Positions 1-64,000 of a stretch of DNA of 64,000 bases are shown here, one piece after another. Origin of the DNA: Lineus longissimus (Eukaryota; Nemertea; Pilidiophora; Heteronemertea; Lineidae). The first letter of the stretch is position 1, and every line of letters begins with the position of its first letter. Both the position numbers and the translations under genes were made by a program. Under the pieces are notes generated by a model. That model was not told where the DNA came from, did not search any database, and saw only the letters and a program-made list of their open reading frames with translations. The stretch is from contig NC_088316.1 of NCBI RefSeq assembly GCF_910592395.1, forward strand, positions 13,888,001-13,952,000, given 5' to 3'.

Positions 1-3000
1 AATCTGTTTAATACATAATTCACCTTTCCGGGTAGACGGCAATTTACAACAGATCTGTATAAGTTGGATTCTTCGGAGCAGCAACCTCATGGATCAGCAT
101 GTGTATAGCCTACAATTCAAGGATTGATTCCACACCGTTTTGTAAAAGGGACAATTTGAATATGAGATATGTTGGTTTTTCAAACAAAAATTGCTTCCAG
201 GGGGAACGTGACTTCTCCAACCAAGATAACTGAAAAATCTTTGAATTGAACTACATGTACATGTAAATAGTGGTCAAGAACGGTGCACTTGTCGATATCA
301 TTGAAGAAGCATTAATATCCGTTGGAGGGATATGAATACATTAACCAGAAATAAGGACACACTGTGAATACGTCATCCATTGGTGATGGTGTTTTTACAG
401 TATCTCTCCATAATCGAGTATCTAGAAGTATATATACATAATATGTAATGTGTGTCATCAAGAAACGCCTTACACTAAAACTGACGTGCACTTCTCATGC
501 ATGTCATACGCTTTACACTGCTTTACGAAGTTCCGCAAAAACAAGTACAAGAATCATTCAACAGTCAACATGATAGTTTGTAATTGGTATTGGTATCTTT
601 TCTAGAATAGAAAGTAAACTAGAAGAAATCAATGACATCTTTTTCATCGCAGAACTCAATTTTCACGATATTGGCACTTGACTATCTTGTACTATATCTG
701 GCGCCTTCCACCGGCTTTCTTTCCTAAATCACAACCGTTTCATATCATTTCCCAATCTAGGACATTCTGGCCATTTTTTCACGAGACCGATTCTGATTGC
801 ATGTAACATATTGCGCACGGTATTTTTGCTTCCTTTGGCTGTTATCGGCGGCGTTTGAGGTGGATGAGATAGCATTGCATTCCTACCTTATCAAGAACTT
901 ATGTTTGGCACGTTTTTTTGTTTCCCCTCAAGAGCTGCACAACTTCACCTTGAAGATTTTCCTACAAACAAGGGGACTGAGGAGAGCTTCAGCACAGTTC
1001 AAGGCAAAATTCGGGAGCAATGCGAGCAAGAAAGAATAAAAAGTCTTCCAATTACTAAACTGAACATGTACACAGATATAAAGCTGATAAGCGAGGGGTG
1101 AGACAGAAGTACAGCTGAAAAAGTTGAAGAGTCTATTCAACTAACCCTCATAAAATCCATTGAGTGTCTTCTGAGCGCAATGTCCGACACTTTTCCAATG
1201 TGATTGCACCAGAATGAGGCAGAGATAAATTTCCCGTGGCGTTCGCTGTCAAGTGTTGAAATTAGTCGCGGATGATGGGTGGTTTCGGTGCCAGCGGGCA
1301 TGATTCAGACCTCAGCAATGACGACCCATCAGAGGATGTAAAGTCTCAGCGTAAGATGAGAGAAACAGTTTTTAAGAAGAAAATTGAACAAGTCGTTGTT
1401 GGAAACTTGATACGCTGCTAATTCGGCAAGTACAGAGTAACTGTGCTGCAAAACAAATAAGAGTTCTTGTGGACGTTGCATCCCGCATATCACACACGAC
1501 GTCACTTATTTTTTGTGAAGACGAAGTTTTAAAGCCTGATGAATTTAGGCGCTTGAACACTTTTAATCGACTCAAAGCCGGAATTGATTTTCACCTCAGT
1601 AGACCCAGTTTCTATTCTGTTACCAATGCTCGTCTCCAGAGTTTATTTTCAAATCTTACTGAATGGTACGAACTGCACAATATAGTAGATGTGGTCTACG
1701 AACACTATTGAACGTTTAGAAGTCAAAGTACATACTTCATAGAGCTTCAAGGGTTATCATTCTCGGTTTGCGGACTACTTCAGGTGATGAACTATCATGA
1801 ATTAGTTAAAATCACATAGTTAAAGATCGAACAGTTGACATTTAAGGTGCGCAGCTACTACGTGAGTTCATCCTCGATTTACGGTGTATTCAAATTTAAA
1901 AACTCTTCTCTTAACTTTTAGCGTGTGTGATAAAGCACCAATGTTCAAACAACAAATCGCTGAATAATTCAACTCTTGGAACCGCTCTCTTCCCTCTGTA
2001 GTCTGCTTACATCAGAATACGAATGGCTGGCACGTGATTGTTGCTAACAACTTCTTAGGTTTTGTGACCAGCAAATTTTGCTGAGTCATGAGGAATACTG
2101 TATATATCGCCAAAATATTATCTCTCTTTGTCTTTGCACGCCATTACAGGCAGCACCTAAAGTTATGTGCATGGAATGTACGTGTGCTTACATAATTTGG
2201 GCAGATAGTTGCTTTTGGAGCATGCTGCATATCACCGAATCGCCAAAGGGAATGGAGCACCTTTCAAAAGCCACATTGAGCCCCACGTATATATTCCATG
2301 CACATTACTTGAGATGCTCCCTGTTTTTGCGTGCTACAAACAATGCAAGAGAGATAAATAATTGGGAGGAATTTAGCCAAAACGTGCAGTCATTCAAAAA
2401 ACAAGATGGCTTCCATCTTTATCATCTGAAATTCATGACAGTGCTGGTAAGACCAGAGCCTTTGCTATAAACCCGATCAACATTTATTTCAGTGTAAGAA
2501 ACGATCATGATACACCATCCATCACGGACCATGTAACATTCATTTGAGTAGCTAGATCAGTGCCCTGGGCATGTTTCCTTGGAAATAAGGGAAAACACTA
2601 CTTTAAAATGCGAGAAAATGGCACTTACAACTGTGTTGAAAGTAATGTATAACATACTTACCATTGTTTATGTAACACGACGCACAATAATTTCTAAATT
2701 TTATCCAATAAACGAGTTTCAAGAGTGAAATGAAGTGCCATAAAAAAATTAACGACCACTTAAATGAAACTTTCATTTAAAAGAAGGCAAAGTTGCATTG
2801 ATTTTGTCTGAAGTATATGACTGTGAAATAAATTGGAAATGTGGGCGCCACCTCGGTTTTCAAGAGAGCATGTTAGAAACTTTGATACAGATACACGGAA
2901 ATGTACACATTGTTGAATTTTCTAACTAGCAGTGGCAACCGACATCAGTTGAATTCGCCGAGTTTTGGTATGAATAATGTATAGTATCAGAGTTTTTCAT

Positions 3001-4577
3001 TTTTTCGCATTACAGTAATGAAAGCTGTTCCGCTTTGTTGCTTCCCTTTGACCAAAATAAGAAAAATATTATGATTGCAATTAAATTATGATTCCACACA
3101 TTCACTTTGCCACAGGATGGAGAAAATTTACCTACCCGTATTTTCAACAATGCATCCCACGGGACAGCGCGGGTATTAGTCCCGGAGCTGAGCGACTTTT
3201 ATTTAACATGCAGGCTGCAAATGATTTTAATGTGTTGTGGGATATAGTACGCCTACCTGACCATGAAACCAAATTCTTAAGTTTTTCCAGTTGTGGATTT
3301 AGGAGATAGAGGGGTTAGAATTATTGTTAATGACTTCATCATTGGACCACGAATGGAGTTTTGTACGGGAGCACAAACCTCAATGTACACGGAAATCTTA
3401 AACGGTTGGATTTAGACCCTTTAAATGTATAACCAACAGATAGAAACATGGTGACTCTGAGTGAGATAAGCAAGGTTTTATTTGTTTTTAAGTGGCAGTG
3501 TCGTTGGAAATGACTTTTTTTATGTATTTTGCCTTGATTTCAAGAGAAACCAATTTAAAATGTCATTTTCTATATAATATCAAAAGGAGGCTTCTGTGAA
3601 CCTGATAAGAGGTTGGTCCAATACAGATCATTGAGAGCTCGTGGTCTAAATGATTTTATGGTGGTTAGCTGGGGTAGTTATATGTGTCTGAGTGGCAAAG
3701 GGCATTGTCATATAAAAGTGTGGTTGCTCTTAACGACCCCGGGGTAACTGGTATATTTTTATCAGTTTTCGGGTCGGTAAAGGATTTTCACTTAGTGAAC
3801 AGCAATGCCATTAGCGTAGACCCAAATTGGGATTGCACGTATCCGCATTATAGTTGAATGAACCACTGGTCCATTAGCAAGAATCAGGCAAATGTGGCGC
3901 CGGGATGGATGGGTACATTTTAGTTGTGGACGATGAACAAGAATATCATCGGTATCACCAGTACTTGCTAGTATTAGTATATAAAGTTCAACGAATTTGG
4001 AAGCGATCGCATTATAAGCGGCAACAAAAAGACTTCTTCCTTTGAAACGGACGACCACCGAACTGAAATGGAGACCACGTACATGTAGCATTCAGGAAAT
4101 ACTGACACTGACGATACTGGTTGCTTCAGCAGAGCCGTTTTCGTGAAGGATTCGCCGGCCGGATATCCAGGGCAATTCTGGCGAAATAAAAGTACATGTA
4201 CTGCTAGAAGCGTATTCATTTTGCTTACAAAATTTGGGGGAAAACGACGACCTTTGCATGCCTATTAATATTTCATACAAATTCATTGGAACTCTCGCCT
4301 TTAATACATACCGGATAAGTACAGTCAAATAATTTTCATTCATGACAGCATATGTACACACTGCTGATGACAGCTATAAATAAATAATGAATTTAAAGCT
4401 ATTATCTGATTAGAATCCAATTAATTAAGCTCGGCGTCGAACTGAGAGTTTTGAATGTTTATATTCAAACCGCAATAAAAAGCCTTTTTATGCCTCATCT
4501 TGCACACAGTCGGCGATGAATAAATTTGCTGCTGAAGCACGCAATTCCCTCAGTTGGAACATTCCTAGTTTGTGCCA
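1..4577. other. Gene-poor stretch, no confirmed gene
   Basis: AT-rich sequence with no coding region I can support. Two short plus-strand ORFs (1275-1421 and 1469-1711) and a 130-codon plus-strand ORF (2078-2470) match no family I recognise and have no convincing splice context. The last of these overlaps an inverted repeat listed separately. Confidence 0.6.
2150..2318. repeat. Imperfect inverted repeat, possible MITE
   Basis: The left arm near 2150-2185 contains ATGTGCATGGAATGTACGTG. The right arm near 2282-2318 is its imperfect reverse complement, containing CACGTATATATTCCATGCAC. Similarity extends over roughly 38 bases per arm. The 170-bp size and paired arms resemble a miniature inverted-repeat transposable element, but no second copy was seen in the window and no clear target-site duplication was found. 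Confidence 0.4.
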
Positions 4578-4578
4578 T

Positions 4579-6054
4579 TAGGCCGTTTACACGGGACCAA
4601 GCAAGCCCGACTAGACCAGACCAGATGACATTCGTGCGCATTTACACGGCAGTTTAATCTAGACCGATCCGGGTCGATCTCGATCGGTTTGGTCCCGTGT
4701 AAACTGCCCCATGTATAAACCACACCAAACCAGTTCACATGCACTGGCAGTGTCCAGATCACATTGCTTACGACGTCGTATGTACATGTGAATGACGTAG
4801 GTCTCAGAGGTATGTGCAGCGAACCAAACCAAACCAGATCACATGCACTGGCAGTGTCCAGATCACATTGCTTACGACGTCGTATGTACATGTGAATGAC
4901 GTAGGTCTCAGAGGTATGTGCAGCGAACCAAACCAAACCAGATCACATGCACTGGCAGTGTCCAGATCACATTGCTTACGACGTCGTATGTACATGTGAA
5001 TGACGTAGGTCTCATAGGTATGTGCAGCGAACCAAACCAAACCAGATCACATGCACTGGCAGTGTCCAGATCACATTGCTTACGACGTCGTATGTACATG
5101 TGAATGACGTAGCTCTCAGAGGTATGTGCAGCGAACCAAACCAAACCAGATCACATGCACTGGCAGTGTCCAGATCACATTGCTTACGACGTCGTATGTA
5201 CATGTGAATGACGTAGGTCTCAGAGGTATGTGCAGCGAACCAAACCAAACCAGATCACATGCACTGGCAGTGTCCAGATCACATTGCTTACGACGTCGTA
5301 TGTACATGTGAATGACGTAGGTCTCAGAGGTATGTGCAGCGAACCAAACCAAACCAGATCACATGCACTGGCAGTGTCCAGATCACATTGCTTACGACGT
5401 CGTATGTACATGTGAATGACGTAGGTCTCAGAGGTATGTGCAGCGAACCAAACCAAACCAGATCACATGCACTGGCAGTGTCCAGATCACATTGCTTACG
5501 ACGTCGTATGTACATGTGAATGACGTAGGTCTCAGAGGTATGTGCAGCGAACCAAACCAAACCAGATCACATGCACTGGCAGTGTCCAGATCACATTGCT
5601 TACGACGTCGTATGTACATGTGAATGACGTAGGTCTCAGAGGTATGTGCAGCGAACCAAACCAAACCAGATCACATGCACTGGCAGTGTCCAGATCACAT
5701 TGCTTACGACGTCGTATGTACATGTGAATGACGTAGGTCTCAGAGGTATGTGCAGCGAACCAAACCAAACCAGATCACATGCACTGGCAGTGTCCAGATC
5801 ACATTGCTTACGACGTCGTATGTACATGTGAATGACGTAGGTCTCAGAGGTATGTGCAGCGAACCAAACCAAACCAGATCACATGCACTGGCAGTGTCCA
5901 GATCACATTGCTTACGACGTCGTATGTACATGTGAATGACGTAGGTCTCAGAGGTATGTGCAGCGAACCAAACCAAACCAGATCACATGCACTGGCAGTG
6001 TCCAGCTCAGAGGTATGTGCAGCGAACCAGACCAGACCGTGTAAAACGGCCCTA
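4579..6054. mobile_element. Non-autonomous inverted-repeat element carrying a tandem array
   Basis: The left end reads GGCCGTTTACACGG and the right end, reverse-complemented, reads GGGCCGTTTTACACGG; each is flanked by TA. A second internal inverted pair (about 4581-4600 and 4688-4709) makes the first 130 bp look like a small palindromic element. The rest is the 104-bp array. No transposase is encoded, so if mobile it depends on a partner elsewhere. Superfamily is not assigned. Confidence 0.5.
4717..6030. repeat. Tandem array of a 104-bp unit, about 12.5 copies
   Basis: Nearly identical units repeat with an exact 104-bp period. Each holds the 12-base palindrome TACGACGTCGTA, then TACATGT and the CRE-half-like TGACGTAG. 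Only scattered single-base differences were seen (for example near 5014 and 5112), and the first unit starts variantly. The last unit is internally deleted, jumping from the CAGTGTCCAG box to CTCAGAGG. Short ORFs recur in every unit on both strands but only reflect the period. The homogeneity suggests recent expansion or ongoing homogenisation. Confidence 0.95.
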
Positions 6055-8723
6055 CAGCCACGCAATAAATTCCCCACAAAGAGCTCTCATAAAAAGGTGA
6101 TTGAAGCTGTTCTTCGCAAACAAATTAAGTTTTATTGCACTTTAAAACGAGAACATGTCTCCTCAGTATCTGTTGCACCAAGCTAATAACCTTAAGTGTC
6201 AAATAATCAACATGATTACATCCCTCTTCTTCGTGCATTTAGCAATGATTTAATTTATTTTATGTATCTATCCATTTCCTAGTGGAAGGACGTTTATCAT
6301 TTGCATCATTCAATTATTCTCCGTATTGTTCTGGGCTCCCGAACCTCGAGAGCCGGCGCCTCAGGTTCCTCGGCGAGAAATTTTATACTTGTATACATCT
6401 TAATAATTGATTTAAAAGTCAGAATGTGCGAGATTTCGCAAGATTCGCGTGTCCAAATTATATTGTCGCCCAGCGGATAAAACAACGATTGGTAAATGGC
6501 AATCGAGTGAGGACGAACAATTATAATAGCTAAATGTCATCATCAGTAAAAAAAAAATCAACCATAATGTCCTGAATATACTTCTGTTTACTCATGTATA
6601 TACATGTAGTCGCATTTTCCATTTCTGAGTACTAATAGGCTAACCACATCAAAATCTCACGGCTCCAAATAAAAAATTTCAACAGATGGCCAAGTGCGTT
6701 TTGAAGGCATTTGAATTAAAGAAATTCCAGTTGTGTAACTACATGGGTACTGAATATAAATTTCAACTATGCCATATAGTGAAGAGGCTGATTTCCGAAA
6801 ACTATACATGGCAAGTTTCAGCGAATTCGCATGCACGATAACTGCACTATATGGCAGTGTGTATTTCTCTTAAGCTGAGCCACAAGTTAATACCGGTACA
6901 ATGGACAAATGCTTCATTGTCAAAACTACCAGTATCAGCAGCAGGAGACCTTACGTTGCCTTTCAGTGTGTTACATTAATTACATTAATTACAGCGTGGA
7001 AACAGCTGTACACATTAGCACACACAATCAAGGCTATAAAGTAATTGAACCAGGCCCATAAAATGTAACACCTTACCCCATCAAAATATGGAGACATAGC
7101 GTTGGTCACAGTTGATACAATATATAAGATACTCTAGTTTCTCGCGTCTCACCATTTTTTCCGATGGTGCAGGACTTCGGCCTTTGTTTCATTTAATAGT
7201 ACATGTAATTAGTTAACCGGTCTCAAACCGATGAAACTAGAGAGACACAGCCCACAGATCCAAGTCTGTGGAACTGCATTTTTTGCTTGATATGCAAAAA
7301 CACGCAGAAAATAATTGATATAAAGTATCTGATGTAAAATTATTGCAAAGGTTGTATACTTACATTACCATGTGGTTTTACAGTAACCGAACACGCTGTT
7401 GCGACACTCAAATCCGTGGCGCATCCATGTCGTAGCTATCATGAATGAACCAATAGTCACCGGCATCGATCGGAAAGCTGCCGTTGATTTCGTTGTCTAA
7501 GCCACTAATGCTGATGCAAGGTTACCATCTGCATAGTCGGTAAACAGTTAAAACAAACAGCGTAAGCAGGGCCAACAATTGAAATTACTATGTAAGTTTA
7601 ACTGGACGTATAACGTGTTTGCTCAGTTATGATAATAATTTTTTTTATATATAGCACAATTCATCTTCTGAATGGTGGCAGACTGAATGTGCCACATTTT
7701 TCCTCATAGAGTCAGAAAAAAGATCTTGATACAAATTAATACTGCTTGGTACCCTTATTTTTGTGTGTCGTGGTCGAACTTCTTTCTGCACACAACTCGA
7801 CCCGGTGATACATGAGATTTTGATCTAAATGTGAAAAAGCAGTCGTCCAGTTGATTTCTCTTTCAAGTTGGCCGAAAATACAAGTTCAACTGTGTATAAA
7901 ATGTACATGTTATCCTGGCCAACTCAAAGTGAAGTTTATATGGAATAACTAATACGTATTGGATTCACACGCTACGGACTTTCGTAGCAGCGACGATCAA
8001 CAAAAATTTCATAGTACGCTAGCAAAATCACTCGTTACTGCGACCTGCAACAAATTCAATCTTGACTGATATTTGCTGCATCGCTGCAACGAGAGATTGT
8101 TCCGGCGCTGTGACGACCCCCGCAGAGAAACGATTGCTGAAAGTACTGAACAAATATCATCACATGATCATCTCGAATCACCGCACTTGATCGGTCACAA
8201 GTTCCAGCCTAATTTTATTCTCCTCATCCAAGACAGGATTTATCGTTGTATCCCATGATCTTTCCTCGGAACGAACTGGTGATGTCTGTTTGCTGCCTCA
8301 GAAAATTGCTAACTGTCAATTTTTCACAACGGCTGCCTATATTTCATTAATAAATCACACAATTCATGCGTTATTGTGCACTTTGCAGAGTGTTCAATCT
8401 GCAAGTGCATGATAACGCTCGAATATAAAATTCAACAAATAATTTATGAAAATCGATGCCAAACTCTGCAATCGACGTCATCTTCGCCGTCATCTCGGAA
8501 CCATTCGGGCTGCGGTCCAGACATTTCCGGGAGGTTGTCGGAAGCATTCGGGGTTTCCGTTATGCCGAGAAAATCAAACCGAAGAAAGCCTTACCTCTTC
8601 TACAGAGACTGCAAACGACCTGCACAATAGTCGGCGTCTTCGTTACATGTATGTCATACTTGTACATACTTATGTAACCGATGAAGGCGTTCCATCCACG
8701 GTTTCTTAAGACATTCGTTCAGT
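6055..8723. other. Intergenic, nothing recognised
   Basis: No ORF of family-level significance, RNA gene or clear repeat was found. Overlapping plus-strand ORFs around 8376-8709 look like chance frames. Confidence 0.5.
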
Positions 8724-9731
8724 TCATGGAGTCCTCAAGATAATTCTCACTAACTCTTTCCTGTAGCGGTCACTCGTTAAGACATACAGATAGGAATTCA
8801 ACGAGAAGTTACAATACTGGACAGTGATCGTCAAGTCCAGGGTAAGCCTGTCAACTGCTTTCCAAAGAGCTCCGTCGATCATTGGTTTCCGAGTTATGAA
8901 AAACACTGTATGGATTCTCTCGGGGATTAGACCGCAGAGATAGGAAAACGAAACCAAAAGCAAGGTTTTGGTAACCGATTTATTTTGCGCTTGACCGGAT
9001 TTTTTTGCTCTTGTTCCAAGCATTTCGGTTCTTTCGCTATCTTGTCTCTTTATTGTGACGATGATGGCAATGTTGACAACGAAAAGAAGGAGGGCCGGTG
9101 TGTACACGTTGAACACTGCGTGCACTGTTTCAAACAATTTATCGTTCTCGAGGGTGTACGGACACAGCCAAGCGGAGTATTTTGGATTTTTTGTTCTCCA
9201 GAATGCTGCTAAATGAATAGTGAGGGACACAGAAATTATTACAATCATACTTAACTTTGTTCTGAACAAGGTAAACCACGGTTTTGCCTTCAAGGGGAAC
9301 AGCAGCGCAATCAGTCGACTGGTTGACATCACCAGCAATAGATGGGACGACAGGGAGGTGCTCAAATAATAAAAGAAGAGGTATTGTCGGCAGAATGGGC
9401 CCTGCACCCTAGGCGCCACAAGGACACTCGGGACGACCAAGAGCCAGCGCTGAAGGGCGAACGTTAGGAGATACACGCTGTCGCAAATTGCAACAAATCT
9501 CATGTACAGACAGGTCGTTGAGTTCCGATGGTGTGGTTGGGACATCAGTAGCCAAGAAAATATATTACCTATCACACCGATGAGAATGATTACAGGTGGA
9601 AAATACACGTCCACAATGTAAAGAATTGCATTCAAGATGGCTATCCGAGAGTCAACTGCATACACGTCAAAATCTGTTGCGGCCTCCGTTTCCTTTGCAG
9701 AACCGAAACCAACAGTTAATTCTGAATACAT
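8724..9731 (-). CDS. Intronless class A (rhodopsin-like) GPCR
   Basis: A single 335-residue ORF with seven hydrophobic helices, the usual size for a compact peptide-type receptor. TM1 (about 36-58) contains IGNIFSWLL with the conserved Gly-Asn. TM2 has the expected Asp in FVAICDSVYLL. A Cys before TM3 (GPFCRQ) and another in the second extracellular loop (AWLCPY) can form the conserved disulfide. TM7 ends NSYLYVL, a variant of NPxxY, followed by a helix-8-like basic stretch. Two motifs are unusual: the TM3 Asp-Arg-Tyr box reads TSR, and the TM6 Cys-Trp-x-Pro region reads GLIP. It acts at the plasma membrane, but ligand and G protein cannot be told. It most resembles the large orphan and neuropeptide-like expansions of marine invertebrates. 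The single exon fits retroposition or a family habit. The start is the first Met, giving a 30-residue extracellular N-terminus. Confidence 0.85.
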   Translation of the reverse strand: MYSELTVGFGSAKETEAATDFDVYAVDSRIAILNAILYIVDVYFPPVIILIGVIGNIFSWLLMSQPHHRNSTTCLYMRFVAICDSVYLLTFALQRWLLVVPSVLVAPRVQGPFCRQYLFFYYLSTSLSSHLLLVMSTSRLIALLFPLKAKPWFTLFRTKLSMIVIISVSLTIHLAAFWRTKNPKYSAWLCPYTLENDKLFETVHAVFNVYTPALLLFVVNIAIIVTIKRQDSERTEMLGTRAKKSGQAQNKSVTKTLLLVSFSYLCGLIPERIHTVFFITRKPMIDGALWKAVDRLTLDLTITVQYCNFSLNSYLYVLTSDRYRKELVRIILRTP

Positions 9732-12092
9732 TATAGTAGCCAGAACCTGCCAGGACCGCGTAAAGGTTATAACCGCTTGTGCCCACCTTTAGTGGTTGTA
9801 AAATTTATCTAAAAGCCATTGAGTAAAAACTAGACTTGTAAAATTATATACATGTGCTTGCCAAACCAAACGAGAGCTGAACAGTATACAAGAATACGAT
9901 GAAATGATAATGTCATTCGCTTCTCCCAAAGACTTCTCAAGGACTAATTTTGATTCCTTAACCGAAGTTGTTGGAAGAGAGAACAATTTTTAAGAAATGA
10001 CGCCGTGTCTTCCGTACATGTATGCCAGTTCCATCATTCCGTCAATTTATAATAAAGCGATGAAAGTTAGATATCCGGCAAGCAACATTTGAAAATGCAA
10101 ATATTAGATAACGGCATGATGCACATGTATTCCAAATTAATGAGATTTTTTTATTCTTGAAATACTGGCCATGTAAAAAAAAAACCCACTCTCTTTGAAT
10201 AAAGAAGCAAAAACACAATCGTGCTCCGCACTGCAATTCTATGCTGAAGTGTAAACCGATATTTTCCTTGCAACACTGAAGTGTGCTTTCAACAACTTAG
10301 CTTATCATATTTCGTGCTTAGATGGGAATTTGAAACGATAGAGAAACTTTTTATCAGCCATTCGATCGGATCATCTTATACTGGTTTTCGCCATTCAATT
10401 TTAGTTCGCAGCCCTTCTTGCTTCTTAGCCAAATACATGTACTACATGTACATGCCATACATGTACAGTGCATCGTCCAGGCAAACTGTCAGCAGGCCCG
10501 AGTATTAAACAAAAAGTAGCATTTCCTGTAGATTTATATCGAATGACTAACACAACGCAAAAAATTACAAAATTGACCAAAAGTTTATTTCAACAATTCC
10601 TTGCATTGTACATTTAAATTTTAAAAGGGGACATGGCCAAAAAAGTAACATTGAAACTGGAGTTATGTCACGTCATAATCAAACGCTAGATCAGTATTTT
10701 TCCGTGTTCCAGTTAACCCATCTTTTTCAATACATAAAGCTTTTATCAATCGCAATCTGACGGTAACAACATGAAAGAAATCGATTTTAAAACTTACAAT
10801 TTCATTGCATAGTAACAACCAAGCATAGGCCCAGTAAATATTTGATATCTGTCAAGTTTTTAAAAGGCACATGTTCCTATCTCCAACTGATAACCAAAGG
10901 TCATAACGAGAAAGTTTTTTTCTCTTTACCAACATTCGGTTCCAAGGTTAATTTTTGACCGCTTGTAAGCCAGACTGTGTTAAATCCACTGTCTTGAGAA
11001 GACTGAATGACACTGGTGATGAATGAGCTTTAGTCCATTCGTATAAATGAGAATGCTGAACCTCTCTTACAATCCTGTTTGGATTTGAGGCAAGGATCAA
11101 TAAAAACCAAGCTTCAAAGAAATCCAACCTGTAATTCGCCCTCCTGAGCCTCAAACGATGAGGACAAATCATTACGAATGGACTAGAGTATCAGATATAG
11201 GATATTATTAAGTACACTATACATATCTGGTGACCAACCCGTTCCAAAAAGAAACACATCCTGTAGAATGTCGGCGACCACATTTTCTCTCTCTCTGACA
11301 AAGCACTTTTTATCAAAATGCAGCCGGCAGTATAATGCATGCTATAACGCCAATCAAATGCATAATGAATACTGCTGAGCCCTGGTGAAATTTACACCAA
11401 ATAGAAGAGTTAATGGTGAAGTTCATACAATATTAAAAACACGAACGATATGTTTATTCTCTGATTCTGATATGGCACGAATTGAAACTTGGATTGAAAC
11501 TCCGTAGCAGCAATTCTCTGAAAGCAGTTGGTTTATCTACATTGTCTATATATTATCTCATGTTACGCGGGCATTTACTTGGCATTTAGTGCCGCACACT
11601 AACACAATTTAGCATACAGGTCAGATTTCGAATCCTGAATCTCAGGCATCAAACTAAAAGGCGTCTTTCCATCATCAATCATAAGCCATTGGCCTATTGG
11701 CTATTTCTTCAATCAGTAAACTGCGTGGTCAGTCACTGACAAAAATCGTAGTCCGATCAAGCTATTGGGCGCCAATCAGCTCAGGTCAGTTCATACTCGG
11801 TTATATCCGGCGCAGCTTGATCAACGCGTACATATATCCGCGATCGACCTGTGAAGAGAGGCTATAAAACGGAAATATAAAATGACGAGTTTTGCGAGCA
11901 AGAATCGCACATTCTTCGCATAGATAATCATTCCAAAAATGCATTGCTGGCGGTTATTATGCATTTGTAGAACCAATTTCTTTTTTTCTGCCGAACACCT
12001 TCAGTTGATGACCTCCCATGCATGATGAGAAGAGCAAACTCCATCCCGTGACGGACAATGAAATCACATACCATCTACCAAACCAGTAGACT
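9732..12092. other. Intergenic between GPCR and receptor gene
   Basis: No gene recognised. A minus-strand AATAAA (seen as TTTATT at 11453-11458) lies about 635 bp past the receptor stop codon and is a candidate polyadenylation signal, so part of this stretch is probably that gene's 3' UTR. Confidence 0.4.
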
Positions 12093-12260
12093 TCACTCCG
12101 GCGAATACGAAGAGTAGACGGACCAATATACGATGTTAAAAAGTAGAAATGACAGAGGAAACCCGTATCTCGATGACTTGTCGATGCTTGACGAGAGGTT
12201 TCTATTCCCAGGCCCAACAGGACAATCTATCAATCGAAAGAAGGACCGATAGCACGTTTC
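12093..12260 (-). CDS. Receptor exon 9: TM4 and stop
   Basis: The acceptor CTTCCAG is followed in phase 0 by 55 codons and TGA at 12093-12095. The fourth membrane helix reads [15 protein letters not shown], the standard family pattern, followed by a short extracellular tail. The exon is not the longest frame here; it was found by reading for TM4. Confidence 0.9.
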   Translation of the reverse strand, partial: ETCYRSFFRLIDCPVGPGNRNLSSSIDKSSRYGFPLSFLLFNIVYWSVYSSYSPE

Positions 12261-15200
12261 CTGGAAGAAAAATTTAAACTGATCAGAAATATGGCAATGA
12301 TTGGCAATTTTGACAATCTGCAGGATTGGTATAACTTGGTAATTCTGAACTACGAATAGGCCTAACCTTCAATTTCGGGTCTTGGTCCCTAAGGCTGTTA
12401 GGGTAGGTTTCGACTGAATGCGATTCCGAGAACGAATTGCCTTACTGCACCCAGAGTTAAACCGAACCAAACTTTTGCTTCGGGATTCCGCATGCGCTGT
12501 GCGATTCAGGCAAAATTGCAATCAGTTGAGACATACCCTTAGAGAAGACTTGTAATTGTTCACATACGCATGCATAGTTTTTTTTATAAATCGACGCGAA
12601 ATACCCTTTACAAGCGTTCTCATCAACTTACCATAGTACTTGGCTTCTCAGCAGCTTTATCCCCTTTATTTGCATTCGAATTAGGTTTCATCGTGTTCTT
12701 CTCCACTCCTTGACGCTCATCTATTTCTTTGGCATCATCAGAATCCAACGGGTCAGTGGCAGGTTCCGCAGGGGGTTCCGCAAGAGTCGCCAACCGCCGG
12801 GCAATCCGCTTGGAAATCTGCCTGGATAATACATTGACCAAGGCGTACTCTATGAGGGCGCTGAACACGAATAACATGCACGTGGCCATCCATACATCTA
12901 TGGCTTTAGGATACGACACCTGAAAGGAGTTATTTTATCATGATAGGAGATGATCAAAAGAAAAGCTTCTTTTGTTGACAGAAAGCTTCCTATGGCAATT
13001 TCGCCATGAAATTCTCAAGGACCTCCCTTACCAGTACAAACATATTAAGTGGAGCGGTCCTCGCCATGTGAATACTAAAATGTTGACTGTACCAGTATCG
13101 ACCAACGCCTGCTTATCTTCAAACAACAGATGCTGTCACCTTCCTAGACTTTAAACCTCAGGCAAGAAGAAGCAATTTGACTAGGAGCATGGCTGGATTT
13201 CGTCTAAAATCTAAGATGGCCGCATCAACTCAAAATGGCCGCATAATACCTTACATTTTCCTCGTGTTTGACTGATACCTATATGAAGGTCCAATGATTT
13301 ACAACTGTAAACATATTCTTTTCAAATTATGTTTACCTTCGGGATGGACGCCCTTGAACCGGACAGTTGTGTGGTCATAGTGAGCACAGTGGTAACACCT
13401 AGCGAGATTCTCGCGGGAACAGCATCGGGATGGATCCAGAATGATACCCATGATAAAATGACAATGAGCACGGAAGGAATGTAAGTCTGCAGCAGGAAAA
13501 ACCCGAACTTTCTTGCCAATTTGAACGTTGATCTAAGGCAGGAGAAGTTCCCTGTAATGATGAAAATATAAAATGTAACATGTATTTTTTATAGTTATTC
13601 GGATTTTAGTACAACGTACTACGCTACCTTATATATTGCAGTAAATATCTGATGAAGAGCATTTGATGCACTTAGAGTGATGTCACATTTATGACAACCA
13701 ATCAGAATTCCGTAATGCTTTCTAGCCGAATTTGCAATTGACTGTTTAAAGATGTCCCGGTAAATGGACATCACCGTACCAGTAGTATACCTTCTCTCGC
13801 AATTCTCTGTTAGCTCAATATCATCGTCGAGCTCGAACTGGGGCAGCTCTAGATCAGGATTAAGCTCGACCGCTTTTTCAGCTTTCCATTTGAACACGAT
13901 GTCAGTATCATCATAACCAACTGAAAAATATAAGAAACGTGTCTTGAATTACTTAAATGAAATTATTATATTTATCATCAGCCCCGCGAATCCTTAATAA
14001 AGTCTATCTCCATATTTCATTTCACGCCGCATATCAAGCAGAGATGCTTCCTTCGCGGGCAGCGCAGCGGCTAACAAAGATCTTATAAATAGCGTGATTT
14101 GCAGCGTTACTAACACGTATTTGGAGATAAATCAAAAACATGTCCATGTAGCTTCATTGATTTCTTTATCATGTAACTGGTCGCCGGTCCAGAAAGTGGC
14201 GTGATGGAGCAGTTCCGTCTGCGAAAGCAAAGTCTTTATCATGTTCAAGCAATTCTAAAATCATCGAGATAATTTTTGCCCAGTGTAACATTTTGATATT
14301 TTCCGCATCTTTTACCCATGGTCCGCGCTGTTACATACATTGTAGCCTCAGATTCCTATATAAAAATATACCGCAGAAAAACGTGTAAAAAAGTATCAAT
14401 CTATTATAAAACAAACATCTTTACAATAAGAAGATACAACAAATTTCCTTTGCAAACATTGGCAATTGAAAGGCAACATCGAACGCTACCAGGGGTAAGG
14501 CTATACCAACTTAGTTGTTATGCATGAAATGTACCAACCTATATGATATATAAGAGGCTGGTTTCTGAAGGGCACTCCATAATAGCATGCCTCTTCGAAT
14601 ATTCTTGTCTTTCTGTGGAGTGTTAGAAAGAATGTGGCCGCACATGGAATGCATGAGTTGGGGCACGAAGCATTTATCATCATCCTGAGATTCAGTTTTT
14701 TTCACCCGTACGTCATATATGGAGAGGATGAGTATATTGAAAACCCTTGGTACGAGGGGGATTTTTCATGGACCAGCTTCACCTCATTAAACTATTCCAG
14801 GGCAGTAGCTATACTGGGTGCCGGAAATATCCCTCAAATGTTACCAAAAATGTTTTTATCATGTGGTTCTGAGCAACTGACTCGCACAAAAGTGGCTACT
14901 CCTGTTGATACTACAACTTCACCACTCTGTTTTGCCCTCTCTCAAGCCATTGGGTAGACTACCTACTTGTTATGCATGAATGTGCCAACCGACGAGAGGC
15001 TGGCTTTCATCAAATCATCACGAACGTGCTACAGTATCTTGTACTGCTGAGTGTTGACAATGTTCATGACAGAATTATGTTGTTCAAATACTTTACAGTT
15101 AAAGCACGTTGTCGGCACCAAGGCTCGGTAAGTTCGCAGATATCGATCCCACAAAGTGAACTCCAAGTGGCAAAAATCTACATGCTATTAGATAATTAAT

Positions 15201-18200
15201 GACACTCTCTAGAAACCACTCACGTAGTTGTTTCCAGATTTAAATCTGCACTCTGCCGAAAACGATCCGGTGATGTATGGATCGCTTTTGACTCTGCACT
15301 ATCAGGAAAGAAGCAAGTTCTTAACAAAATGCCTCTTAATGAGAGACTGGCGCTTCAGAACATTTTGTGTCAGTGCTCACTTCTTGAAGTACAGAAGTCA
15401 TACCGAACTGAAGGTATTGATTGTCTCACCAAATGCTGCGAGGGTGGAGCTAAAATGTAGGCCAAAGCCGGGGTTTTAGGAAAATAACAGCTCCAGCCTT
15501 TCGGTGTTTGGCGAGACAACCAACCTCCAGTTCAGTATCAATTCCTCAAACCATGCAGGGTCAACTGCCCCTCCTAATCTTTGGGAAAGTTGTACGCAAG
15601 AAACGATAACCTTCATGTACTAAAGTTCATCGTATAATCAAGTACACGTATACTCTAATCTTTGATGTGATCGACAGAGACGGCGGAAAAAAATAGATTT
15701 ATGATCCCATGCACCCCTTTCAGGCGTCATCATGCACTGTCTTCTTGACCACATGCATGCACCTCGACGTTTGTACTCACAAGATTCTATATCCATATTG
15801 CACCTCTGGCGGTCATGTGGGAAATTGTTAAGGGCCATATGACATGAGAGAAGCAGTGTTAACCTGCAATCAAAAGATATAGTTGGAGCCCGTTGTCTCT
15901 TGGCGTTAGTCGATACCTTAAGCGAGGAGAACACACTGAATGGTGACGATGAGACAAGAAATGAGTAAAGGTTTTCCCCGATATTCCACGCTTTTGAGCT
16001 GGATCCGGTCCAAAACTGCCCTGCTGGTGATTTTCTTGTCGGGTACCCGAAGACAAAGCTGAATCGAAGATTGTTCCTTGAATTAGTGTATAGTTGAGCC
16101 ACAAAAACAAAACCTATATAAAACAGAAGAAGATGCAGTGTTAGTTCAAGATTTTCCTTTTCAAATTCGAATAATTGCATTTCCTTCGATTAACATTGAT
16201 ATTTTGCTTATCATTTCCGAAATCCGGTCGTTCGTATTTTTAAGCCAAGTATGTATACCTGGGGGACGTGTGTGATATTAACTTACTTGCTTGGAATATC
16301 GGCCAAAACCCTCGGAAAACACTGACCATGAAATACACTGAAGGTCTGAGGAAAAAGTTAAGAAGTGTGATTAGAGTAGAAGCTGCATGCATTAGAGAAA
16401 CCATCCATCCGAGTGTTACTCACATGACTCTATCTCCATCCGACACTTCTGCTTGTCCATGGGAAAATTAGTGAGAATCATTGGACATGATAGAACAAGC
16501 GTCAGCCTGCAAGCAGAGAACGTTTAAGTCAAATGGCCAGGGCCATTTTGCTTACCTGGGAGAGGGAACCTCGACCTATGGTCCTTTGCATTTCACCCCT
16601 GCATGTCTATCATGACTATATACGCATCACAACTGGTACCATTTTTAAAAAGGGGGAGCACCTTTAACTAAACAAATGATGGACAGAACTCTGAAAAGGT
16701 CATACGTGCGAGGGTTTCTTGATTTTTCCTTCACAACTCAACTGATCACGTTTAGTATAACCAGAACCAGATCAAAAACGGAACCAAAATTCCATTAGAA
16801 GCAACTTACAAGCGGACTGTTACCCCAGCATGCTAACTATGGCGTGGTCAAAAACGATCAATTAGAAGGACAAGCGACGAATGAACGTATGCGGGTTTCG
16901 ATAAAGCTACCGCCCGTTTCGAAAAAAGTGTATTGGGGAAGAGCCTTCTCGTTCACAAGGTAACAACCAAAGCTTATTCCGCACAACTTGAACTTGATGA
17001 CAAATTCTTTGATGAGCCTATCATGGCCATCGCAAAAAGGCTTTGTTTTGAAGCAAACACCAGCTTTTAATTCACTGATTACGAAAAAATAAATGGTATA
17101 TTGTACACTGAATGGAAGGAAATGCCGCATGTTTCGTCGGTTTTAATTTATCGTCTTTGCTATGGTTAAAGAATGGGCGCATTTGCACAGCAGATGAAAC
17201 TAAACAAACAGAACGATGGACTATTTACAGGACAAGGGAGTGAGTAACGGCTTAGCTTCTATCTACAGTGACCGAGATTTCATCTCTTCGTACTACGTTT
17301 GCCCCAACCTACGATATCCCTCCGCGCGTGAGAAGCATACATCGAACATTAGTCAACGACTCTGCATCTTTTATGAAAGAATCCCAAAGGTATTTCACTT
17401 GGCGTCAAATCTACATCATCATTATGGTTTTACTCGTACTACCATGGTACTACAGGAATGCCAGAAAACTGATAATGGGACGTCCTTCACCTGGTAATGG
17501 CGTTCCCGGGTCCCGATATCCCCTTATAATCTGGGCTTCATTAAAATATCGTCTGCCTCATTTCAATTTCGTTGAATTAAACATCATGGTGGATCAAGTT
17601 ATTCGATGTTGTTTAATTTCAATGAAGAGCGTGATGACTCTCGCTGGCATGTATTTACGTCTGGTCAGGTTGAGGTGAAGTTATCCTACATGTATGCTAA
17701 CACACTTTAAACCCAGCATCATCATGACGTGCTTAACTTCTGTCGAATTTTGATTACTTTGACTTTCGATTTAACAGACGTATGGTGGTTTCTTCATGTT
17801 CTCAATCAGTGTGCATTGGTAAATCAACTAATCGAAGTGTTTCTTTAATCATAAGCGACATAGGCTGCTGAATGCATAATAATTTTTAGACTTTCAGACT
17901 TTATGGGGACATTGGAACCTAACCCTTCTGGGCTGATCTCATATGACCCGTTACCCATTTTTATATTTTATTAAGAGACCTCCTAGTACCACAGAAAGAA
18001 ACACCCACCTGTTACTAAACATAACATTGCCCGTGCTGTATATTCGAATGAGTTTATTTGGCACTGTTATATCGTGACCTCTCGCCATCTTCTCGTTGGA
18101 GAAAAAACTGTCCGGAATCCATATTTTATCCAACATTTTGGCGGGTAAAGCGAGCGTCTTGTTGTCACCGTTGATTCCGGTATGTTTGAGTCTGGGGTCA

Positions 18201-21200
18201 TTCCAGCTTTGCCGGAAGAAAATATCAACACTGTAGTCCTGGAAATAAGTAGGTCAATGTTTGAGGACACTTTCGAGTAGTAGCCTTAATGATACATGTT
18301 CTGGCGAAAGTAAAGAAAATCTCATTTTAGAATTGAGTATGAGATATTGCACACGGCGCTGCTTGAGATTTACTGAGACGATGATTTACTTCTCTCAAGC
18401 TTTTCTTTCGTGGATGAATTAGTTTGAGGGAATAAAAATCTTCAAAAGACTGAATAAATCATTTTATTTATGAAAACCATGAGCGACAGTAACTTGCATG
18501 TGAGATATTCAGAAAAAGCCTCCATACAGTTTTTCTAATTACGTATACATACATGTACAGGTATATTTGACAAAGCATCGATCTTACCATTGCAATCTCA
18601 TCAAGCTCACCAAAGCTTGCGACGTAAAAATCACATATCACAACTATGGGACGACCTGAAATGAAAAAAAATACTACAATAATGTCATAAAGAATCAGAG
18701 GTGTTTTTATTTTCGTGGTTGATCAAACATAACCCTTGCTGAATTGATGACGGGCCGAATACTTGACAGCGCAGAGTCAACATACACAAGACATACCACA
18801 CTGCAGCATCGTCATTCTGTTTAACAAGTTCGGAGCGAGTGGCAATGCGCCCCTGTACGTGGCACCACGGATCTGTTGTGCTATAGATCAGTTGATCCAA
18901 TTACTATTGAGCACGTCCTTGCAAGATGGCCAAGAGTGGCAAACTTGGTCCGAGGGAACTTGCCTGCTCCAAGGCCATATGCAGCTCATATGAAGAGGTA
19001 ACACGACTCCGAAGGACAGTATTCAAATATGAGTGACTGTGTAGAGAAAGGCAAGAAGACTCAGAAGAATGAGGAGATTGAGAACGAGAAGGAGGGGAAG
19101 AGAAGGAGAAGGAGAGGAAGAAGAATACACAGCAGATGAAAAAGCAGATATTTGACTTACCATCTAGGTTTGGTCTAAGCCGACTGTCGTATCGGGACTC
19201 ATTAATTAGTTGGTTCAGTAGTTTAGACTGTTGGCGGGAATACCTGAAAGAGAGGAAATCAAAGAAAATGTCACAACACCTTGCTAGTTCGACACTTCGA
19301 TTCGAAACAGACACAATTTTAAGGAAAGTACCTGGGGCTTCTATCATCATTCCCTTTTCTCAGTATTCTGTCCTGTTTTTTAGATGCCGTTGTGAAAATT
19401 CAGGAAATTATCGAGGCTGGGATAAGCAATGATATTCACCGCCCAACAAACTATCCATGAATAATAAAAGTGTTGATTTAATCAATAAACCTGTGGAATT
19501 TGATAACCTTTAGTCGCGCCTGGGACGTAATGCGAGGTAACTCGGGTAAATCAATTATAAAAGAGTGATGCTTGAATTTCGACCAACATCGTCAATCATT
19601 GGCTTGTTCAGCTGACGGGAAAACTCATTACAATGATCCACAGGGGAGTTTCTGCAATTATTATATTGATGAAGAACCGACCAACGTTCATGCATTCTGT
19701 ATAGTCATCAATGGGGACGAGAGTCCCATGATACAGACTACATCGATAGTCAGCACTGGACAATTTAATAGGAAGTTGATGTGTCCTGATTAGCATAGGC
19801 CTATACATTTGTATGTAAATGGGCAAATCATAAATGAATGTGTCAGGGCGCTTCATTTGGCTTCGAAAATGGCTTTATCGTGCACAGGCGGCTTTCATGA
19901 TAAAAAGTCATAGTTTATACTCATGACTTATCCACTGAAACAATTACCCTAACGTACATTATTTACATGCACTCGAAGAATATCAATAAATCTCAGTACT
20001 TTTGCTTCCCCAAAGACACAGGTAAATGCATATTTTGCTTTGCAAACACAAGTGGATCATCAGTAACTTTTATCAGGCGCTCTTTTTTCCCTCCATCTTA
20101 TCAGAAGCACTAGATAAACCCTCCTGCAACACAATGGCATGTTGAAAAAAATTTTGCCGCCCGGATTGCTTTGCATTTTTCTCCCTAACTATCTTACGTG
20201 CGTACGACGATACCACTGCTATTTTGTACTGATAATTTGCGCCAAGCACAGCAAATTCCTTCGACTTGGCGGAATCAACAGACACTGCATTACTTGAACT
20301 GATTTGGAGCTGATCCAAACTTCATCCACACAACGCATCTCTCCGGCTATAATCAAGAGGTTCTTCCATGCAGTCCAGAATCATGTTGCCATGAAATTGC
20401 AATACTTTCCTCTTCTACATGTATTATTCTTTATGTACACACGAGATTTGTCTTCTGAGATGGAGTGCATCATTATTTCCGAGCATGCTTTGTCCAATCA
20501 GAAACAATGTTCTCTTGGTAAACAGGCCAATTTTTCAGCAATTCACTGGAGCTGAACCCAATCTAGTAGAACACAAAATACTCTTTCCTGGTCTGAATTT
20601 GGACGTTACATTGAGGGTTATTGATCCTGCTAAGTGAATTTCCGGCTTTCTGGCAATGTGTACTCCCGATTGCTTCTCAATTGTCATCAGTAGAGAGCAA
20701 GATATTCATCTCATTGCGTGGAGTTCGCCATTAAACGATCCGCGAAATGACAGATGTCACGAATCTGGCTGTGATGGGCTGGAAGTCACGGAAAGATTTA
20801 CGATCGGAAACGTCGACAGCATACTCTGAACTCATTCTGCTGCTGAGAGCACAAGAAAACCCAAAGTGAGCCGAGAAGCGCTCTATGAATTTAGTCTTAT
20901 TATACACGAAGTGTCTCTACCACCCGACGCCTTGAAATCATAACCTTACCCGCGCTGGTCGGATGGATAACATTCTCAGGCGATATTCATAGAGCAGTGT
21001 CTACCGCTGAGACATTAATGTTCCCAAGGAATTCCCGATAGACATACGCCGTACACCAGCGCTGTTTTGGGACAAGGATAAATTTGTACCCGGACGAAGT
21101 AGAGACATCATCGGCTGTTTTGCAATAATCAACACTGCCATTTGCTCGAACTAATGAAATTCTTGGATAAGTTGAACCCATACTTTTCTATGGAGACAGT

Positions 21201-22850
21201 GTTGTGAACGATCAGTCGGAGATCATGGTGGTTGTATGCTATTAAAACCGATTTGAATGTGAGTGCGCGGTTGTCATTTGAAAAGACAGTTTTAGTCTTT
21301 TTGAAATTTCCGACACATGGAGAGACAGGTTTTTTTGCTGGGTTTGGTTCAATAAATGAATTGTCATTCGTCGTCAAGTATTCCAGGTAAGACCCAGGAG
21401 TTCACATTAGAGCTGTCTCCCTTGTTTTACATCCCTGGTGCCGCCACGGAATTTACAAATAAAAGTACATTGTCGGCGCCGTAATGATAATCGGCATCGT
21501 CTGTATCAACGTTCCCCTAATCGTCGTTGTCGGCGCATACATCATCCAACGACTGCCGTTATGAAACCGATTACGCATGAAAGATTATGCTTTCCCACAT
21601 GACAATTTTCGTATTCTACCAATAACTATCTATTTCTTCGCATGATTCAACACAAAAAAGCGAGAAAATTGATTGTCGGAACATTCTAAATTGACTGAGC
21701 GGAGCATGGGTTACACCGCGCGGGTGACGAATCGTTTGGGATATGGATTTTGAAAAGACAGCATGATTAAATTTGGTAATTTTTCAAAGAATCGAAAATT
21801 ACGTTTTTTACTTATTTGAAATAAATGTATAGCCAAAAACAATTTGCTTTTTAAAAAAAAAGTCCTCCCACTTCAGTCGTGCAACTTTGCTCATGCTGAC
21901 TACATGCATATTCTGCCCAAGTACATGTACTATTTATTTTATTTCATTTAATATAAGTTTATTGAGCACCAATATACAAGAGTACCGAACATAAACAATA
22001 AAAATACAAACAAACGAAGGAACACAATGATGGCACTCACTAGGGACACCCAGAGGGATCATAGAACCATAATAGGGGTCCCCTTAAAAAAATCATTGGT
22101 TTCTATAAGCTAATTGTATTGTACGCGCCGCTCACCGATCCAAAGGTTGACCGCGCTCAACGTTGCTTAACTTCCGCTCTGGGGCCAACGCGCCAACACT
22201 GGGCCATAAAGGAATTCCCTGTATACCAGCGTTGGTTTTCCTATCACATATGCTTTTCTGTACTTTACCCCTCGCATAGGACTGTACACTACAGATCTTA
22301 TATAAACTTTAGATATTCTTCTTCATTATTGATATTTGTAGATAATACTTTCATACATTCTTGAGACCGAACGTATGACCTACTACCTCATGATATATAG
22401 GCTTCATTTAGAATTTCAGCCGGCTCCAGGAGAACACTGAGTGATGTGGAACGCGACTTTATGCACTCGCTGTGCACCGTGTAACCGAATACAATGTCGG
22501 CAGGCCGAAAAAGCTTAATAATTGCAACTAACCACCTGGTCGGAATAAATCTCTGAAGTCATGAAGTACAGTAACGTAAACCGAATAATAAACAGTGAAA
22601 TCTAGACAAATAGCAATACATAAATATACGTATCCATTACCTCCTTTGCTCAACCAGCATGGAGAATCAACACCATATGCCGTAGTTCGGCTCGATTCGA
22701 GCCAGTTACGATTCCACAAAATGACATTAATGGAATAAAAATTCTTTTAACTTACATATCAGTTTCCTGCTCAACCTCGCCTCCTGTTTGGACTGCCCAG
22801 AATCCGATGATCCCAAGGATAATACCCGTACGGAAAACAGCGTAATCCAT
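12093..22850 (-). CDS. Glycine-receptor-like Cys-loop chloride channel subunit (spliced gene)
   Basis: Nine exons join to 1371 nt (456 residues plus stop), every junction agreeing in phase: 22850-22756, 19243-19161, 18655-18588, 18238-18009, one of 16506-16424 or 15863-15781, 13920-13780, 13551-13337, 12919-12632, 12260-12093. Order of parts: signal peptide (about 1-20); extracellular binding domain with FFRQSWND and IWIPDSFF; Cys-loop Cys166-Cys180; second disulfide Cys227-Cys238 in loop C ([12 protein letters not shown]), a trait of glycine, glutamate- and histamine-gated chloride channels and absent from GABA-A subunits; TM1 (about 249-272); TM2 with the anion-selective Pro-Ala-Arg at its inner end and LTMTTQ; TM3 in FVFSALIEY; a short cytoplasmic loop; TM4 (about 433-450). 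Loop C keeps the Tyr, Thr and Phe that bind glycine in vertebrate receptors. TM2 2' is Ser where glycine receptors have Gly. Expected role: pentameric ligand-gated anion channel in excitable cells. Glycine is the best guess for ligand; glutamate or a novel ligand is possible. Exon sizes 68 and 83 match the conserved family gene structure. Confidence 0.93.
12632..12919 (-). CDS. Receptor exon 8: TM3 and cytoplasmic loop
   Basis: Begins [11 protein letters not shown] straight after the TM2-TM3 linker and includes TM3 ([13 protein letters not shown]) and SRQ. A basic stretch (KRIARR) follows, then an acidic and Lys-rich intracellular loop of about 70 residues. Ends in phase 0 at a GTAAGT donor. 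Confidence 0.93.
13337..13551 (-). CDS. Receptor exon 7: TM1 and TM2 pore helix
   Basis: Completes the loop C disulfide (NFSC), then TM1 ([18 protein letters not shown]) and TM2. The pore line runs [17 protein letters not shown], followed by SGSRASIPK, which is close to glycine receptors. It is 215 nt, starting with 2 nt of a split Gly codon and ending in phase 0. Confidence 0.95.
13780..13920 (-). CDS. Receptor exon 6: loop F to loop C
   Basis: Starts with the last two bases of the Phe codon in ESFGY and runs through FKW and LPQFEL to CERRYTTG. It is 141 nt, with acceptor TTTTTCAG and donor GTACGG. The acidic strand before loop C is typical of the family. Confidence 0.92.
13921..15780 (-). 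other. Receptor intron, downstream of the Cys-loop exons
   Basis: About 1.86 kb. Two short similar stretches (near 14518-14575 and 14970-15010, sharing TTGTTATGCATGAA and GAGGCTGG words) suggest a decayed local duplication. No further Cys-loop exon copy was found. Confidence 0.45.
15781..15863 (-). CDS. Receptor exon 5b: alternative Cys-loop exon (variant)
   Basis: 83 nt with acceptor TTGCAG and donor GTGAGT, starting with 1 nt and ending with 1 nt of split codons. Encodes [20 protein letters not shown] then RC, a complete Cys-loop with 13 residues between the cysteines. Relative to exon 5a it has His for the Pro after the first Cys, and FPHD for FPMD. It is 19/28 identical to exon 5a in amino acids. 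Confidence 0.88.
16424..16506 (-). CDS. Receptor exon 5a: alternative Cys-loop exon (canonical)
   Basis: 83 nt with acceptor TTGCAG and donor GTGAGT, and the same phases as exon 5b. Encodes [20 protein letters not shown] then KC, matching the family consensus C-P-M-x-L-x-x-F-P-M-D. Because 83 is not a multiple of three, using both 5a and 5b would shift the frame, so the pair should be mutually exclusive. Confidence 0.9.
16507..18008 (-). other. Receptor intron with two unassigned ORFs
   Basis: About 1.5 kb. A minus-strand ORF (16858-17130, 90 residues) and an overlapping pair of plus-strand ORFs (17216-17678, the longer with one hydrophobic stretch near [11 protein letters not shown]) are open but match no family I recognise. 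They are not needed for the receptor reading frame. Confidence 0.4.
18009..18238 (-). CDS. Receptor exon 4: binding-domain core
   Basis: 230 nt. Opens [17 protein letters not shown], includes [13 protein letters not shown] (loop A region) and closes with [11 protein letters not shown] plus two bases of a split Arg codon. The Arg in FFRQ aligns with the glycine-binding Arg of vertebrate receptors. Donor is AG|GTGGGT. Confidence 0.94.
18588..18655 (-). CDS. Receptor exon 3: 68-bp exon, loop D
   Basis: The 68-nt size is the conserved length of this exon in glycine and GABA receptor genes. Encodes [20 protein letters not shown] then AM, equivalent to the strand before the xDYxVDIFFR motif. Acceptor TTTCAG, donor GTAAGA, ending in phase 0. 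Confidence 0.92.
19161..19243 (-). CDS. Receptor exon 2: N-terminal helix
   Basis: 83 nt. Encodes the amphipathic N-terminal helix and [11 protein letters not shown], matching the family's YDxRxRPNxxG signature. Acceptor TTTCAG, donor GTAAGT. It joins exon 1 to make a Met codon and exon 3 to make a Gly codon. Confidence 0.92.
19244..22755 (-). other. Large first coding intron of the receptor
   Basis: About 3.5 kb. It contains a LINE-like 3' end (listed separately) and two overlapping minus-strand ORFs in different frames at 20987-21181 and 21129-21377 that look coding-like but are unrecognised. No other exon is required by phase. Confidence 0.5.
21935..22095 (-). mobile_element. Probable 3' end of a non-LTR retrotransposon
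   Basis: Read on the minus strand, the segment ends GGTGCTCAATAAACTTATA then an A/T-rich AAATAAA tail. An AATAAA near an A-rich tail with no ORF is the look of a 5'-truncated LINE or SINE insertion. There is no reverse transcriptase remnant to name the clade. Confidence 0.35.
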
Positions 22851-22938
22851 TTTTGATTGCATAGGAATTAGATCAACCAGCTACAACGATGTATACCATA
22901 CTACACCCAGCAGACTGTGTTCAGTGTTTCTGGGCGAC
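22756..22938 (-). CDS. Receptor exon 1: 5' UTR end, start codon and signal peptide
   Basis: The acceptor TTCATTTCAG at 22939-22940 implies an upstream noncoding exon. The chosen ATG (22850-22848) has A at -3 and G at +4. An in-frame ATG 12 nt upstream (22862) is weaker, and an in-frame TAG lies before both. The coding part is 95 nt: [20 protein letters not shown] is a good signal peptide, followed by a Glu-rich start of the mature protein. Donor is GTAAGT at 22755. Confidence 0.85.
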
Positions 22939-25900
22939 CTGAAATGAAATGAGAACAGGAAAAGTGAGCAATTATAGAGGAAAACATCAGGTTATCGGTT
23001 GTTTTTCATCTATAATTCACCGTACCTTTTATCAAGGAATTTGTTGCCGGGAAGAAATGCCGGGACGGACATTCTTTGGTGCCCGCGGCGACCGTCGTAT
23101 TTAGTGAGAAAACAGAAAGGTTGTTGGGGCTTCAATTATTTTTCGGGAATGAGAGGGCAAGCAGGGCACAGGCTGAATGAATGGAGGCACTCTATTCAGC
23201 CAGCTACTGCTTCTTTTAAATCTTGATGTCCTTGATGCGCTTACCAGGGTACCTCAGCCTAGGTCACTCACTGAACTCTCTTCAGAAACATTCACCCTTA
23301 AATGCGAAAGGAAGGTTACTTCTTCTAGGTAGCAATTAACCTGTTGTCAGAAAGAGCGATGCTGTCAATGTTCCGTCAACATAAAAAGCCAGAAAAATTT
23401 TTTGGAAGAGAACCTGGGAGGCTTTTGCACTGTGTTAACGTCAACAAATTGATGGATCTGCAATTAGTCAAATATGACCAAAGTGTCATTTTCCTCCAAG
23501 AATAATTTCACACCACTTGGTGATGATAATAACAAACTGCATAGATAAAGCGTTTCAAAAAAAAAAATCTGACAAGACGAGTTACATTTGTGTATTATAC
23601 TGCAAAGGTATTCACGTAAGCGAGGTCATATACCAATGCCTGAATCCGAAACATGTAATTGATTTTATATCATATCATGAAATATTGAATTATCCGCGTT
23701 GGTGCTGAAAAGTCATCGAAGCTTAGCGAAACGCCCGCAGATTCTATGGCAACGCTTCACTATGGTTGGCGACGTGACCAAATAGCGAAACATTTTTGAT
23801 AGAACAAATTTACGTTGTGACCCGGTATACTAGAATATTATGATGGCATGTAATGTAGTCTGAACTGCTACATCCTTAGATACAGGTTTTTGATACTTTC
23901 ACCATGCTCGTTGTACGAAATGTGGCAGTGATATAGCCTGCTAGGAACCGAAAGCGCCGCATCTAAAAGGGAACCTACCTGTAGCTACTAAAGAATGAAC
24001 TATTTACACTGATGATCTTACAGGTGTTTTTACCATCCAATTCTTTCTGGTTCACCTTTCGTAGGGACCCAGATCTATATCAGACTCAGGTACATGTATT
24101 TTATCTTTAGTTTCATCTCAGCACCCATAACTGTTTCATGTTAGTGGTATCCAACTACGGGTAAGAGTGAAACGTGTGACATTAGTCATTATAATACTGA
24201 TATAGCCTTTTAGAACACCAAAGCTAAAGACCCAAACTTTCAAAGCATTGGAGGACCCCCTTTCTTACCTGACAGTCATTTTCTGACAGTTATTTTCTAC
24301 GGAGGCCTGTTAGACTCATGACCAACTGAGGCGAATCAGAATCGGGCCTGTGAGTCTACCCTTGCATTGTGTTCGAAGTCAAGTGACAATGTCTCTAAAA
24401 ACGACACCAAATGAGGAATTAAGCATACACAAGACCATACCCTTTCCTTTCCCCCACAACAAGTGAATGGAATTTGATCAAAATGATATCGACCAGAGAA
24501 ATCAACAGCAATTACATGTACAGTGAGATCTCAATGTAATTTTTGGTCCATTGATAAAGGTTTAGAAATGTTTGTGATCACACAATAACAATATTCCGAG
24601 TTAATTAAGTTAGGCTACAGAATCATTTGGAAGATAAATGAGCAAATACATGCAACTGTTCATATCAAAAAAGGATTTGATTGGATGGATTTCTAATTAA
24701 TCTTTTTCCTATAAATATTTGATTCGTTTTATTGGATGTGTAGCAGCTCTAAGTTACTTTCGACTGCATGTAAATCGTGATAGCGCGTGACACGTCTCTG
24801 GAAGAAATGAATTATGAGGTTGTGGTGTGGCATGCTTCCGCACAGTGTACATTGCGTGTAGTGATGTTTAATTCCGTACATTTTATGCGCTTGAAATTAC
24901 GTTGCGATTACAAAATGAGATGATTAAATACATTTTGATGGCGTTGTTTTTTGTCATCCTAATGATACCCGCCGGTCTATCAATTAATTTCAAGCAACAT
25001 AGCTAAGCTAAAACGGTTTAATCAGAACGAGACCGCAAAGTACATGCAAGAATAAAAACTGTTCCCCTAAAAATTCGATATGCCAAACGAAAATAGGCTC
25101 ACATGGTTATATTAAAGCAAAATTAAAACACATAGTGTTAAAGGATGAAATTAGGCCTAACTCTACCGTCACATCCATTGTTTTTTGGAGTGGATGGATA
25201 TGGAGAAGCGAGCCGTTTGCCGAGAACGGCCGAGCGGAAGACTTCGGGAAAGTTGCTTGACGATTTAAAGGCGGTGAACATCAATCTATAATGTCTCCCC
25301 TTCTCCTTTGAAGGATGGATGATAATACGCACAACGACGGTCGATCGGCATGGACAGTTGGTACAAATATTGTTTTTTCTCTCCATTTTATGGGTTAATC
25401 ATTGATGGTACATTCTAAATGGTGATTCCACGGCGTATAGGTCATAGCAATAACACATTACTTCAAAGCAATGTGTTTTTGGTCAGAGTAATAATGCACA
25501 AAATTGAATATGTATTTTCGACCATTAAATGGGTTGTTGATATAACCATGCGGACCTAGATACCTAATCGATAATCCGTCATAAAACGAATAAAAACTAC
25601 ACGTACAAAACATGTGGCACTCTAAAATTTTTGATATGCTGAACAAAAAAAAGGAAGTTAAACTGCCTAATCATGTGATGCGACTGACATCTCCATAATT
25701 TCGATTTATTGCGCTTTTATCACCCAACGGAAATTCACATGATTGAACCAATTGCCATTAATGTCACCGCAAACGATCTAACTGAAACAAATTATGAATT
25801 ATGAAAATTACGCTAACTTCGCTGCATCTTTTATAACCCCATCAGTAAACATCGTTAGTATCCTCATAATACCCATCCTGAACCTCATGGTCTTGTTTTC

Positions 25901-26069
25901 CCTTCAAACGTAGCCCGAGTTTTTAATCTTTGATAAGATGCAAAAACCTTGGAGGTCGCTATGGATACTATAGCTAAACTGTAGTAAAACTCAACGGTTG
26001 CCGTTGGCCTTGGTGAGAATTTGGAGCATATACATGAAGTTATCATATGTATACATAGTGTCCCAGAAA

Positions 26070-26280
26070 ATTTGTGGCGTCATGCTATCATTATATCACC
26101 AGTGAAATTAGTGGCGTAACGCATGCAATCAGTATATCGGTGAAATTTCCACCAACGTATTAATGGCGTTCAGTATATATCAGTGAGATTTGCATTGACC
26201 GACGTATTGTGGCGTCGTGCAATCACTAAAGTCTCAGTGATATCTTTCTAGCGAATTAGTGGAGTTTTGTACATTACTTG
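26070..26280. repeat. Degenerate tandem repeat, about 50-60 bp, four copies
   Basis: The phrase GTGGCGT, then ATGC-ATCA, TATATC and GTGAAATT recurs about four times with many substitutions. Confidence 0.5.
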
Positions 26281-26518
26281 GTATCTCGGTACCCCCTCCC
26301 CTTGAGATTCCAAGATGCCATGGCTTCTCATTCTAGACGATTACATGAGCAATAGCTGACCTCTATCAAGTGGGAACCGCAATTTACTTGATTTATCTAT
26401 ATCAGTTGTTGCGATATGGCGGAACATTGTGATTTTTCACCATCGGCAACAATAGCAAGATACAAATCAAGAAGAAATGAGACTTTCTACGGCAAACAGT
26501 TGATTACGAAAGCTTGTC

Positions 26519-26721
26519 ATGGCGATTCATCCATTCATCAGTAGGATGTAGAATCATCTTTCTTTCTCGACCGGCAAACTCTCTGAATTCTAAGAACGAT
26601 GTCGTCCTTGAGGCGATTCATCCATGGCGATTCATCCATTCATCAGTAGGATGTAGAATCATCTTTCTTTCTCGACCGGCAAACTCTCTGAATTCTAAGA
26701 ACGATGTCGTCCTTGAGGACA
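26519..26721. repeat. Perfect two-copy direct repeat, 105-bp period
   Basis: The block beginning ATGGCGATTCATCCATTCAT at 26519 recurs at 26624 and runs identically to GTCGTCCTTGAGG. The linker CGATTCATCC between the copies repeats the block's own start. Confidence 0.9.
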
Positions 26722-29700
26722 AGCAAAGTCATCTTTCAATATAACATAATGGTGTAACAGTTAATGAGCATCGATTTCTTCGTAATGGTCTTCAAGACAT
26801 CGTTGCATTTCCTCTATATTCCCTTTTGTCTCTTAAACTTTAGGACACATACGTCTCGCAAAGGTCACGTTGACTTGCTGTTCCTCAACTAAACTCATTT
26901 AAAATCCGATAATTTATACAATTAAGGTTGTGAATTAATAATTAAAACGATACACAGCGCCTTGTAACTAGATTAAAATCGAACTGGGATTGCGTCGTCT
27001 CCAACAATTTGATTATTAAATATAGGATCAATGCTAAAGGTTTCTTTATATTTTTGTACTAGGGAAACAATGAAACCTTTTGTTGGCGCAAGGGCAATCG
27101 TCGGCGAGGGAAATGCGGTCCGAATAATTCATCTCGCAATTTCATGACTGGTGATATCATAAAAAGTACCTCTGCATGGTGTGACTGTCATGGTCGTTTC
27201 AGGAATCGGCAGAAAAACGAAGAATGTTGTTGAGAATCCTACCTGCTTTTGCTTACTTTCATTTTAGCCTAAATGATGAGGCCTTGCACGAAGGAAAATG
27301 ATTTCTCATGACATGCTTCAGTGTTTCTTTTGGTGTCATGTGTATATAAGCAAAAAGAAGACAGAAACAGATGCACTGACTACAGCATTCCGACAGCAAT
27401 CTCCTGAGACTTCCTAGAGCAACATAAAAGCGATTGCCAGCAGCAAGTGCATTATACCATACATGTGCCAACATTTAATACCAATAACAAGCAAACTCGG
27501 TAAAAATGCATTTCATGCATTTAGCGGTTTATTTGCGGTAAATGATGAAAACACGCTTGAAAATGTAAACTATCGTATACTTCCTTGCTACGTTCTCAGT
27601 TAAAACTGATACGATATTCAGAGGAATGTGTTTGTATTCTGATCTTGGTATGCTGTATGGGCAACTGGGAGTAATAAGCTAAAGATGAGGCCGTGAGAGC
27701 ATTGTCATAAAAGGAAGTGGTGACAGAATGATTGCTTTGTTGCGCCATCGCCATGATTACTATCATATATACATGTGTATATAGGAGGACCTTTATGGCC
27801 ATTATTATCAACGAGGGGGCTGTATTCTGGCTCCAAATCAACGAACATGCGGTGACAACACGAAAGAAACCTGTTTCGCTGCGCAGCATCACGCCAATGG
27901 TCGGGGATGGACTTTATTATCTGTGCGAGGCAACACAGTAGATGGGAACTTTTTGTCGAAAACAATGTCTTTGTCCGTCGTGACTGTGCGCTAACGAGGA
28001 CAATTTTGAAATTACTCCTTCTCGCTACAGTAGCCATGTGAAACCGAAATCAACCACACTTGAAAACGTCTCCGGAGATCAATACATGACCATATATAAC
28101 ACAGCTCTATTGTCCAGTAGCGCCAACAGAGAGCTGCTGGTCGTTTAAATCATGTGGTATATTGGGCCGATGTCTAAAACCACAAATAAAGCATTCATCA
28201 TCATTACCATAAAAAGTTGGATGGAACGGAATGCTATCGCAATGGTAACAAGATTAAAAGACGGCAACAAGGGACTATACTTCCTACAATGTCAACTAGA
28301 GTTTGAATCCAATTTGAATCCCAAAGTCGGTTTGTTTTGGACTCCATTTGTCGGTGTTGAACAGTATACATGTGCATCATCGGATAATGGGGAAGAGTGG
28401 CCTTTTTCGCAAAATCGTATGAAACTGAGCTGCGATTGTTTTCGAAGTCTCACGCCAGTAACATACGGGTGATTTGATTAATAGAAATCAAAAAAGAGCC
28501 CATATAGCACCTTCCATTTGTCAACCGATTGGACCAGTGTAGAATCTAAATGTCCCCCAAAAAAGTGTCCGTCCATATTGAATTCTGATGGTTTATGGCA
28601 TATGGTTCCAGAGAGACCATGGCCAGACTGCAGTCAATAGCTCAGATATTAAAGCGCGTATAGAATCATTTGTCGTCTGCAATACAACAAATTGGTCTTC
28701 ATCATCTGTAACAGCAGTCGTACGGAAGGATCTAACTGATTATAGTATGGAGATTTTTCCATGAACCACAATAGATTAGTTCACCATAAATCTCATCCAG
28801 AGCTCAAAAGATAATTGGATTTTTTACATATTCATTGATCACATGTTAAGCGAGAGAATAATTTGTTTCTCTAGATAATGCAACAGAAAGATTTCGAGCA
28901 GCGCATGTGACTCCATATGTCTCCATCGCGGAACGGAAAATGAGGATAACGTGTATGATGATTGTTCAGCGCAGCCACTCGTCGAAGATGGCGGCGAAGG
29001 TGGCCATTTTTGAATTGGCCTCTGACGAATAACTGGACAATATCATCATTATGTGCAGTACACTTAACAGTAGATGGATTTTGCGTTAACAGGAATTGGT
29101 ATGTAAACAATCCGCTACAAAAACATATGTTTCATAGTTGGTCCTGAAAAGCCAATTACATGTAATTGAAAAAAGTGTACTGTATACTTGAAATGATATG
29201 AGAATGGGTTATTAGGTGCTAGACAAAGCCTTACACAGCATGCATGGATCGATTTCTGGGGTACACATCTCAATAATGTTGCAGCTGCCGGTAATAGTAC
29301 ACAGCACCCGTAAAATCATGAGATCCCAAGGCAAATATCAACAGATGCTTGGTGATCGCGAATGCCGAGCTCTCTGGATTAGAGAGGTGACGCAGTGGCA
29401 GTTGGTGTTAAAATCTAGTCCGTATTACATTTGTTTCTTATCATACTCCGTCTTGGAGAGTAGAAACAGTAAGAAACGGAATCATTCAGAAGCATTACAC
29501 TAGCCCACTCAGTCTCTTTGTTCCTCATCAGTCTATAGAGCTCGTCATGTGTATGCTTTCGACTGATGTGATTCCTGGCCTGTCAGTGGGAAACTGTGGA
29601 GCGGAAATTAGCAGTTATACAAAATCCAGCCGTATAGACAGATTCGGGGTGCCGGCTATGTTCGGCTCCGGAAAGCCGCAAATGTAATGTGCACACGAGT

Positions 29701-30636
29701 TTCTCATCAGCTCTTACAGTAGGATATATAACAACAAGTGGCATCCGTTCATGTTAACAGGTTGCGAATGCAATCGCCTCGCCACAAGATTTACTCAGCA
29801 TGCCTGTCAAGAGTACTAATCAAATTAGTTCTCTGACTATACCATGGCTGACATAGTTTTAGCCGGGATTTCCCCAGTGGAGTCTCAGAAAATGGCTACG
29901 TTCTGCACTTCCAACCTGAAGGTATAGGAAGCGATCATCGGGGAGTTGGCAGAAAAATGACGGGATGGTCCGCACAATCTCTTCTTACTGCACCCGTACA
30001 CCATCCTGACAATATCAGGCCATTTTTTACGAGATACACACTTCCTCAAGGACAAAGGAAGGCACTAGATAACTGTATTTTCTAACTCAGGGAAGGCTCC
30101 CTTCTACATGTAATCAAACTTATATATCATAAATTATCCAGATTTAAGTAAGGTTTTTCAACACTTTTTTTCAGCCACCCATGCAGGCAAAACTTAGTTT
30201 CGCTCAACCTAAAATGCATTTTTAGTAACATTTTGATATTTGCTCCGCCATCTCAAAAAATGATTATGAACAAATTTGCATAACAGTTTGCATTAGCAAA
30301 GCAAATTATTGAAACGTTCTGATAGTATTTGTTCAATGTCATCAATGTCAACAATCCGATTCCGGATGTTGCGCTTGTTCTCGATGTCAATAGAAGTAAA
30401 CAAAGAAAGGTCATTGCATGAGTACCAAGTCAATAGCCAACAATGGCAACATCAGTTGCAGAGTTTGAGGGAAACAAGAGCGGATATTGAATGATTTTCT
30501 CAGCTGGAATTGTCTGTTTCGCGTTGGGCACATGCTGCAAGTCATGCCGCTCGTGTTTGAGGTAGTCGAAAAGATGTACCCTCTCTATTCTTCTGGTCCA
30601 TTTTTTGTGATCAGTCCATATTTCTGAGATGTTTGT

Positions 30637-30690
30637 CATTCATGACGTCGTGAGCGACTTGATCTGGTCTGGTTTGGTACCAAGTACATG
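30637..30690 (-). repeat. Solo diverged relative of the 104-bp satellite unit
   Basis: Contains CATGACGTCGTGAGCGACTT then GATCTGGTCTGGTTTGGT, aligning with the reverse complement of the array unit. The middle box is missing, leaving only the palindrome part and the TGGTTTGGT part. Confidence 0.45.
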
Positions 30691-30837
30691 TTCATGTTCG
30701 GCCCTTATGAAACACAATGAAACTCAATATCGTTCGAAGTCAATAAACCATTCTTTCCATAGCCAGAACATCTCATCCTTTTCATTGGCCATATCATCGA
30801 TACCTAGTGAGCTATTAAAGATTTTCTTACAAAAAAA

Positions 30838-30892
30838 AGTTCATTCATTCATTCATCATTCATTCATTAATGCATTCATTCATCAATTCATC
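30838..30892. repeat. CATT simple repeat
   Basis: An interrupted run of CATT tetranucleotides. Confidence 0.9.
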
Positions 30893-32477
30893 CCCGTCCA
30901 GTGGTCTTCAATATACTTCGCTCCATATTTGTAACTGTTACAAAATGATATGTGGTGAAGAGACCAGCTACTTTTATGATACCACGCTTAAGTAAAAAAA
31001 AAACCATTACCACGTGCTGATATATATAGTTTAACTTTGCGCAGATGACAGCAGTACGTAAGGCCACTTACCTTGCAAGGTAAAGACGAACTATCCTATG
31101 TTCATTTCCTTTATTCTCATTCCATTACTGGAGAACTATAATCAACGGTGACTCTCACTATAAAATTTTCACGTCTTACGCGCCCGGGTATTCCAAGCTT
31201 TCTGGCTTCTGTACGCGCTGGAGTCTGCCTTAACATGTATCTGTTCATAGCAACTGATCGAAGCTTCGGCGGGATACGCTATATAGGACCATGGCAAAAA
31301 CTGGTGGTTGTCGCGAGAACTGAATTGTGGTTGAGAATGGTAACTTGCGCCAGGGGCAAACTAGCGCAGCTACAATGTAAAGATCGGCCCACAGTTGGCC
31401 TTGTCACCTCAGGCGACCACTACCGAACATCGAGGCAGTGACACGAAATCCTACTCTTCGATATACATGCACCTTGGCTATACAAGGGGTCAGATAAATA
31501 AAAAACACTGAATATTCTTGTTGACAATATTAGGCCTGTCATGAAAGACATTGTCACAACCAACTATAATTCGTCCCGCTATTCATTGATGAATGACGGT
31601 GAAAGACGCTCTCAACTTTTTTTCGGAATATCCTGAATACGGAAAAGTGACAGAGAAAAATTATCATGGAAAGAAATTTGATTTAGGGTCTATGTAATGC
31701 ACAGGGTTTTTTAAAAATTGCCGCCGAAAAATTGCCCGCATGATCGCCCCATCCGCCTGCAATGATCCTCCGCCTGATGATAATGACGTAATCGCACGAT
31801 CGTCTGATCTCCGGCGCGGCGGCATTTACATCTGTTTCGAAACTTTTCCGTTTAATTCTCTGATTTCACCTCTATTTCGTGCATAAAGACAACTTTTGGA
31901 TGGTAAGTTCACAGATTAGGTATCTTAGCTCATCCATATTCCGATGTTTTTGCGTTTGTTGCTTTATCGGGGCAATGATAAAGAAATTTTGTGCGGTTGG
32001 CAAAAATTTGATGTCGGCGTTCCGGCCGCATGTGCTCGGCGATCCGGCCGCACGTACTCGGCGATTTTTTTCATTCTGTGTTCTATGATAATGATACTCA
32101 CCAAAGTGCCGGAGCCAGATATTCTTGTTCTGTGTGTAATTCTGCATCTGGTAAACTGAATTACGAGGAGATTTTTACCATTTTTTATGGTGAAAATCAT
32201 GTTTAAACTGACCAGTCCAGTGCGATAACTGAATACAATCTTTCGGCGTCCATTTTACATGTGCGAACCACATGTAAGTGATGTGTGCATGAACAACATG
32301 CATTGAGGGGAGAATGGGGAAAAAGAACAGACTCTAGCGGGTGGGGGAGTGCAGACGCTACAGAAAGCGTTTTTTTCTCTTTAGTTTTGAGATAAATAGC
32401 TGTGTTCTAACCCAAAGTTTCCAGCATGTCTACAGGGTATAGGTAGGCCAGGGAAATGGACAACCTGCAAAAATAAA

Positions 32478-32703
32478 TTGTGGCCATTTTTGAAAGACTC
32501 TGTTCACAGGCAAGGTATGTTTTACCTTGGCATGAAAGTAAAAAATATACGAGCTTATTCAAGCAATTTACTTGAAGTGGTCCATGTTTTCCAATTTTCA
32601 TGATATTTTTAAAGCTTTTGGTGATGGTTTGATTTAAAACATTACTTTTATGTCATGGTAAAAGAACGCTGCCTGTGAAAAGGGTCTTTTCAAAATGGGC
32701 GAA
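32478..32703. mobile_element. MITE-like element, copy A
   Basis: The left arm TGGCCATTTTTGAAAGACTC then TGTTCACAGGCA is the imperfect reverse complement of the right arm ending TTTTCAAAATGGGCGAA. No coding capacity. The interior matches copy B at 33136-33343, including a shared GATATTTT and ATTTAAAACAT core. Confidence 0.6.
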
Positions 32704-32940
32704 TTTTTTTTCGCATACGGTCTATTCTGCCAGTAACTGAACTGTTCTACTCTTTCCCGACTCTCTCACCCTTGAAGCCTGTGTCTGCCCCCAAAATGAA
32801 GGCCCAGGAAGGGGGCTGTGCCATATATTGGAGGGAGCAGGGGCCAAATTGTCTCCTCGCAAGGCTCCGGACACCTGAAAGGTTTTTTTCATGCAAACTT
32901 TGGCCAATTTGTCAGACTGGCAGAGAAAGAACTGCTCTTG

Positions 32941-32954
32941 CCCCCCCCCCCCCC
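32941..32954. repeat. 14-base poly-C run
   Basis: Homopolymer of 14 C; its length is likely unstable in sequencing and replication. Confidence 0.95.
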
Positions 32955-33135
32955 TCATAAAAGTTAGCCACAGGCTGGGAGGGGGAGCTAGCAATAATAT
33001 ATATGGCTGCTGTCTGACCTTTTATTGTCAAGCATTGTGACCAAAAGTTGGTCATTGCAAAGAATTTTCTCTAAAATCGTGAAATTAATGACTCCGGATC
33101 AGAGACAGAACAATAGACAACCTGTATGAATAAAG

Positions 33136-33343
33136 TTCGGCCATTTTGAAAATACTCTTTTCACAGGCAGCGTATGTTTACCATGGAATAATAGTACAAA
33201 TATACAAACTTATTCAAGCTGTCCATGTCTTCCAATGTTCATGATATTTTGAATGCTTCTGGTGATGATTTAATTTAAAACATGACTTTTATGTCAGTGT
33301 AAACTTGTGCTGCCTGTGAAAACTCCTTTTCAAAATGGCCGAA
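33136..33343. mobile_element. MITE-like element, copy B
   Basis: TTCGGCCATTTTGAAAA and TTTTCACAGGCAG at the left are mirrored by CTGCCTGTGAAAA and TTTTCAAAATGGCCGAA at the right, giving terminal inverted repeats of about 33 bp. It is about 650 bp from copy A in the same orientation. Confidence 0.65.
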
Positions 33344-33660
33344 ATTTATATCCACAAGCTGTCTATTATTCGTGGGACACTTGAATATCCTGTTGGAACA
33401 TCCATCTATGTTCCATTGAACAGTTCATTCCTTTGGACCACAATTTTCTCAAAAAAACTTTCCCCACCATTGGGAGATTTTCCAAACATTTGCATACAAT
33501 TTTACTATGTCAGAGGGAAAGTGTCCTTGACATCTTCACTAGAACTCTGTGGCATCCACACAAGTGTTGAGGGGCTCAAAGTTGGTTGTAATTTAATTTG
33601 TGACATTCACAATTTTTGCCTGCCTAATAGGGATATTAGTCAAAAGTGCACTGCAGAGGC

Positions 33661-33682
33661 GGGGGGGGGGGGGGGGGGGGGG
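33661..33682. repeat. 22-base poly-G run
   Basis: Homopolymer of 22 G inside unannotated sequence; a possible G-quadruplex and a likely sequencing-length uncertainty. Confidence 0.95.
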
Positions 33683-34304
33683 CACCTGTCAATGTGGCAA
33701 CCACAGGGAGGTGTTCTGGTTTTGATACCCACTGTGGACTGGTCAATGTCACCACCACAATATGTATCGGTGTTCAGATGAGTCCCTCCTGGACAGGTTA
33801 GTGTTACTCTGATATAATATTTGGCTGAACATCACATAAGTTTCTGAACCTCTCTAATGTGTTTGTCCATTTGCAGTTGGTGGACCATTTTTCCAGTGTT
33901 CAGTGGAATTTTCCCGCCCTGGGTAGTCGAGGTGTTTGTCAGATGTGTTTGTAGGTCATTTCTATGGTTACGCTCGAGCATCTTCACTTTAAAGATTGGT
34001 GCAATTAGCTCCTAAATTGTTATTGGCTAAGAAAGAAGTCTGTGTGACGTCTTCATTTAATCAACCAATCACGATAGATATTAGTCACGTGGGCATGCCC
34101 CACCTCTTTTTCTAAATGTTGCTTTTCTTCACCTAAGAATAGCCTGTCAGGCCTAAAGGCGGCTGGAGTTTTCTCTTGTCATTGTAAATACTTTTATTTG
34201 TTTATATGCGATGCATCGTACATACCGTACATGGAACCTGAGTAAGAAGAAAAAGGACATTCCAACCAGCATCTTTTCAAATATGACATAACAACCACCA
34301 AAAG

Positions 34305-34680
34305 ATCTGGGTTTCAGATTTCAGATGTCCCCTGAGGCGGAGGACAGGTTGCACAACCGCAAATACGTGTTCAGAATTCAGATGTCCCTTGAAGACAGGG
34401 CAATGTCACAACCAGATAGAGATATCGGTGTTTAGGTCAAATCAGAGATTACTTGAAGTCGGGTTGATGTCACAACCACCAATAGAGCTGCACAAATAGG
34501 TGTTCAGATTTCAGATGTCCCTTAAAAACAGGTCAATGTCACAACCAGAAACTAATCCCGGTGTTCAGATTTTTTATGTCTCTTGGGGGCAGGTCAATGA
34601 CACAACTACTAATAAGTGTTCAGATTTCAGATGTCCCTCCATGACAGATCAGTATCACAACCACAAGTAGTGTTGGCTGA
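34305..34680. repeat. Degenerate minisatellite, about 60-bp unit, six copies
   Basis: The unit pattern GTGTTCAGATTTCAGATGTC, then a spacer and GGTCAATGTCACAACCA, repeats about six times. A further one and a half units lie at 33700-33810. The word TGTCACAACC also recurs sporadically from 31.5 to 41.2 kb. Confidence 0.75.
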
Positions 34681-35040
34681 AGAAGGCATTTATAGGAAGA
34701 GGGGAGACAAACTGAGATGGTCAGTTGGTATGCGAGATTTTATTTGCATAGGACAGGTACTCATCCCTTTGCTGGGCTGATGGGACCCACCTCTGTCGCA
34801 ACAACCTCTGTTATCAACAAAATTGTTTACTTCTGCAGGATCAACATTGAAGACAAACAGGCAACAGAGCTAAAGACAGCGACTAGCCAGGATGGTGCTG
34901 GCAAGCTATGACAACGTGTACAACAGTTGGGGGAGAAACTGGAGCCAAGCATATCGGGTATGGTTTTGCATAGGTTTTCATTGACAACTCAGTGAGCTTT
35001 GTGAACCATAGGTCATGAATGTCTTCACCCAAGTTTATGG

Positions 35041-35161
35041 AAAGATCATGCACCTCATCCATTGTGGAACATGAGGTCACAATGCATCTTCATTTAAATT
35101 TTATCGAAAGACCATGCTCCTCATCCATTGTGGAACAAAAGGTCACAATGCATCTTCATTT
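35041..35161. repeat. Two-copy direct repeat, 65-bp period
   Basis: CTCATCCATTGTGGAACA and GGTCACAATGCATCTTCATT occur twice, 65 bp apart, with a few substitutions. Confidence 0.85.
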
Positions 35162-35232
35162 CTTTTGGTCTTTTGCCGACTGCAGAAAATACCAATTTTT
35201 CTCCTGTCCCATGTGGTTCTTGGGACCCCGAA

Positions 35233-35960
35233 GTAACTGCTTCAGGGGCAGTCCTGGGGATGCTGCTCCCTCGATTCGAAAAACTTTCCTCAGTCCAGTT
35301 TCTCCAAGCATAACCATGTACCAGTAAGATGTATCGGGAGTCGCAACCTTTAGGGAATTAAGGTCTTTACCTGTCCCAATCCTGGTAGGTAAGGTTCTAG
35401 TTGACCATAAACCATGCAAGAAGGTCACAAACTAGAGGGAATTCATGTCGTCACAGTCTGGGTCTGTTTGCTGGCGAAAATGAGAACTGTATCCCTTTTC
35501 CAGGCCGCGCTGTAGACCATGATCCGGTCCATGTATAGTTGACCAGAGGGACGCGTCATGACGTTACGGAGCGGGAGCCGCAAGATTAGGGCAAGAGTAA
35601 CTGCTTCAGGGGCAGTCCTGGGGATGCTGCTCCCTCGATTCGAAAAACTTTCCTCAGTCCAGTTTCTCCAAGCATAACCATGTACCAGTAAGATGTATCG
35701 GGAGTCGCAACCTTTAGGGAATTAAGGTCTTTACCTGTCCCAATCCTGGTAGGTAAGGTTCTAGTTGACCATAAACCATGCAAGAAGGTCACAAACTAGA
35801 GGGAATTCATGTCGTCACAGTCTGGGTCTGTTTGCTGGCGAAAATGAGAACTGTATCCCTTTTCCAGGCCGCGCTGTAGACCATGATCCGGTCCATGTAT
35901 AGTTGACCAGAGGGACGCGTCATGACGTTACGGAGCGGGAGCCGCAAGATTAGGGCAAGA
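35233..35960. repeat. Perfect 364-bp tandem duplication
   Basis: The block 35233-35596 is repeated at 35597-35960 with no difference that I can see. Both strands carry matching short ORFs in the two copies, none recognised. Exact identity points to a recent duplication or an assembly artefact. Confidence 0.9.
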
Positions 35961-37962
35961 GATGGCGTTGTAACCAAGGACAGCACCAAAAGGAGATGTA
36001 AGAATGACCGAGTGAGGACAGTAGATACATTTACCACCATTCTGACAGCAGACTTACGCAAGGGTACGCCTGTCTTGGGAGCAACGTTTGCAGACTTGTT
36101 ACAAATGACCTAAGCGGAAGAACAAAGCTGGCAATGCTGGCTTGAGAGGTGTGCCAAAAAATCTCCCTGGGATCAAGCCTGGGCATTATTGCATGGTAGC
36201 CAGCAGTGTTAATCAGATGATGACAATGTTACAATGTGTTTACAGGATTGGTCAACTTAAACTTTACCTCAGTATTTAAATAAGCCAATGAATGACAAGG
36301 ACAAGGGGGAAGAAACTAGAAACTGAAGTCTTTACAAAATGCCTGAGTAGCTGGGTGTCTATCAGCTATGCTACCTTGATTAGATATTGAGAAGATGTAC
36401 GCTTCAGCATGATATCAAAGAGTCTTTCGTTCAGTAATGGCCTACAAATAACTTGCAGGATAATTCTAAATGCTTTTTCAGCCTGTTTCAAGATCAGGGA
36501 CGTGGCTGTCACTGAGGTTGTCCAAGACAGACCCGATGCTATACTACTGTTGAAAAAGACAAAGCAGTTTTGTTTGGCATGGCTAAGTATTGACTGACAC
36601 TGTCAAAACGGTGTGACTTATTTCTTGCCTGTTGTCTGAGAAACAGTAATGCCAGTCATTGGACATGTGACAGTGACAGCTTAATTGCCAAAATAGGAAC
36701 AAAAATTTGATGTCGAGCCAAGGACAACACAAAGTTGGCACCATATTGGATTTACAGACCGACTGTACAAACTTGGCAACAGCAAAATAAGCCAGTGACA
36801 GCAAGGACGAGTCTGTGACAGTATGCCTAGCCACATATCTGCCTCTGCTATAATGATAATGAAAGGATGAATGCCAGCAGGATGACTAAGTGACAGAAAC
36901 TTTCATGTGTAATAGCCTTAAGAATTTATGATCGTCCTAATGGTTTTAGCCTTCTGTTTCAGCGTGGTTTTAAGATTGAAAGACCGGGATGTCACAGAGG
37001 TCTGGAAAAACTATGGCTAACTGGGGTGCACTTGCATCTGGAACACCTGCTGTGAAAGAGGGCTGGGGACACACCAAGAATAATATTCTTTCCAGCCATG
37101 TTGCCAGTGCCACAAAGAACAGAACTGAAGTTGGTTCCAGTTTAAATATGAACTTGAATTATCAGAGGCTGTCATGTTTCATGAGAAATACACTGTGCTG
37201 TGAAGCATGCATTTTGAAATGATTCCTTTTGCCTGTGATCTGAGCCTGTGCGAGACAATGATGCAGATCATAGAACTCGGTGTGACGGTGACAGCTGGTT
37301 AGGAAGAAGACTGTCAATACATGTGTAAAAAAATTCAGAACAAAATTTGGCTTCAGTCGAGATGTCCCTGCAGTGAAAAGCTTGAGGTGTTACCAATTCT
37401 TGACTGATTATCTGGAGATGGTGTTGAGTATCATCACATTAATACACCATCCAAGGCATTTTGTGATGAATAACAGCAGTAGTTCCCTCTGTGGACTGAA
37501 GGTAGGTTGGCCTAAACAAGGCATAAGAAACTGGACAACAACGCACCAATTCTCAACATTTTATCTTGCTAAATGTATGTAACAAGTTACTGCCAACTAT
37601 TCACAGAGTCTGAGCAAACGTGATGGTTGATTTTGTTTAGAAAAAGTTCTTAATGAAAACTGGTCCTTTCCAGCTCCTCCATGAGAAGGCACAGACTGGA
37701 AAAGAGAAAAGCTGCCGCACCATCGTCCTGGTAGCAAGCTAAGGTCAGTCCACAGGCTGAGGGTTGCAACTCCTACACCACTAACAAGATTTCACTGTGA
37801 TCAGCTGACTGCAGCAAAATCTGACAGGAAAAAATGATGAAGGAATCTATAATGTCGTTGCAAGGACAAGCAATCTTAGAATGCAAGGTTGGTGTGCAAT
37901 GTGAACCTGTGCAGGATAGATGAACAGTAGCCTGCCTGTCAGATAACTTATCAGAAAGCAAG
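35961..37962. other. Intergenic, nothing recognised
   Basis: No coding family or RNA found. Scattered short words resemble the neighbouring minisatellite. Confidence 0.5.
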
Positions 37963-38142
37963 TACAGTGGAACCTCTGTTAGCGGACACCTCTCTATTGA
38001 GGACAACCTCTCAATTAAGGACACTAGTTTTGGTCCCAAATTGGTTGTTTCCTTTCAATTTGACCTCTCTAATCAGGACACCTCTATTAAGGACAGCACT
38101 TGTCAGTCCCGAGGGTGTCCTTAATAGAGAGGTTCTACTGTA
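37963..38142 (+). mobile_element. TACAGTGGAACC-type MITE, copy 1
   Basis: Terminal inverted repeats TACAGTGGAACCTCT and AGAGAGGTTCTACTGTA flank a 176-bp noncoding interior made of degenerate copies of CTCTATTAAGGACAC. TA at both ends fits a TA target duplication. The same family occurs at about 41.0, 55.4 and 62.3 kb, with a fragment at 43.8 kb. Confidence 0.8.
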
Positions 38143-41005
38143 TGTCCAGAATGACAAGAATAATAAGTCAAAAAGTTTATAACAGATTTTAGTCATAAAA
38201 CTGGTCAAGTGCTGTCCTGTTGTGTTCCTTTAATAGAATTTTTTACATTCTAAATAGTTGTTAGTCAGTAGTGCTGGCAAGTTCCTGGTGGATAAGGTTC
38301 CAGAATGAACTGTAATCACTTTCATCTGTGGAAAAGTCATCTATCAACTTTGGTTTGTACATGATTAAGGGTATCCACAGTTTCTTTGCTGGGAAAAATG
38401 GAAAGCAGTAGAATTCAACGATGGTGCGACAACATTTCCTATCCTTGCCAGGGACCTAAATATTTGATGACATCTTTCCGTCATATATTGCAATGTCCAC
38501 AATCATTTAGTTGTCATCTTTTAGTGGCTGTCGTTAATTGAAAGTTTAAGAATGAATAGTAGAGCGTATTTGAAACGACCGGCCATTTGGGATCAAAGTC
38601 CCTGTCCGTGATCGAGAGCGGCTCAGTCATCAATTGCGTGTAGAACATTTGGCCTTGCAGCGTGCCTGGGTTAAACGTGGCCCAAGGAAACACTACGGTT
38701 ATAAATGGAAAGGAGGAGATCATTGAAATCACTTGACAGAAAACTGTGCTGAACATTTTTTTCCTTTACTCACGTTCAGTCCTTATCATTATTTCAGCTT
38801 TGGTTCACCAGTTATACAGAACATGCAGGACATTGTGAACACTGAGAATATAACGAAGAACTGAGTGGCGCCGAAAATCACTGAAGATTTACTTTTTCAG
38901 CTAAGAATGACTTTGTAGGCCTAAAGGTTTAGAAGTTATACCTAAATTGAAGGTGACCTTCTCAAGCGAGGAACCAACGTCTTGGTATTGCAGCCACTGT
39001 AGCTTAGGTAGTATAGTGACCTACATGAAGTTGTTTTTAGTTATTAAAGTCCATGGGGTTAGTCGCATTTAACCTGGACTCTGTTGGACTGGGTGAACGT
39101 GATAAAATAATTAAGACCGATTTACAAATGAAATGAAGAATCTGCATTTTGGTGCAACTGCATTTCTTGCTTTGAAGCAATATTTTGTGGCAATGTTCAG
39201 GTCTTTTCTTCGCGGGCAAATCTGCATACCAGTAATTATGTGCAGACTTGGCTCTTCCAGAGATTGTAGGACTGGGTCCATTGAATGTAACAAAAATAAT
39301 CGATGCCTATTTACAAATGAAATGAAGAGTCTGCATTTTGATGCAACTCCATATAACTGTCGGGTGATTTCGCTCTGAACTTGTGACACTCTGATCGGTC
39401 TGAAATAATCATTATCCCGCCCCTCTGGGAAAAATTTGCAGCCAGATTGCACCATTTCCTGTTACCGTCTGAGAGATGGCGATGTCAGGGGCGCATGACG
39501 GTGGTTAAACCTATTGCGAATGGGCAGCACAATTGGGTGTAGGATATTCATAAACCATTGCACACTCCTGAATCTGCGGTGGGTTGGTACCCCACGCTAC
39601 GTAAGGAGTAGGTTTCTGGGTAAGACTTGGTCCTCGTGAATAGGTCGTGCCTTAAAAATGATGAGAAGTTGCGAATTGACGCCCTGTGAAGTGTCCTTCG
39701 ACCAGCTAGTGCTAATCCGGTCACTGTCTCCAGGTCACCATGCCTCGGTCAATGAGTGGGCGAAGCACCCAATGGCTCCGTCAGGAGTACATCGTCAACT
39801 TCAGCCCGTAGTCAAACCGGTACGCGCACAAATATCTTAGCTGAGAGTGGGGGACATCAGTAAGTGCTTCTAATCGGGGTAATACAGTATTGACCCCATT
39901 TTTTGTTGGATTCATTTCCACCGAGGAGTGGTCGATAATGAGAATTTCAGGCCAGTCTGATTATCACCAGTACAGAGGGCAATTATCTAATAGTTGTGTG
40001 GCATTCCTTCAAACTGTTTACTCTTTCGTGTCATTTATAAATTCATGTTGATCATTTTACCTCACATCTCATGGGCAGAAAGAAGAGTCTGGTGGAGTCC
40101 TGATGCTCCCTGATGTTGGTTTCACTCTGGTCAGTTTCGTGATTCCTTTTACCACAAGCAGACCCATTTAGGCCTACAACCTGTCATTGTTGTAAATTTC
40201 AATTGAGAATAAAATTGTAAACTATGCAAGTGTCATTTAGTTTGCTTTAGTGTTTATGGCGTTACATTGTTAGATTAGAGATGTAGAAGAAACTGCGTAA
40301 ATAAGCAGAAGAAATGCTTCCCTCTGAATAAACTGGTAATACTCTGAAAAAAATAGCATTTCAAGAATCAACAGAGATGTCACCTTGGGGTCATTTCTCT
40401 CCTGCCTGGAAAATGTGGTCCTGTATTGTTCACCACTTCAAAGATTTGTTTGATCTGATGGCATGACCCGTAATGGACATCAATGAATCTGATTTGGATT
40501 CGCTTTTGGGTGTGACGTGAAGATTTGCACAGTATATGCCACAGGGACAATGTCACAAACCAGTGATTAGGCCCTAGCTGTCTGACAGTGTCCAAGGTGA
40601 ATTTCAATCTTGACTCCCCAGAATGCACATAATAAATAAGTAGCCCTCTGTTCACCATGCTGCAAACCGGTTGATAGGGACAACGTCACAACCTCTGGTG
40701 AGCCCATGTTCAAGCTGGTGTTGAGTAGGTTGTGACATCGTCCCTTGGAGGGAAGTGAAGTCCTCAGTCCCCTCTAATACAGTAGAAGAGCTAGTAAATC
40801 CATTTGCTTGGAGTGCTTAATTCTAATTATTAGCTTCAGATGCCCCATTTACACTCCAGACGCAACGGACAGGCCTTGTCTTATCGCCTGGTACATAGAG
40901 GAAGGACATTCAGGATGACGAAAGGGACTGTAATGGGAGTCCCTAGCCTTGTTTGGCTCTGGAGCGGCAAGTACAGCATTGAATTTGGGAACAAAAATAA
41001 AGGAG
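38143..41005. other. Intergenic, nothing firmly recognised
   Basis: A minus-strand 80-codon ORF at 38514-38756 starts with a hydrophobic segment but has no family match. A roughly 80-bp imperfect direct repeat (39087-39165 and 39271-39350, sharing TTTACAAATGAAATGAAGA) is present. An inverted pair around GTCACAACCT lies at 40676-40746. Confidence 0.4.
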
Positions 41006-41162
41006 TACAGTAGAACCGCTCTATCAAGGACACTCTTGGGACTGACCAGTTCTGTCCTAGAGGTGTCCTGATTAGAGATGTCAAATTTAATGGAAACTAC
41101 AACTTTGGGACTAAAACTAGTGTTCTTTATAGAGAGGTGTTTGCTGAGGTAGGGTCCACTGT
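41006..41162 (-). mobile_element. TACAGTGGAACC-type MITE, copy 2
   Basis: Starts TACAGTAGAACCGCTCTAT and ends GGGTCCACTGT, with an interior in opposite orientation to copy 1 and moderately diverged. Confidence 0.7.
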
Positions 41163-41409
41163 CAAAAAGTCTTACCGCAATTACTTGGAGATAGGCCAAG
41201 GTTCCAGTCCATCATCACAACCCTCACCAAAAGTTTTAAAATCTTTGGCCAAGATATGAAGAAATAGAATAAAAACGGTAGATCTGTTGAAGTTATTTGC
41301 AAGACTAGTACATGAAAATACAGCTAAAGGGTCCCACCCTGTGTCTTCTTATGTCATCGGCAATACCAAAAATCTATTCATGCAAAAGGCCTAAAAACCT
41401 GCTATATTT

Positions 41410-41530
41410 CATAGGCAAGGGACATAGGCGACATTGGTGCTATCTAGCGGTATAAAGTGGAACTGGGTTTGGAGGAGGATCTCAGTTTCATTTTCTGCCG
41501 CGAGACAGCGCCACTGTCGCCTAAGCCAAT
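41410..41530. repeat. Inverted repeat, possible small element
   Basis: TAGGCGACATTGGTGCTATC on the left pairs with GACAGCGCCACTGTCGCCTA on the right over about 29 bases. Outer sequences near 41330 and 41545 are weakly inverted too. Confidence 0.45.
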
Positions 41531-41848
41531 TTCATACTGTGGGTCCTCGATTGGTTTTGGAAGGTAATCAGTATCAAGTGTAAAAGTGAACTGTATCTAC
41601 ATACGTGATAAAAGACAATAAAATGATAAGATTGCCACCTTTCTTACCATATGCGGGAGAAAATATGCCAAAAATGTACTTACATTTTCAGATGAGAACA
41701 GATGCATGATACATGAGATACAGATGATACGTCATCAGCAAAAAAGGAAAGATTATGCTAAAGGTCATCAGCTTTTTGACCTTTAGAAAAAGTGGCATGA
41801 ACAGCCAATAGTGCACAGATCAAAATGGCCATAAGTTCTTTTCACAAA

Positions 41849-41854
41849 TTTATT
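41849..41854 (-). promoter_or_regulatory. Candidate polyadenylation signal of the SLC6 gene
   Basis: AATAAA on the minus strand about 620 bp past the stop at 42473. The position is plausible; use is unproven. Confidence 0.3.
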
Positions 41855-42472
41855 ACATCAGTCTGAACCAACTGGAAAATATTTATCCACTTTTATACAG
41901 AACCAAATTCTAATAGTTAGCATTAATAACACATGATAGCATTAGAAAGTTCCCATAAAACATGGAAACATACAAACATTCTATTAAGATAACAAGAGAA
42001 AATTCCCTCCCTGATGATGCCAGCAAAACAAGAGCACTATTTCTGTGCCCGCACACCTGCAACAGGTTTTAGATTCTTTGAGAAGATACTGTCACCGTTT
42101 TCACAATAAACCTATCTGTATTTTCTGAAATTGAATAGTAATGATTTCACATCTAGGTTCCCCATCTATACCTACTCCCACACATACTATCATGGACATA
42201 ATCAAATATGTAAACATTTCAGATATAATCCAAGCCATTATGGTACCAGAGTTTGGTTATAGATGTTAAGAAATTTTTCACTAGGGATCTTCTCAAAACA
42301 CACTGAATAGTCATGACACTAAATCCAATACGTTTCACCTCCCATAGGTCCCAAACCCACCAGAAAAGAAAAGTAAATAAGGACTTTGACTTTCACAACC
42401 ATTTTCCCCCAAAAACTCTTTTAAGAACTTTTTGGTTTCAGTACTTTTTGAGATGGTCCCCAAAACACCTTG

Positions 42473-42982
42473 CTATAAGTGAGTCTGAAGGTCTAGCTCA
42501 GCATGACCTATTGACGATCTGGATCCTTGGGAATGTAAAGAATGGTCGCCAACTGAGCGATGGCGTACCCGAGACCTTGGCTGAATCTCATCAACCATCC
42601 GCTCCTCACGCATTATTTCATCATCAGCATCAATTACAAAGTCATCCGTCACATTTAATGCCGCTTCAGAGTTTGTAGGAATATCTACAGTCATATTATC
42701 AGAACCTGCTGAACTAAGTCCTCCATGTCCGTCTGAATTTTCTAAATGATCAATATTTACATCCAAATTCAACTTTTCCGAATCGTCAATTCCAGTGTCC
42801 ACATATTCCGTCGAAACAGAAGGTTCTAGATAACCTGGCCCCGAATCTTGATCTACAAGAACAACGGCCGAGCCGGCTTTTTCATCCAGAATAGCCCTCA
42901 TGTTTACACAGCTTAGTCTCTTTGAGCTTGTTTCACTTGCTGTGCTAGAGATTGCACTCAAGTCATCTACGTCGCATGCGAC
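42473..42982 (-). CDS. SLC6 exon 28: acidic C-terminal tail, stop
   Basis: 510 nt in phase 0 after acceptor GTTGCAG. A Ser/Asp/Glu-rich disordered tail with no known domain; ends LQTHL then stop at 42473-42475. Such tails usually serve trafficking or scaffold binding. Confidence 0.82.
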   Translation of the reverse strand, partial: VACDVDDLSAISSTASETSSKRLSCVNMRAILDEKAGSAVVLVDQDSGPGYLEPSVSTEYVDTGIDDSEKLNLDVNIDHLENSDGHGGLSSAGSDNMTVDIPTNSEAALNVTDDFVIDADDEIMREERMVDEIQPRSRVRHRSVGDHSLHSQGSRSSIGHAELDLQTHL

Positions 42983-45900
42983 CTGCAACGAGAGGGAAAC
43001 AGGTCAGTGAAGTGTAACCAATACCAGGGTATACTGGCAACAATCATTAGCCAAGAATCACTAGACAAAAAGTGGCAACCGCGAAGTATATTCTGTAAAA
43101 CCCATGGGCCAGCCAAACTTTTGAATTACACTGATAAGATTTTTGAACGGCGGTCATTAGAAGGCATAACAAAAGTCAAAGACGACATGGTGAAATACCT
43201 CCCTTTCACATGACGTCTCTCTGAGCCAATGATACTCATGGAATCACACCTGAGGTACGCAATTAAAGTGTATCCATCCTTTTCCATTCTTACCTCTAGA
43301 TCTGTTTCCTGTACAGGTGACAGCATGTCTGTCTGTGTCGATTTCTCCTGGCAGGTCCTGGGACTTACAGGGCGTCTCTGAATGATCACATCATCTACGA
43401 CACTGTGCAAATGTTGGAGCAGGCCTGCAGCAGAGTAAGCATGTTTTAAATGAAGTTATAAGAATTCAAATCACTCTGTTCAGAAATGGTTACAATGGCA
43501 TTATAGTAGCCCCTCCCCCCAGCCCTAGCTTTAAGAGCAGTGTTTTACCACCACTATTTTAGTATGTACTTACCTGCATGTATGCCCAGCCTAAGCTCCC
43601 CAAGCCTCTTGGGCTCATATCCAACAGCTCTCTGCAAGGCTTCCGCACCAAGCAGTTGCTCTAACGATCTAATACTATCAGCAGGTGGGAGAATACGGCA
43701 GGAACTTTGAGGCGTGGAGAAGATGTCCTCTGAAAAAGACATTTTTAGTTTATAAATTTCCACTGAAACTAAAACGTTATGATAAAAATAAGTCAAACCA
43801 AACTATGTTCTCGAGCAAGACACTTAGACATTCAGAGTGACATTCACAATAGCATCTCTTAGGGAGAATGATTTTAGTCCTAAATTGGTATCCGCATGCG
43901 ATTTGACCTCTGTAATCAGGATATTTTCTTTAGTGACATCACTTTTCAGTGCCAAGGGTTTGGTCTCTTCAGTTCCTACCTTGCCCTGAAGATCGCGATG
44001 GCGTAGTTCTTTCATGAAGTCCACGAGACTCTGACATGAAGTCCACGAGACTCATGAAAGAACTACGCCATCGCCATCTTCAGGGCAAGGTAGAAACTGA
44101 AAAGACCGTTTGGTCTCTTCAGTTCCTACCTTACCCTGAAGATGGCAATGGCGTAGTTCTTTCATGAAGTCCACGAGACTCCGATAACCTGCTCAACGAG
44201 GGGGATTTGGGCCACGTGGATCTCCGTGGATCTCCGTGGTTCGGCGCTGAAGGTGTTAAAAAGAGGTCCCACCGTATTGTCATTTATCATTTACCTGAGG
44301 CAAGAGTGGTGTCACTGGGTCTGCGCTTCAAAGTGGGTGTGAAGAACTGAGCAAAATATCGATGTTTCTCAAGTGCTGGACCCCAATGTGGATCAGGTCG
44401 AATACACTTATGCAGACGCTGAAAACAAGAAATAATTGGGCTCGAATTCCAACCAGACTAAAGGTGACTAATTTCTAACTTAAAATGAGAGTATGGGGCC
44501 ACGAAGTCCAATCCTTATGATCTCAAAGTCTTGGGGATTTTACTGTTGTTAGGCATTTAAGCAAAGAGACCTACCTTGGGTCTCATGCCAACACTGGGGA
44601 TAAACTAGGGACCTTATGACACCACCGAGCTTTGTGAGTTGGCTATGGACGTAGGAGAACTACGATTTGAAACTTTGGCGCAGTCTTTATACCAAAGACA
44701 CCTGACATACCCGCTTCAGAGATCCTCCAACCACGCACAGTTTGTAAATCAAAAAGACTGGTGTTGGCAGTAAGGCTAGACCGACCATGATCCAGGCAAC
44801 GAGGTACCCCCACCACGGAAACTTATACAGGCCATACATCACAGGCGTGTACTCAACAAAGGCAAACACAAGAACAGCCTGAAATAGAAACAAATTTTGT
44901 CTTTTCTCTATTGATTATTCAATCACAAGCTCAATTGGTAATCCCAATATTTTAGTAGATATGGTATGTAGACTAAACATCAATTCTTATTGATATTACA
45001 TGAGATTTCTTGGTTATACATGTATAATGAACTCTGTTCTTGACAGAGTAACTTCTTCAACACTTACTGTCACTATCAAGGGGGTCAGGACCAACCATGT
45101 CGCCTTCCAGTAATAACTCAGGTCTTTACCAATCATACTCTTTATATCCTTTTCCAATCTGTTGATGCCATAGAACCAAGAAAACGCCCCTGTCTCTAAG
45201 AGGGCCAGGAATAAAACTGGCCATGAGATGATGTAGTTGTCAAACAAGTGTATCAGGTAGATTCCACCCTGAAGTTGAAATATATAAACGTCATTTCGAC
45301 CCTGATGTAGTTGTCACAAAACAGGTTACGAAGACTGGATTCCAACTTCGGCCCTCAAACAGCTTTTTGACAATAAAAATAGGGAACCCCCAAAATAAAG
45401 AGATGCCAAATTTGGCAATTCATAAAAAATATATACCTCTGTAACCAATGGCAGTCCAAGGAAATACATCCCGATGCAGATTATCATGGAGACATAGATT
45501 CGCTTCTTGACGAATTGCGGGAACTCCTCGACAATGGCTACTGTTAGTGTTTCCACGGTGACGAACTGCGTGTCTAACCCGAGCATGAAGAGCATGAAGA
45601 AGAAGAGGAAGGACCACAATGGTGGCGCAGGGAGTTTGGTGACAGCTTCCGGGTAAACGATGAAAGCAAGACCAACATCTGAAAAGAAATATATTGCGTT
45701 TGTTAGAAATAAGCATCGGTGGGTTGGGTCGCTGAATATTCCTTAAGGATTTGGAACTAGGGATAAAAATATGCAAGTTGAGGGAGCCTCGGGAGCCAAA
45801 TTACCATATCTGTCAATCACGCACCTCTTGTCCCCTTAAGTACTTCTAATCGGACTAAGACTTACTGATATGAAGATGCTTCAAACCCACCTGATGAGAT

Positions 45901-48900
45901 GACATTGTCAACCGATGTTCCCATTTCTTTCGCCATGACGCCCATGGTAGCAAATATCACAAAACTGGCAAACACACTCGTGGCAAAGTCACCAAGTGAT
46001 ATCAGAATCGCATCCCTGAAATTGAATTATTTGGTGAGTTTATCTCAAAAGAGGCCTCTGCAAACATTTCATCGATCAAAATGAGTATACTCAGTCTAAA
46101 CTGAAGAGTAATACATGTATTTCTACTTTCACCAAAGTAATTGGAACTTAATAGCTATAGATAGTTACGCGTGTACACTTGCAAGTCATGTCATGTCATC
46201 ACCATGTCCACTTCCGTCCATTAGAGAAAAGCGCAGTTTGTTTTAAGCACAATGCATTAAAATGTGTGACAATAAAAGTTAAAGGTTATCAGATGCTTAG
46301 AATTCCAGGTGCCAAATAAATTTGACAAATTTAATGATTCAACTTACCTGTGACAGTTATTATGAAATCTATTATAACTCGACAACATGATTAACCCTCC
46401 ATAGCACGTCGACAGTGAGAAAAGAACCTGTACCGCTGCGTCGTACCACACCTGGGCAGACAGCAACAGTGACCATTGTGGTGTTACATAGAACTGGATG
46501 CCCTCCTTGTGGCCATCCAGGGTCAAGGCCCGGATGAGGAAGATGAGGAGGATGAGATAGGGGACTGTCGCCATCAGATACGCCGCCTGAAATCAGAATT
46601 GAAATCATCTGTAAAGATTTAACAGATTATCGTCATGTGAATGCTAACGCTAACTTGACAATGTCTCTGCCCTCAACCAGCAGCCCGACACAAGCAATCA
46701 GAGCCTATCAGTTTATCGGTTGAACACGAAAAAACAAAATAATAATTTCAATGAAATCTCTTATTTCACAACAATATCAATGTTGCATGATCAATGTTGG
46801 ATTCACTTGGTGTATTCTTGCCTCCTCACAACTTGTTGAATATCTTCGAATAAAACCTGAAGACATTTGGTCAGCAGCAGCTATATGAGTTAAACATCAC
46901 TATATTAACGAGAGAAATATCAACGGGGGACCGTTGTTTCAGGTCACCCAACCAACACCAAGTGGACCTGCTGATGGTGTGTGCACAGCATGTTTACAAA
47001 TTGTTGTGAAGCCATCATGTCATTGAACAAGAAATACATCTATGGTGCACTTGAAACTACAAAACTGACCACTACAACTAGGTGACGGGTGCAGTCCATT
47101 TTTATAACAGCCCATTTAATTAGGAATTTTTGTAACTTCCGTTAGACAATGGATCCCCCAGAGCCATATCAAGCATACCTCAAATCTTCCAGTATGAAGA
47201 ACAAGAAATGTTGTGAATGGCATTTGAAAAATATCAGATTTGCACACGATCCAGATAAGCAGTGAACAATTAGTGATACTTTTTATACATGTTATGTTCA
47301 AAGCACTTTGCCATGTCACTATGGCAACACCTGATACATTCTCCCAAAGCTTTTCGCAATTCAAAATTTGATGACCAAAATAAGGATAAAACTGTGGTAA
47401 CAATACCTACATCCCACAATAATGAATATGCAGATTAACCCTCCAGATCCTTGCATAAAGTACATAAAACCACAAATTTTCAATGACTGCTGCTGCCATC
47501 TGTAAGCTTTTGGTGGAACTAATGCCTGGCTTTATGCATTGCAGAAGTAATTGAAGAAAGCATTGTTTTAAATTGTTTGCAAATCAATTTTGATGACTTC
47601 TTCAAGATAAATATGGCAAATACTCGAGCAGATGTTTTGTTCACACAAGATCTAAAGGGTTAATTGTCAAATCGATACATACTATTGCATTCATAGGAAC
47701 TATGTGCAAGAACTGAAAAATTATTAATAAGGTCAGAATCATTGGGGATCGGTGCATAAAACTCGAGATTGAAGCACGCCCCCTCTTTTCTGGCTACTGG
47801 ATCCGCCCCTGCTGTTTTTGCAAAGGAACCATCGAGGAACGCGGAATTCAGAAGTACAAGATGCTCAAAACTTGGACATTAATCAAAATACTTGGTGTTC
47901 AGGATTAAATTCTCTCATATGAAATAGGATTACAAACCTTTCCGGCTGACTTGATCCCCCTGATTATGCACAAGAACACAATAACCCAGGCCAGTAGTAA
48001 ACACAGAGCTAGATGCCATCGAACATTGCCCATCGAGTGGAGGCCTTCGGAGATATCCAGCACATGGCGTCTGCAAGTATATGAAGGAAAACTAAAGAAA
48101 CTGTCAGATTTTTGCGTGTGCATGCTTGAGGTTTTTCATACAAAATCCAAAACTATTAATTAATCCTGAATGAATTAAATCATACTTACAAGAAATATTC
48201 TTCACTGGGACTTCTTGACTTGTTCACGGCCAGGGATGGGATAGGTTTGCTACCAGGGTAGCCTGTTCCGTATAATGATAACAAATTGAGGGTTAAAGAT
48301 TGATTTGTGCTGCTGAGTCCCACCTTCAGAGTGTCATTCAGAGCCGTTGCATTCAGCGTGAGATTTGAGTACTTATTCAACGAACAACCTGAAGAGGAAA
48401 AAATTACTAGTAAAATTGATTACGTACGGTAATTTGATAAAATATTAAATCTCTCACTGCTAATGGTGTCATATGGTTAGGTTACTACACCAGTGGTTGT
48501 GGGTTCGAATCCCTTCCCCAGTCATTTTCAACCTTGAAATAGGACTAGGAGTCTATGCTTATGTGATGTGCTTTGAGCTATCCCCAACATCCCCAGGAAG
48601 AAACAAGGAACTTTTTGCTTGGATTCCTTGGAAAAGCTCTGCATGAAGAGTCAAACTTCTCCACTTTTATTTGTCACAATTCAATTCCTAATCTTTAATT
48701 TCAAGTGAGAGGGCCTTTTTATCATCAGTTACTGTTATCCTGCTCCAGCCAACTCCACAAGCAAGTCAATCAAACACAAGTCAGTTCGAAGCAGATGCGA
48801 CACTGGCCTACTTACTTGGACTATTCCATTCATTATCGCAGGTCGACCATCCAAGTTTGGCTGTGAATGACGCAAACATGTAGTAGAGAGACCATGCTGT

Positions 48901-49822
48901 TACAACGTTGTAGTAGATCCCGAGGTAAAACGACACAATGACGAAACCATAGCCAATCCCTGAAAAATATGTGTTTTGACACTAAAAAAACTGACACAGG
49001 AAATTAACAAACAAACTGATAATCCTACGTATCATTTTTCTGCGTTCTGACATTTTTTGACCATTTAAATCTCAGGCCATGCCTTGTAGCAAAATTCGAT
49101 ATGGTGTAGGTGACCTGGTACTGCTCCAAATGCAAGCACCTTTGCTTCATCTTCTTAGGGAAGTTCGTTCTGGCCAAAAGGTCAGTCCAAGCATCATCAA
49201 TGGACAGACTAGCATAATCTGTCCCTTATCTATGAGTTGTCAAAACCTATAATCATGACAATGCTATCATACTGCCCAAAGTCAAAGTAGAACAGGGGTA
49301 GACATCACAACCATCTTGATCAAGTAGAAGTTGAACATACCTTTGAACCAGGGCACACATCTCCAGACCAACGTCGGCCCAACACTTGCATACTGCCCCA
49401 TTGCCAACTCCAGGTAGTACAGAGGTATACCCATCACAACCATCATGATCAAGTAGGGAATGAAAAACGCACCTGAAATCATCAAAGCATAATATTAAAT
49501 TCAAGAATTTGAGAATTTGAGATGGTGGAAAATTCGAACATTTACACAATTCAAAGTCTGTGGCATATGGCACATATGGATGTCTGACATTAATATCAAC
49601 ATAAAAAGCTTCATTCGACAACGTAAATTGCATTTGCTCATACGTACCACCGCCATTTCTGTAGCAAAGATATGGGAAGCGCCACACGTTCCCAAGTCCC
49701 ACTGAATATCCCAGGCAGGTTAGGATGAACTCATACTGGTTCGCCCAGTTTCCCCGCGATTTGTTCTCCTCCTCCTCCCAGTCAACACTCCCAGTATCCA
49801 CGTCATCTTCTTCAGGCTTTAG
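42473..49822 (-). CDS. SLC6 half 2 (downstream transporter domain, 14 exons)
   Basis: 892 residues plus stop. The first exon opens at a phase-0 acceptor (TTGTTTCAG) with acidic [19 protein letters not shown] and no Met before TM1, so translation must begin in an upstream exon. All 12 helices are present: TM6 [11 protein letters not shown]7 with an Asp at the Na1-site position, TM8 GLDTQF, TM10 HLFD. Extracellular loop 2 has five glycosylation sequons. After TM12 comes a C-tail of roughly 320 residues in four exons, Ser/Asp-rich, ending THL, a class I PDZ-ligand pattern. The exon lengths 175, 132, 144, 133, 125, 201 and 168 equal those of half 1. Confidence 0.88.
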
Positions 49823-52800
49823 CTGAAACAATGAACTTCAACATGACAAAACATTCCAATAAAATCTTCATTTGATCACCACAATATATCGTATACAACT
49901 TCCCCCAAAGGGTAAATTCATACTTCTGTCGCAAACTGCAGGCAATGGAACTGCCTTAAATCAGGCAACAGGAAGCATCATTGAAGATTATGTGAGAAAA
50001 AAATACGAGTTGTGTCATGGAGACGTGAATCGAATTTGCCATGAAGATACACTTACCATACTTGCGACACTTCCATTAGTCGTGACACCCATATCTAACG
50101 TCTCTTTACTTGAGCAGGGATCTGGTGTGACCTGTGGCTCGTCACCGCCACTGATATATTCAGGGATGGTGTAGAGAAGTAACGCACGGTGGATATCCAA
50201 GGCGGGTCCCCAGTCAGACATTGGCCTCATCACAGTCTTAATCCTCTGCAAAATGATCAGAACTATCTAAGTTTTGGTTAATTTACAAGACCAGAGAAGG
50301 TGACGAGTGGAGAACGGAACTGGAGTTCGTTACTGAGACTGGGTTCTCCCCAGAAACTACTTGAATCAGGAACTGACTCAGAATTGAAACAGATCATCAT
50401 TTTCCAAGTGACATGTTTCATCCCAAAGAGCCACATACGAATTTGCATCCCCATCATCTGAGGAGGTTGAAAGCTCACTTTACCCCCTCCACATTAAAGA
50501 AAAGGCTGGCCTTTTTCATTCCCACCAATATATTATAAGATGCTCTTCCCCTTACCTCTTTCACAGTTCCGGGAGTCCGCGCTACTATATAGACCATGTA
50601 GATGGGGACACTGATGAGGCAAGCTGGGGTGATCAGATATGTGAGGATGTAGGCCCACTCTGGGTAGGTGTAATGATGAAATTGCACTGGACTGTTGGTG
50701 ATCCAACTGAACAGTAGGAATGCCTGTAAGAAAGAAACATAGTTAGCCTTTTTAACATTTTCAAAAAGTTTCAATTTCCCAACTTGCCGAGAATTAAACA
50801 GGTCTTCCAACTTGCCGAGCTGGCCAGCACTGATAAAGATATGGAATTGACGTGGCCAGAGCAGACGTGTTACATGCTTGACTATGTGACTGTTTGTGGA
50901 GATGATGTTCTTCGCATGATATTTTAAACCATGATGAAGTGTTGGAACTGCCGTCAAGGTGTAGCGCCTGACGTTGTGGTTTCAAACACAGAAGAAGAGG
51001 AGACTTACAAAGATGAGTCCAGGCGTCACAAACTTCCACATCATGTTCCACCAAAATGTCGGACGGAATGCAATCATAATCTCGATGTCGCTGGCCATCT
51101 TGTCGAACCCATAGACCCACGCCAGAGCGATACACTCGATGATCCCGATGATGAGGATGGCCCAGCCGATGGCAGCCTGGTCTATCAGGTGGAGCAGGTA
51201 GATACCTCCCTGTTCACAAAAGAAGATAATGAAGTAGTTATATATATATAATTATTAGCAACTTCTTTTCTTCTTCAGTGTTCACTCTGCACTTGGAGGT
51301 GTCTTTCTCCAGAAAGTTATCCTCGTCCATGGTGGGATGAGTGATTTACATTTGGAGCCAATTGGCTTTATTTGCCTAGAGACTCGGCCAGAGGCCAAAG
51401 GGCAGAGTCAATCACAAGCTACTCATTTTTCTTACTTGGTGGGGTATTTTGCTTCCCCTCACATAGAAACAAACTCAGCTCATTCGATGGACTGTGAAGA
51501 GTCAAGAATTTTAGTAAGGATGATCATACTCAAAATTTTAGTGAGGATGATCATGATCAAAACTCTTTCAAAAAGATTACTCTCTACGAATGTTCAATAA
51601 AAGAAGCAAATCATCCAAGTTTGACAAATCTTTATAAAACTTTACCCTTGTAGTCATTGGTAGGCCAAGCAGGAACATCATCGCACACACGCCCAGACAC
51701 AGCCAAGTGCGGTGCCGGCGCAGAACATGGGGGTACTCGTCAACCAACGCCGTGATGATTGTTTCGACGAATGTAAACATGCTATCGATGCCGAGAAGAA
51801 CGAGCATGAGGAAGAAGAGGATGGACCAAAATGGCGGAACAGGAAGATGGAGAACTGCCTCGGGGTAGACGACAAATGCTAGACCGATACCTGTAAAGGA
51901 GGTAGGAATTTCATTTGGAATTTGAATACTGAGGCCAGTGCCGAGTATCAAAATGGAGATCCCAATAAGCTCCTAAATAAACCTCTCATTTATACTGTGA
52001 GTCACCCCTCTCAGCCAAACAAGGAATCAAAACATACTTATCAAATAAGTTTGCAACTATAAATGCCACCACACTCATATCCTTATACACCTTAGTTCTT
52101 ACTTCCACTCATCTCATTAGAATTAGATTAAATTGAAAAGAAATTTGATTGAATTACACTCAATTTATTCCAATATGTAAACTGCTCACTACCAGCTACT
52201 TAATGTAGTCAAGCACAGCATATGGCATAGTGACAGAGGGTATCCTATTCTATCACAGTCTAAAAGGTAACATAACTTGCTTCTTTTACATCAGATAACA
52301 CTCAGAGGAGGGGCAGGCTCTTTAACACAAAGGCAACAACCTATCAAGAAATTAGTCGAACCGAGCGACCATGTTATCCCACAAGAGAACTGAAGCTTTA
52401 AATTACCACAACCATGGTTAGCATTTGGAAATGGTCAGCACAGCACAGCTCATCATGTACTATGATGAGAAATGTTAGACTCTTCACTGCAGGAGGATGA
52501 GCAGCATTTACAGAGCTCCTGTATAAAGAACAGACAAACCGGTGAACAATTTAATTCCTGGAAGACTTGGCAGCTACTATTTTTAGTAACTATTTTTGAT
52601 ACATTTTATACTTTCATTTCCACTCGGTGCTTTTCTCCTTCTTCCGTGAGGCCAGCAATGTATTAATCATTTTCACGAACCTTTGTCAACAACCTTATCG
52701 ACAGTTGTGTTGTTGTTGAAGGCCATTACTCCCAAGATTGAAAAGATGACAAAGCCGGCAAAAATACTCGTGAAAATATCGATAGTAGCTACCACGAATG

Positions 52801-55800
52801 TGTCTCTGAAACAGACAGTTAGCTCTGGTTAGAGGTAAGACATTAGAGAGGTTACACACAGTCCTGACTCCTACTCCCACTACGCGTTGAACTGGAAGTC
52901 ATTTTGAACTCATGGCATCTAAAAGATAGTGGTGATTATCTAGCATTCAGCAATGGGACCAGTGGGGTGTCATTGAATACTTAAGGCTGGCAAAAGATCT
53001 CTACACCACTTCCTCCTGCCTCACACAAAATCTATGCCAGTATCTCTACTTTTGGTACTTCAAGGCTGTCGAGGTGTGTTCATGGCTGAGTTCATCAGGA
53101 TAGGATGGGAAACCCAACCCTCAACTGATGGTGTAATAAGAGTCAAGGGAATCAAGCAGCTCAGATTGGGAGTAGGAACAGGGGCGGTGCACAATCTCTC
53201 TATTAGACACACAAACCACGCTGAAGACAAGAGGCTCTATGTTATAAAGAACGACAGAGAGAAAACATAACAAGAAGATACGAGGTAGACGACAGTTTAA
53301 TCGGTCCTGAGCCACACGCACGTTGGGCGACCAAATCAGAAGCGACTCAAGTTCAATTTCTTGTTGCTTCTGGTTCATCATCCGCGTACGACAGACAGGA
53401 AGTTATCAAAATACTGTTAACCACCTAATCTTCTCACCTCTTTAGATTCTGCGAATTTGCGAGAATATTCAAAACACAACATTTTCACAATTTTTATCCT
53501 TGGTGGATTTTGAAATTATGTTTGACTTTTCTAATCAAAAGTATTTTCGCAATTTCTTATTATTTCGCATCGCATTGAAGTTATTTGCGAAACCAATGAA
53601 AAAAAACTTTGTGAGTATTCGGCGGTTTACAGTAGCAAGAGTTAATGGATGCACAGCAACGCATAGATCTGGAGAGTTCTCCACCTATTAGCCGCATAAT
53701 GCACTAGGTTAATCGATTTTAACGATACCTTGGTCAACCACATCACCGACATCTTTGCCATATGCTTGCGCCATAGCGCCAAGCATCGCAAATATGACAA
53801 ATCCAGATAAAAAACTGGTTAAAGAATCAGTGGTGGCTGCTATTATCATGTCCCTGAAATACGAACGTCAGGATGAGAAAACCAAAACTATGTCAAAATA
53901 GTAACCAAGTTAAACAAACCAGCACTCGTAACTTTTAAGAAAGTGAGCTTTTCACTCAATATCATAGCCTCATAGTGGCTAGCTATCTTAAAATAACATC
54001 CCTGTGTGCTCTCAGCAGCAAACCACTAATCAGGGACCAAAGTCAGAAAGCTTTTATTGCAAGGCATGCCTGAACACAGACCCCACACAGCCTTCCAATT
54101 GTTGCTAACAGCCTACGAGCATCCAATCAACCTCACCTCCTACAATCATTATGGAATTTACTGTAACTTGAGAGAGTGATAAGACCTCCAACTGACGGGC
54201 CAAGCGACCACACAACCTGGACGGCTGCATCTATCCAAACCTGAAAATAATATTTCTGTCAGATTTACAGGATGACAAAAAAAGATATTTGAAATAGAAC
54301 TAGACTTGGTTCTGGTTGGATTTGAAGCGTTGTACTGTGATAGTAACGTTCCCAACCCAGCTGCCTACCTCATAAGTCTATTTTACGAGCTACTCATGTT
54401 TCTAACATAGATTGGGTCTTTTGCTTGCCAAGGTGTAGGCACTTGGAAAAATGTATAAACAATATGTCAACATGTCAAGTGTACCCTGAATGTAAGGTTA
54501 TGAGTCCTCAGTATCAACCACTAGGGTTTATTAAAGGGTCTATAACTTTTTACCTTCCCATCACGGAGTTTTGAGAAGTCTGGTATCACGTAATATTTGA
54601 TACCATCGAGCGCTCCGTCGAGGAGGCACGCACCGATTAGAAGCACCAGGAGTAATACATATGGGAAGAGAGCAGTGAAATAAACAATCTGGAAAGACAA
54701 TGAACAGAATTTTGGTGAAAAACACTTTATATTGCTGACTGACAAAGTGTACAATAGCGATTCTCAATGATGTTCACCCCCAACCTCTCAGTAGGGCTAC
54801 ATGGTGCGCCGAGGAAATCAAGACATGCCCTTGCCCCCACCCACAGTTTTTGAAGAATATAGAAGTTTTACCTGCATAACATATAATTCTTCACAACAAA
54901 ACAATGCACATTAGACAGACAGACAAGAAATAAAGCACTAATCAAAATTGCAACACAAAAAGCAAAAAAATCCTATCACCTTCCAAAATTGGCACATGTA
55001 CAAATTTTCTGAGGCCAAAAGCCATAATGAATATGGAGGAATAAAAACAACGTCCCAACACCATTCACATTAGAGACAGACTTACTTCACGACAACTGAA
55101 CCACATCTGAAATTTCAACTCAACATGTAAGACAACAAAAAATGAAACTATCGGGGTCAAAGCAAACTTGTGTAAGTGACAAAACAGTGTGGAAGGAGTG
55201 AACACAGCAGGAATCTTCAATCGGAAAATGGCCATTTTAAGTATTTCCAACTTAACAGACAAGAATAGTAGGTGTGTATAAGCCAAAATAATTATATAGT
55301 GTATTGATAGAGTTTGATAGGTACTAAAGCAGTCACCAGAGACGATTTTGCAAGCAGTGAAACCAAAGTACATCTAGGCAATAGGTTGATGTGAACTAGC
55401 CTCTGTTAGTGTGGAAGTCTCATTGTGTCAAAGAGCATGTACAGTAGAACCTTTCTATTACAGACACGCTAAAGAACAACAAATCTTTAATAGAAAGGTG
55501 CCCTCACTATAGAGGTACAATTCTATGAAAATGCCAAATTCTGGACCAAAAGCGACCTTTGATACAGAAGGTGTTTGCCTAACAGATGTGTCCCCTAAGA
55601 AAAGTTCCACTGTACATGCATTTCTCACAATACTAATTCAAAAGAAAAACTATACACAGTGTCCAGATTTGTCACTAAAAACAAAGCCTGAATATGAAAT
55701 ATTCTCACCTTTCCCGAATATTTGATTCCTTTGACAAGGCAGAGGAAGAGAAGAGTCCAAGCCAGGAGAAGGCAGCACGCAATCTGCCACCGCACCGTGC

Positions 55801-58800
55801 CGAGGTTGTGGATGCCGTCAGAGACGTCTAACATGTAGCGTCTGGAATAAAGTGATAAAACATGGATCAGTGTTACTCTCAATCAGTGTTCTCAGTGGCA
55901 AACAAGTGCAACACTGATGTCATTCAGGGTCTTAACCAGTCATACATTCCTGTGCATCACATAGGTCTTCCCAAAATAATAACTACACAATACTTTTTGG
56001 ACACTGAAAGCATACTTTCGGCTTTTTTCGTGGGGTTACAAGAGAAACTGGATTGGCAACACGGATTATGTCAAAAACCTATGAGGAGATCTTGACTCTA
56101 AACAGTGCAGCTGTACTGATTAACTCAGACCGTTACTGATCTGCTGGGTTGAAATCACTCAAATCCTCAGAAAACATACTCAAAGAATTAGAAACTTACT
56201 GGAAATATTCCTCGGTGGGAGTTTTGTATCCGAGTGTTGAGTTGACTACCATGAATGCTGTAACATTGGCGGTGGGAGCGGTCGTGTTGACACAAGTCAA
56301 GTTAACAAGTGTCTCATTAAATAATGAACAGTTGAATGTTTGCATCTGGTTTTCACGGCAGGCTGGAAGGAACAGTATCGCAAAAAGATGTTATTGTCAA
56401 ATAAAGAAGGAGCCTCTTTACTCCGTAAAGTACACGAGAGCTGGACTGGTGATAAATCCTCCCATTCGACCTTTTATATAAGAATTATTGCAACTAATAA
56501 CCTCACAAAATCTGCAACTAAACTAGATATCATTGACAGCTTCAATAGACCTCAGTTTCTTTTTACAACCAATAACACATTAACAATCTCCTTAGAAACA
56601 ATAGGATTGACAAGCCAATATTTATAGCATGATTTACTCCCTAAATCCAGTATTTTTTCTTTATGGTAATCAAAACATGCACTCTTAATAGAAATAAATC
56701 ACCTCAAGCCCTGCAGTGAGGTTATGTTTGTCAAAAATTGCCATTTTTAAGAGTGCACTGCTATTTTGTGCTTCAACCTACCAGGAGTATTCCAAGTATT
56801 ATTGCAGTCTTTCCAAGGGAGTTCACTTTGCATGGAGGCGAACAGATAAAACAATGACCAGGCTATCAAGACATTGTAGTAGACTGAGATCACAAACACA
56901 CACAACACCATCGCATATCCAATTCCTACATGCACTCTTAATAGAAATAAATCACCTCAAGCCCTGCAGTGAGGTTATGTTTGTCAAAAATTGCCATTTT
57001 TAAGAGTGCACTGCTATTTTGTGCTTCAACCTACCAGGAGTATTCCAAGTATTATTGCAGTCTTTCCAAGGGAGTTCACTTTGCATGGAGGCGAACAGAT
57101 AAAACAATGACCAGGCTATCAAGACATTGTAGTAGACTGAGATCACAAACACACACAACACCATCGCATATCCAATTCCTGCAATGAAAAGAACAAGATA
57201 AAACTTTCTGGTTAATATTTCCTAGAAAGTCATTGAGCCTCTCTGATCTATGCAGCGTTTGTCACTGGGTGTTCCGCAGAGATTTGACGGTCCTCTGCAA
57301 ACAAGCGATATCAATCGCATGTATCAGTGACATGTCCATGACGACATACTCTCACAGTGAACATGCCCTCATAAGTGCCACGCAAATCAGCAATCGTATT
57401 TGCTGCGAGCTGCAACAGAGCAATGTATGCACAGCGCTTCAGTGAGCAAGCAAGGTGGTAATGAATGAAAATCATCAAGTCAAATCTACATTATATAATT
57501 TTTCTTGTACTATATCATACTTGCCTTTGAAAAGTGGTACAGCTTTCCAAATCGTTATAGGACCCAGGCTGGCATACTGGCCAAAGGCCATTTCCAAGAA
57601 GAAGAGGGGTATGCCTACAAACACCAACATGATAACATAGGGGAAGAGGAAGGCACCTGAAAGGAGACACTTGTTTTGAAATAATGTAAACCCGCAAAAT
57701 ATTCACAGGCATTTTATTTTTCGCAAACCGACCCCAGAGAAATGAGGTACTCCATTTGTGTCACTTGTGCAAGTTCAGTTGACACTTGGACAAGACTTAC
57801 TGAACTCATTGGACTTCAGGAATAACCCAAGTGAAAAAGTAGGACATTTTTAACCACCTACCCCCTCCATTTGAGTAGCAGAGGTAGGGGAACCTCCAAA
57901 CATTCCCCAACCCCACTGAGTATCCAATACAGGAGAGGATGAAGTCTAGTCGACGGGCCCAGGTCCCCCTCGGACCCTCTTGTATCTTTGGCCATGTCTC
58001 GCTCAGCTGGCTATCACCAAGACCAGTCTCTCTACTCTGAAATAAGAAAACAAGAGAAAAATGTTGACTTTAGAATTACCTGCCAAAACATCAATTTTCT
58101 AGTAGCTGGCCTCGATAAACCCTGAGAACGAGAAAAATTAAATCAATGTAAGCAGAAGTTGATATAACGTGTGGGGTGTCTGTTATCAAAAGGATCAAAA
58201 TAGAATTTTTCAACTCAATATCTAGGTGACAAATGAAAATAGTTCCAACTTGGCCACAGAAGGTAATAGGTTTTCATTACAAACTTAAGCGTTTGTTTCT
58301 GAAACAACGCCTTTTTCAATTGAAATTTGCATCATCAAAATCAATTCAGCGGAAAAATTTATACTGGATGTCTATCATTTTAAATACAAGCACTAGCAGA
58401 TTTTCTGCAGAAGTGTCATAAACGTATACATTCAAAATTCTAGATCATTTCGATGAAATGAAATAGGCTAGTGTTTTGATAGGGAATTACCGCAGACAAG
58501 ACGTCAGCTGTTCCTACCAAAACAAGACTCATAAATTTTCCAATAAGATGCTGGTAACCATGGAAACCAGAAGTAAAACATCGTCAGCTCATGTCCCCAT
58601 GCACCACGAAATCCTAGTGGGATGCTTCCTTATTTGTATGCTGAGTCAGCAAGTTTTCAATTTCGGAGACTTGCGTATGATGACAAGCAAATACGCCGAT
58701 ACAAATGGTTCTTCCGTGCTTTCTTTAGTTATTTTACAGACTACATCAGCTCAGCCAACATGTCAGTTAAATATTTGCCTCTGCAACACAGAAACTGGCA

Positions 58801-61572
58801 ATAGAAAGGCAGGAAAATGAAAACTTGTGATTCTAATAACAGCTAGCACAGTATCGAGACCGCACTACAAAAACCTTAGCATGGTTACAGAGATAGTAGA
58901 GGACTAAAACCAACTGTACAATACACTATACGGTCAATTGTTGGAGTCAGTGATGATTAATAGGCAAAAAAAATTTTAAAAGCTTCACGCAACCCTGGTC
59001 AGACGGAGATACAGCGGGTATTTTTATCAGACTGCAGCCAAAATCAATAAAGGCTACTGAGTCACAAGACATCGTGATTACTTCGCTCCATCATGACAAA
59101 CGACGGTTTAGGATGGGTCATGGAAACAGAGACTCAAAGATTAATTTCGTATTATTCACGTTGGAGCCTACTCATACATTTTCACCACCCGCGAAAATGT
59201 TCGCTCTTATTTCCTGTTCAAAATGTGAAGGAAAGGGTTCCATTGAGGGTTCCCAAGATGATCTTCCACCGGAATTTCTCCACATCTAATTTGTTCATTA
59301 GCAACTGTAAAACACCATCATCAACAACTTTCTCTCTTCCCTGTTATCGCTGCACCCATCCATTACCTGTACTGTGCTGGCGACAAATCAAACCAGGAAA
59401 TTTGACCAACAATAAAAATTGTGTAACTGATCCACTTAGGGATTTGTTATACTGAGACAAAGCAATTATGACATGTATGATGACTTTACCAAGAATAGCT
59501 TGTCATATGGGCACAAACGTGTGTTCATGAACAGTTCAAGCCCAATACATGATTAACATAAACTGTACTAATGTCACCAACATGAAATTGCAGTTGCCTT
59601 GGTGACTGTCAATTTCCACTTCGTCAAGGGACTTAATTGTACCAATTATCTCTGATGCAGATGATTGACAGGCGGACATGAGATAATAAAGTATCATCAA
59701 TTCATGACATTGATAATTTGGCTCATAATCAATTACTGTCTTTTTCTTTATGAATGGTGTAGGGACCTCTCCAGCTTCTGTATAGGTCATGGGTTTGAAT
59801 CCTTTAGTGTTGCTGTGTTTAGAAACTGCCTTTCTTTTAGTAAGGGGGTCATCCATACAAGTCAAAATACTCTTTCACTAAGGGGTGGTGGTCTGTCAAC
59901 ATCTGTACTGTTTTGAAAACATTGATAATCACGGATGACACCTAAGGCTATCCATAAGAATTCATGTATTTTTGTTTGCTGCTGCAAGCCAACACACTCG
60001 AGTGTCGCTGATCTAAGACCGTTTTATGATATTCAAGTAAGCAGCGCTATGTACACATGGTTGTTTGATGCTAACTATTTAGATTTACTCTGGAGAAATT
60101 ATTCATCAACGTTAAAAGATTTCTGTGACTTACATTTTCCATGCTGCCGACAATAACATCCATATGATCCAGAAATAGCCTCTTCAGCTCAGCAGAGAGT
60201 ACGGGATACGAGATCACAAACTACAGTGTCAATGACGAAACCTAGCAACCCACTTCCCGTTTTCATTATGCAACCTCCTCTTCAGATGCTAACTTGGCTC
60301 AAATATCAAAACAGTCTATAAACAGGTGAGAGCCCTGCCAATACGGGTCAATAATCATTGACGTGACAAAGAATCATCACAAATACACATTTGTTAATAT
60401 CCAAGAACACAGAGTGAGATTATCCAACCAAACTGCTCGTGCTATCCATAATTGACTGTTAATTGAATTTTAATTACCAGTAGTTGAGTTGTCCGACCGT
60501 ACATCCAGGTACTGTAGTCTGTATGGGCTGTACAGTAAGAGTCTGTACGGAATCACAAAAAACTCAAACATCACCACGAAAAATCGTCATCATTCAAAAA
60601 ATAATCCAATCTACAGATACTTGATACGATCATTCAGCTCGATGTATTATTTTTCTTAGTAGAATCGAAGCGAAGACTTCAGTAAACCCACAGGAGACAA
60701 AAACCAATGTACGAGTCCCTAATATTCATGAATATGTTCATCAAGACCTTAAAAGATCACGAACTACCAATTATTAAAGCCCCATTATTATAATGTATGA
60801 AAACAATACGTCAGAACACCCGTAAGGCGTATTGTAAAAATCAACGTCCAAACGATTTGATTAGATAATTGGTTTTACCACAATATCCGTATATCGATTC
60901 CAGCGCGACCACTCATGCTTCATTGCTGACTGATTCAGAAGCTGGATCAGCCAATGGGCAACTGGTGCTGCCTCCTGTTGGTTGATGAATGAACAGCACT
61001 TAGTACCAGTAGTGTCAGGATATTGGGTAGTTTTATCATGAAAATGTTGGAGGAACCGCCTCGGTAAGAGAGTTGACCACCTATTATATGAGGAAGCGGT
61101 CACACTAGAAATCAAAGCCACTACCTCAACCAAAATCATAGAACTAGGCTGTACCAGAGGCAGTAATACGAGAAATGTCCCTCCTGGATACGTTTTAACT
61201 AATGTATCTAACATACCTTCTTCCCTCGTTTCTTGTGATCTGTTGAAATCGCTTTGCTGGGCGATTCTGCTGACTCGTCATTTTCAAACCCCTGAAAAGA
61301 TTACAAAATGAAACGTGGCTACTGTCAAAAGTAAGTAGACTGAGGACCCTCACTGCGTGCAAAAATCTGTGAGCAAGGCACAAATCCCCTTTTGCTTCTC
61401 TTGATCAAGAGTACAAAATGCAATAGTCACGACTTCTCAAGCACCTTAGTTGCAGTATCAATTGGTATCAATTCAAGCTTGTCATACAAACCTCATTCGT
61501 CTCTCCTAGATTTTCCAGCTCAATCTCAGGAAGAATGTCAACCTGGCTGATACTCCTATTAGGCAAAGGCAT
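42473..61572 (-). CDS. Fused double SLC6 transporter (two complete 12-TM domains)
   Basis: Twenty-eight exons join without a phase break from ATG at 61572 to the stop at 42473: 4749 nt, 1582 residues plus stop. Residues 1-690 form one SLC6 transporter and 691-1582 a second. Each has the TM1 signature [11 protein letters not shown] and the TM3 YYN; the TM8-TM9 region is GIDSMF in half 1 and GLDTQF in half 2. Each also has TM10 GGIYL and a post-TM12 DPHWGPA or SDWGPA motif. SLC6 proteins use Na+ (usually with Cl-) to import amino acids, transmitters or osmolytes at the plasma membrane. A Gly replaces the monoamine-transporter Asp in TM1 (YSVGLGNVW), so an amino-acid-type substrate is likely. 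Both SLC6 termini are cytoplasmic, so the fusion is topologically possible with a cytosolic linker of about 90 residues. The alternative is two genes, with a hidden first exon for half 2, or trans-splicing; see the junction entry. Confidence 0.72.
43294..43424 (-). CDS. SLC6 exon 27: C-tail
   Basis: 131 nt, acceptor CTGCAG, donor GTAAGA. Encodes a polar segment with [13 protein letters not shown] and KSTQTDM. Phase agrees with both neighbours. Confidence 0.78.
43574..43729 (-). CDS. SLC6 exon 26: C-tail
   Basis: 156 nt, acceptor TTTTTCAG, donor GTAAGT. A helical-looking segment ([19 protein letters not shown]). No domain recognised. Confidence 0.8.
43810..43960 (+). mobile_element. Fragment of the TACAGTGGAACC-type MITE
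   Basis: TTTTAGTCCTAAATTGG and ATTTGACCTCTGTAATCAGG match the interior of copy 1 (TTTTGGTCCCAAATTGG and ATTTGACCTCTCTAATCAGG). Terminal repeats are lost. It sits in an SLC6 intron. Confidence 0.6.
43961..44181. repeat. Triplicated hairpin repeat: direct, inverted, direct
   Basis: A block of about 70 bp (GGTCTCTTCAGTTCCTACCT through AAGTCCACGAGACTC) occurs at 43961-44031, inverted at 44033-44107 and direct again at 44108-44181, with only a few differences. Adjacent opposite copies give a near-perfect hairpin. Confidence 0.9.
44295..44418 (-). CDS. SLC6 exon 25: start of C-tail with WGPA motif
   Basis: 124 nt, acceptor TTTTCAG. Begins [19 protein letters not shown], the usual SLC6 sequence after TM12, then a basic stretch. 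Confidence 0.88.
44711..44878 (-). CDS. SLC6 exon 24: TM11-TM12 of half 2
   Basis: 168 nt in phase 0. Contains [20 protein letters not shown] and the TM12 stretch [12 protein letters not shown]. Same length as the matching exon of half 1. Confidence 0.93.
45068..45268 (-). CDS. SLC6 exon 23: TM10 of half 2
   Basis: 201 nt. [20 protein letters not shown], then [13 protein letters not shown], standard for SLC6 TM10 and following loop; the Asp matches the outer-gate acid. Donor GTAAGT. Confidence 0.93.
45437..45678 (-). CDS. SLC6 exon 22: TM8-TM9 of half 2
   Basis: 242 nt. [19 protein letters not shown] leads into TM8 with [12 protein letters not shown], the region supplying Na2-site residues, then TM9. 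Confidence 0.93.
45891..46015 (-). CDS. SLC6 exon 21: TM7 of half 2
   Basis: 125 nt. [20 protein letters not shown]. The Asp takes the place of the Na1-site Asn; the Ser four residues on matches the chloride-site Ser. Only one copy of this exon was found in half 2. Confidence 0.92.
46348..46586 (-). CDS. SLC6 exon 20: TM5-TM6 of half 2
   Basis: 239 nt, exactly the sum of the separate TM5 (135) and TM6 (104) exons of half 1, so one intron was gained or lost. Contains [18 protein letters not shown] and [19 protein letters not shown]. Confidence 0.93.
46587..47937 (-). other. SLC6 intron, 1.35 kb
   Basis: No gene, exon or repeat recognised. It separates the TM4 and TM5-TM6 exons of half 2. Confidence 0.6.
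47938..48070 (-). CDS. SLC6 exon 19: TM4 of half 2
   Basis: 133 nt. [20 protein letters not shown] and the TM4 stretch [13 protein letters not shown], ending GIKSAGK at a GTTTGT donor. Same length as in half 1. Confidence 0.92.
48190..48388 (-). CDS. SLC6 exon 18: extracellular loop 2 of half 2
   Basis: 199 nt. Five N-glycosylation sequons (NLT, NAT, NDT, NQS, NKS), ending SPSEEYF, the family's pre-TM4 motif. 36 nt longer than the half 1 equivalent. Confidence 0.9.
48465..48535 (+). repeat. tRNA-like sequence or SINE head in an SLC6 intron
   Basis: Box A-like TGGTGTCATATGGTTAGG and box B-like GGTTCGAATCC lie about 30 bp apart, the RNA polymerase III internal-promoter layout. Stems pair poorly, so a tRNA pseudogene or SINE remnant fits better than a working tRNA. 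A weaker similar sequence is near 59750-59810. Confidence 0.35.
48816..48959 (-). CDS. SLC6 exon 17: TM3 of half 2
   Basis: 144 nt. [20 protein letters not shown] with the conserved Tyr-Tyr-Asn, then the loop with the Cys that starts the loop 2 disulfide (WSTCDNEW). Donor GTAAGT. Confidence 0.93.
49341..49472 (-). CDS. SLC6 exon 16: TM2 of half 2
   Basis: 132 nt. [20 protein letters not shown], then [10 protein letters not shown] and PWFKG; donor GTATGT. Same length and phase as half 1. Confidence 0.94.
49648..49822 (-). CDS. SLC6 exon 15: linker and TM1 of half 2
   Basis: 175 nt. Opens in phase 0 after TTGTTTCAG, has no ATG upstream of TM1, and contains [20 protein letters not shown]. Length and end phase match exon 3 of half 1. 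Confidence 0.93.
49823..50056 (-). other. 234-bp intron joining the two transporter halves
   Basis: Donor ATG|GTAAGT and acceptor TTGTTTCAG, both phase 0. No minus-strand AATAAA or ATTAAA was seen inside, and the space is very small for a 3' UTR, promoter and first exon. A retained intron would stop translation after 13 codons. Confidence 0.75.
50057..50245 (-). CDS. SLC6 exon 14: C-tail of half 1, part of the linker
   Basis: 189 nt, 63 codons, acceptor TTGCAG, donor GTAAGT. Begins [19 protein letters not shown], the family post-TM12 sequence, and has no in-frame stop. Confidence 0.88.
50057..61572 (-). CDS. SLC6 half 1 (upstream transporter domain, exons 1-14)
   Basis: 690 residues. Cytoplasmic N-terminus of about 80 residues, acidic then Lys-rich (DHKKRGKK); TM1 with Arg100 of the outer gate; a large extracellular loop 2 with six N-glycosylation sequons; TM6 reads VVWSLGPS, where the outer-gate Phe of most family members is Trp. 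TM7 comes from either of two exons. TM10 keeps the gate Asp (HLID). The start ATG has A at -3 and an in-frame TAG upstream. The last exon carries the SDWGPA C-tail motif and no stop before its GTAAGT donor; intron retention would end the protein after 13 more codons. If made alone it would be an ordinary-length SLC6 protein. Confidence 0.88.
50556..50723 (-). CDS. SLC6 exon 13: TM11-TM12 of half 1
   Basis: 168 nt in phase 0. [20 protein letters not shown] and TM12 [18 protein letters not shown], ending VKE at GTAAGG. Confidence 0.92.
51009..51209 (-). CDS. SLC6 exon 12: TM10 of half 1
   Basis: 201 nt. [20 protein letters not shown] then [14 protein letters not shown]; the gate Asp is kept. 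More GC-rich than its surroundings. Confidence 0.92.
51646..51890 (-). CDS. SLC6 exon 11: TM8-TM9 of half 1
   Basis: 245 nt. [20 protein letters not shown], then [20 protein letters not shown] and TM9 FLLGLP. Acceptor TTTACAG, donor GTAAAG. Confidence 0.93.
52681..52805 (-). CDS. SLC6 exon 10b: alternative TM7 exon of half 1
   Basis: 125 nt, acceptor TGTTTCAG, donor GTTCGT (weaker than 10a's GTATCG is also weak). [20 protein letters not shown], then NNNTTV with a glycosylation-like sequon. It has the same phases as 10a, so the two substitute for each other; both together shift the frame. Asp at the Na1 position and Ser at the chloride position are kept. Confidence 0.87.
53729..53853 (-). CDS. 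SLC6 exon 10a: TM7 exon of half 1
   Basis: 125 nt, acceptor TATTTCAG, donor [26 protein letters not shown], then [12 protein letters not shown]. Asp390 sits at the Na1 position and Ser394 at the chloride position. It is upstream of 10b in gene order. Confidence 0.9.
54137..54240 (-). CDS. SLC6 exon 9: TM6 of half 1
   Basis: 104 nt. [20 protein letters not shown], then SSYSKFHND. Trp stands where most members have the gate Phe before Ser-Leu-Gly. Confidence 0.92.
54554..54688 (-). CDS. SLC6 exon 8: TM5 of half 1
   Basis: 135 nt in phase 0. [20 protein letters not shown], then [12 protein letters not shown], the usual loop after TM5. Confidence 0.92.
55440..55614. mobile_element. TACAGTGGAACC-type MITE, copy 3, in an SLC6 intron
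   Basis: TACAGTAGAACCTTTCTATT at the left and AGTTCCACTGTA at the right, flanked by TA; the interior is more diverged than in copies 1 and 4. Confidence 0.65.
55709..55841 (-). CDS. SLC6 exon 7: TM4 of half 1
   Basis: 133 nt. [20 protein letters not shown] and [16 protein letters not shown]; acceptor TTCCAG, donor GTGAGA. Confidence 0.92.
56200..56362 (-). CDS. SLC6 exon 6: extracellular loop 2 of half 1
   Basis: 163 nt. Six N-glycosylation sequons and conserved cysteines (ACREN, FNCS, LTCV), ending TPTEEYF. Donor GTAAGT. Confidence 0.9.
56782..56925 (-). CDS. SLC6 exon 5 duplicate: second TM3 exon copy
   Basis: 144 nt, identical to exon 5, with a usable GTAGGT donor and an AG acceptor but a poor pyrimidine tract. 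Because 144 is a multiple of three, including both copies would keep frame but insert a second TM3 and upset topology. It is probably skipped, or an assembly duplicate. Confidence 0.6.
57035..57178 (-). CDS. SLC6 exon 5: TM3 of half 1
   Basis: 144 nt. [20 protein letters not shown], then LFYLFASM and KDCNNTW. Acceptor TTGCAG, donor GTAGGT. The Tyr-Tyr-Asn substrate-site motif is kept. Confidence 0.92.
57525..57656 (-). CDS. SLC6 exon 4: TM2 of half 1
   Basis: 132 nt. [20 protein letters not shown], then [13 protein letters not shown]. The donor reads AAAG|GCAAGT, a GC-AG intron, where half 2 has GTATGT at the same place. Confidence 0.92.
57862..58036 (-). CDS. SLC6 exon 3: TM1 of half 1
   Basis: 175 nt, acceptor TTATTTCAG. 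A polar N-terminal segment, then [20 protein letters not shown] and [13 protein letters not shown]. This is the diagnostic SLC6 signature, with Asn and Arg of the ion site and outer gate. Confidence 0.94.
58037..61216 (-). other. Large 5' intron of the SLC6 gene, 3.2 kb
   Basis: No exon required by phase and no gene recognised. An intron of this size near the 5' end is where an internal promoter or alternative first exon (for instance for half 2) could hide, but none can be pointed to. The tRNA-like words near 59750-59810 lie here. Confidence 0.5.
61217..61291 (-). CDS. SLC6 exon 2: N-terminal cytoplasmic segment
   Basis: 75 nt, 25 codons in phase 0, acceptor TTTTCAG, donor GTATGT. Encodes [20 protein letters not shown] then KRGKK. 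No domain; the basic end is common before SLC6 TM1. Confidence 0.78.
61492..61572 (-). CDS. SLC6 exon 1: start codon
   Basis: ATG at 61572-61570 with AAA before it (A at -3), and an in-frame TAG 14 codons upstream. Encodes [20 protein letters not shown] and seven more residues, ending in phase 0 at a GTTTGT donor. Confidence 0.8.
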
Positions 61573-64000
61573 TTTGAAAATATCCGAATGTCTGAATTGT
61601 TTCTAAATATCAAATGGCATGGCTAAGTCACTCGCACTGCCTTTTCCCATGAATTTTGAAAGTATTCTGAAAGCCAACACTGATTTTTTCTTCAATGGGT
61701 ACAGCACTGGCCCAATTGATTCGAAAAAATTAATTGAAAAGTGGTGTCTGAAGAACTATCATAGAGGTGCCTTGAGGAGTCCTCTGGGAAGGAAAACATG
61801 CTCTTGAATTTAAAATTGGAAGTTAAGTCAAACCACAGATTCTATGCACACATTTTAAACAGCAAGAATGGGGAAGAGGTCTATCAAACTTATAGAAGAG
61901 CAAGCCTTACTCTGTGCACAGGTTAAGAGATAAGGCAAGGCACCAGACAGCATTCAAATTCCTAAAGCACCGACTCTCTCAGTCAATTTTCAAAGTTGAA
62001 TTCCAATAGATAAAAGCAATGGAGTTATTCATGTATGCCACAAGAAATAATAATATTGTTATTCGAATTTCACTCTCACTCAGCCCCAGGATAGGGCCAA
62101 TGAATAATTCAAGGCAATGTCTTACTGAGTCAGACAATATTGGTGTCCCCTTGTGAAGCAATTTCGACAAACTGTTAGTGTTAGCATAAGATTTCCCAAC
62201 CGAAAACTATATAAACATGTCAACAGGTAATGGGGCTTCAAATCAAACTACATAGAAGTACATGTTGGGGACTTGTTATTACAGTGAAAGTAATGATAAA
62301 CACAAATAAACTGTGAAAAGTGGTCAGGAAGAACCAAGTACAGTAGAACCTTTCTATTAAGGACATCCTCAGGACTGAAAAATGCTCTCCTTAATAGAAA
62401 AGTGTCCTGATTAGAGAGGTCAAACTGAATGGAAAAAGCAATTTTGGACCAAAACTCATTTCCTTAATTGAGAGGTGGTCCTTGATAGAGAGGCGTCTGC
62501 CTAGGGAGGTTCCACTGTACATGCATGTCCACTCACAAAAAAGAGAAAACTAGGCCTACAAGAAGGAAGTTCCAAATAAACTCAAAGAAGCAGTATTTTG
62601 AGTTACTCAAAGCTGCAGTGGAAAAAACAGGCACAAAGATGCTATGCGAGTAAAGCAAGTTGGTCAGCTCCAGAACACTGTTCCATGAATCAAATGTGAA
62701 GTGAAACAACTTGCTTTCCTCACATGAGGTGTAGACACAGTAGGCCTAGTTGGGCAAGGTGCCTGCATTTTGATATTGGTGTTTTGATAAGAAATATCAT
62801 TCGATAGGGTGTCACTATCAGTCTCCAGCTGACTCATTCCCATTGTCTCAAAGCAGTGCAGAGAGCAACTGCACAACAGAGAGCAGAAGAAATAGTTTGA
62901 AAGTGCCAATCTGACAGAGGAATCAATTCTACCAGGATTAAAATGATGACGTTCCCATTTTGACCTGGGGTATTTTTCCAAGACTTCACCTCAAAACAAC
63001 CACACCCCGGTGCAAGAATGTTTTGATGAAGATATCTTCCTTACAACTCTCGAAGGACCATTTAGATACAGGGGTCAGAATCCATCATGAACACCATGAT
63101 TTTTTCCCAAAATGCTTGAATTTTATTGGTTGCCTAAAATAAGCAATAGAAGCTGAACTGACTGTATAATCCATCAATTCCTGTATTTAGCATGACACAC
63201 ACATACATACACACACAGACAAGAAGCTCCTAAGTGAACATATAACAATCCCATACATTTAAACCTTCCCTGAGGCTTTCCTATGGACAGCATGATATAT
63301 TTACATATTTTCTATTGGCCTTTATTTAGAGCCTACCACACATTACTGCCATTATTTGGTATGTCTTCAAGAAGAATGTGTAGCAGACCATCTCATTTCT
63401 TGGTTGAATGCATTCACAAACAAATCAAAACTGACGAACTGAAAGTATTTGTTGGTCTTTATCTAGGTCATATTTGACCTGCCTTTTCTAACCATTTCCG
63501 AAACAAGTTTGTTGCAATTGGTAGGCCTACATAAAGGTGATGATGCATATCACTGCAATCTTTTCTTGTCAAATATCACACCAAGAGATTTTTAAGTGTC
63601 CGGTAGCTTACGGATGGCTACAATTATAACAGCCATGACAGTATGACCAGCAACTCTGCACCACAATTACGAAATACACAGACTACAGAGCTGAACTGCT
63701 ATTATTCAACTCACCTGTGCTTTGAGGCCCTCTTGAGTAAGGACATGTCTTCTCAGGCTAACCTTACGATGGTACCTCTGCACCACACCAGGACTAAGAG
63801 CCAGCATCTTTTCATCACACCGGCTTCTCACATCACTGTCTTGTCACCAGACCTAGAACCCTAGGAAGGAAAGTCCAGAGAAAATATATAGCTTGGGAAA
63901 ATGCATGACAAATTGATAAACAGGGAAGAAGATGGGTGGACTTGAATGATATAATATACCATCCAAGTGACCAACCTACAAACTCAAACAATAACTGGTA
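61573..64000. other. Upstream flank of the SLC6 gene
   Basis: Probably holds the 5' UTR and promoter, but no TATA box or initiator can be assigned with confidence. No other gene recognised. Contains MITE copy 4. Confidence 0.5.
62339..62519 (-). mobile_element. TACAGTGGAACC-type MITE, copy 4
   Basis: TACAGTAGAACCTTTCTATT at the left and GGAGGTTCCACTGTA at the right, flanked by TA; interior CCTGATTAGAGAGGTCAAA is the reverse complement of copy 1's. About 180 bp, no coding capacity. It lies less than 1 kb upstream of the SLC6 start. Confidence 0.8.

Follow-up and report, generated by a model that had tools for sequence, protein, structure and literature searches.

Analysis of the window, a stretch of 64,000 nucleotides of Lineus longissimus DNA, revealed a gene for a double SLC6 protein on the minus strand (61572..42473). 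Rebuilt exon by exon, the gene comprises 28 exons that form a single open frame of 1582 residues. The frame starts with the ATG at 61572, upstream of which an in-frame stop is found with ten codons in between, and ends with the stop codon at 42475-42473; a poly(A) signal word follows at 41854. All 27 introns have usable splice sites, 26 of the GT-AG type and one of the GC-AG type, which is located after exon 4 (AG/GCAAGT). A Pfam search of the deduced protein detected the SNF domain (PF00209) in two stretches with a total of 1285 bits (cut-off, 27). The exon-wise rebuild and the two SNF matches confirm a sequence-only reading of this DNA, which had proposed 28 exons in continuous phase and a 1582-residue frame with two complete SLC6 domains. 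These results indicate that the gene model is sound.

The two halves were defined as H1 (aa 1-690) and H2 (aa 691-1582), and transmembrane segment (TM) names were assigned to the exons by homology. All features of the gene given below lie on the minus strand. Exon 1 (61492..61572) carries the start codon and the N-terminal tail, which continues in exon 2 (61217..61291). The membrane part of H1 is encoded by exon 3 (57862..58036, TM1), exon 4 (57525..57656, TM2, with the GC donor), exon 5 (57035..57178, TM3), exon 6 (56200..56362, EL2), exon 7 (55709..55841, TM4), exon 8 (54554..54688, TM5), exon 9 (54137..54240, TM6), exon 10a (53729..53853, TM7), exon 11 (51646..51890, TM8-9), exon 12 (51009..51209, TM10-11), and exon 13 (50556..50723, TM11-12). 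Exon 14 (50057..50245) encodes the H1 tail and the first part of the linker, including the PEYI codons (50153..50164, aa 655-658) of a junction motif that was recognized by linker comparison. A phase-0 intron of 234 bp (49823..50056) separates exon 14 from exon 15 (49648..49822), which carries linker and H2 TM1.

H2 continues with exon 16 (49341..49472, TM2), exon 17 (48816..48959, TM3), exon 18 (48190..48388, EL2), exon 19 (47938..48070, TM4), exon 20 (46348..46586, TM5-6), which corresponds to H1 exons 8 and 9 together, exon 21 (45891..46015, TM7), exon 22 (45437..45678, TM8-9), exon 23 (45068..45268, TM10-11), exon 24 (44711..44878, TM11-12), and exon 25 (44295..44418, H2 tail). The C-terminal tail is completed by exon 26 (43574..43729), exon 27 (43294..43424), and exon 28 (42473..42982), the last of which includes the stop. 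The tail includes a putative LC8/DYNLL site, EKSTQTD (aa 1396-1402), whose codons lie at 43327..43347.

Two features that the sequence-only reading had not reported were observed within the H1 part of the gene. An alternative TM7 exon, exon 10b (52805-52681), has the same length (125 bp) and phases as exon 10a (53853-53729), and the two encode proteins that are about half identical. Exons 10a and 10b look mutually exclusive because the presence of both or neither in the mRNA would shift the frame. An exact 253-bp tandem duplication at 56675-57180 holds exon 5 twice and represents either a recent event or an assembly artefact. With both exon 5 copies in the mRNA, the frame stays open (1630 aa), but no pyrimidine tract precedes the AG of the second copy.

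Comparison of the two halves revealed 45% identity across 607 aligned positions. Ten of the 11 introns within aa 110-627 of H1 are matched in H2 by both alignment column and phase. The homologous exons 3 and 15 each measure 175 bp, are entered at phase 0, and are left at phase 1, and the introns that precede them each lie 22 residues ahead of the RG.WA motif. Exons 1 and 2 have no counterpart in H2; instead, the H1 tail exon is spliced to H2 where upstream exons of H2 itself would have joined. The shared introns, the likeness of exons 3 and 15, and the missing counterparts of exons 1 and 2 suggest that a tandem duplication came first and that the gap was later bridged by splicing at a phase-0 intron. 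Most likely, a GlyT-like gene was duplicated in tandem, and the last exon of the upstream copy would then have been spliced, at the phase-0 intron, to the first membrane exon of the downstream copy.

A hydropathy scan showed a run of membrane segments in both halves, with TM1 below the threshold in each, as expected for this helix because it is unwound. The proposed figure of 24 membrane helices is based on homology to 12-helix structures, and the scan by itself missed TM1 of both halves. SLC6 domains have their N and C termini in the cytosol, which would place the linker and the long tail inside the cell. The nearest solved structures were the same for both halves, with GlyT2 first, GlyT1 next, and PROT close behind. 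These top matches (SLC6A9 [GlyT1], SLC6A5 [GlyT2], and SLC6A7 [PROT]) are single 12-helix chains, unlike the Lineus protein.

The junction was analyzed with respect to the possibility that two genes had been joined in error. The 234-bp intron (50056-49823) contains neither AATAAA nor ATTAAA, and the nearest such words on the same strand are at 51372 and 48699. Reading from H1 into the intron adds 13 residues before a stop at 50017-50015. No direct repeats of 16 bp or more were found in 49500-50800, and an assembly artefact at the joint of H1 and H2 was rejected, since no such repeats were found there. An assembly deletion, which would have taken out a stop and a promoter lying between neighboring genes, is regarded as very improbable: the exact tandem copies at 56675-57180 (253 bp) and 35232-35961 (364 bp) hint at local assembly trouble, but no repeat was found at the junction, the flanking splice sites are intact, and the linker is conserved. 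Another explanation assumes two ordinary neighboring SLC6 genes, where H1 ends in the junction intron or in an unseen last exon, an unseen first exon within H1 serves as the start of H2, and the frame is continuous by chance. The phase-0 introns on either side would ease such accidental in-phase joining, but the gap between the halves is only 234 bp and has no poly(A) signal word.

To this question, the relatives of the protein contributed further evidence. The best 120 of 154 (whole-length search), 7669, and 5226 matches were considered, and all counts refer to the 280 matches listed plus the Lineus protein; the whole-length search was limited to proteins of 0.55 to 1.75 times the query length. 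The whole-length search revealed a protein of 1623 aa from Owenia fusiformis (P0001) with 41% identity over 96% of the query, together with numerous other doubles. In the Owenia protein, domain 1 (D1) is 50% identical to the H1 core, and domain 2 (D2) is 45% identical to the H2 core. The search with H2 gave doubles of Dimorphilus, Macrostomum, and Mercenaria and an unnamed double (P0125). Thus, when two-SNF-domain proteins were looked for in other invertebrates, as the sequence-only reading had suggested, they were found in Owenia, Dimorphilus, Macrostomum, and molluscs, the last with many such proteins. A profile scan detected more than one SNF match in 54 of the 281 proteins. Twenty of the 54 were assigned to the lineage of the Lineus protein (Owenia, Dimorphilus, Macrostomum, molluscs, and Lineus itself), some of them as partial models or with a partial domain, and 34 were others. 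No protein with approximately 100% identity to H1 or H2 was present among the matches listed. Of nine database proteins named Lineus longissimus, P0135, P0139, and P0212 agree at 98 to 100%, over stretches of at least 40 aa, with 30 short loci that represent part of the SLC6 genes of the 391-Mb Lineus genome; the best values for the other six are 67 to 85%, and none of the remaining proteins among the 280 listed agrees at the higher level.

Owenia P0001 and the Dimorphilus gyrociliatus protein DgyrCDS5133 (P0131, 1236 aa) resemble the Lineus protein in having two SNF matches in the same order, the linker motif P[DE]Y[IV], the motif DT.S[VI]DW, and TQT in the tail. For Dimorphilus, the D1 model is incomplete, with several ion-site residues missing. 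The mollusc doubles (Octopus LOC115211848, Haliotis, Littorina, Ostrea, Mytilus, Mercenaria, Sinanodonta, and unnamed contigs) share the domain order, the motif and length of the linker, and, in most tails, TQT; over long matches, their D1 is 28 to 31% identical to the H1 or H2 core.

Two further doubles have both domains in one frame on short contigs: P0006 (2029 aa; longest contig, 7752 nt), which was placed with Octopus in the tree, and P0125 (1555 aa; 6099-nt contig), which was placed with Mercenaria. Because an intron-rich gene of this size would not fit on these contigs, the latter are most simply taken as spliced sequence, as judged from their lengths, the alternative being an intronless gene copy. 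The Owenia annotation was built with RNA-seq, and according to the available part of PMC9977687, 99.29% of its transcripts are supported, a figure for the whole set and not for P0001 singly.

The stretch between the domains contains a conserved motif. [PE][DE]Y[IV] was found between the domains or before D2 in 18 of 22 lineage proteins (the 20 doubles plus P0033 and P0035). Three of the four misses are cephalopods with S[DE]YVI, and the fourth (P0021) is a model without that stretch. Among the matches listed, none of 225 single-domain proteins, scanned around the end of the domain, carries the motif, and it occurs in only 1 of the 34 other doubles (P0004), within a membrane segment. In all seven linkers tested, out of 15, P[DE]Y[IV] follows 14 to 16 residues after the WGP-equivalent; the Macrostomum linker, which lacks the Trp, was anchored on SGAT instead. 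Shuffled linkers contained P[DE]Y[IV] with p values of 0.001 to 0.005 each, but these figures are descriptive because the motif was picked by viewing these same linkers. The linker is 74 to 100 aa long in all 15 cases measured among the 20 lineage doubles. The Lineus protein has two SNF domains, P[DE]Y[IV] 14 to 16 residues after the WGP-equivalent, and a linker of 74 to 100 aa, the features by which the lineage is defined here. The motif DT.S[VI]DW was detected only in Lineus, Owenia, and Dimorphilus among the 281 proteins.

Not every long double was accepted as a relative. Brachionus, Maniola, Solemya, and Antedon doubles were rejected because their D1 and D2 are within-species sisters, and among the 34 other doubles, the linker pattern matched in P0004 alone and there in a membrane segment. 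A pair of separate models was found in Lingula anatina, namely, P0153 (665 aa, D1-like) and P0026 (1092 aa, D2-like), with contigs both of 591450 bp. This pair perhaps represents the unfused ancestral state, or a split model. The explanation by two neighboring genes is favored by the within-species sisters, by two frog doubles that look merged, and by the two separate Lingula models. It is opposed by the motif ahead of the joint, which is conserved across phyla in the joined relatives and absent from the 225 single-domain proteins, and by the joined frames on short contigs, and we consider it distinctly unlikely. Comparison with annelid, flatworm, and mollusc proteins, in which the same order and linker motif recur, mostly with the same tail motif, and with two doubles on short, apparently spliced contigs lends good support to the fused protein that had been proposed earlier; taken as a whole, the earlier interpretation is partly supported.

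Three trees were built for phylogenetic analysis: a quick one with 88 domains, a careful one with 64 of these 88 rows, and a smaller one with 32 of the 88; long-branch, gappy, and near-duplicate rows and some references were dropped from the latter two. In the quick tree, the D2s of Owenia, Dimorphilus, Macrostomum, the molluscs, and Lineus grouped with Lingula P0026 (n = 22; SH-aLRT, 89), and 11 mollusc D1s grouped at 100. The D2 group excluded H1 as well as the Owenia, Macrostomum, and Dimorphilus D1s, but the forks there were open. The 64-row tree split 28 lineage rows, including the two Lingula proteins, from 36 others at 99/97. One GlyT1 row and one GlyT2 row are among these 36, so the Lineus halves are not placed with vertebrate GlyT. 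H1 paired with Owenia D1 at 87/88 in the 64-row tree and at 98/90 in the 32-row tree, where Lingula P0153 was placed as D1-like at 62/80.

Free trees leaned toward H1 with the D1s and H2 with the D2s, with open forks, and AU tests left alternatives unrejected: H1 and H2 as sisters gave p values of 0.17 and 0.227, and Owenia D1 and D2 as sisters gave p values of 0.098 and 0.112. A D1 clade of molluscs, Owenia, and Lineus was absent from the 64-row tree and was not rejected (AU p, 0.30). The two frog doubles (ATB0+ type, which look like merged neighbors) also showed D1 with D1 and D2 with D2, so this pattern alone does not demonstrate a fused protein. The trees show a distinct lineage and lean to an ancient pair, and they prove neither pair nor fusion. 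For this reason, the weight for fusion lies on the linker and the short contigs.

An independent fusion in the lineage leading to Lineus would also yield a double chain and differs from the best explanation only in its history, the likeness to other doubles being convergence from the same tandem pair. The unrejected sister relationship of H1 and H2, the apparently unfused Lingula pair, and the restriction of DT.S[VI]DW to three species are consistent with it; the order of the domains, the position of the linker motif, and the linker length, which are alike across phyla, argue against it, and we regard it as unlikely. A comparably low probability is assigned to a gene with two promoters, whose main product would be H2 alone with the tail of H1 at its N terminus and whose full double would be minor; this reading, too, overlaps the best explanation. 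It is suggested by an oyster-like protein, P0035 (987 aa; cluster of 128 sequences; 3437-nt contig), which was placed with Ostrea in the tree. P0035 begins with MTENFIDFLSR, from a first exon of its own, followed by residues that match Lineus exon 14, including PDYV, and then by D2, so that a D2-only product with the tail of D1 probably exists in this animal. Intron 13 of the Lineus gene may hold a comparable start. Against two promoters, short and apparently spliced contigs also carry full doubles, no separate first exon for H2 was identified in Lineus, and H1, in contrast to mollusc D1, retains transport residues, suggesting that H1 is under selection.

Site residues were mapped on the alignment and are given here under their LeuT names (e.g., Ala22, Asn27, Arg30, Gln250, 254, and 286). 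H1 and H2 carry SLC6 hallmarks, namely, a 14-letter TM1 signature, the gate Arg/Asp pair, and Na2 L..DS/T. H1, H1 with exon 10b, and H2 all keep a stretch of 11 residues, the Gln and Ser of TM6, the Na2 pair, and the gate Asp. The gate Phe position is occupied by Trp in H1. At the TM6 site, where most relatives as well as the GlyT1 and GlyT2 rows have Trp, H1 has Val and H2 has Tyr. At the Na1/chloride site, H1, H1 with exon 10b, and H2 have Asp, unlike the GlyT rows, which have Asn. Neither of the two GlyT substrate-site residues (TM6 Trp and TM7 Asn) is thus found in the Lineus halves. Among the background singles, Asn occupies the Na1/chloride position in 165 of 184 rows and Asp in 18 of 184. 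Ser is present at the Ala22 position in both H1 and H2, and the combination of Ser22 and Asp286 occurs in 4 of the 184 background rows. Judged by these residues, both Lineus halves look transport competent. From the main sodium-site and gate residues that are kept, each half would be a Na+-coupled carrier of small amino acids.

The available text of PMC8310414 describes that the residue at the Na1/chloride position of KAAT1 (D338) affects cation and chloride dependence, that KAAT1 has Ser at the Ala22 position, and that chloride-independent B0AT1/B0AT2 orthologues mostly have Asp at the Na1/chloride position. Because of the Asp in the Na1/chloride site of both halves, weak chloride dependence is predicted for the Lineus protein, as in KAAT1 and B0AT. 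In the lineage, Asp is found at this site in 21 of 22 D2 rows (17/17 mollusc and 4/5 other), all but that of Lingula, which likens the group to weakly chloride-dependent carriers; D1 of Owenia, unlike H1, keeps Asn there.

In the molluscs, the two domains differ. None of the 10 readable D1 rows retains the gate Arg. Asn27 is conserved in 1 of 10 D1 rows and Gln250 in 2 of 11, although Ser/Thr254 is present in all 11. Mollusc D2 resembles Lineus H2 in the gate pair, Asn27, Gln250, and Asp at position 286, with Arg30, Asn27, Gln250, and the gate Asp each kept in 17 of 17 rows. It differs from H1 and H2 at two sites (17/17 rows each), where Val or Ile takes the Ala22 position and Ser or Gly replaces the Asp of the Na2 site. 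This distribution suggests that mollusc D1 is a tethered pseudo-transporter. The predicted structure of a truncated Mytilus double (P0025; mean pLDDT, 60.9; pTM, 0.45) contains broken TM1 and TM6 helices in both domains, and the mutual placement of the domains is not readable at this low confidence. Foldseek analysis of the model gave human PROT, GlyT1, and GlyT2 as the best matches over approximately 530 columns, the length of one domain.

The C-terminal tail of the Lineus protein carries EKSTQTD. The motif [TI]QT was found in 17 of 21 lineage tails, Lingula P0026 and D2-only models included, versus 4 of 247 others; 4 of the 21 lineage tails lack TQT. Thirty-six of the 247 other proteins have tails of more than 150 aa, and 2 of these 36 contain [TI]QT. 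The counts exclude P0022, P0025, and P0089, whose tails are cut, and proteins in which the last domain match does not reach profile position 560. Shuffled tails of six lineage members, including Lineus, contained the TQT motif in 6 to 23% of trials, so that TQT means little in a single tail and its recurrence carries the weight. The LC8 motif, [D/S]Kx[T/V/I]Q[T/V][D/E], is one of disordered segments, and EKSTQTD fits its sequence at all positions except the first. In the available part of PMC3078936, from which this motif was taken, DKSTQTD is given as the natural LC8 consensus peptide (Kd, 5.6 uM), and LC8 is thought to serve as a dimerization engine. An LC8 dimer bound at the putative tail site would pair two chains.

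The evidence makes it probable that one gene encodes a natural single-chain double SLC6 protein (12 + 12 helices) in a spiralian lineage with annelids, flatworms, and molluscs. We infer expression of the full chain in Lineus, transport, chloride dependence, and LC8 binding. The tether would fix a 1:1 heterodimer, and the halves would share local sodium. In Lineus, uptake by both halves with mutual influence is to be expected; in the molluscs, the first half would be silent. The heterodimer with two substrate sites that the sequence-only reading had envisaged is plausible for Lineus, judged by the residues of its halves, and does not fit the mollusc relatives, in which D1 has lost several ion-site and gate residues. 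More tentatively, and with slightly less than even probability, the covalent SLC6 heterodimer may have arisen once in early Spiralia and been kept since, with both halves transporting in worms such as Lineus, the first half acting in molluscs as a tethered pseudo-transporter that regulates or positions the second, and LC8 pairing the chains into higher assemblies. If true, SLC6 quaternary structure would be genetically fixed and readable in evolution.

The SLC6 family is described in the available part of PMC8247324 as single 12-helix chains, and the Lineus protein departs from this with two domains in one frame. A known counterpart is the hSERT-rGAT1 concatemer (Seidel 2005, cited in the same text), in which two different SLC6 units also form one chain, although it is a laboratory construct and not a gene. 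In that concatemer, the carriers are functionally coupled by proximity, and local sodium was suggested as the trigger (PMC8247324, available part). The same text reports that only one protomer at a time is active in DAT dimers joined by cross-links, the other being idle, and that cooperativity in SLC6 oligomers has been studied with mutants that were tagged or locked, by cross-linking, and with an artificial concatemer. A gene-fixed 1:1 SLC6 pair would offer a natural test system for cooperativity, in which one half is silenced and the other is kept. The mollusc D1 has lost several site residues, while bivalves, gastropods, and cephalopods have retained the joined design; this persistence despite the lost residues points to a non-transport role for an SLC6 fold.

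Searches of open-licence PMC papers, a scope that leaves out most subscription journals, gave no account of a natural double SLC6 protein. The available portions of PMC8699752 (invertebrate glycine transporters) and PMC8382897 (SLC6 up-regulation in bivalves) do not mention a double SLC6 protein. The statement that no animal transporter of this form had been described holds for these searches, although databases already list such proteins as unnamed or uncharacterized models. Species other than Lineus share the double design, which is a variant within the SLC6 family.

Elsewhere in the window, exact or near-exact tandem arrays were found at 35232-35961 (two copies of 364 bp), 26518-26718 (1.9 copies of 105 bp), and 4718-6009 (12.4 copies of a 104-bp unit). 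The minus strand contains an open frame of 354 aa at 8727-9788 with a match to rhodopsin-family GPCRs (PF00001; E value, 5.6e-12) and, at 15641-16189, a frame that matches part of the ligand-binding domain of neurotransmitter-gated channels (PF02931; E value, 2.1e-8). Across the Lineus genome (391 Mb), at least 126 SNF exon matches were located on many contigs, in several clusters, which indicates that this genome has numerous SLC6 genes, often in clusters.
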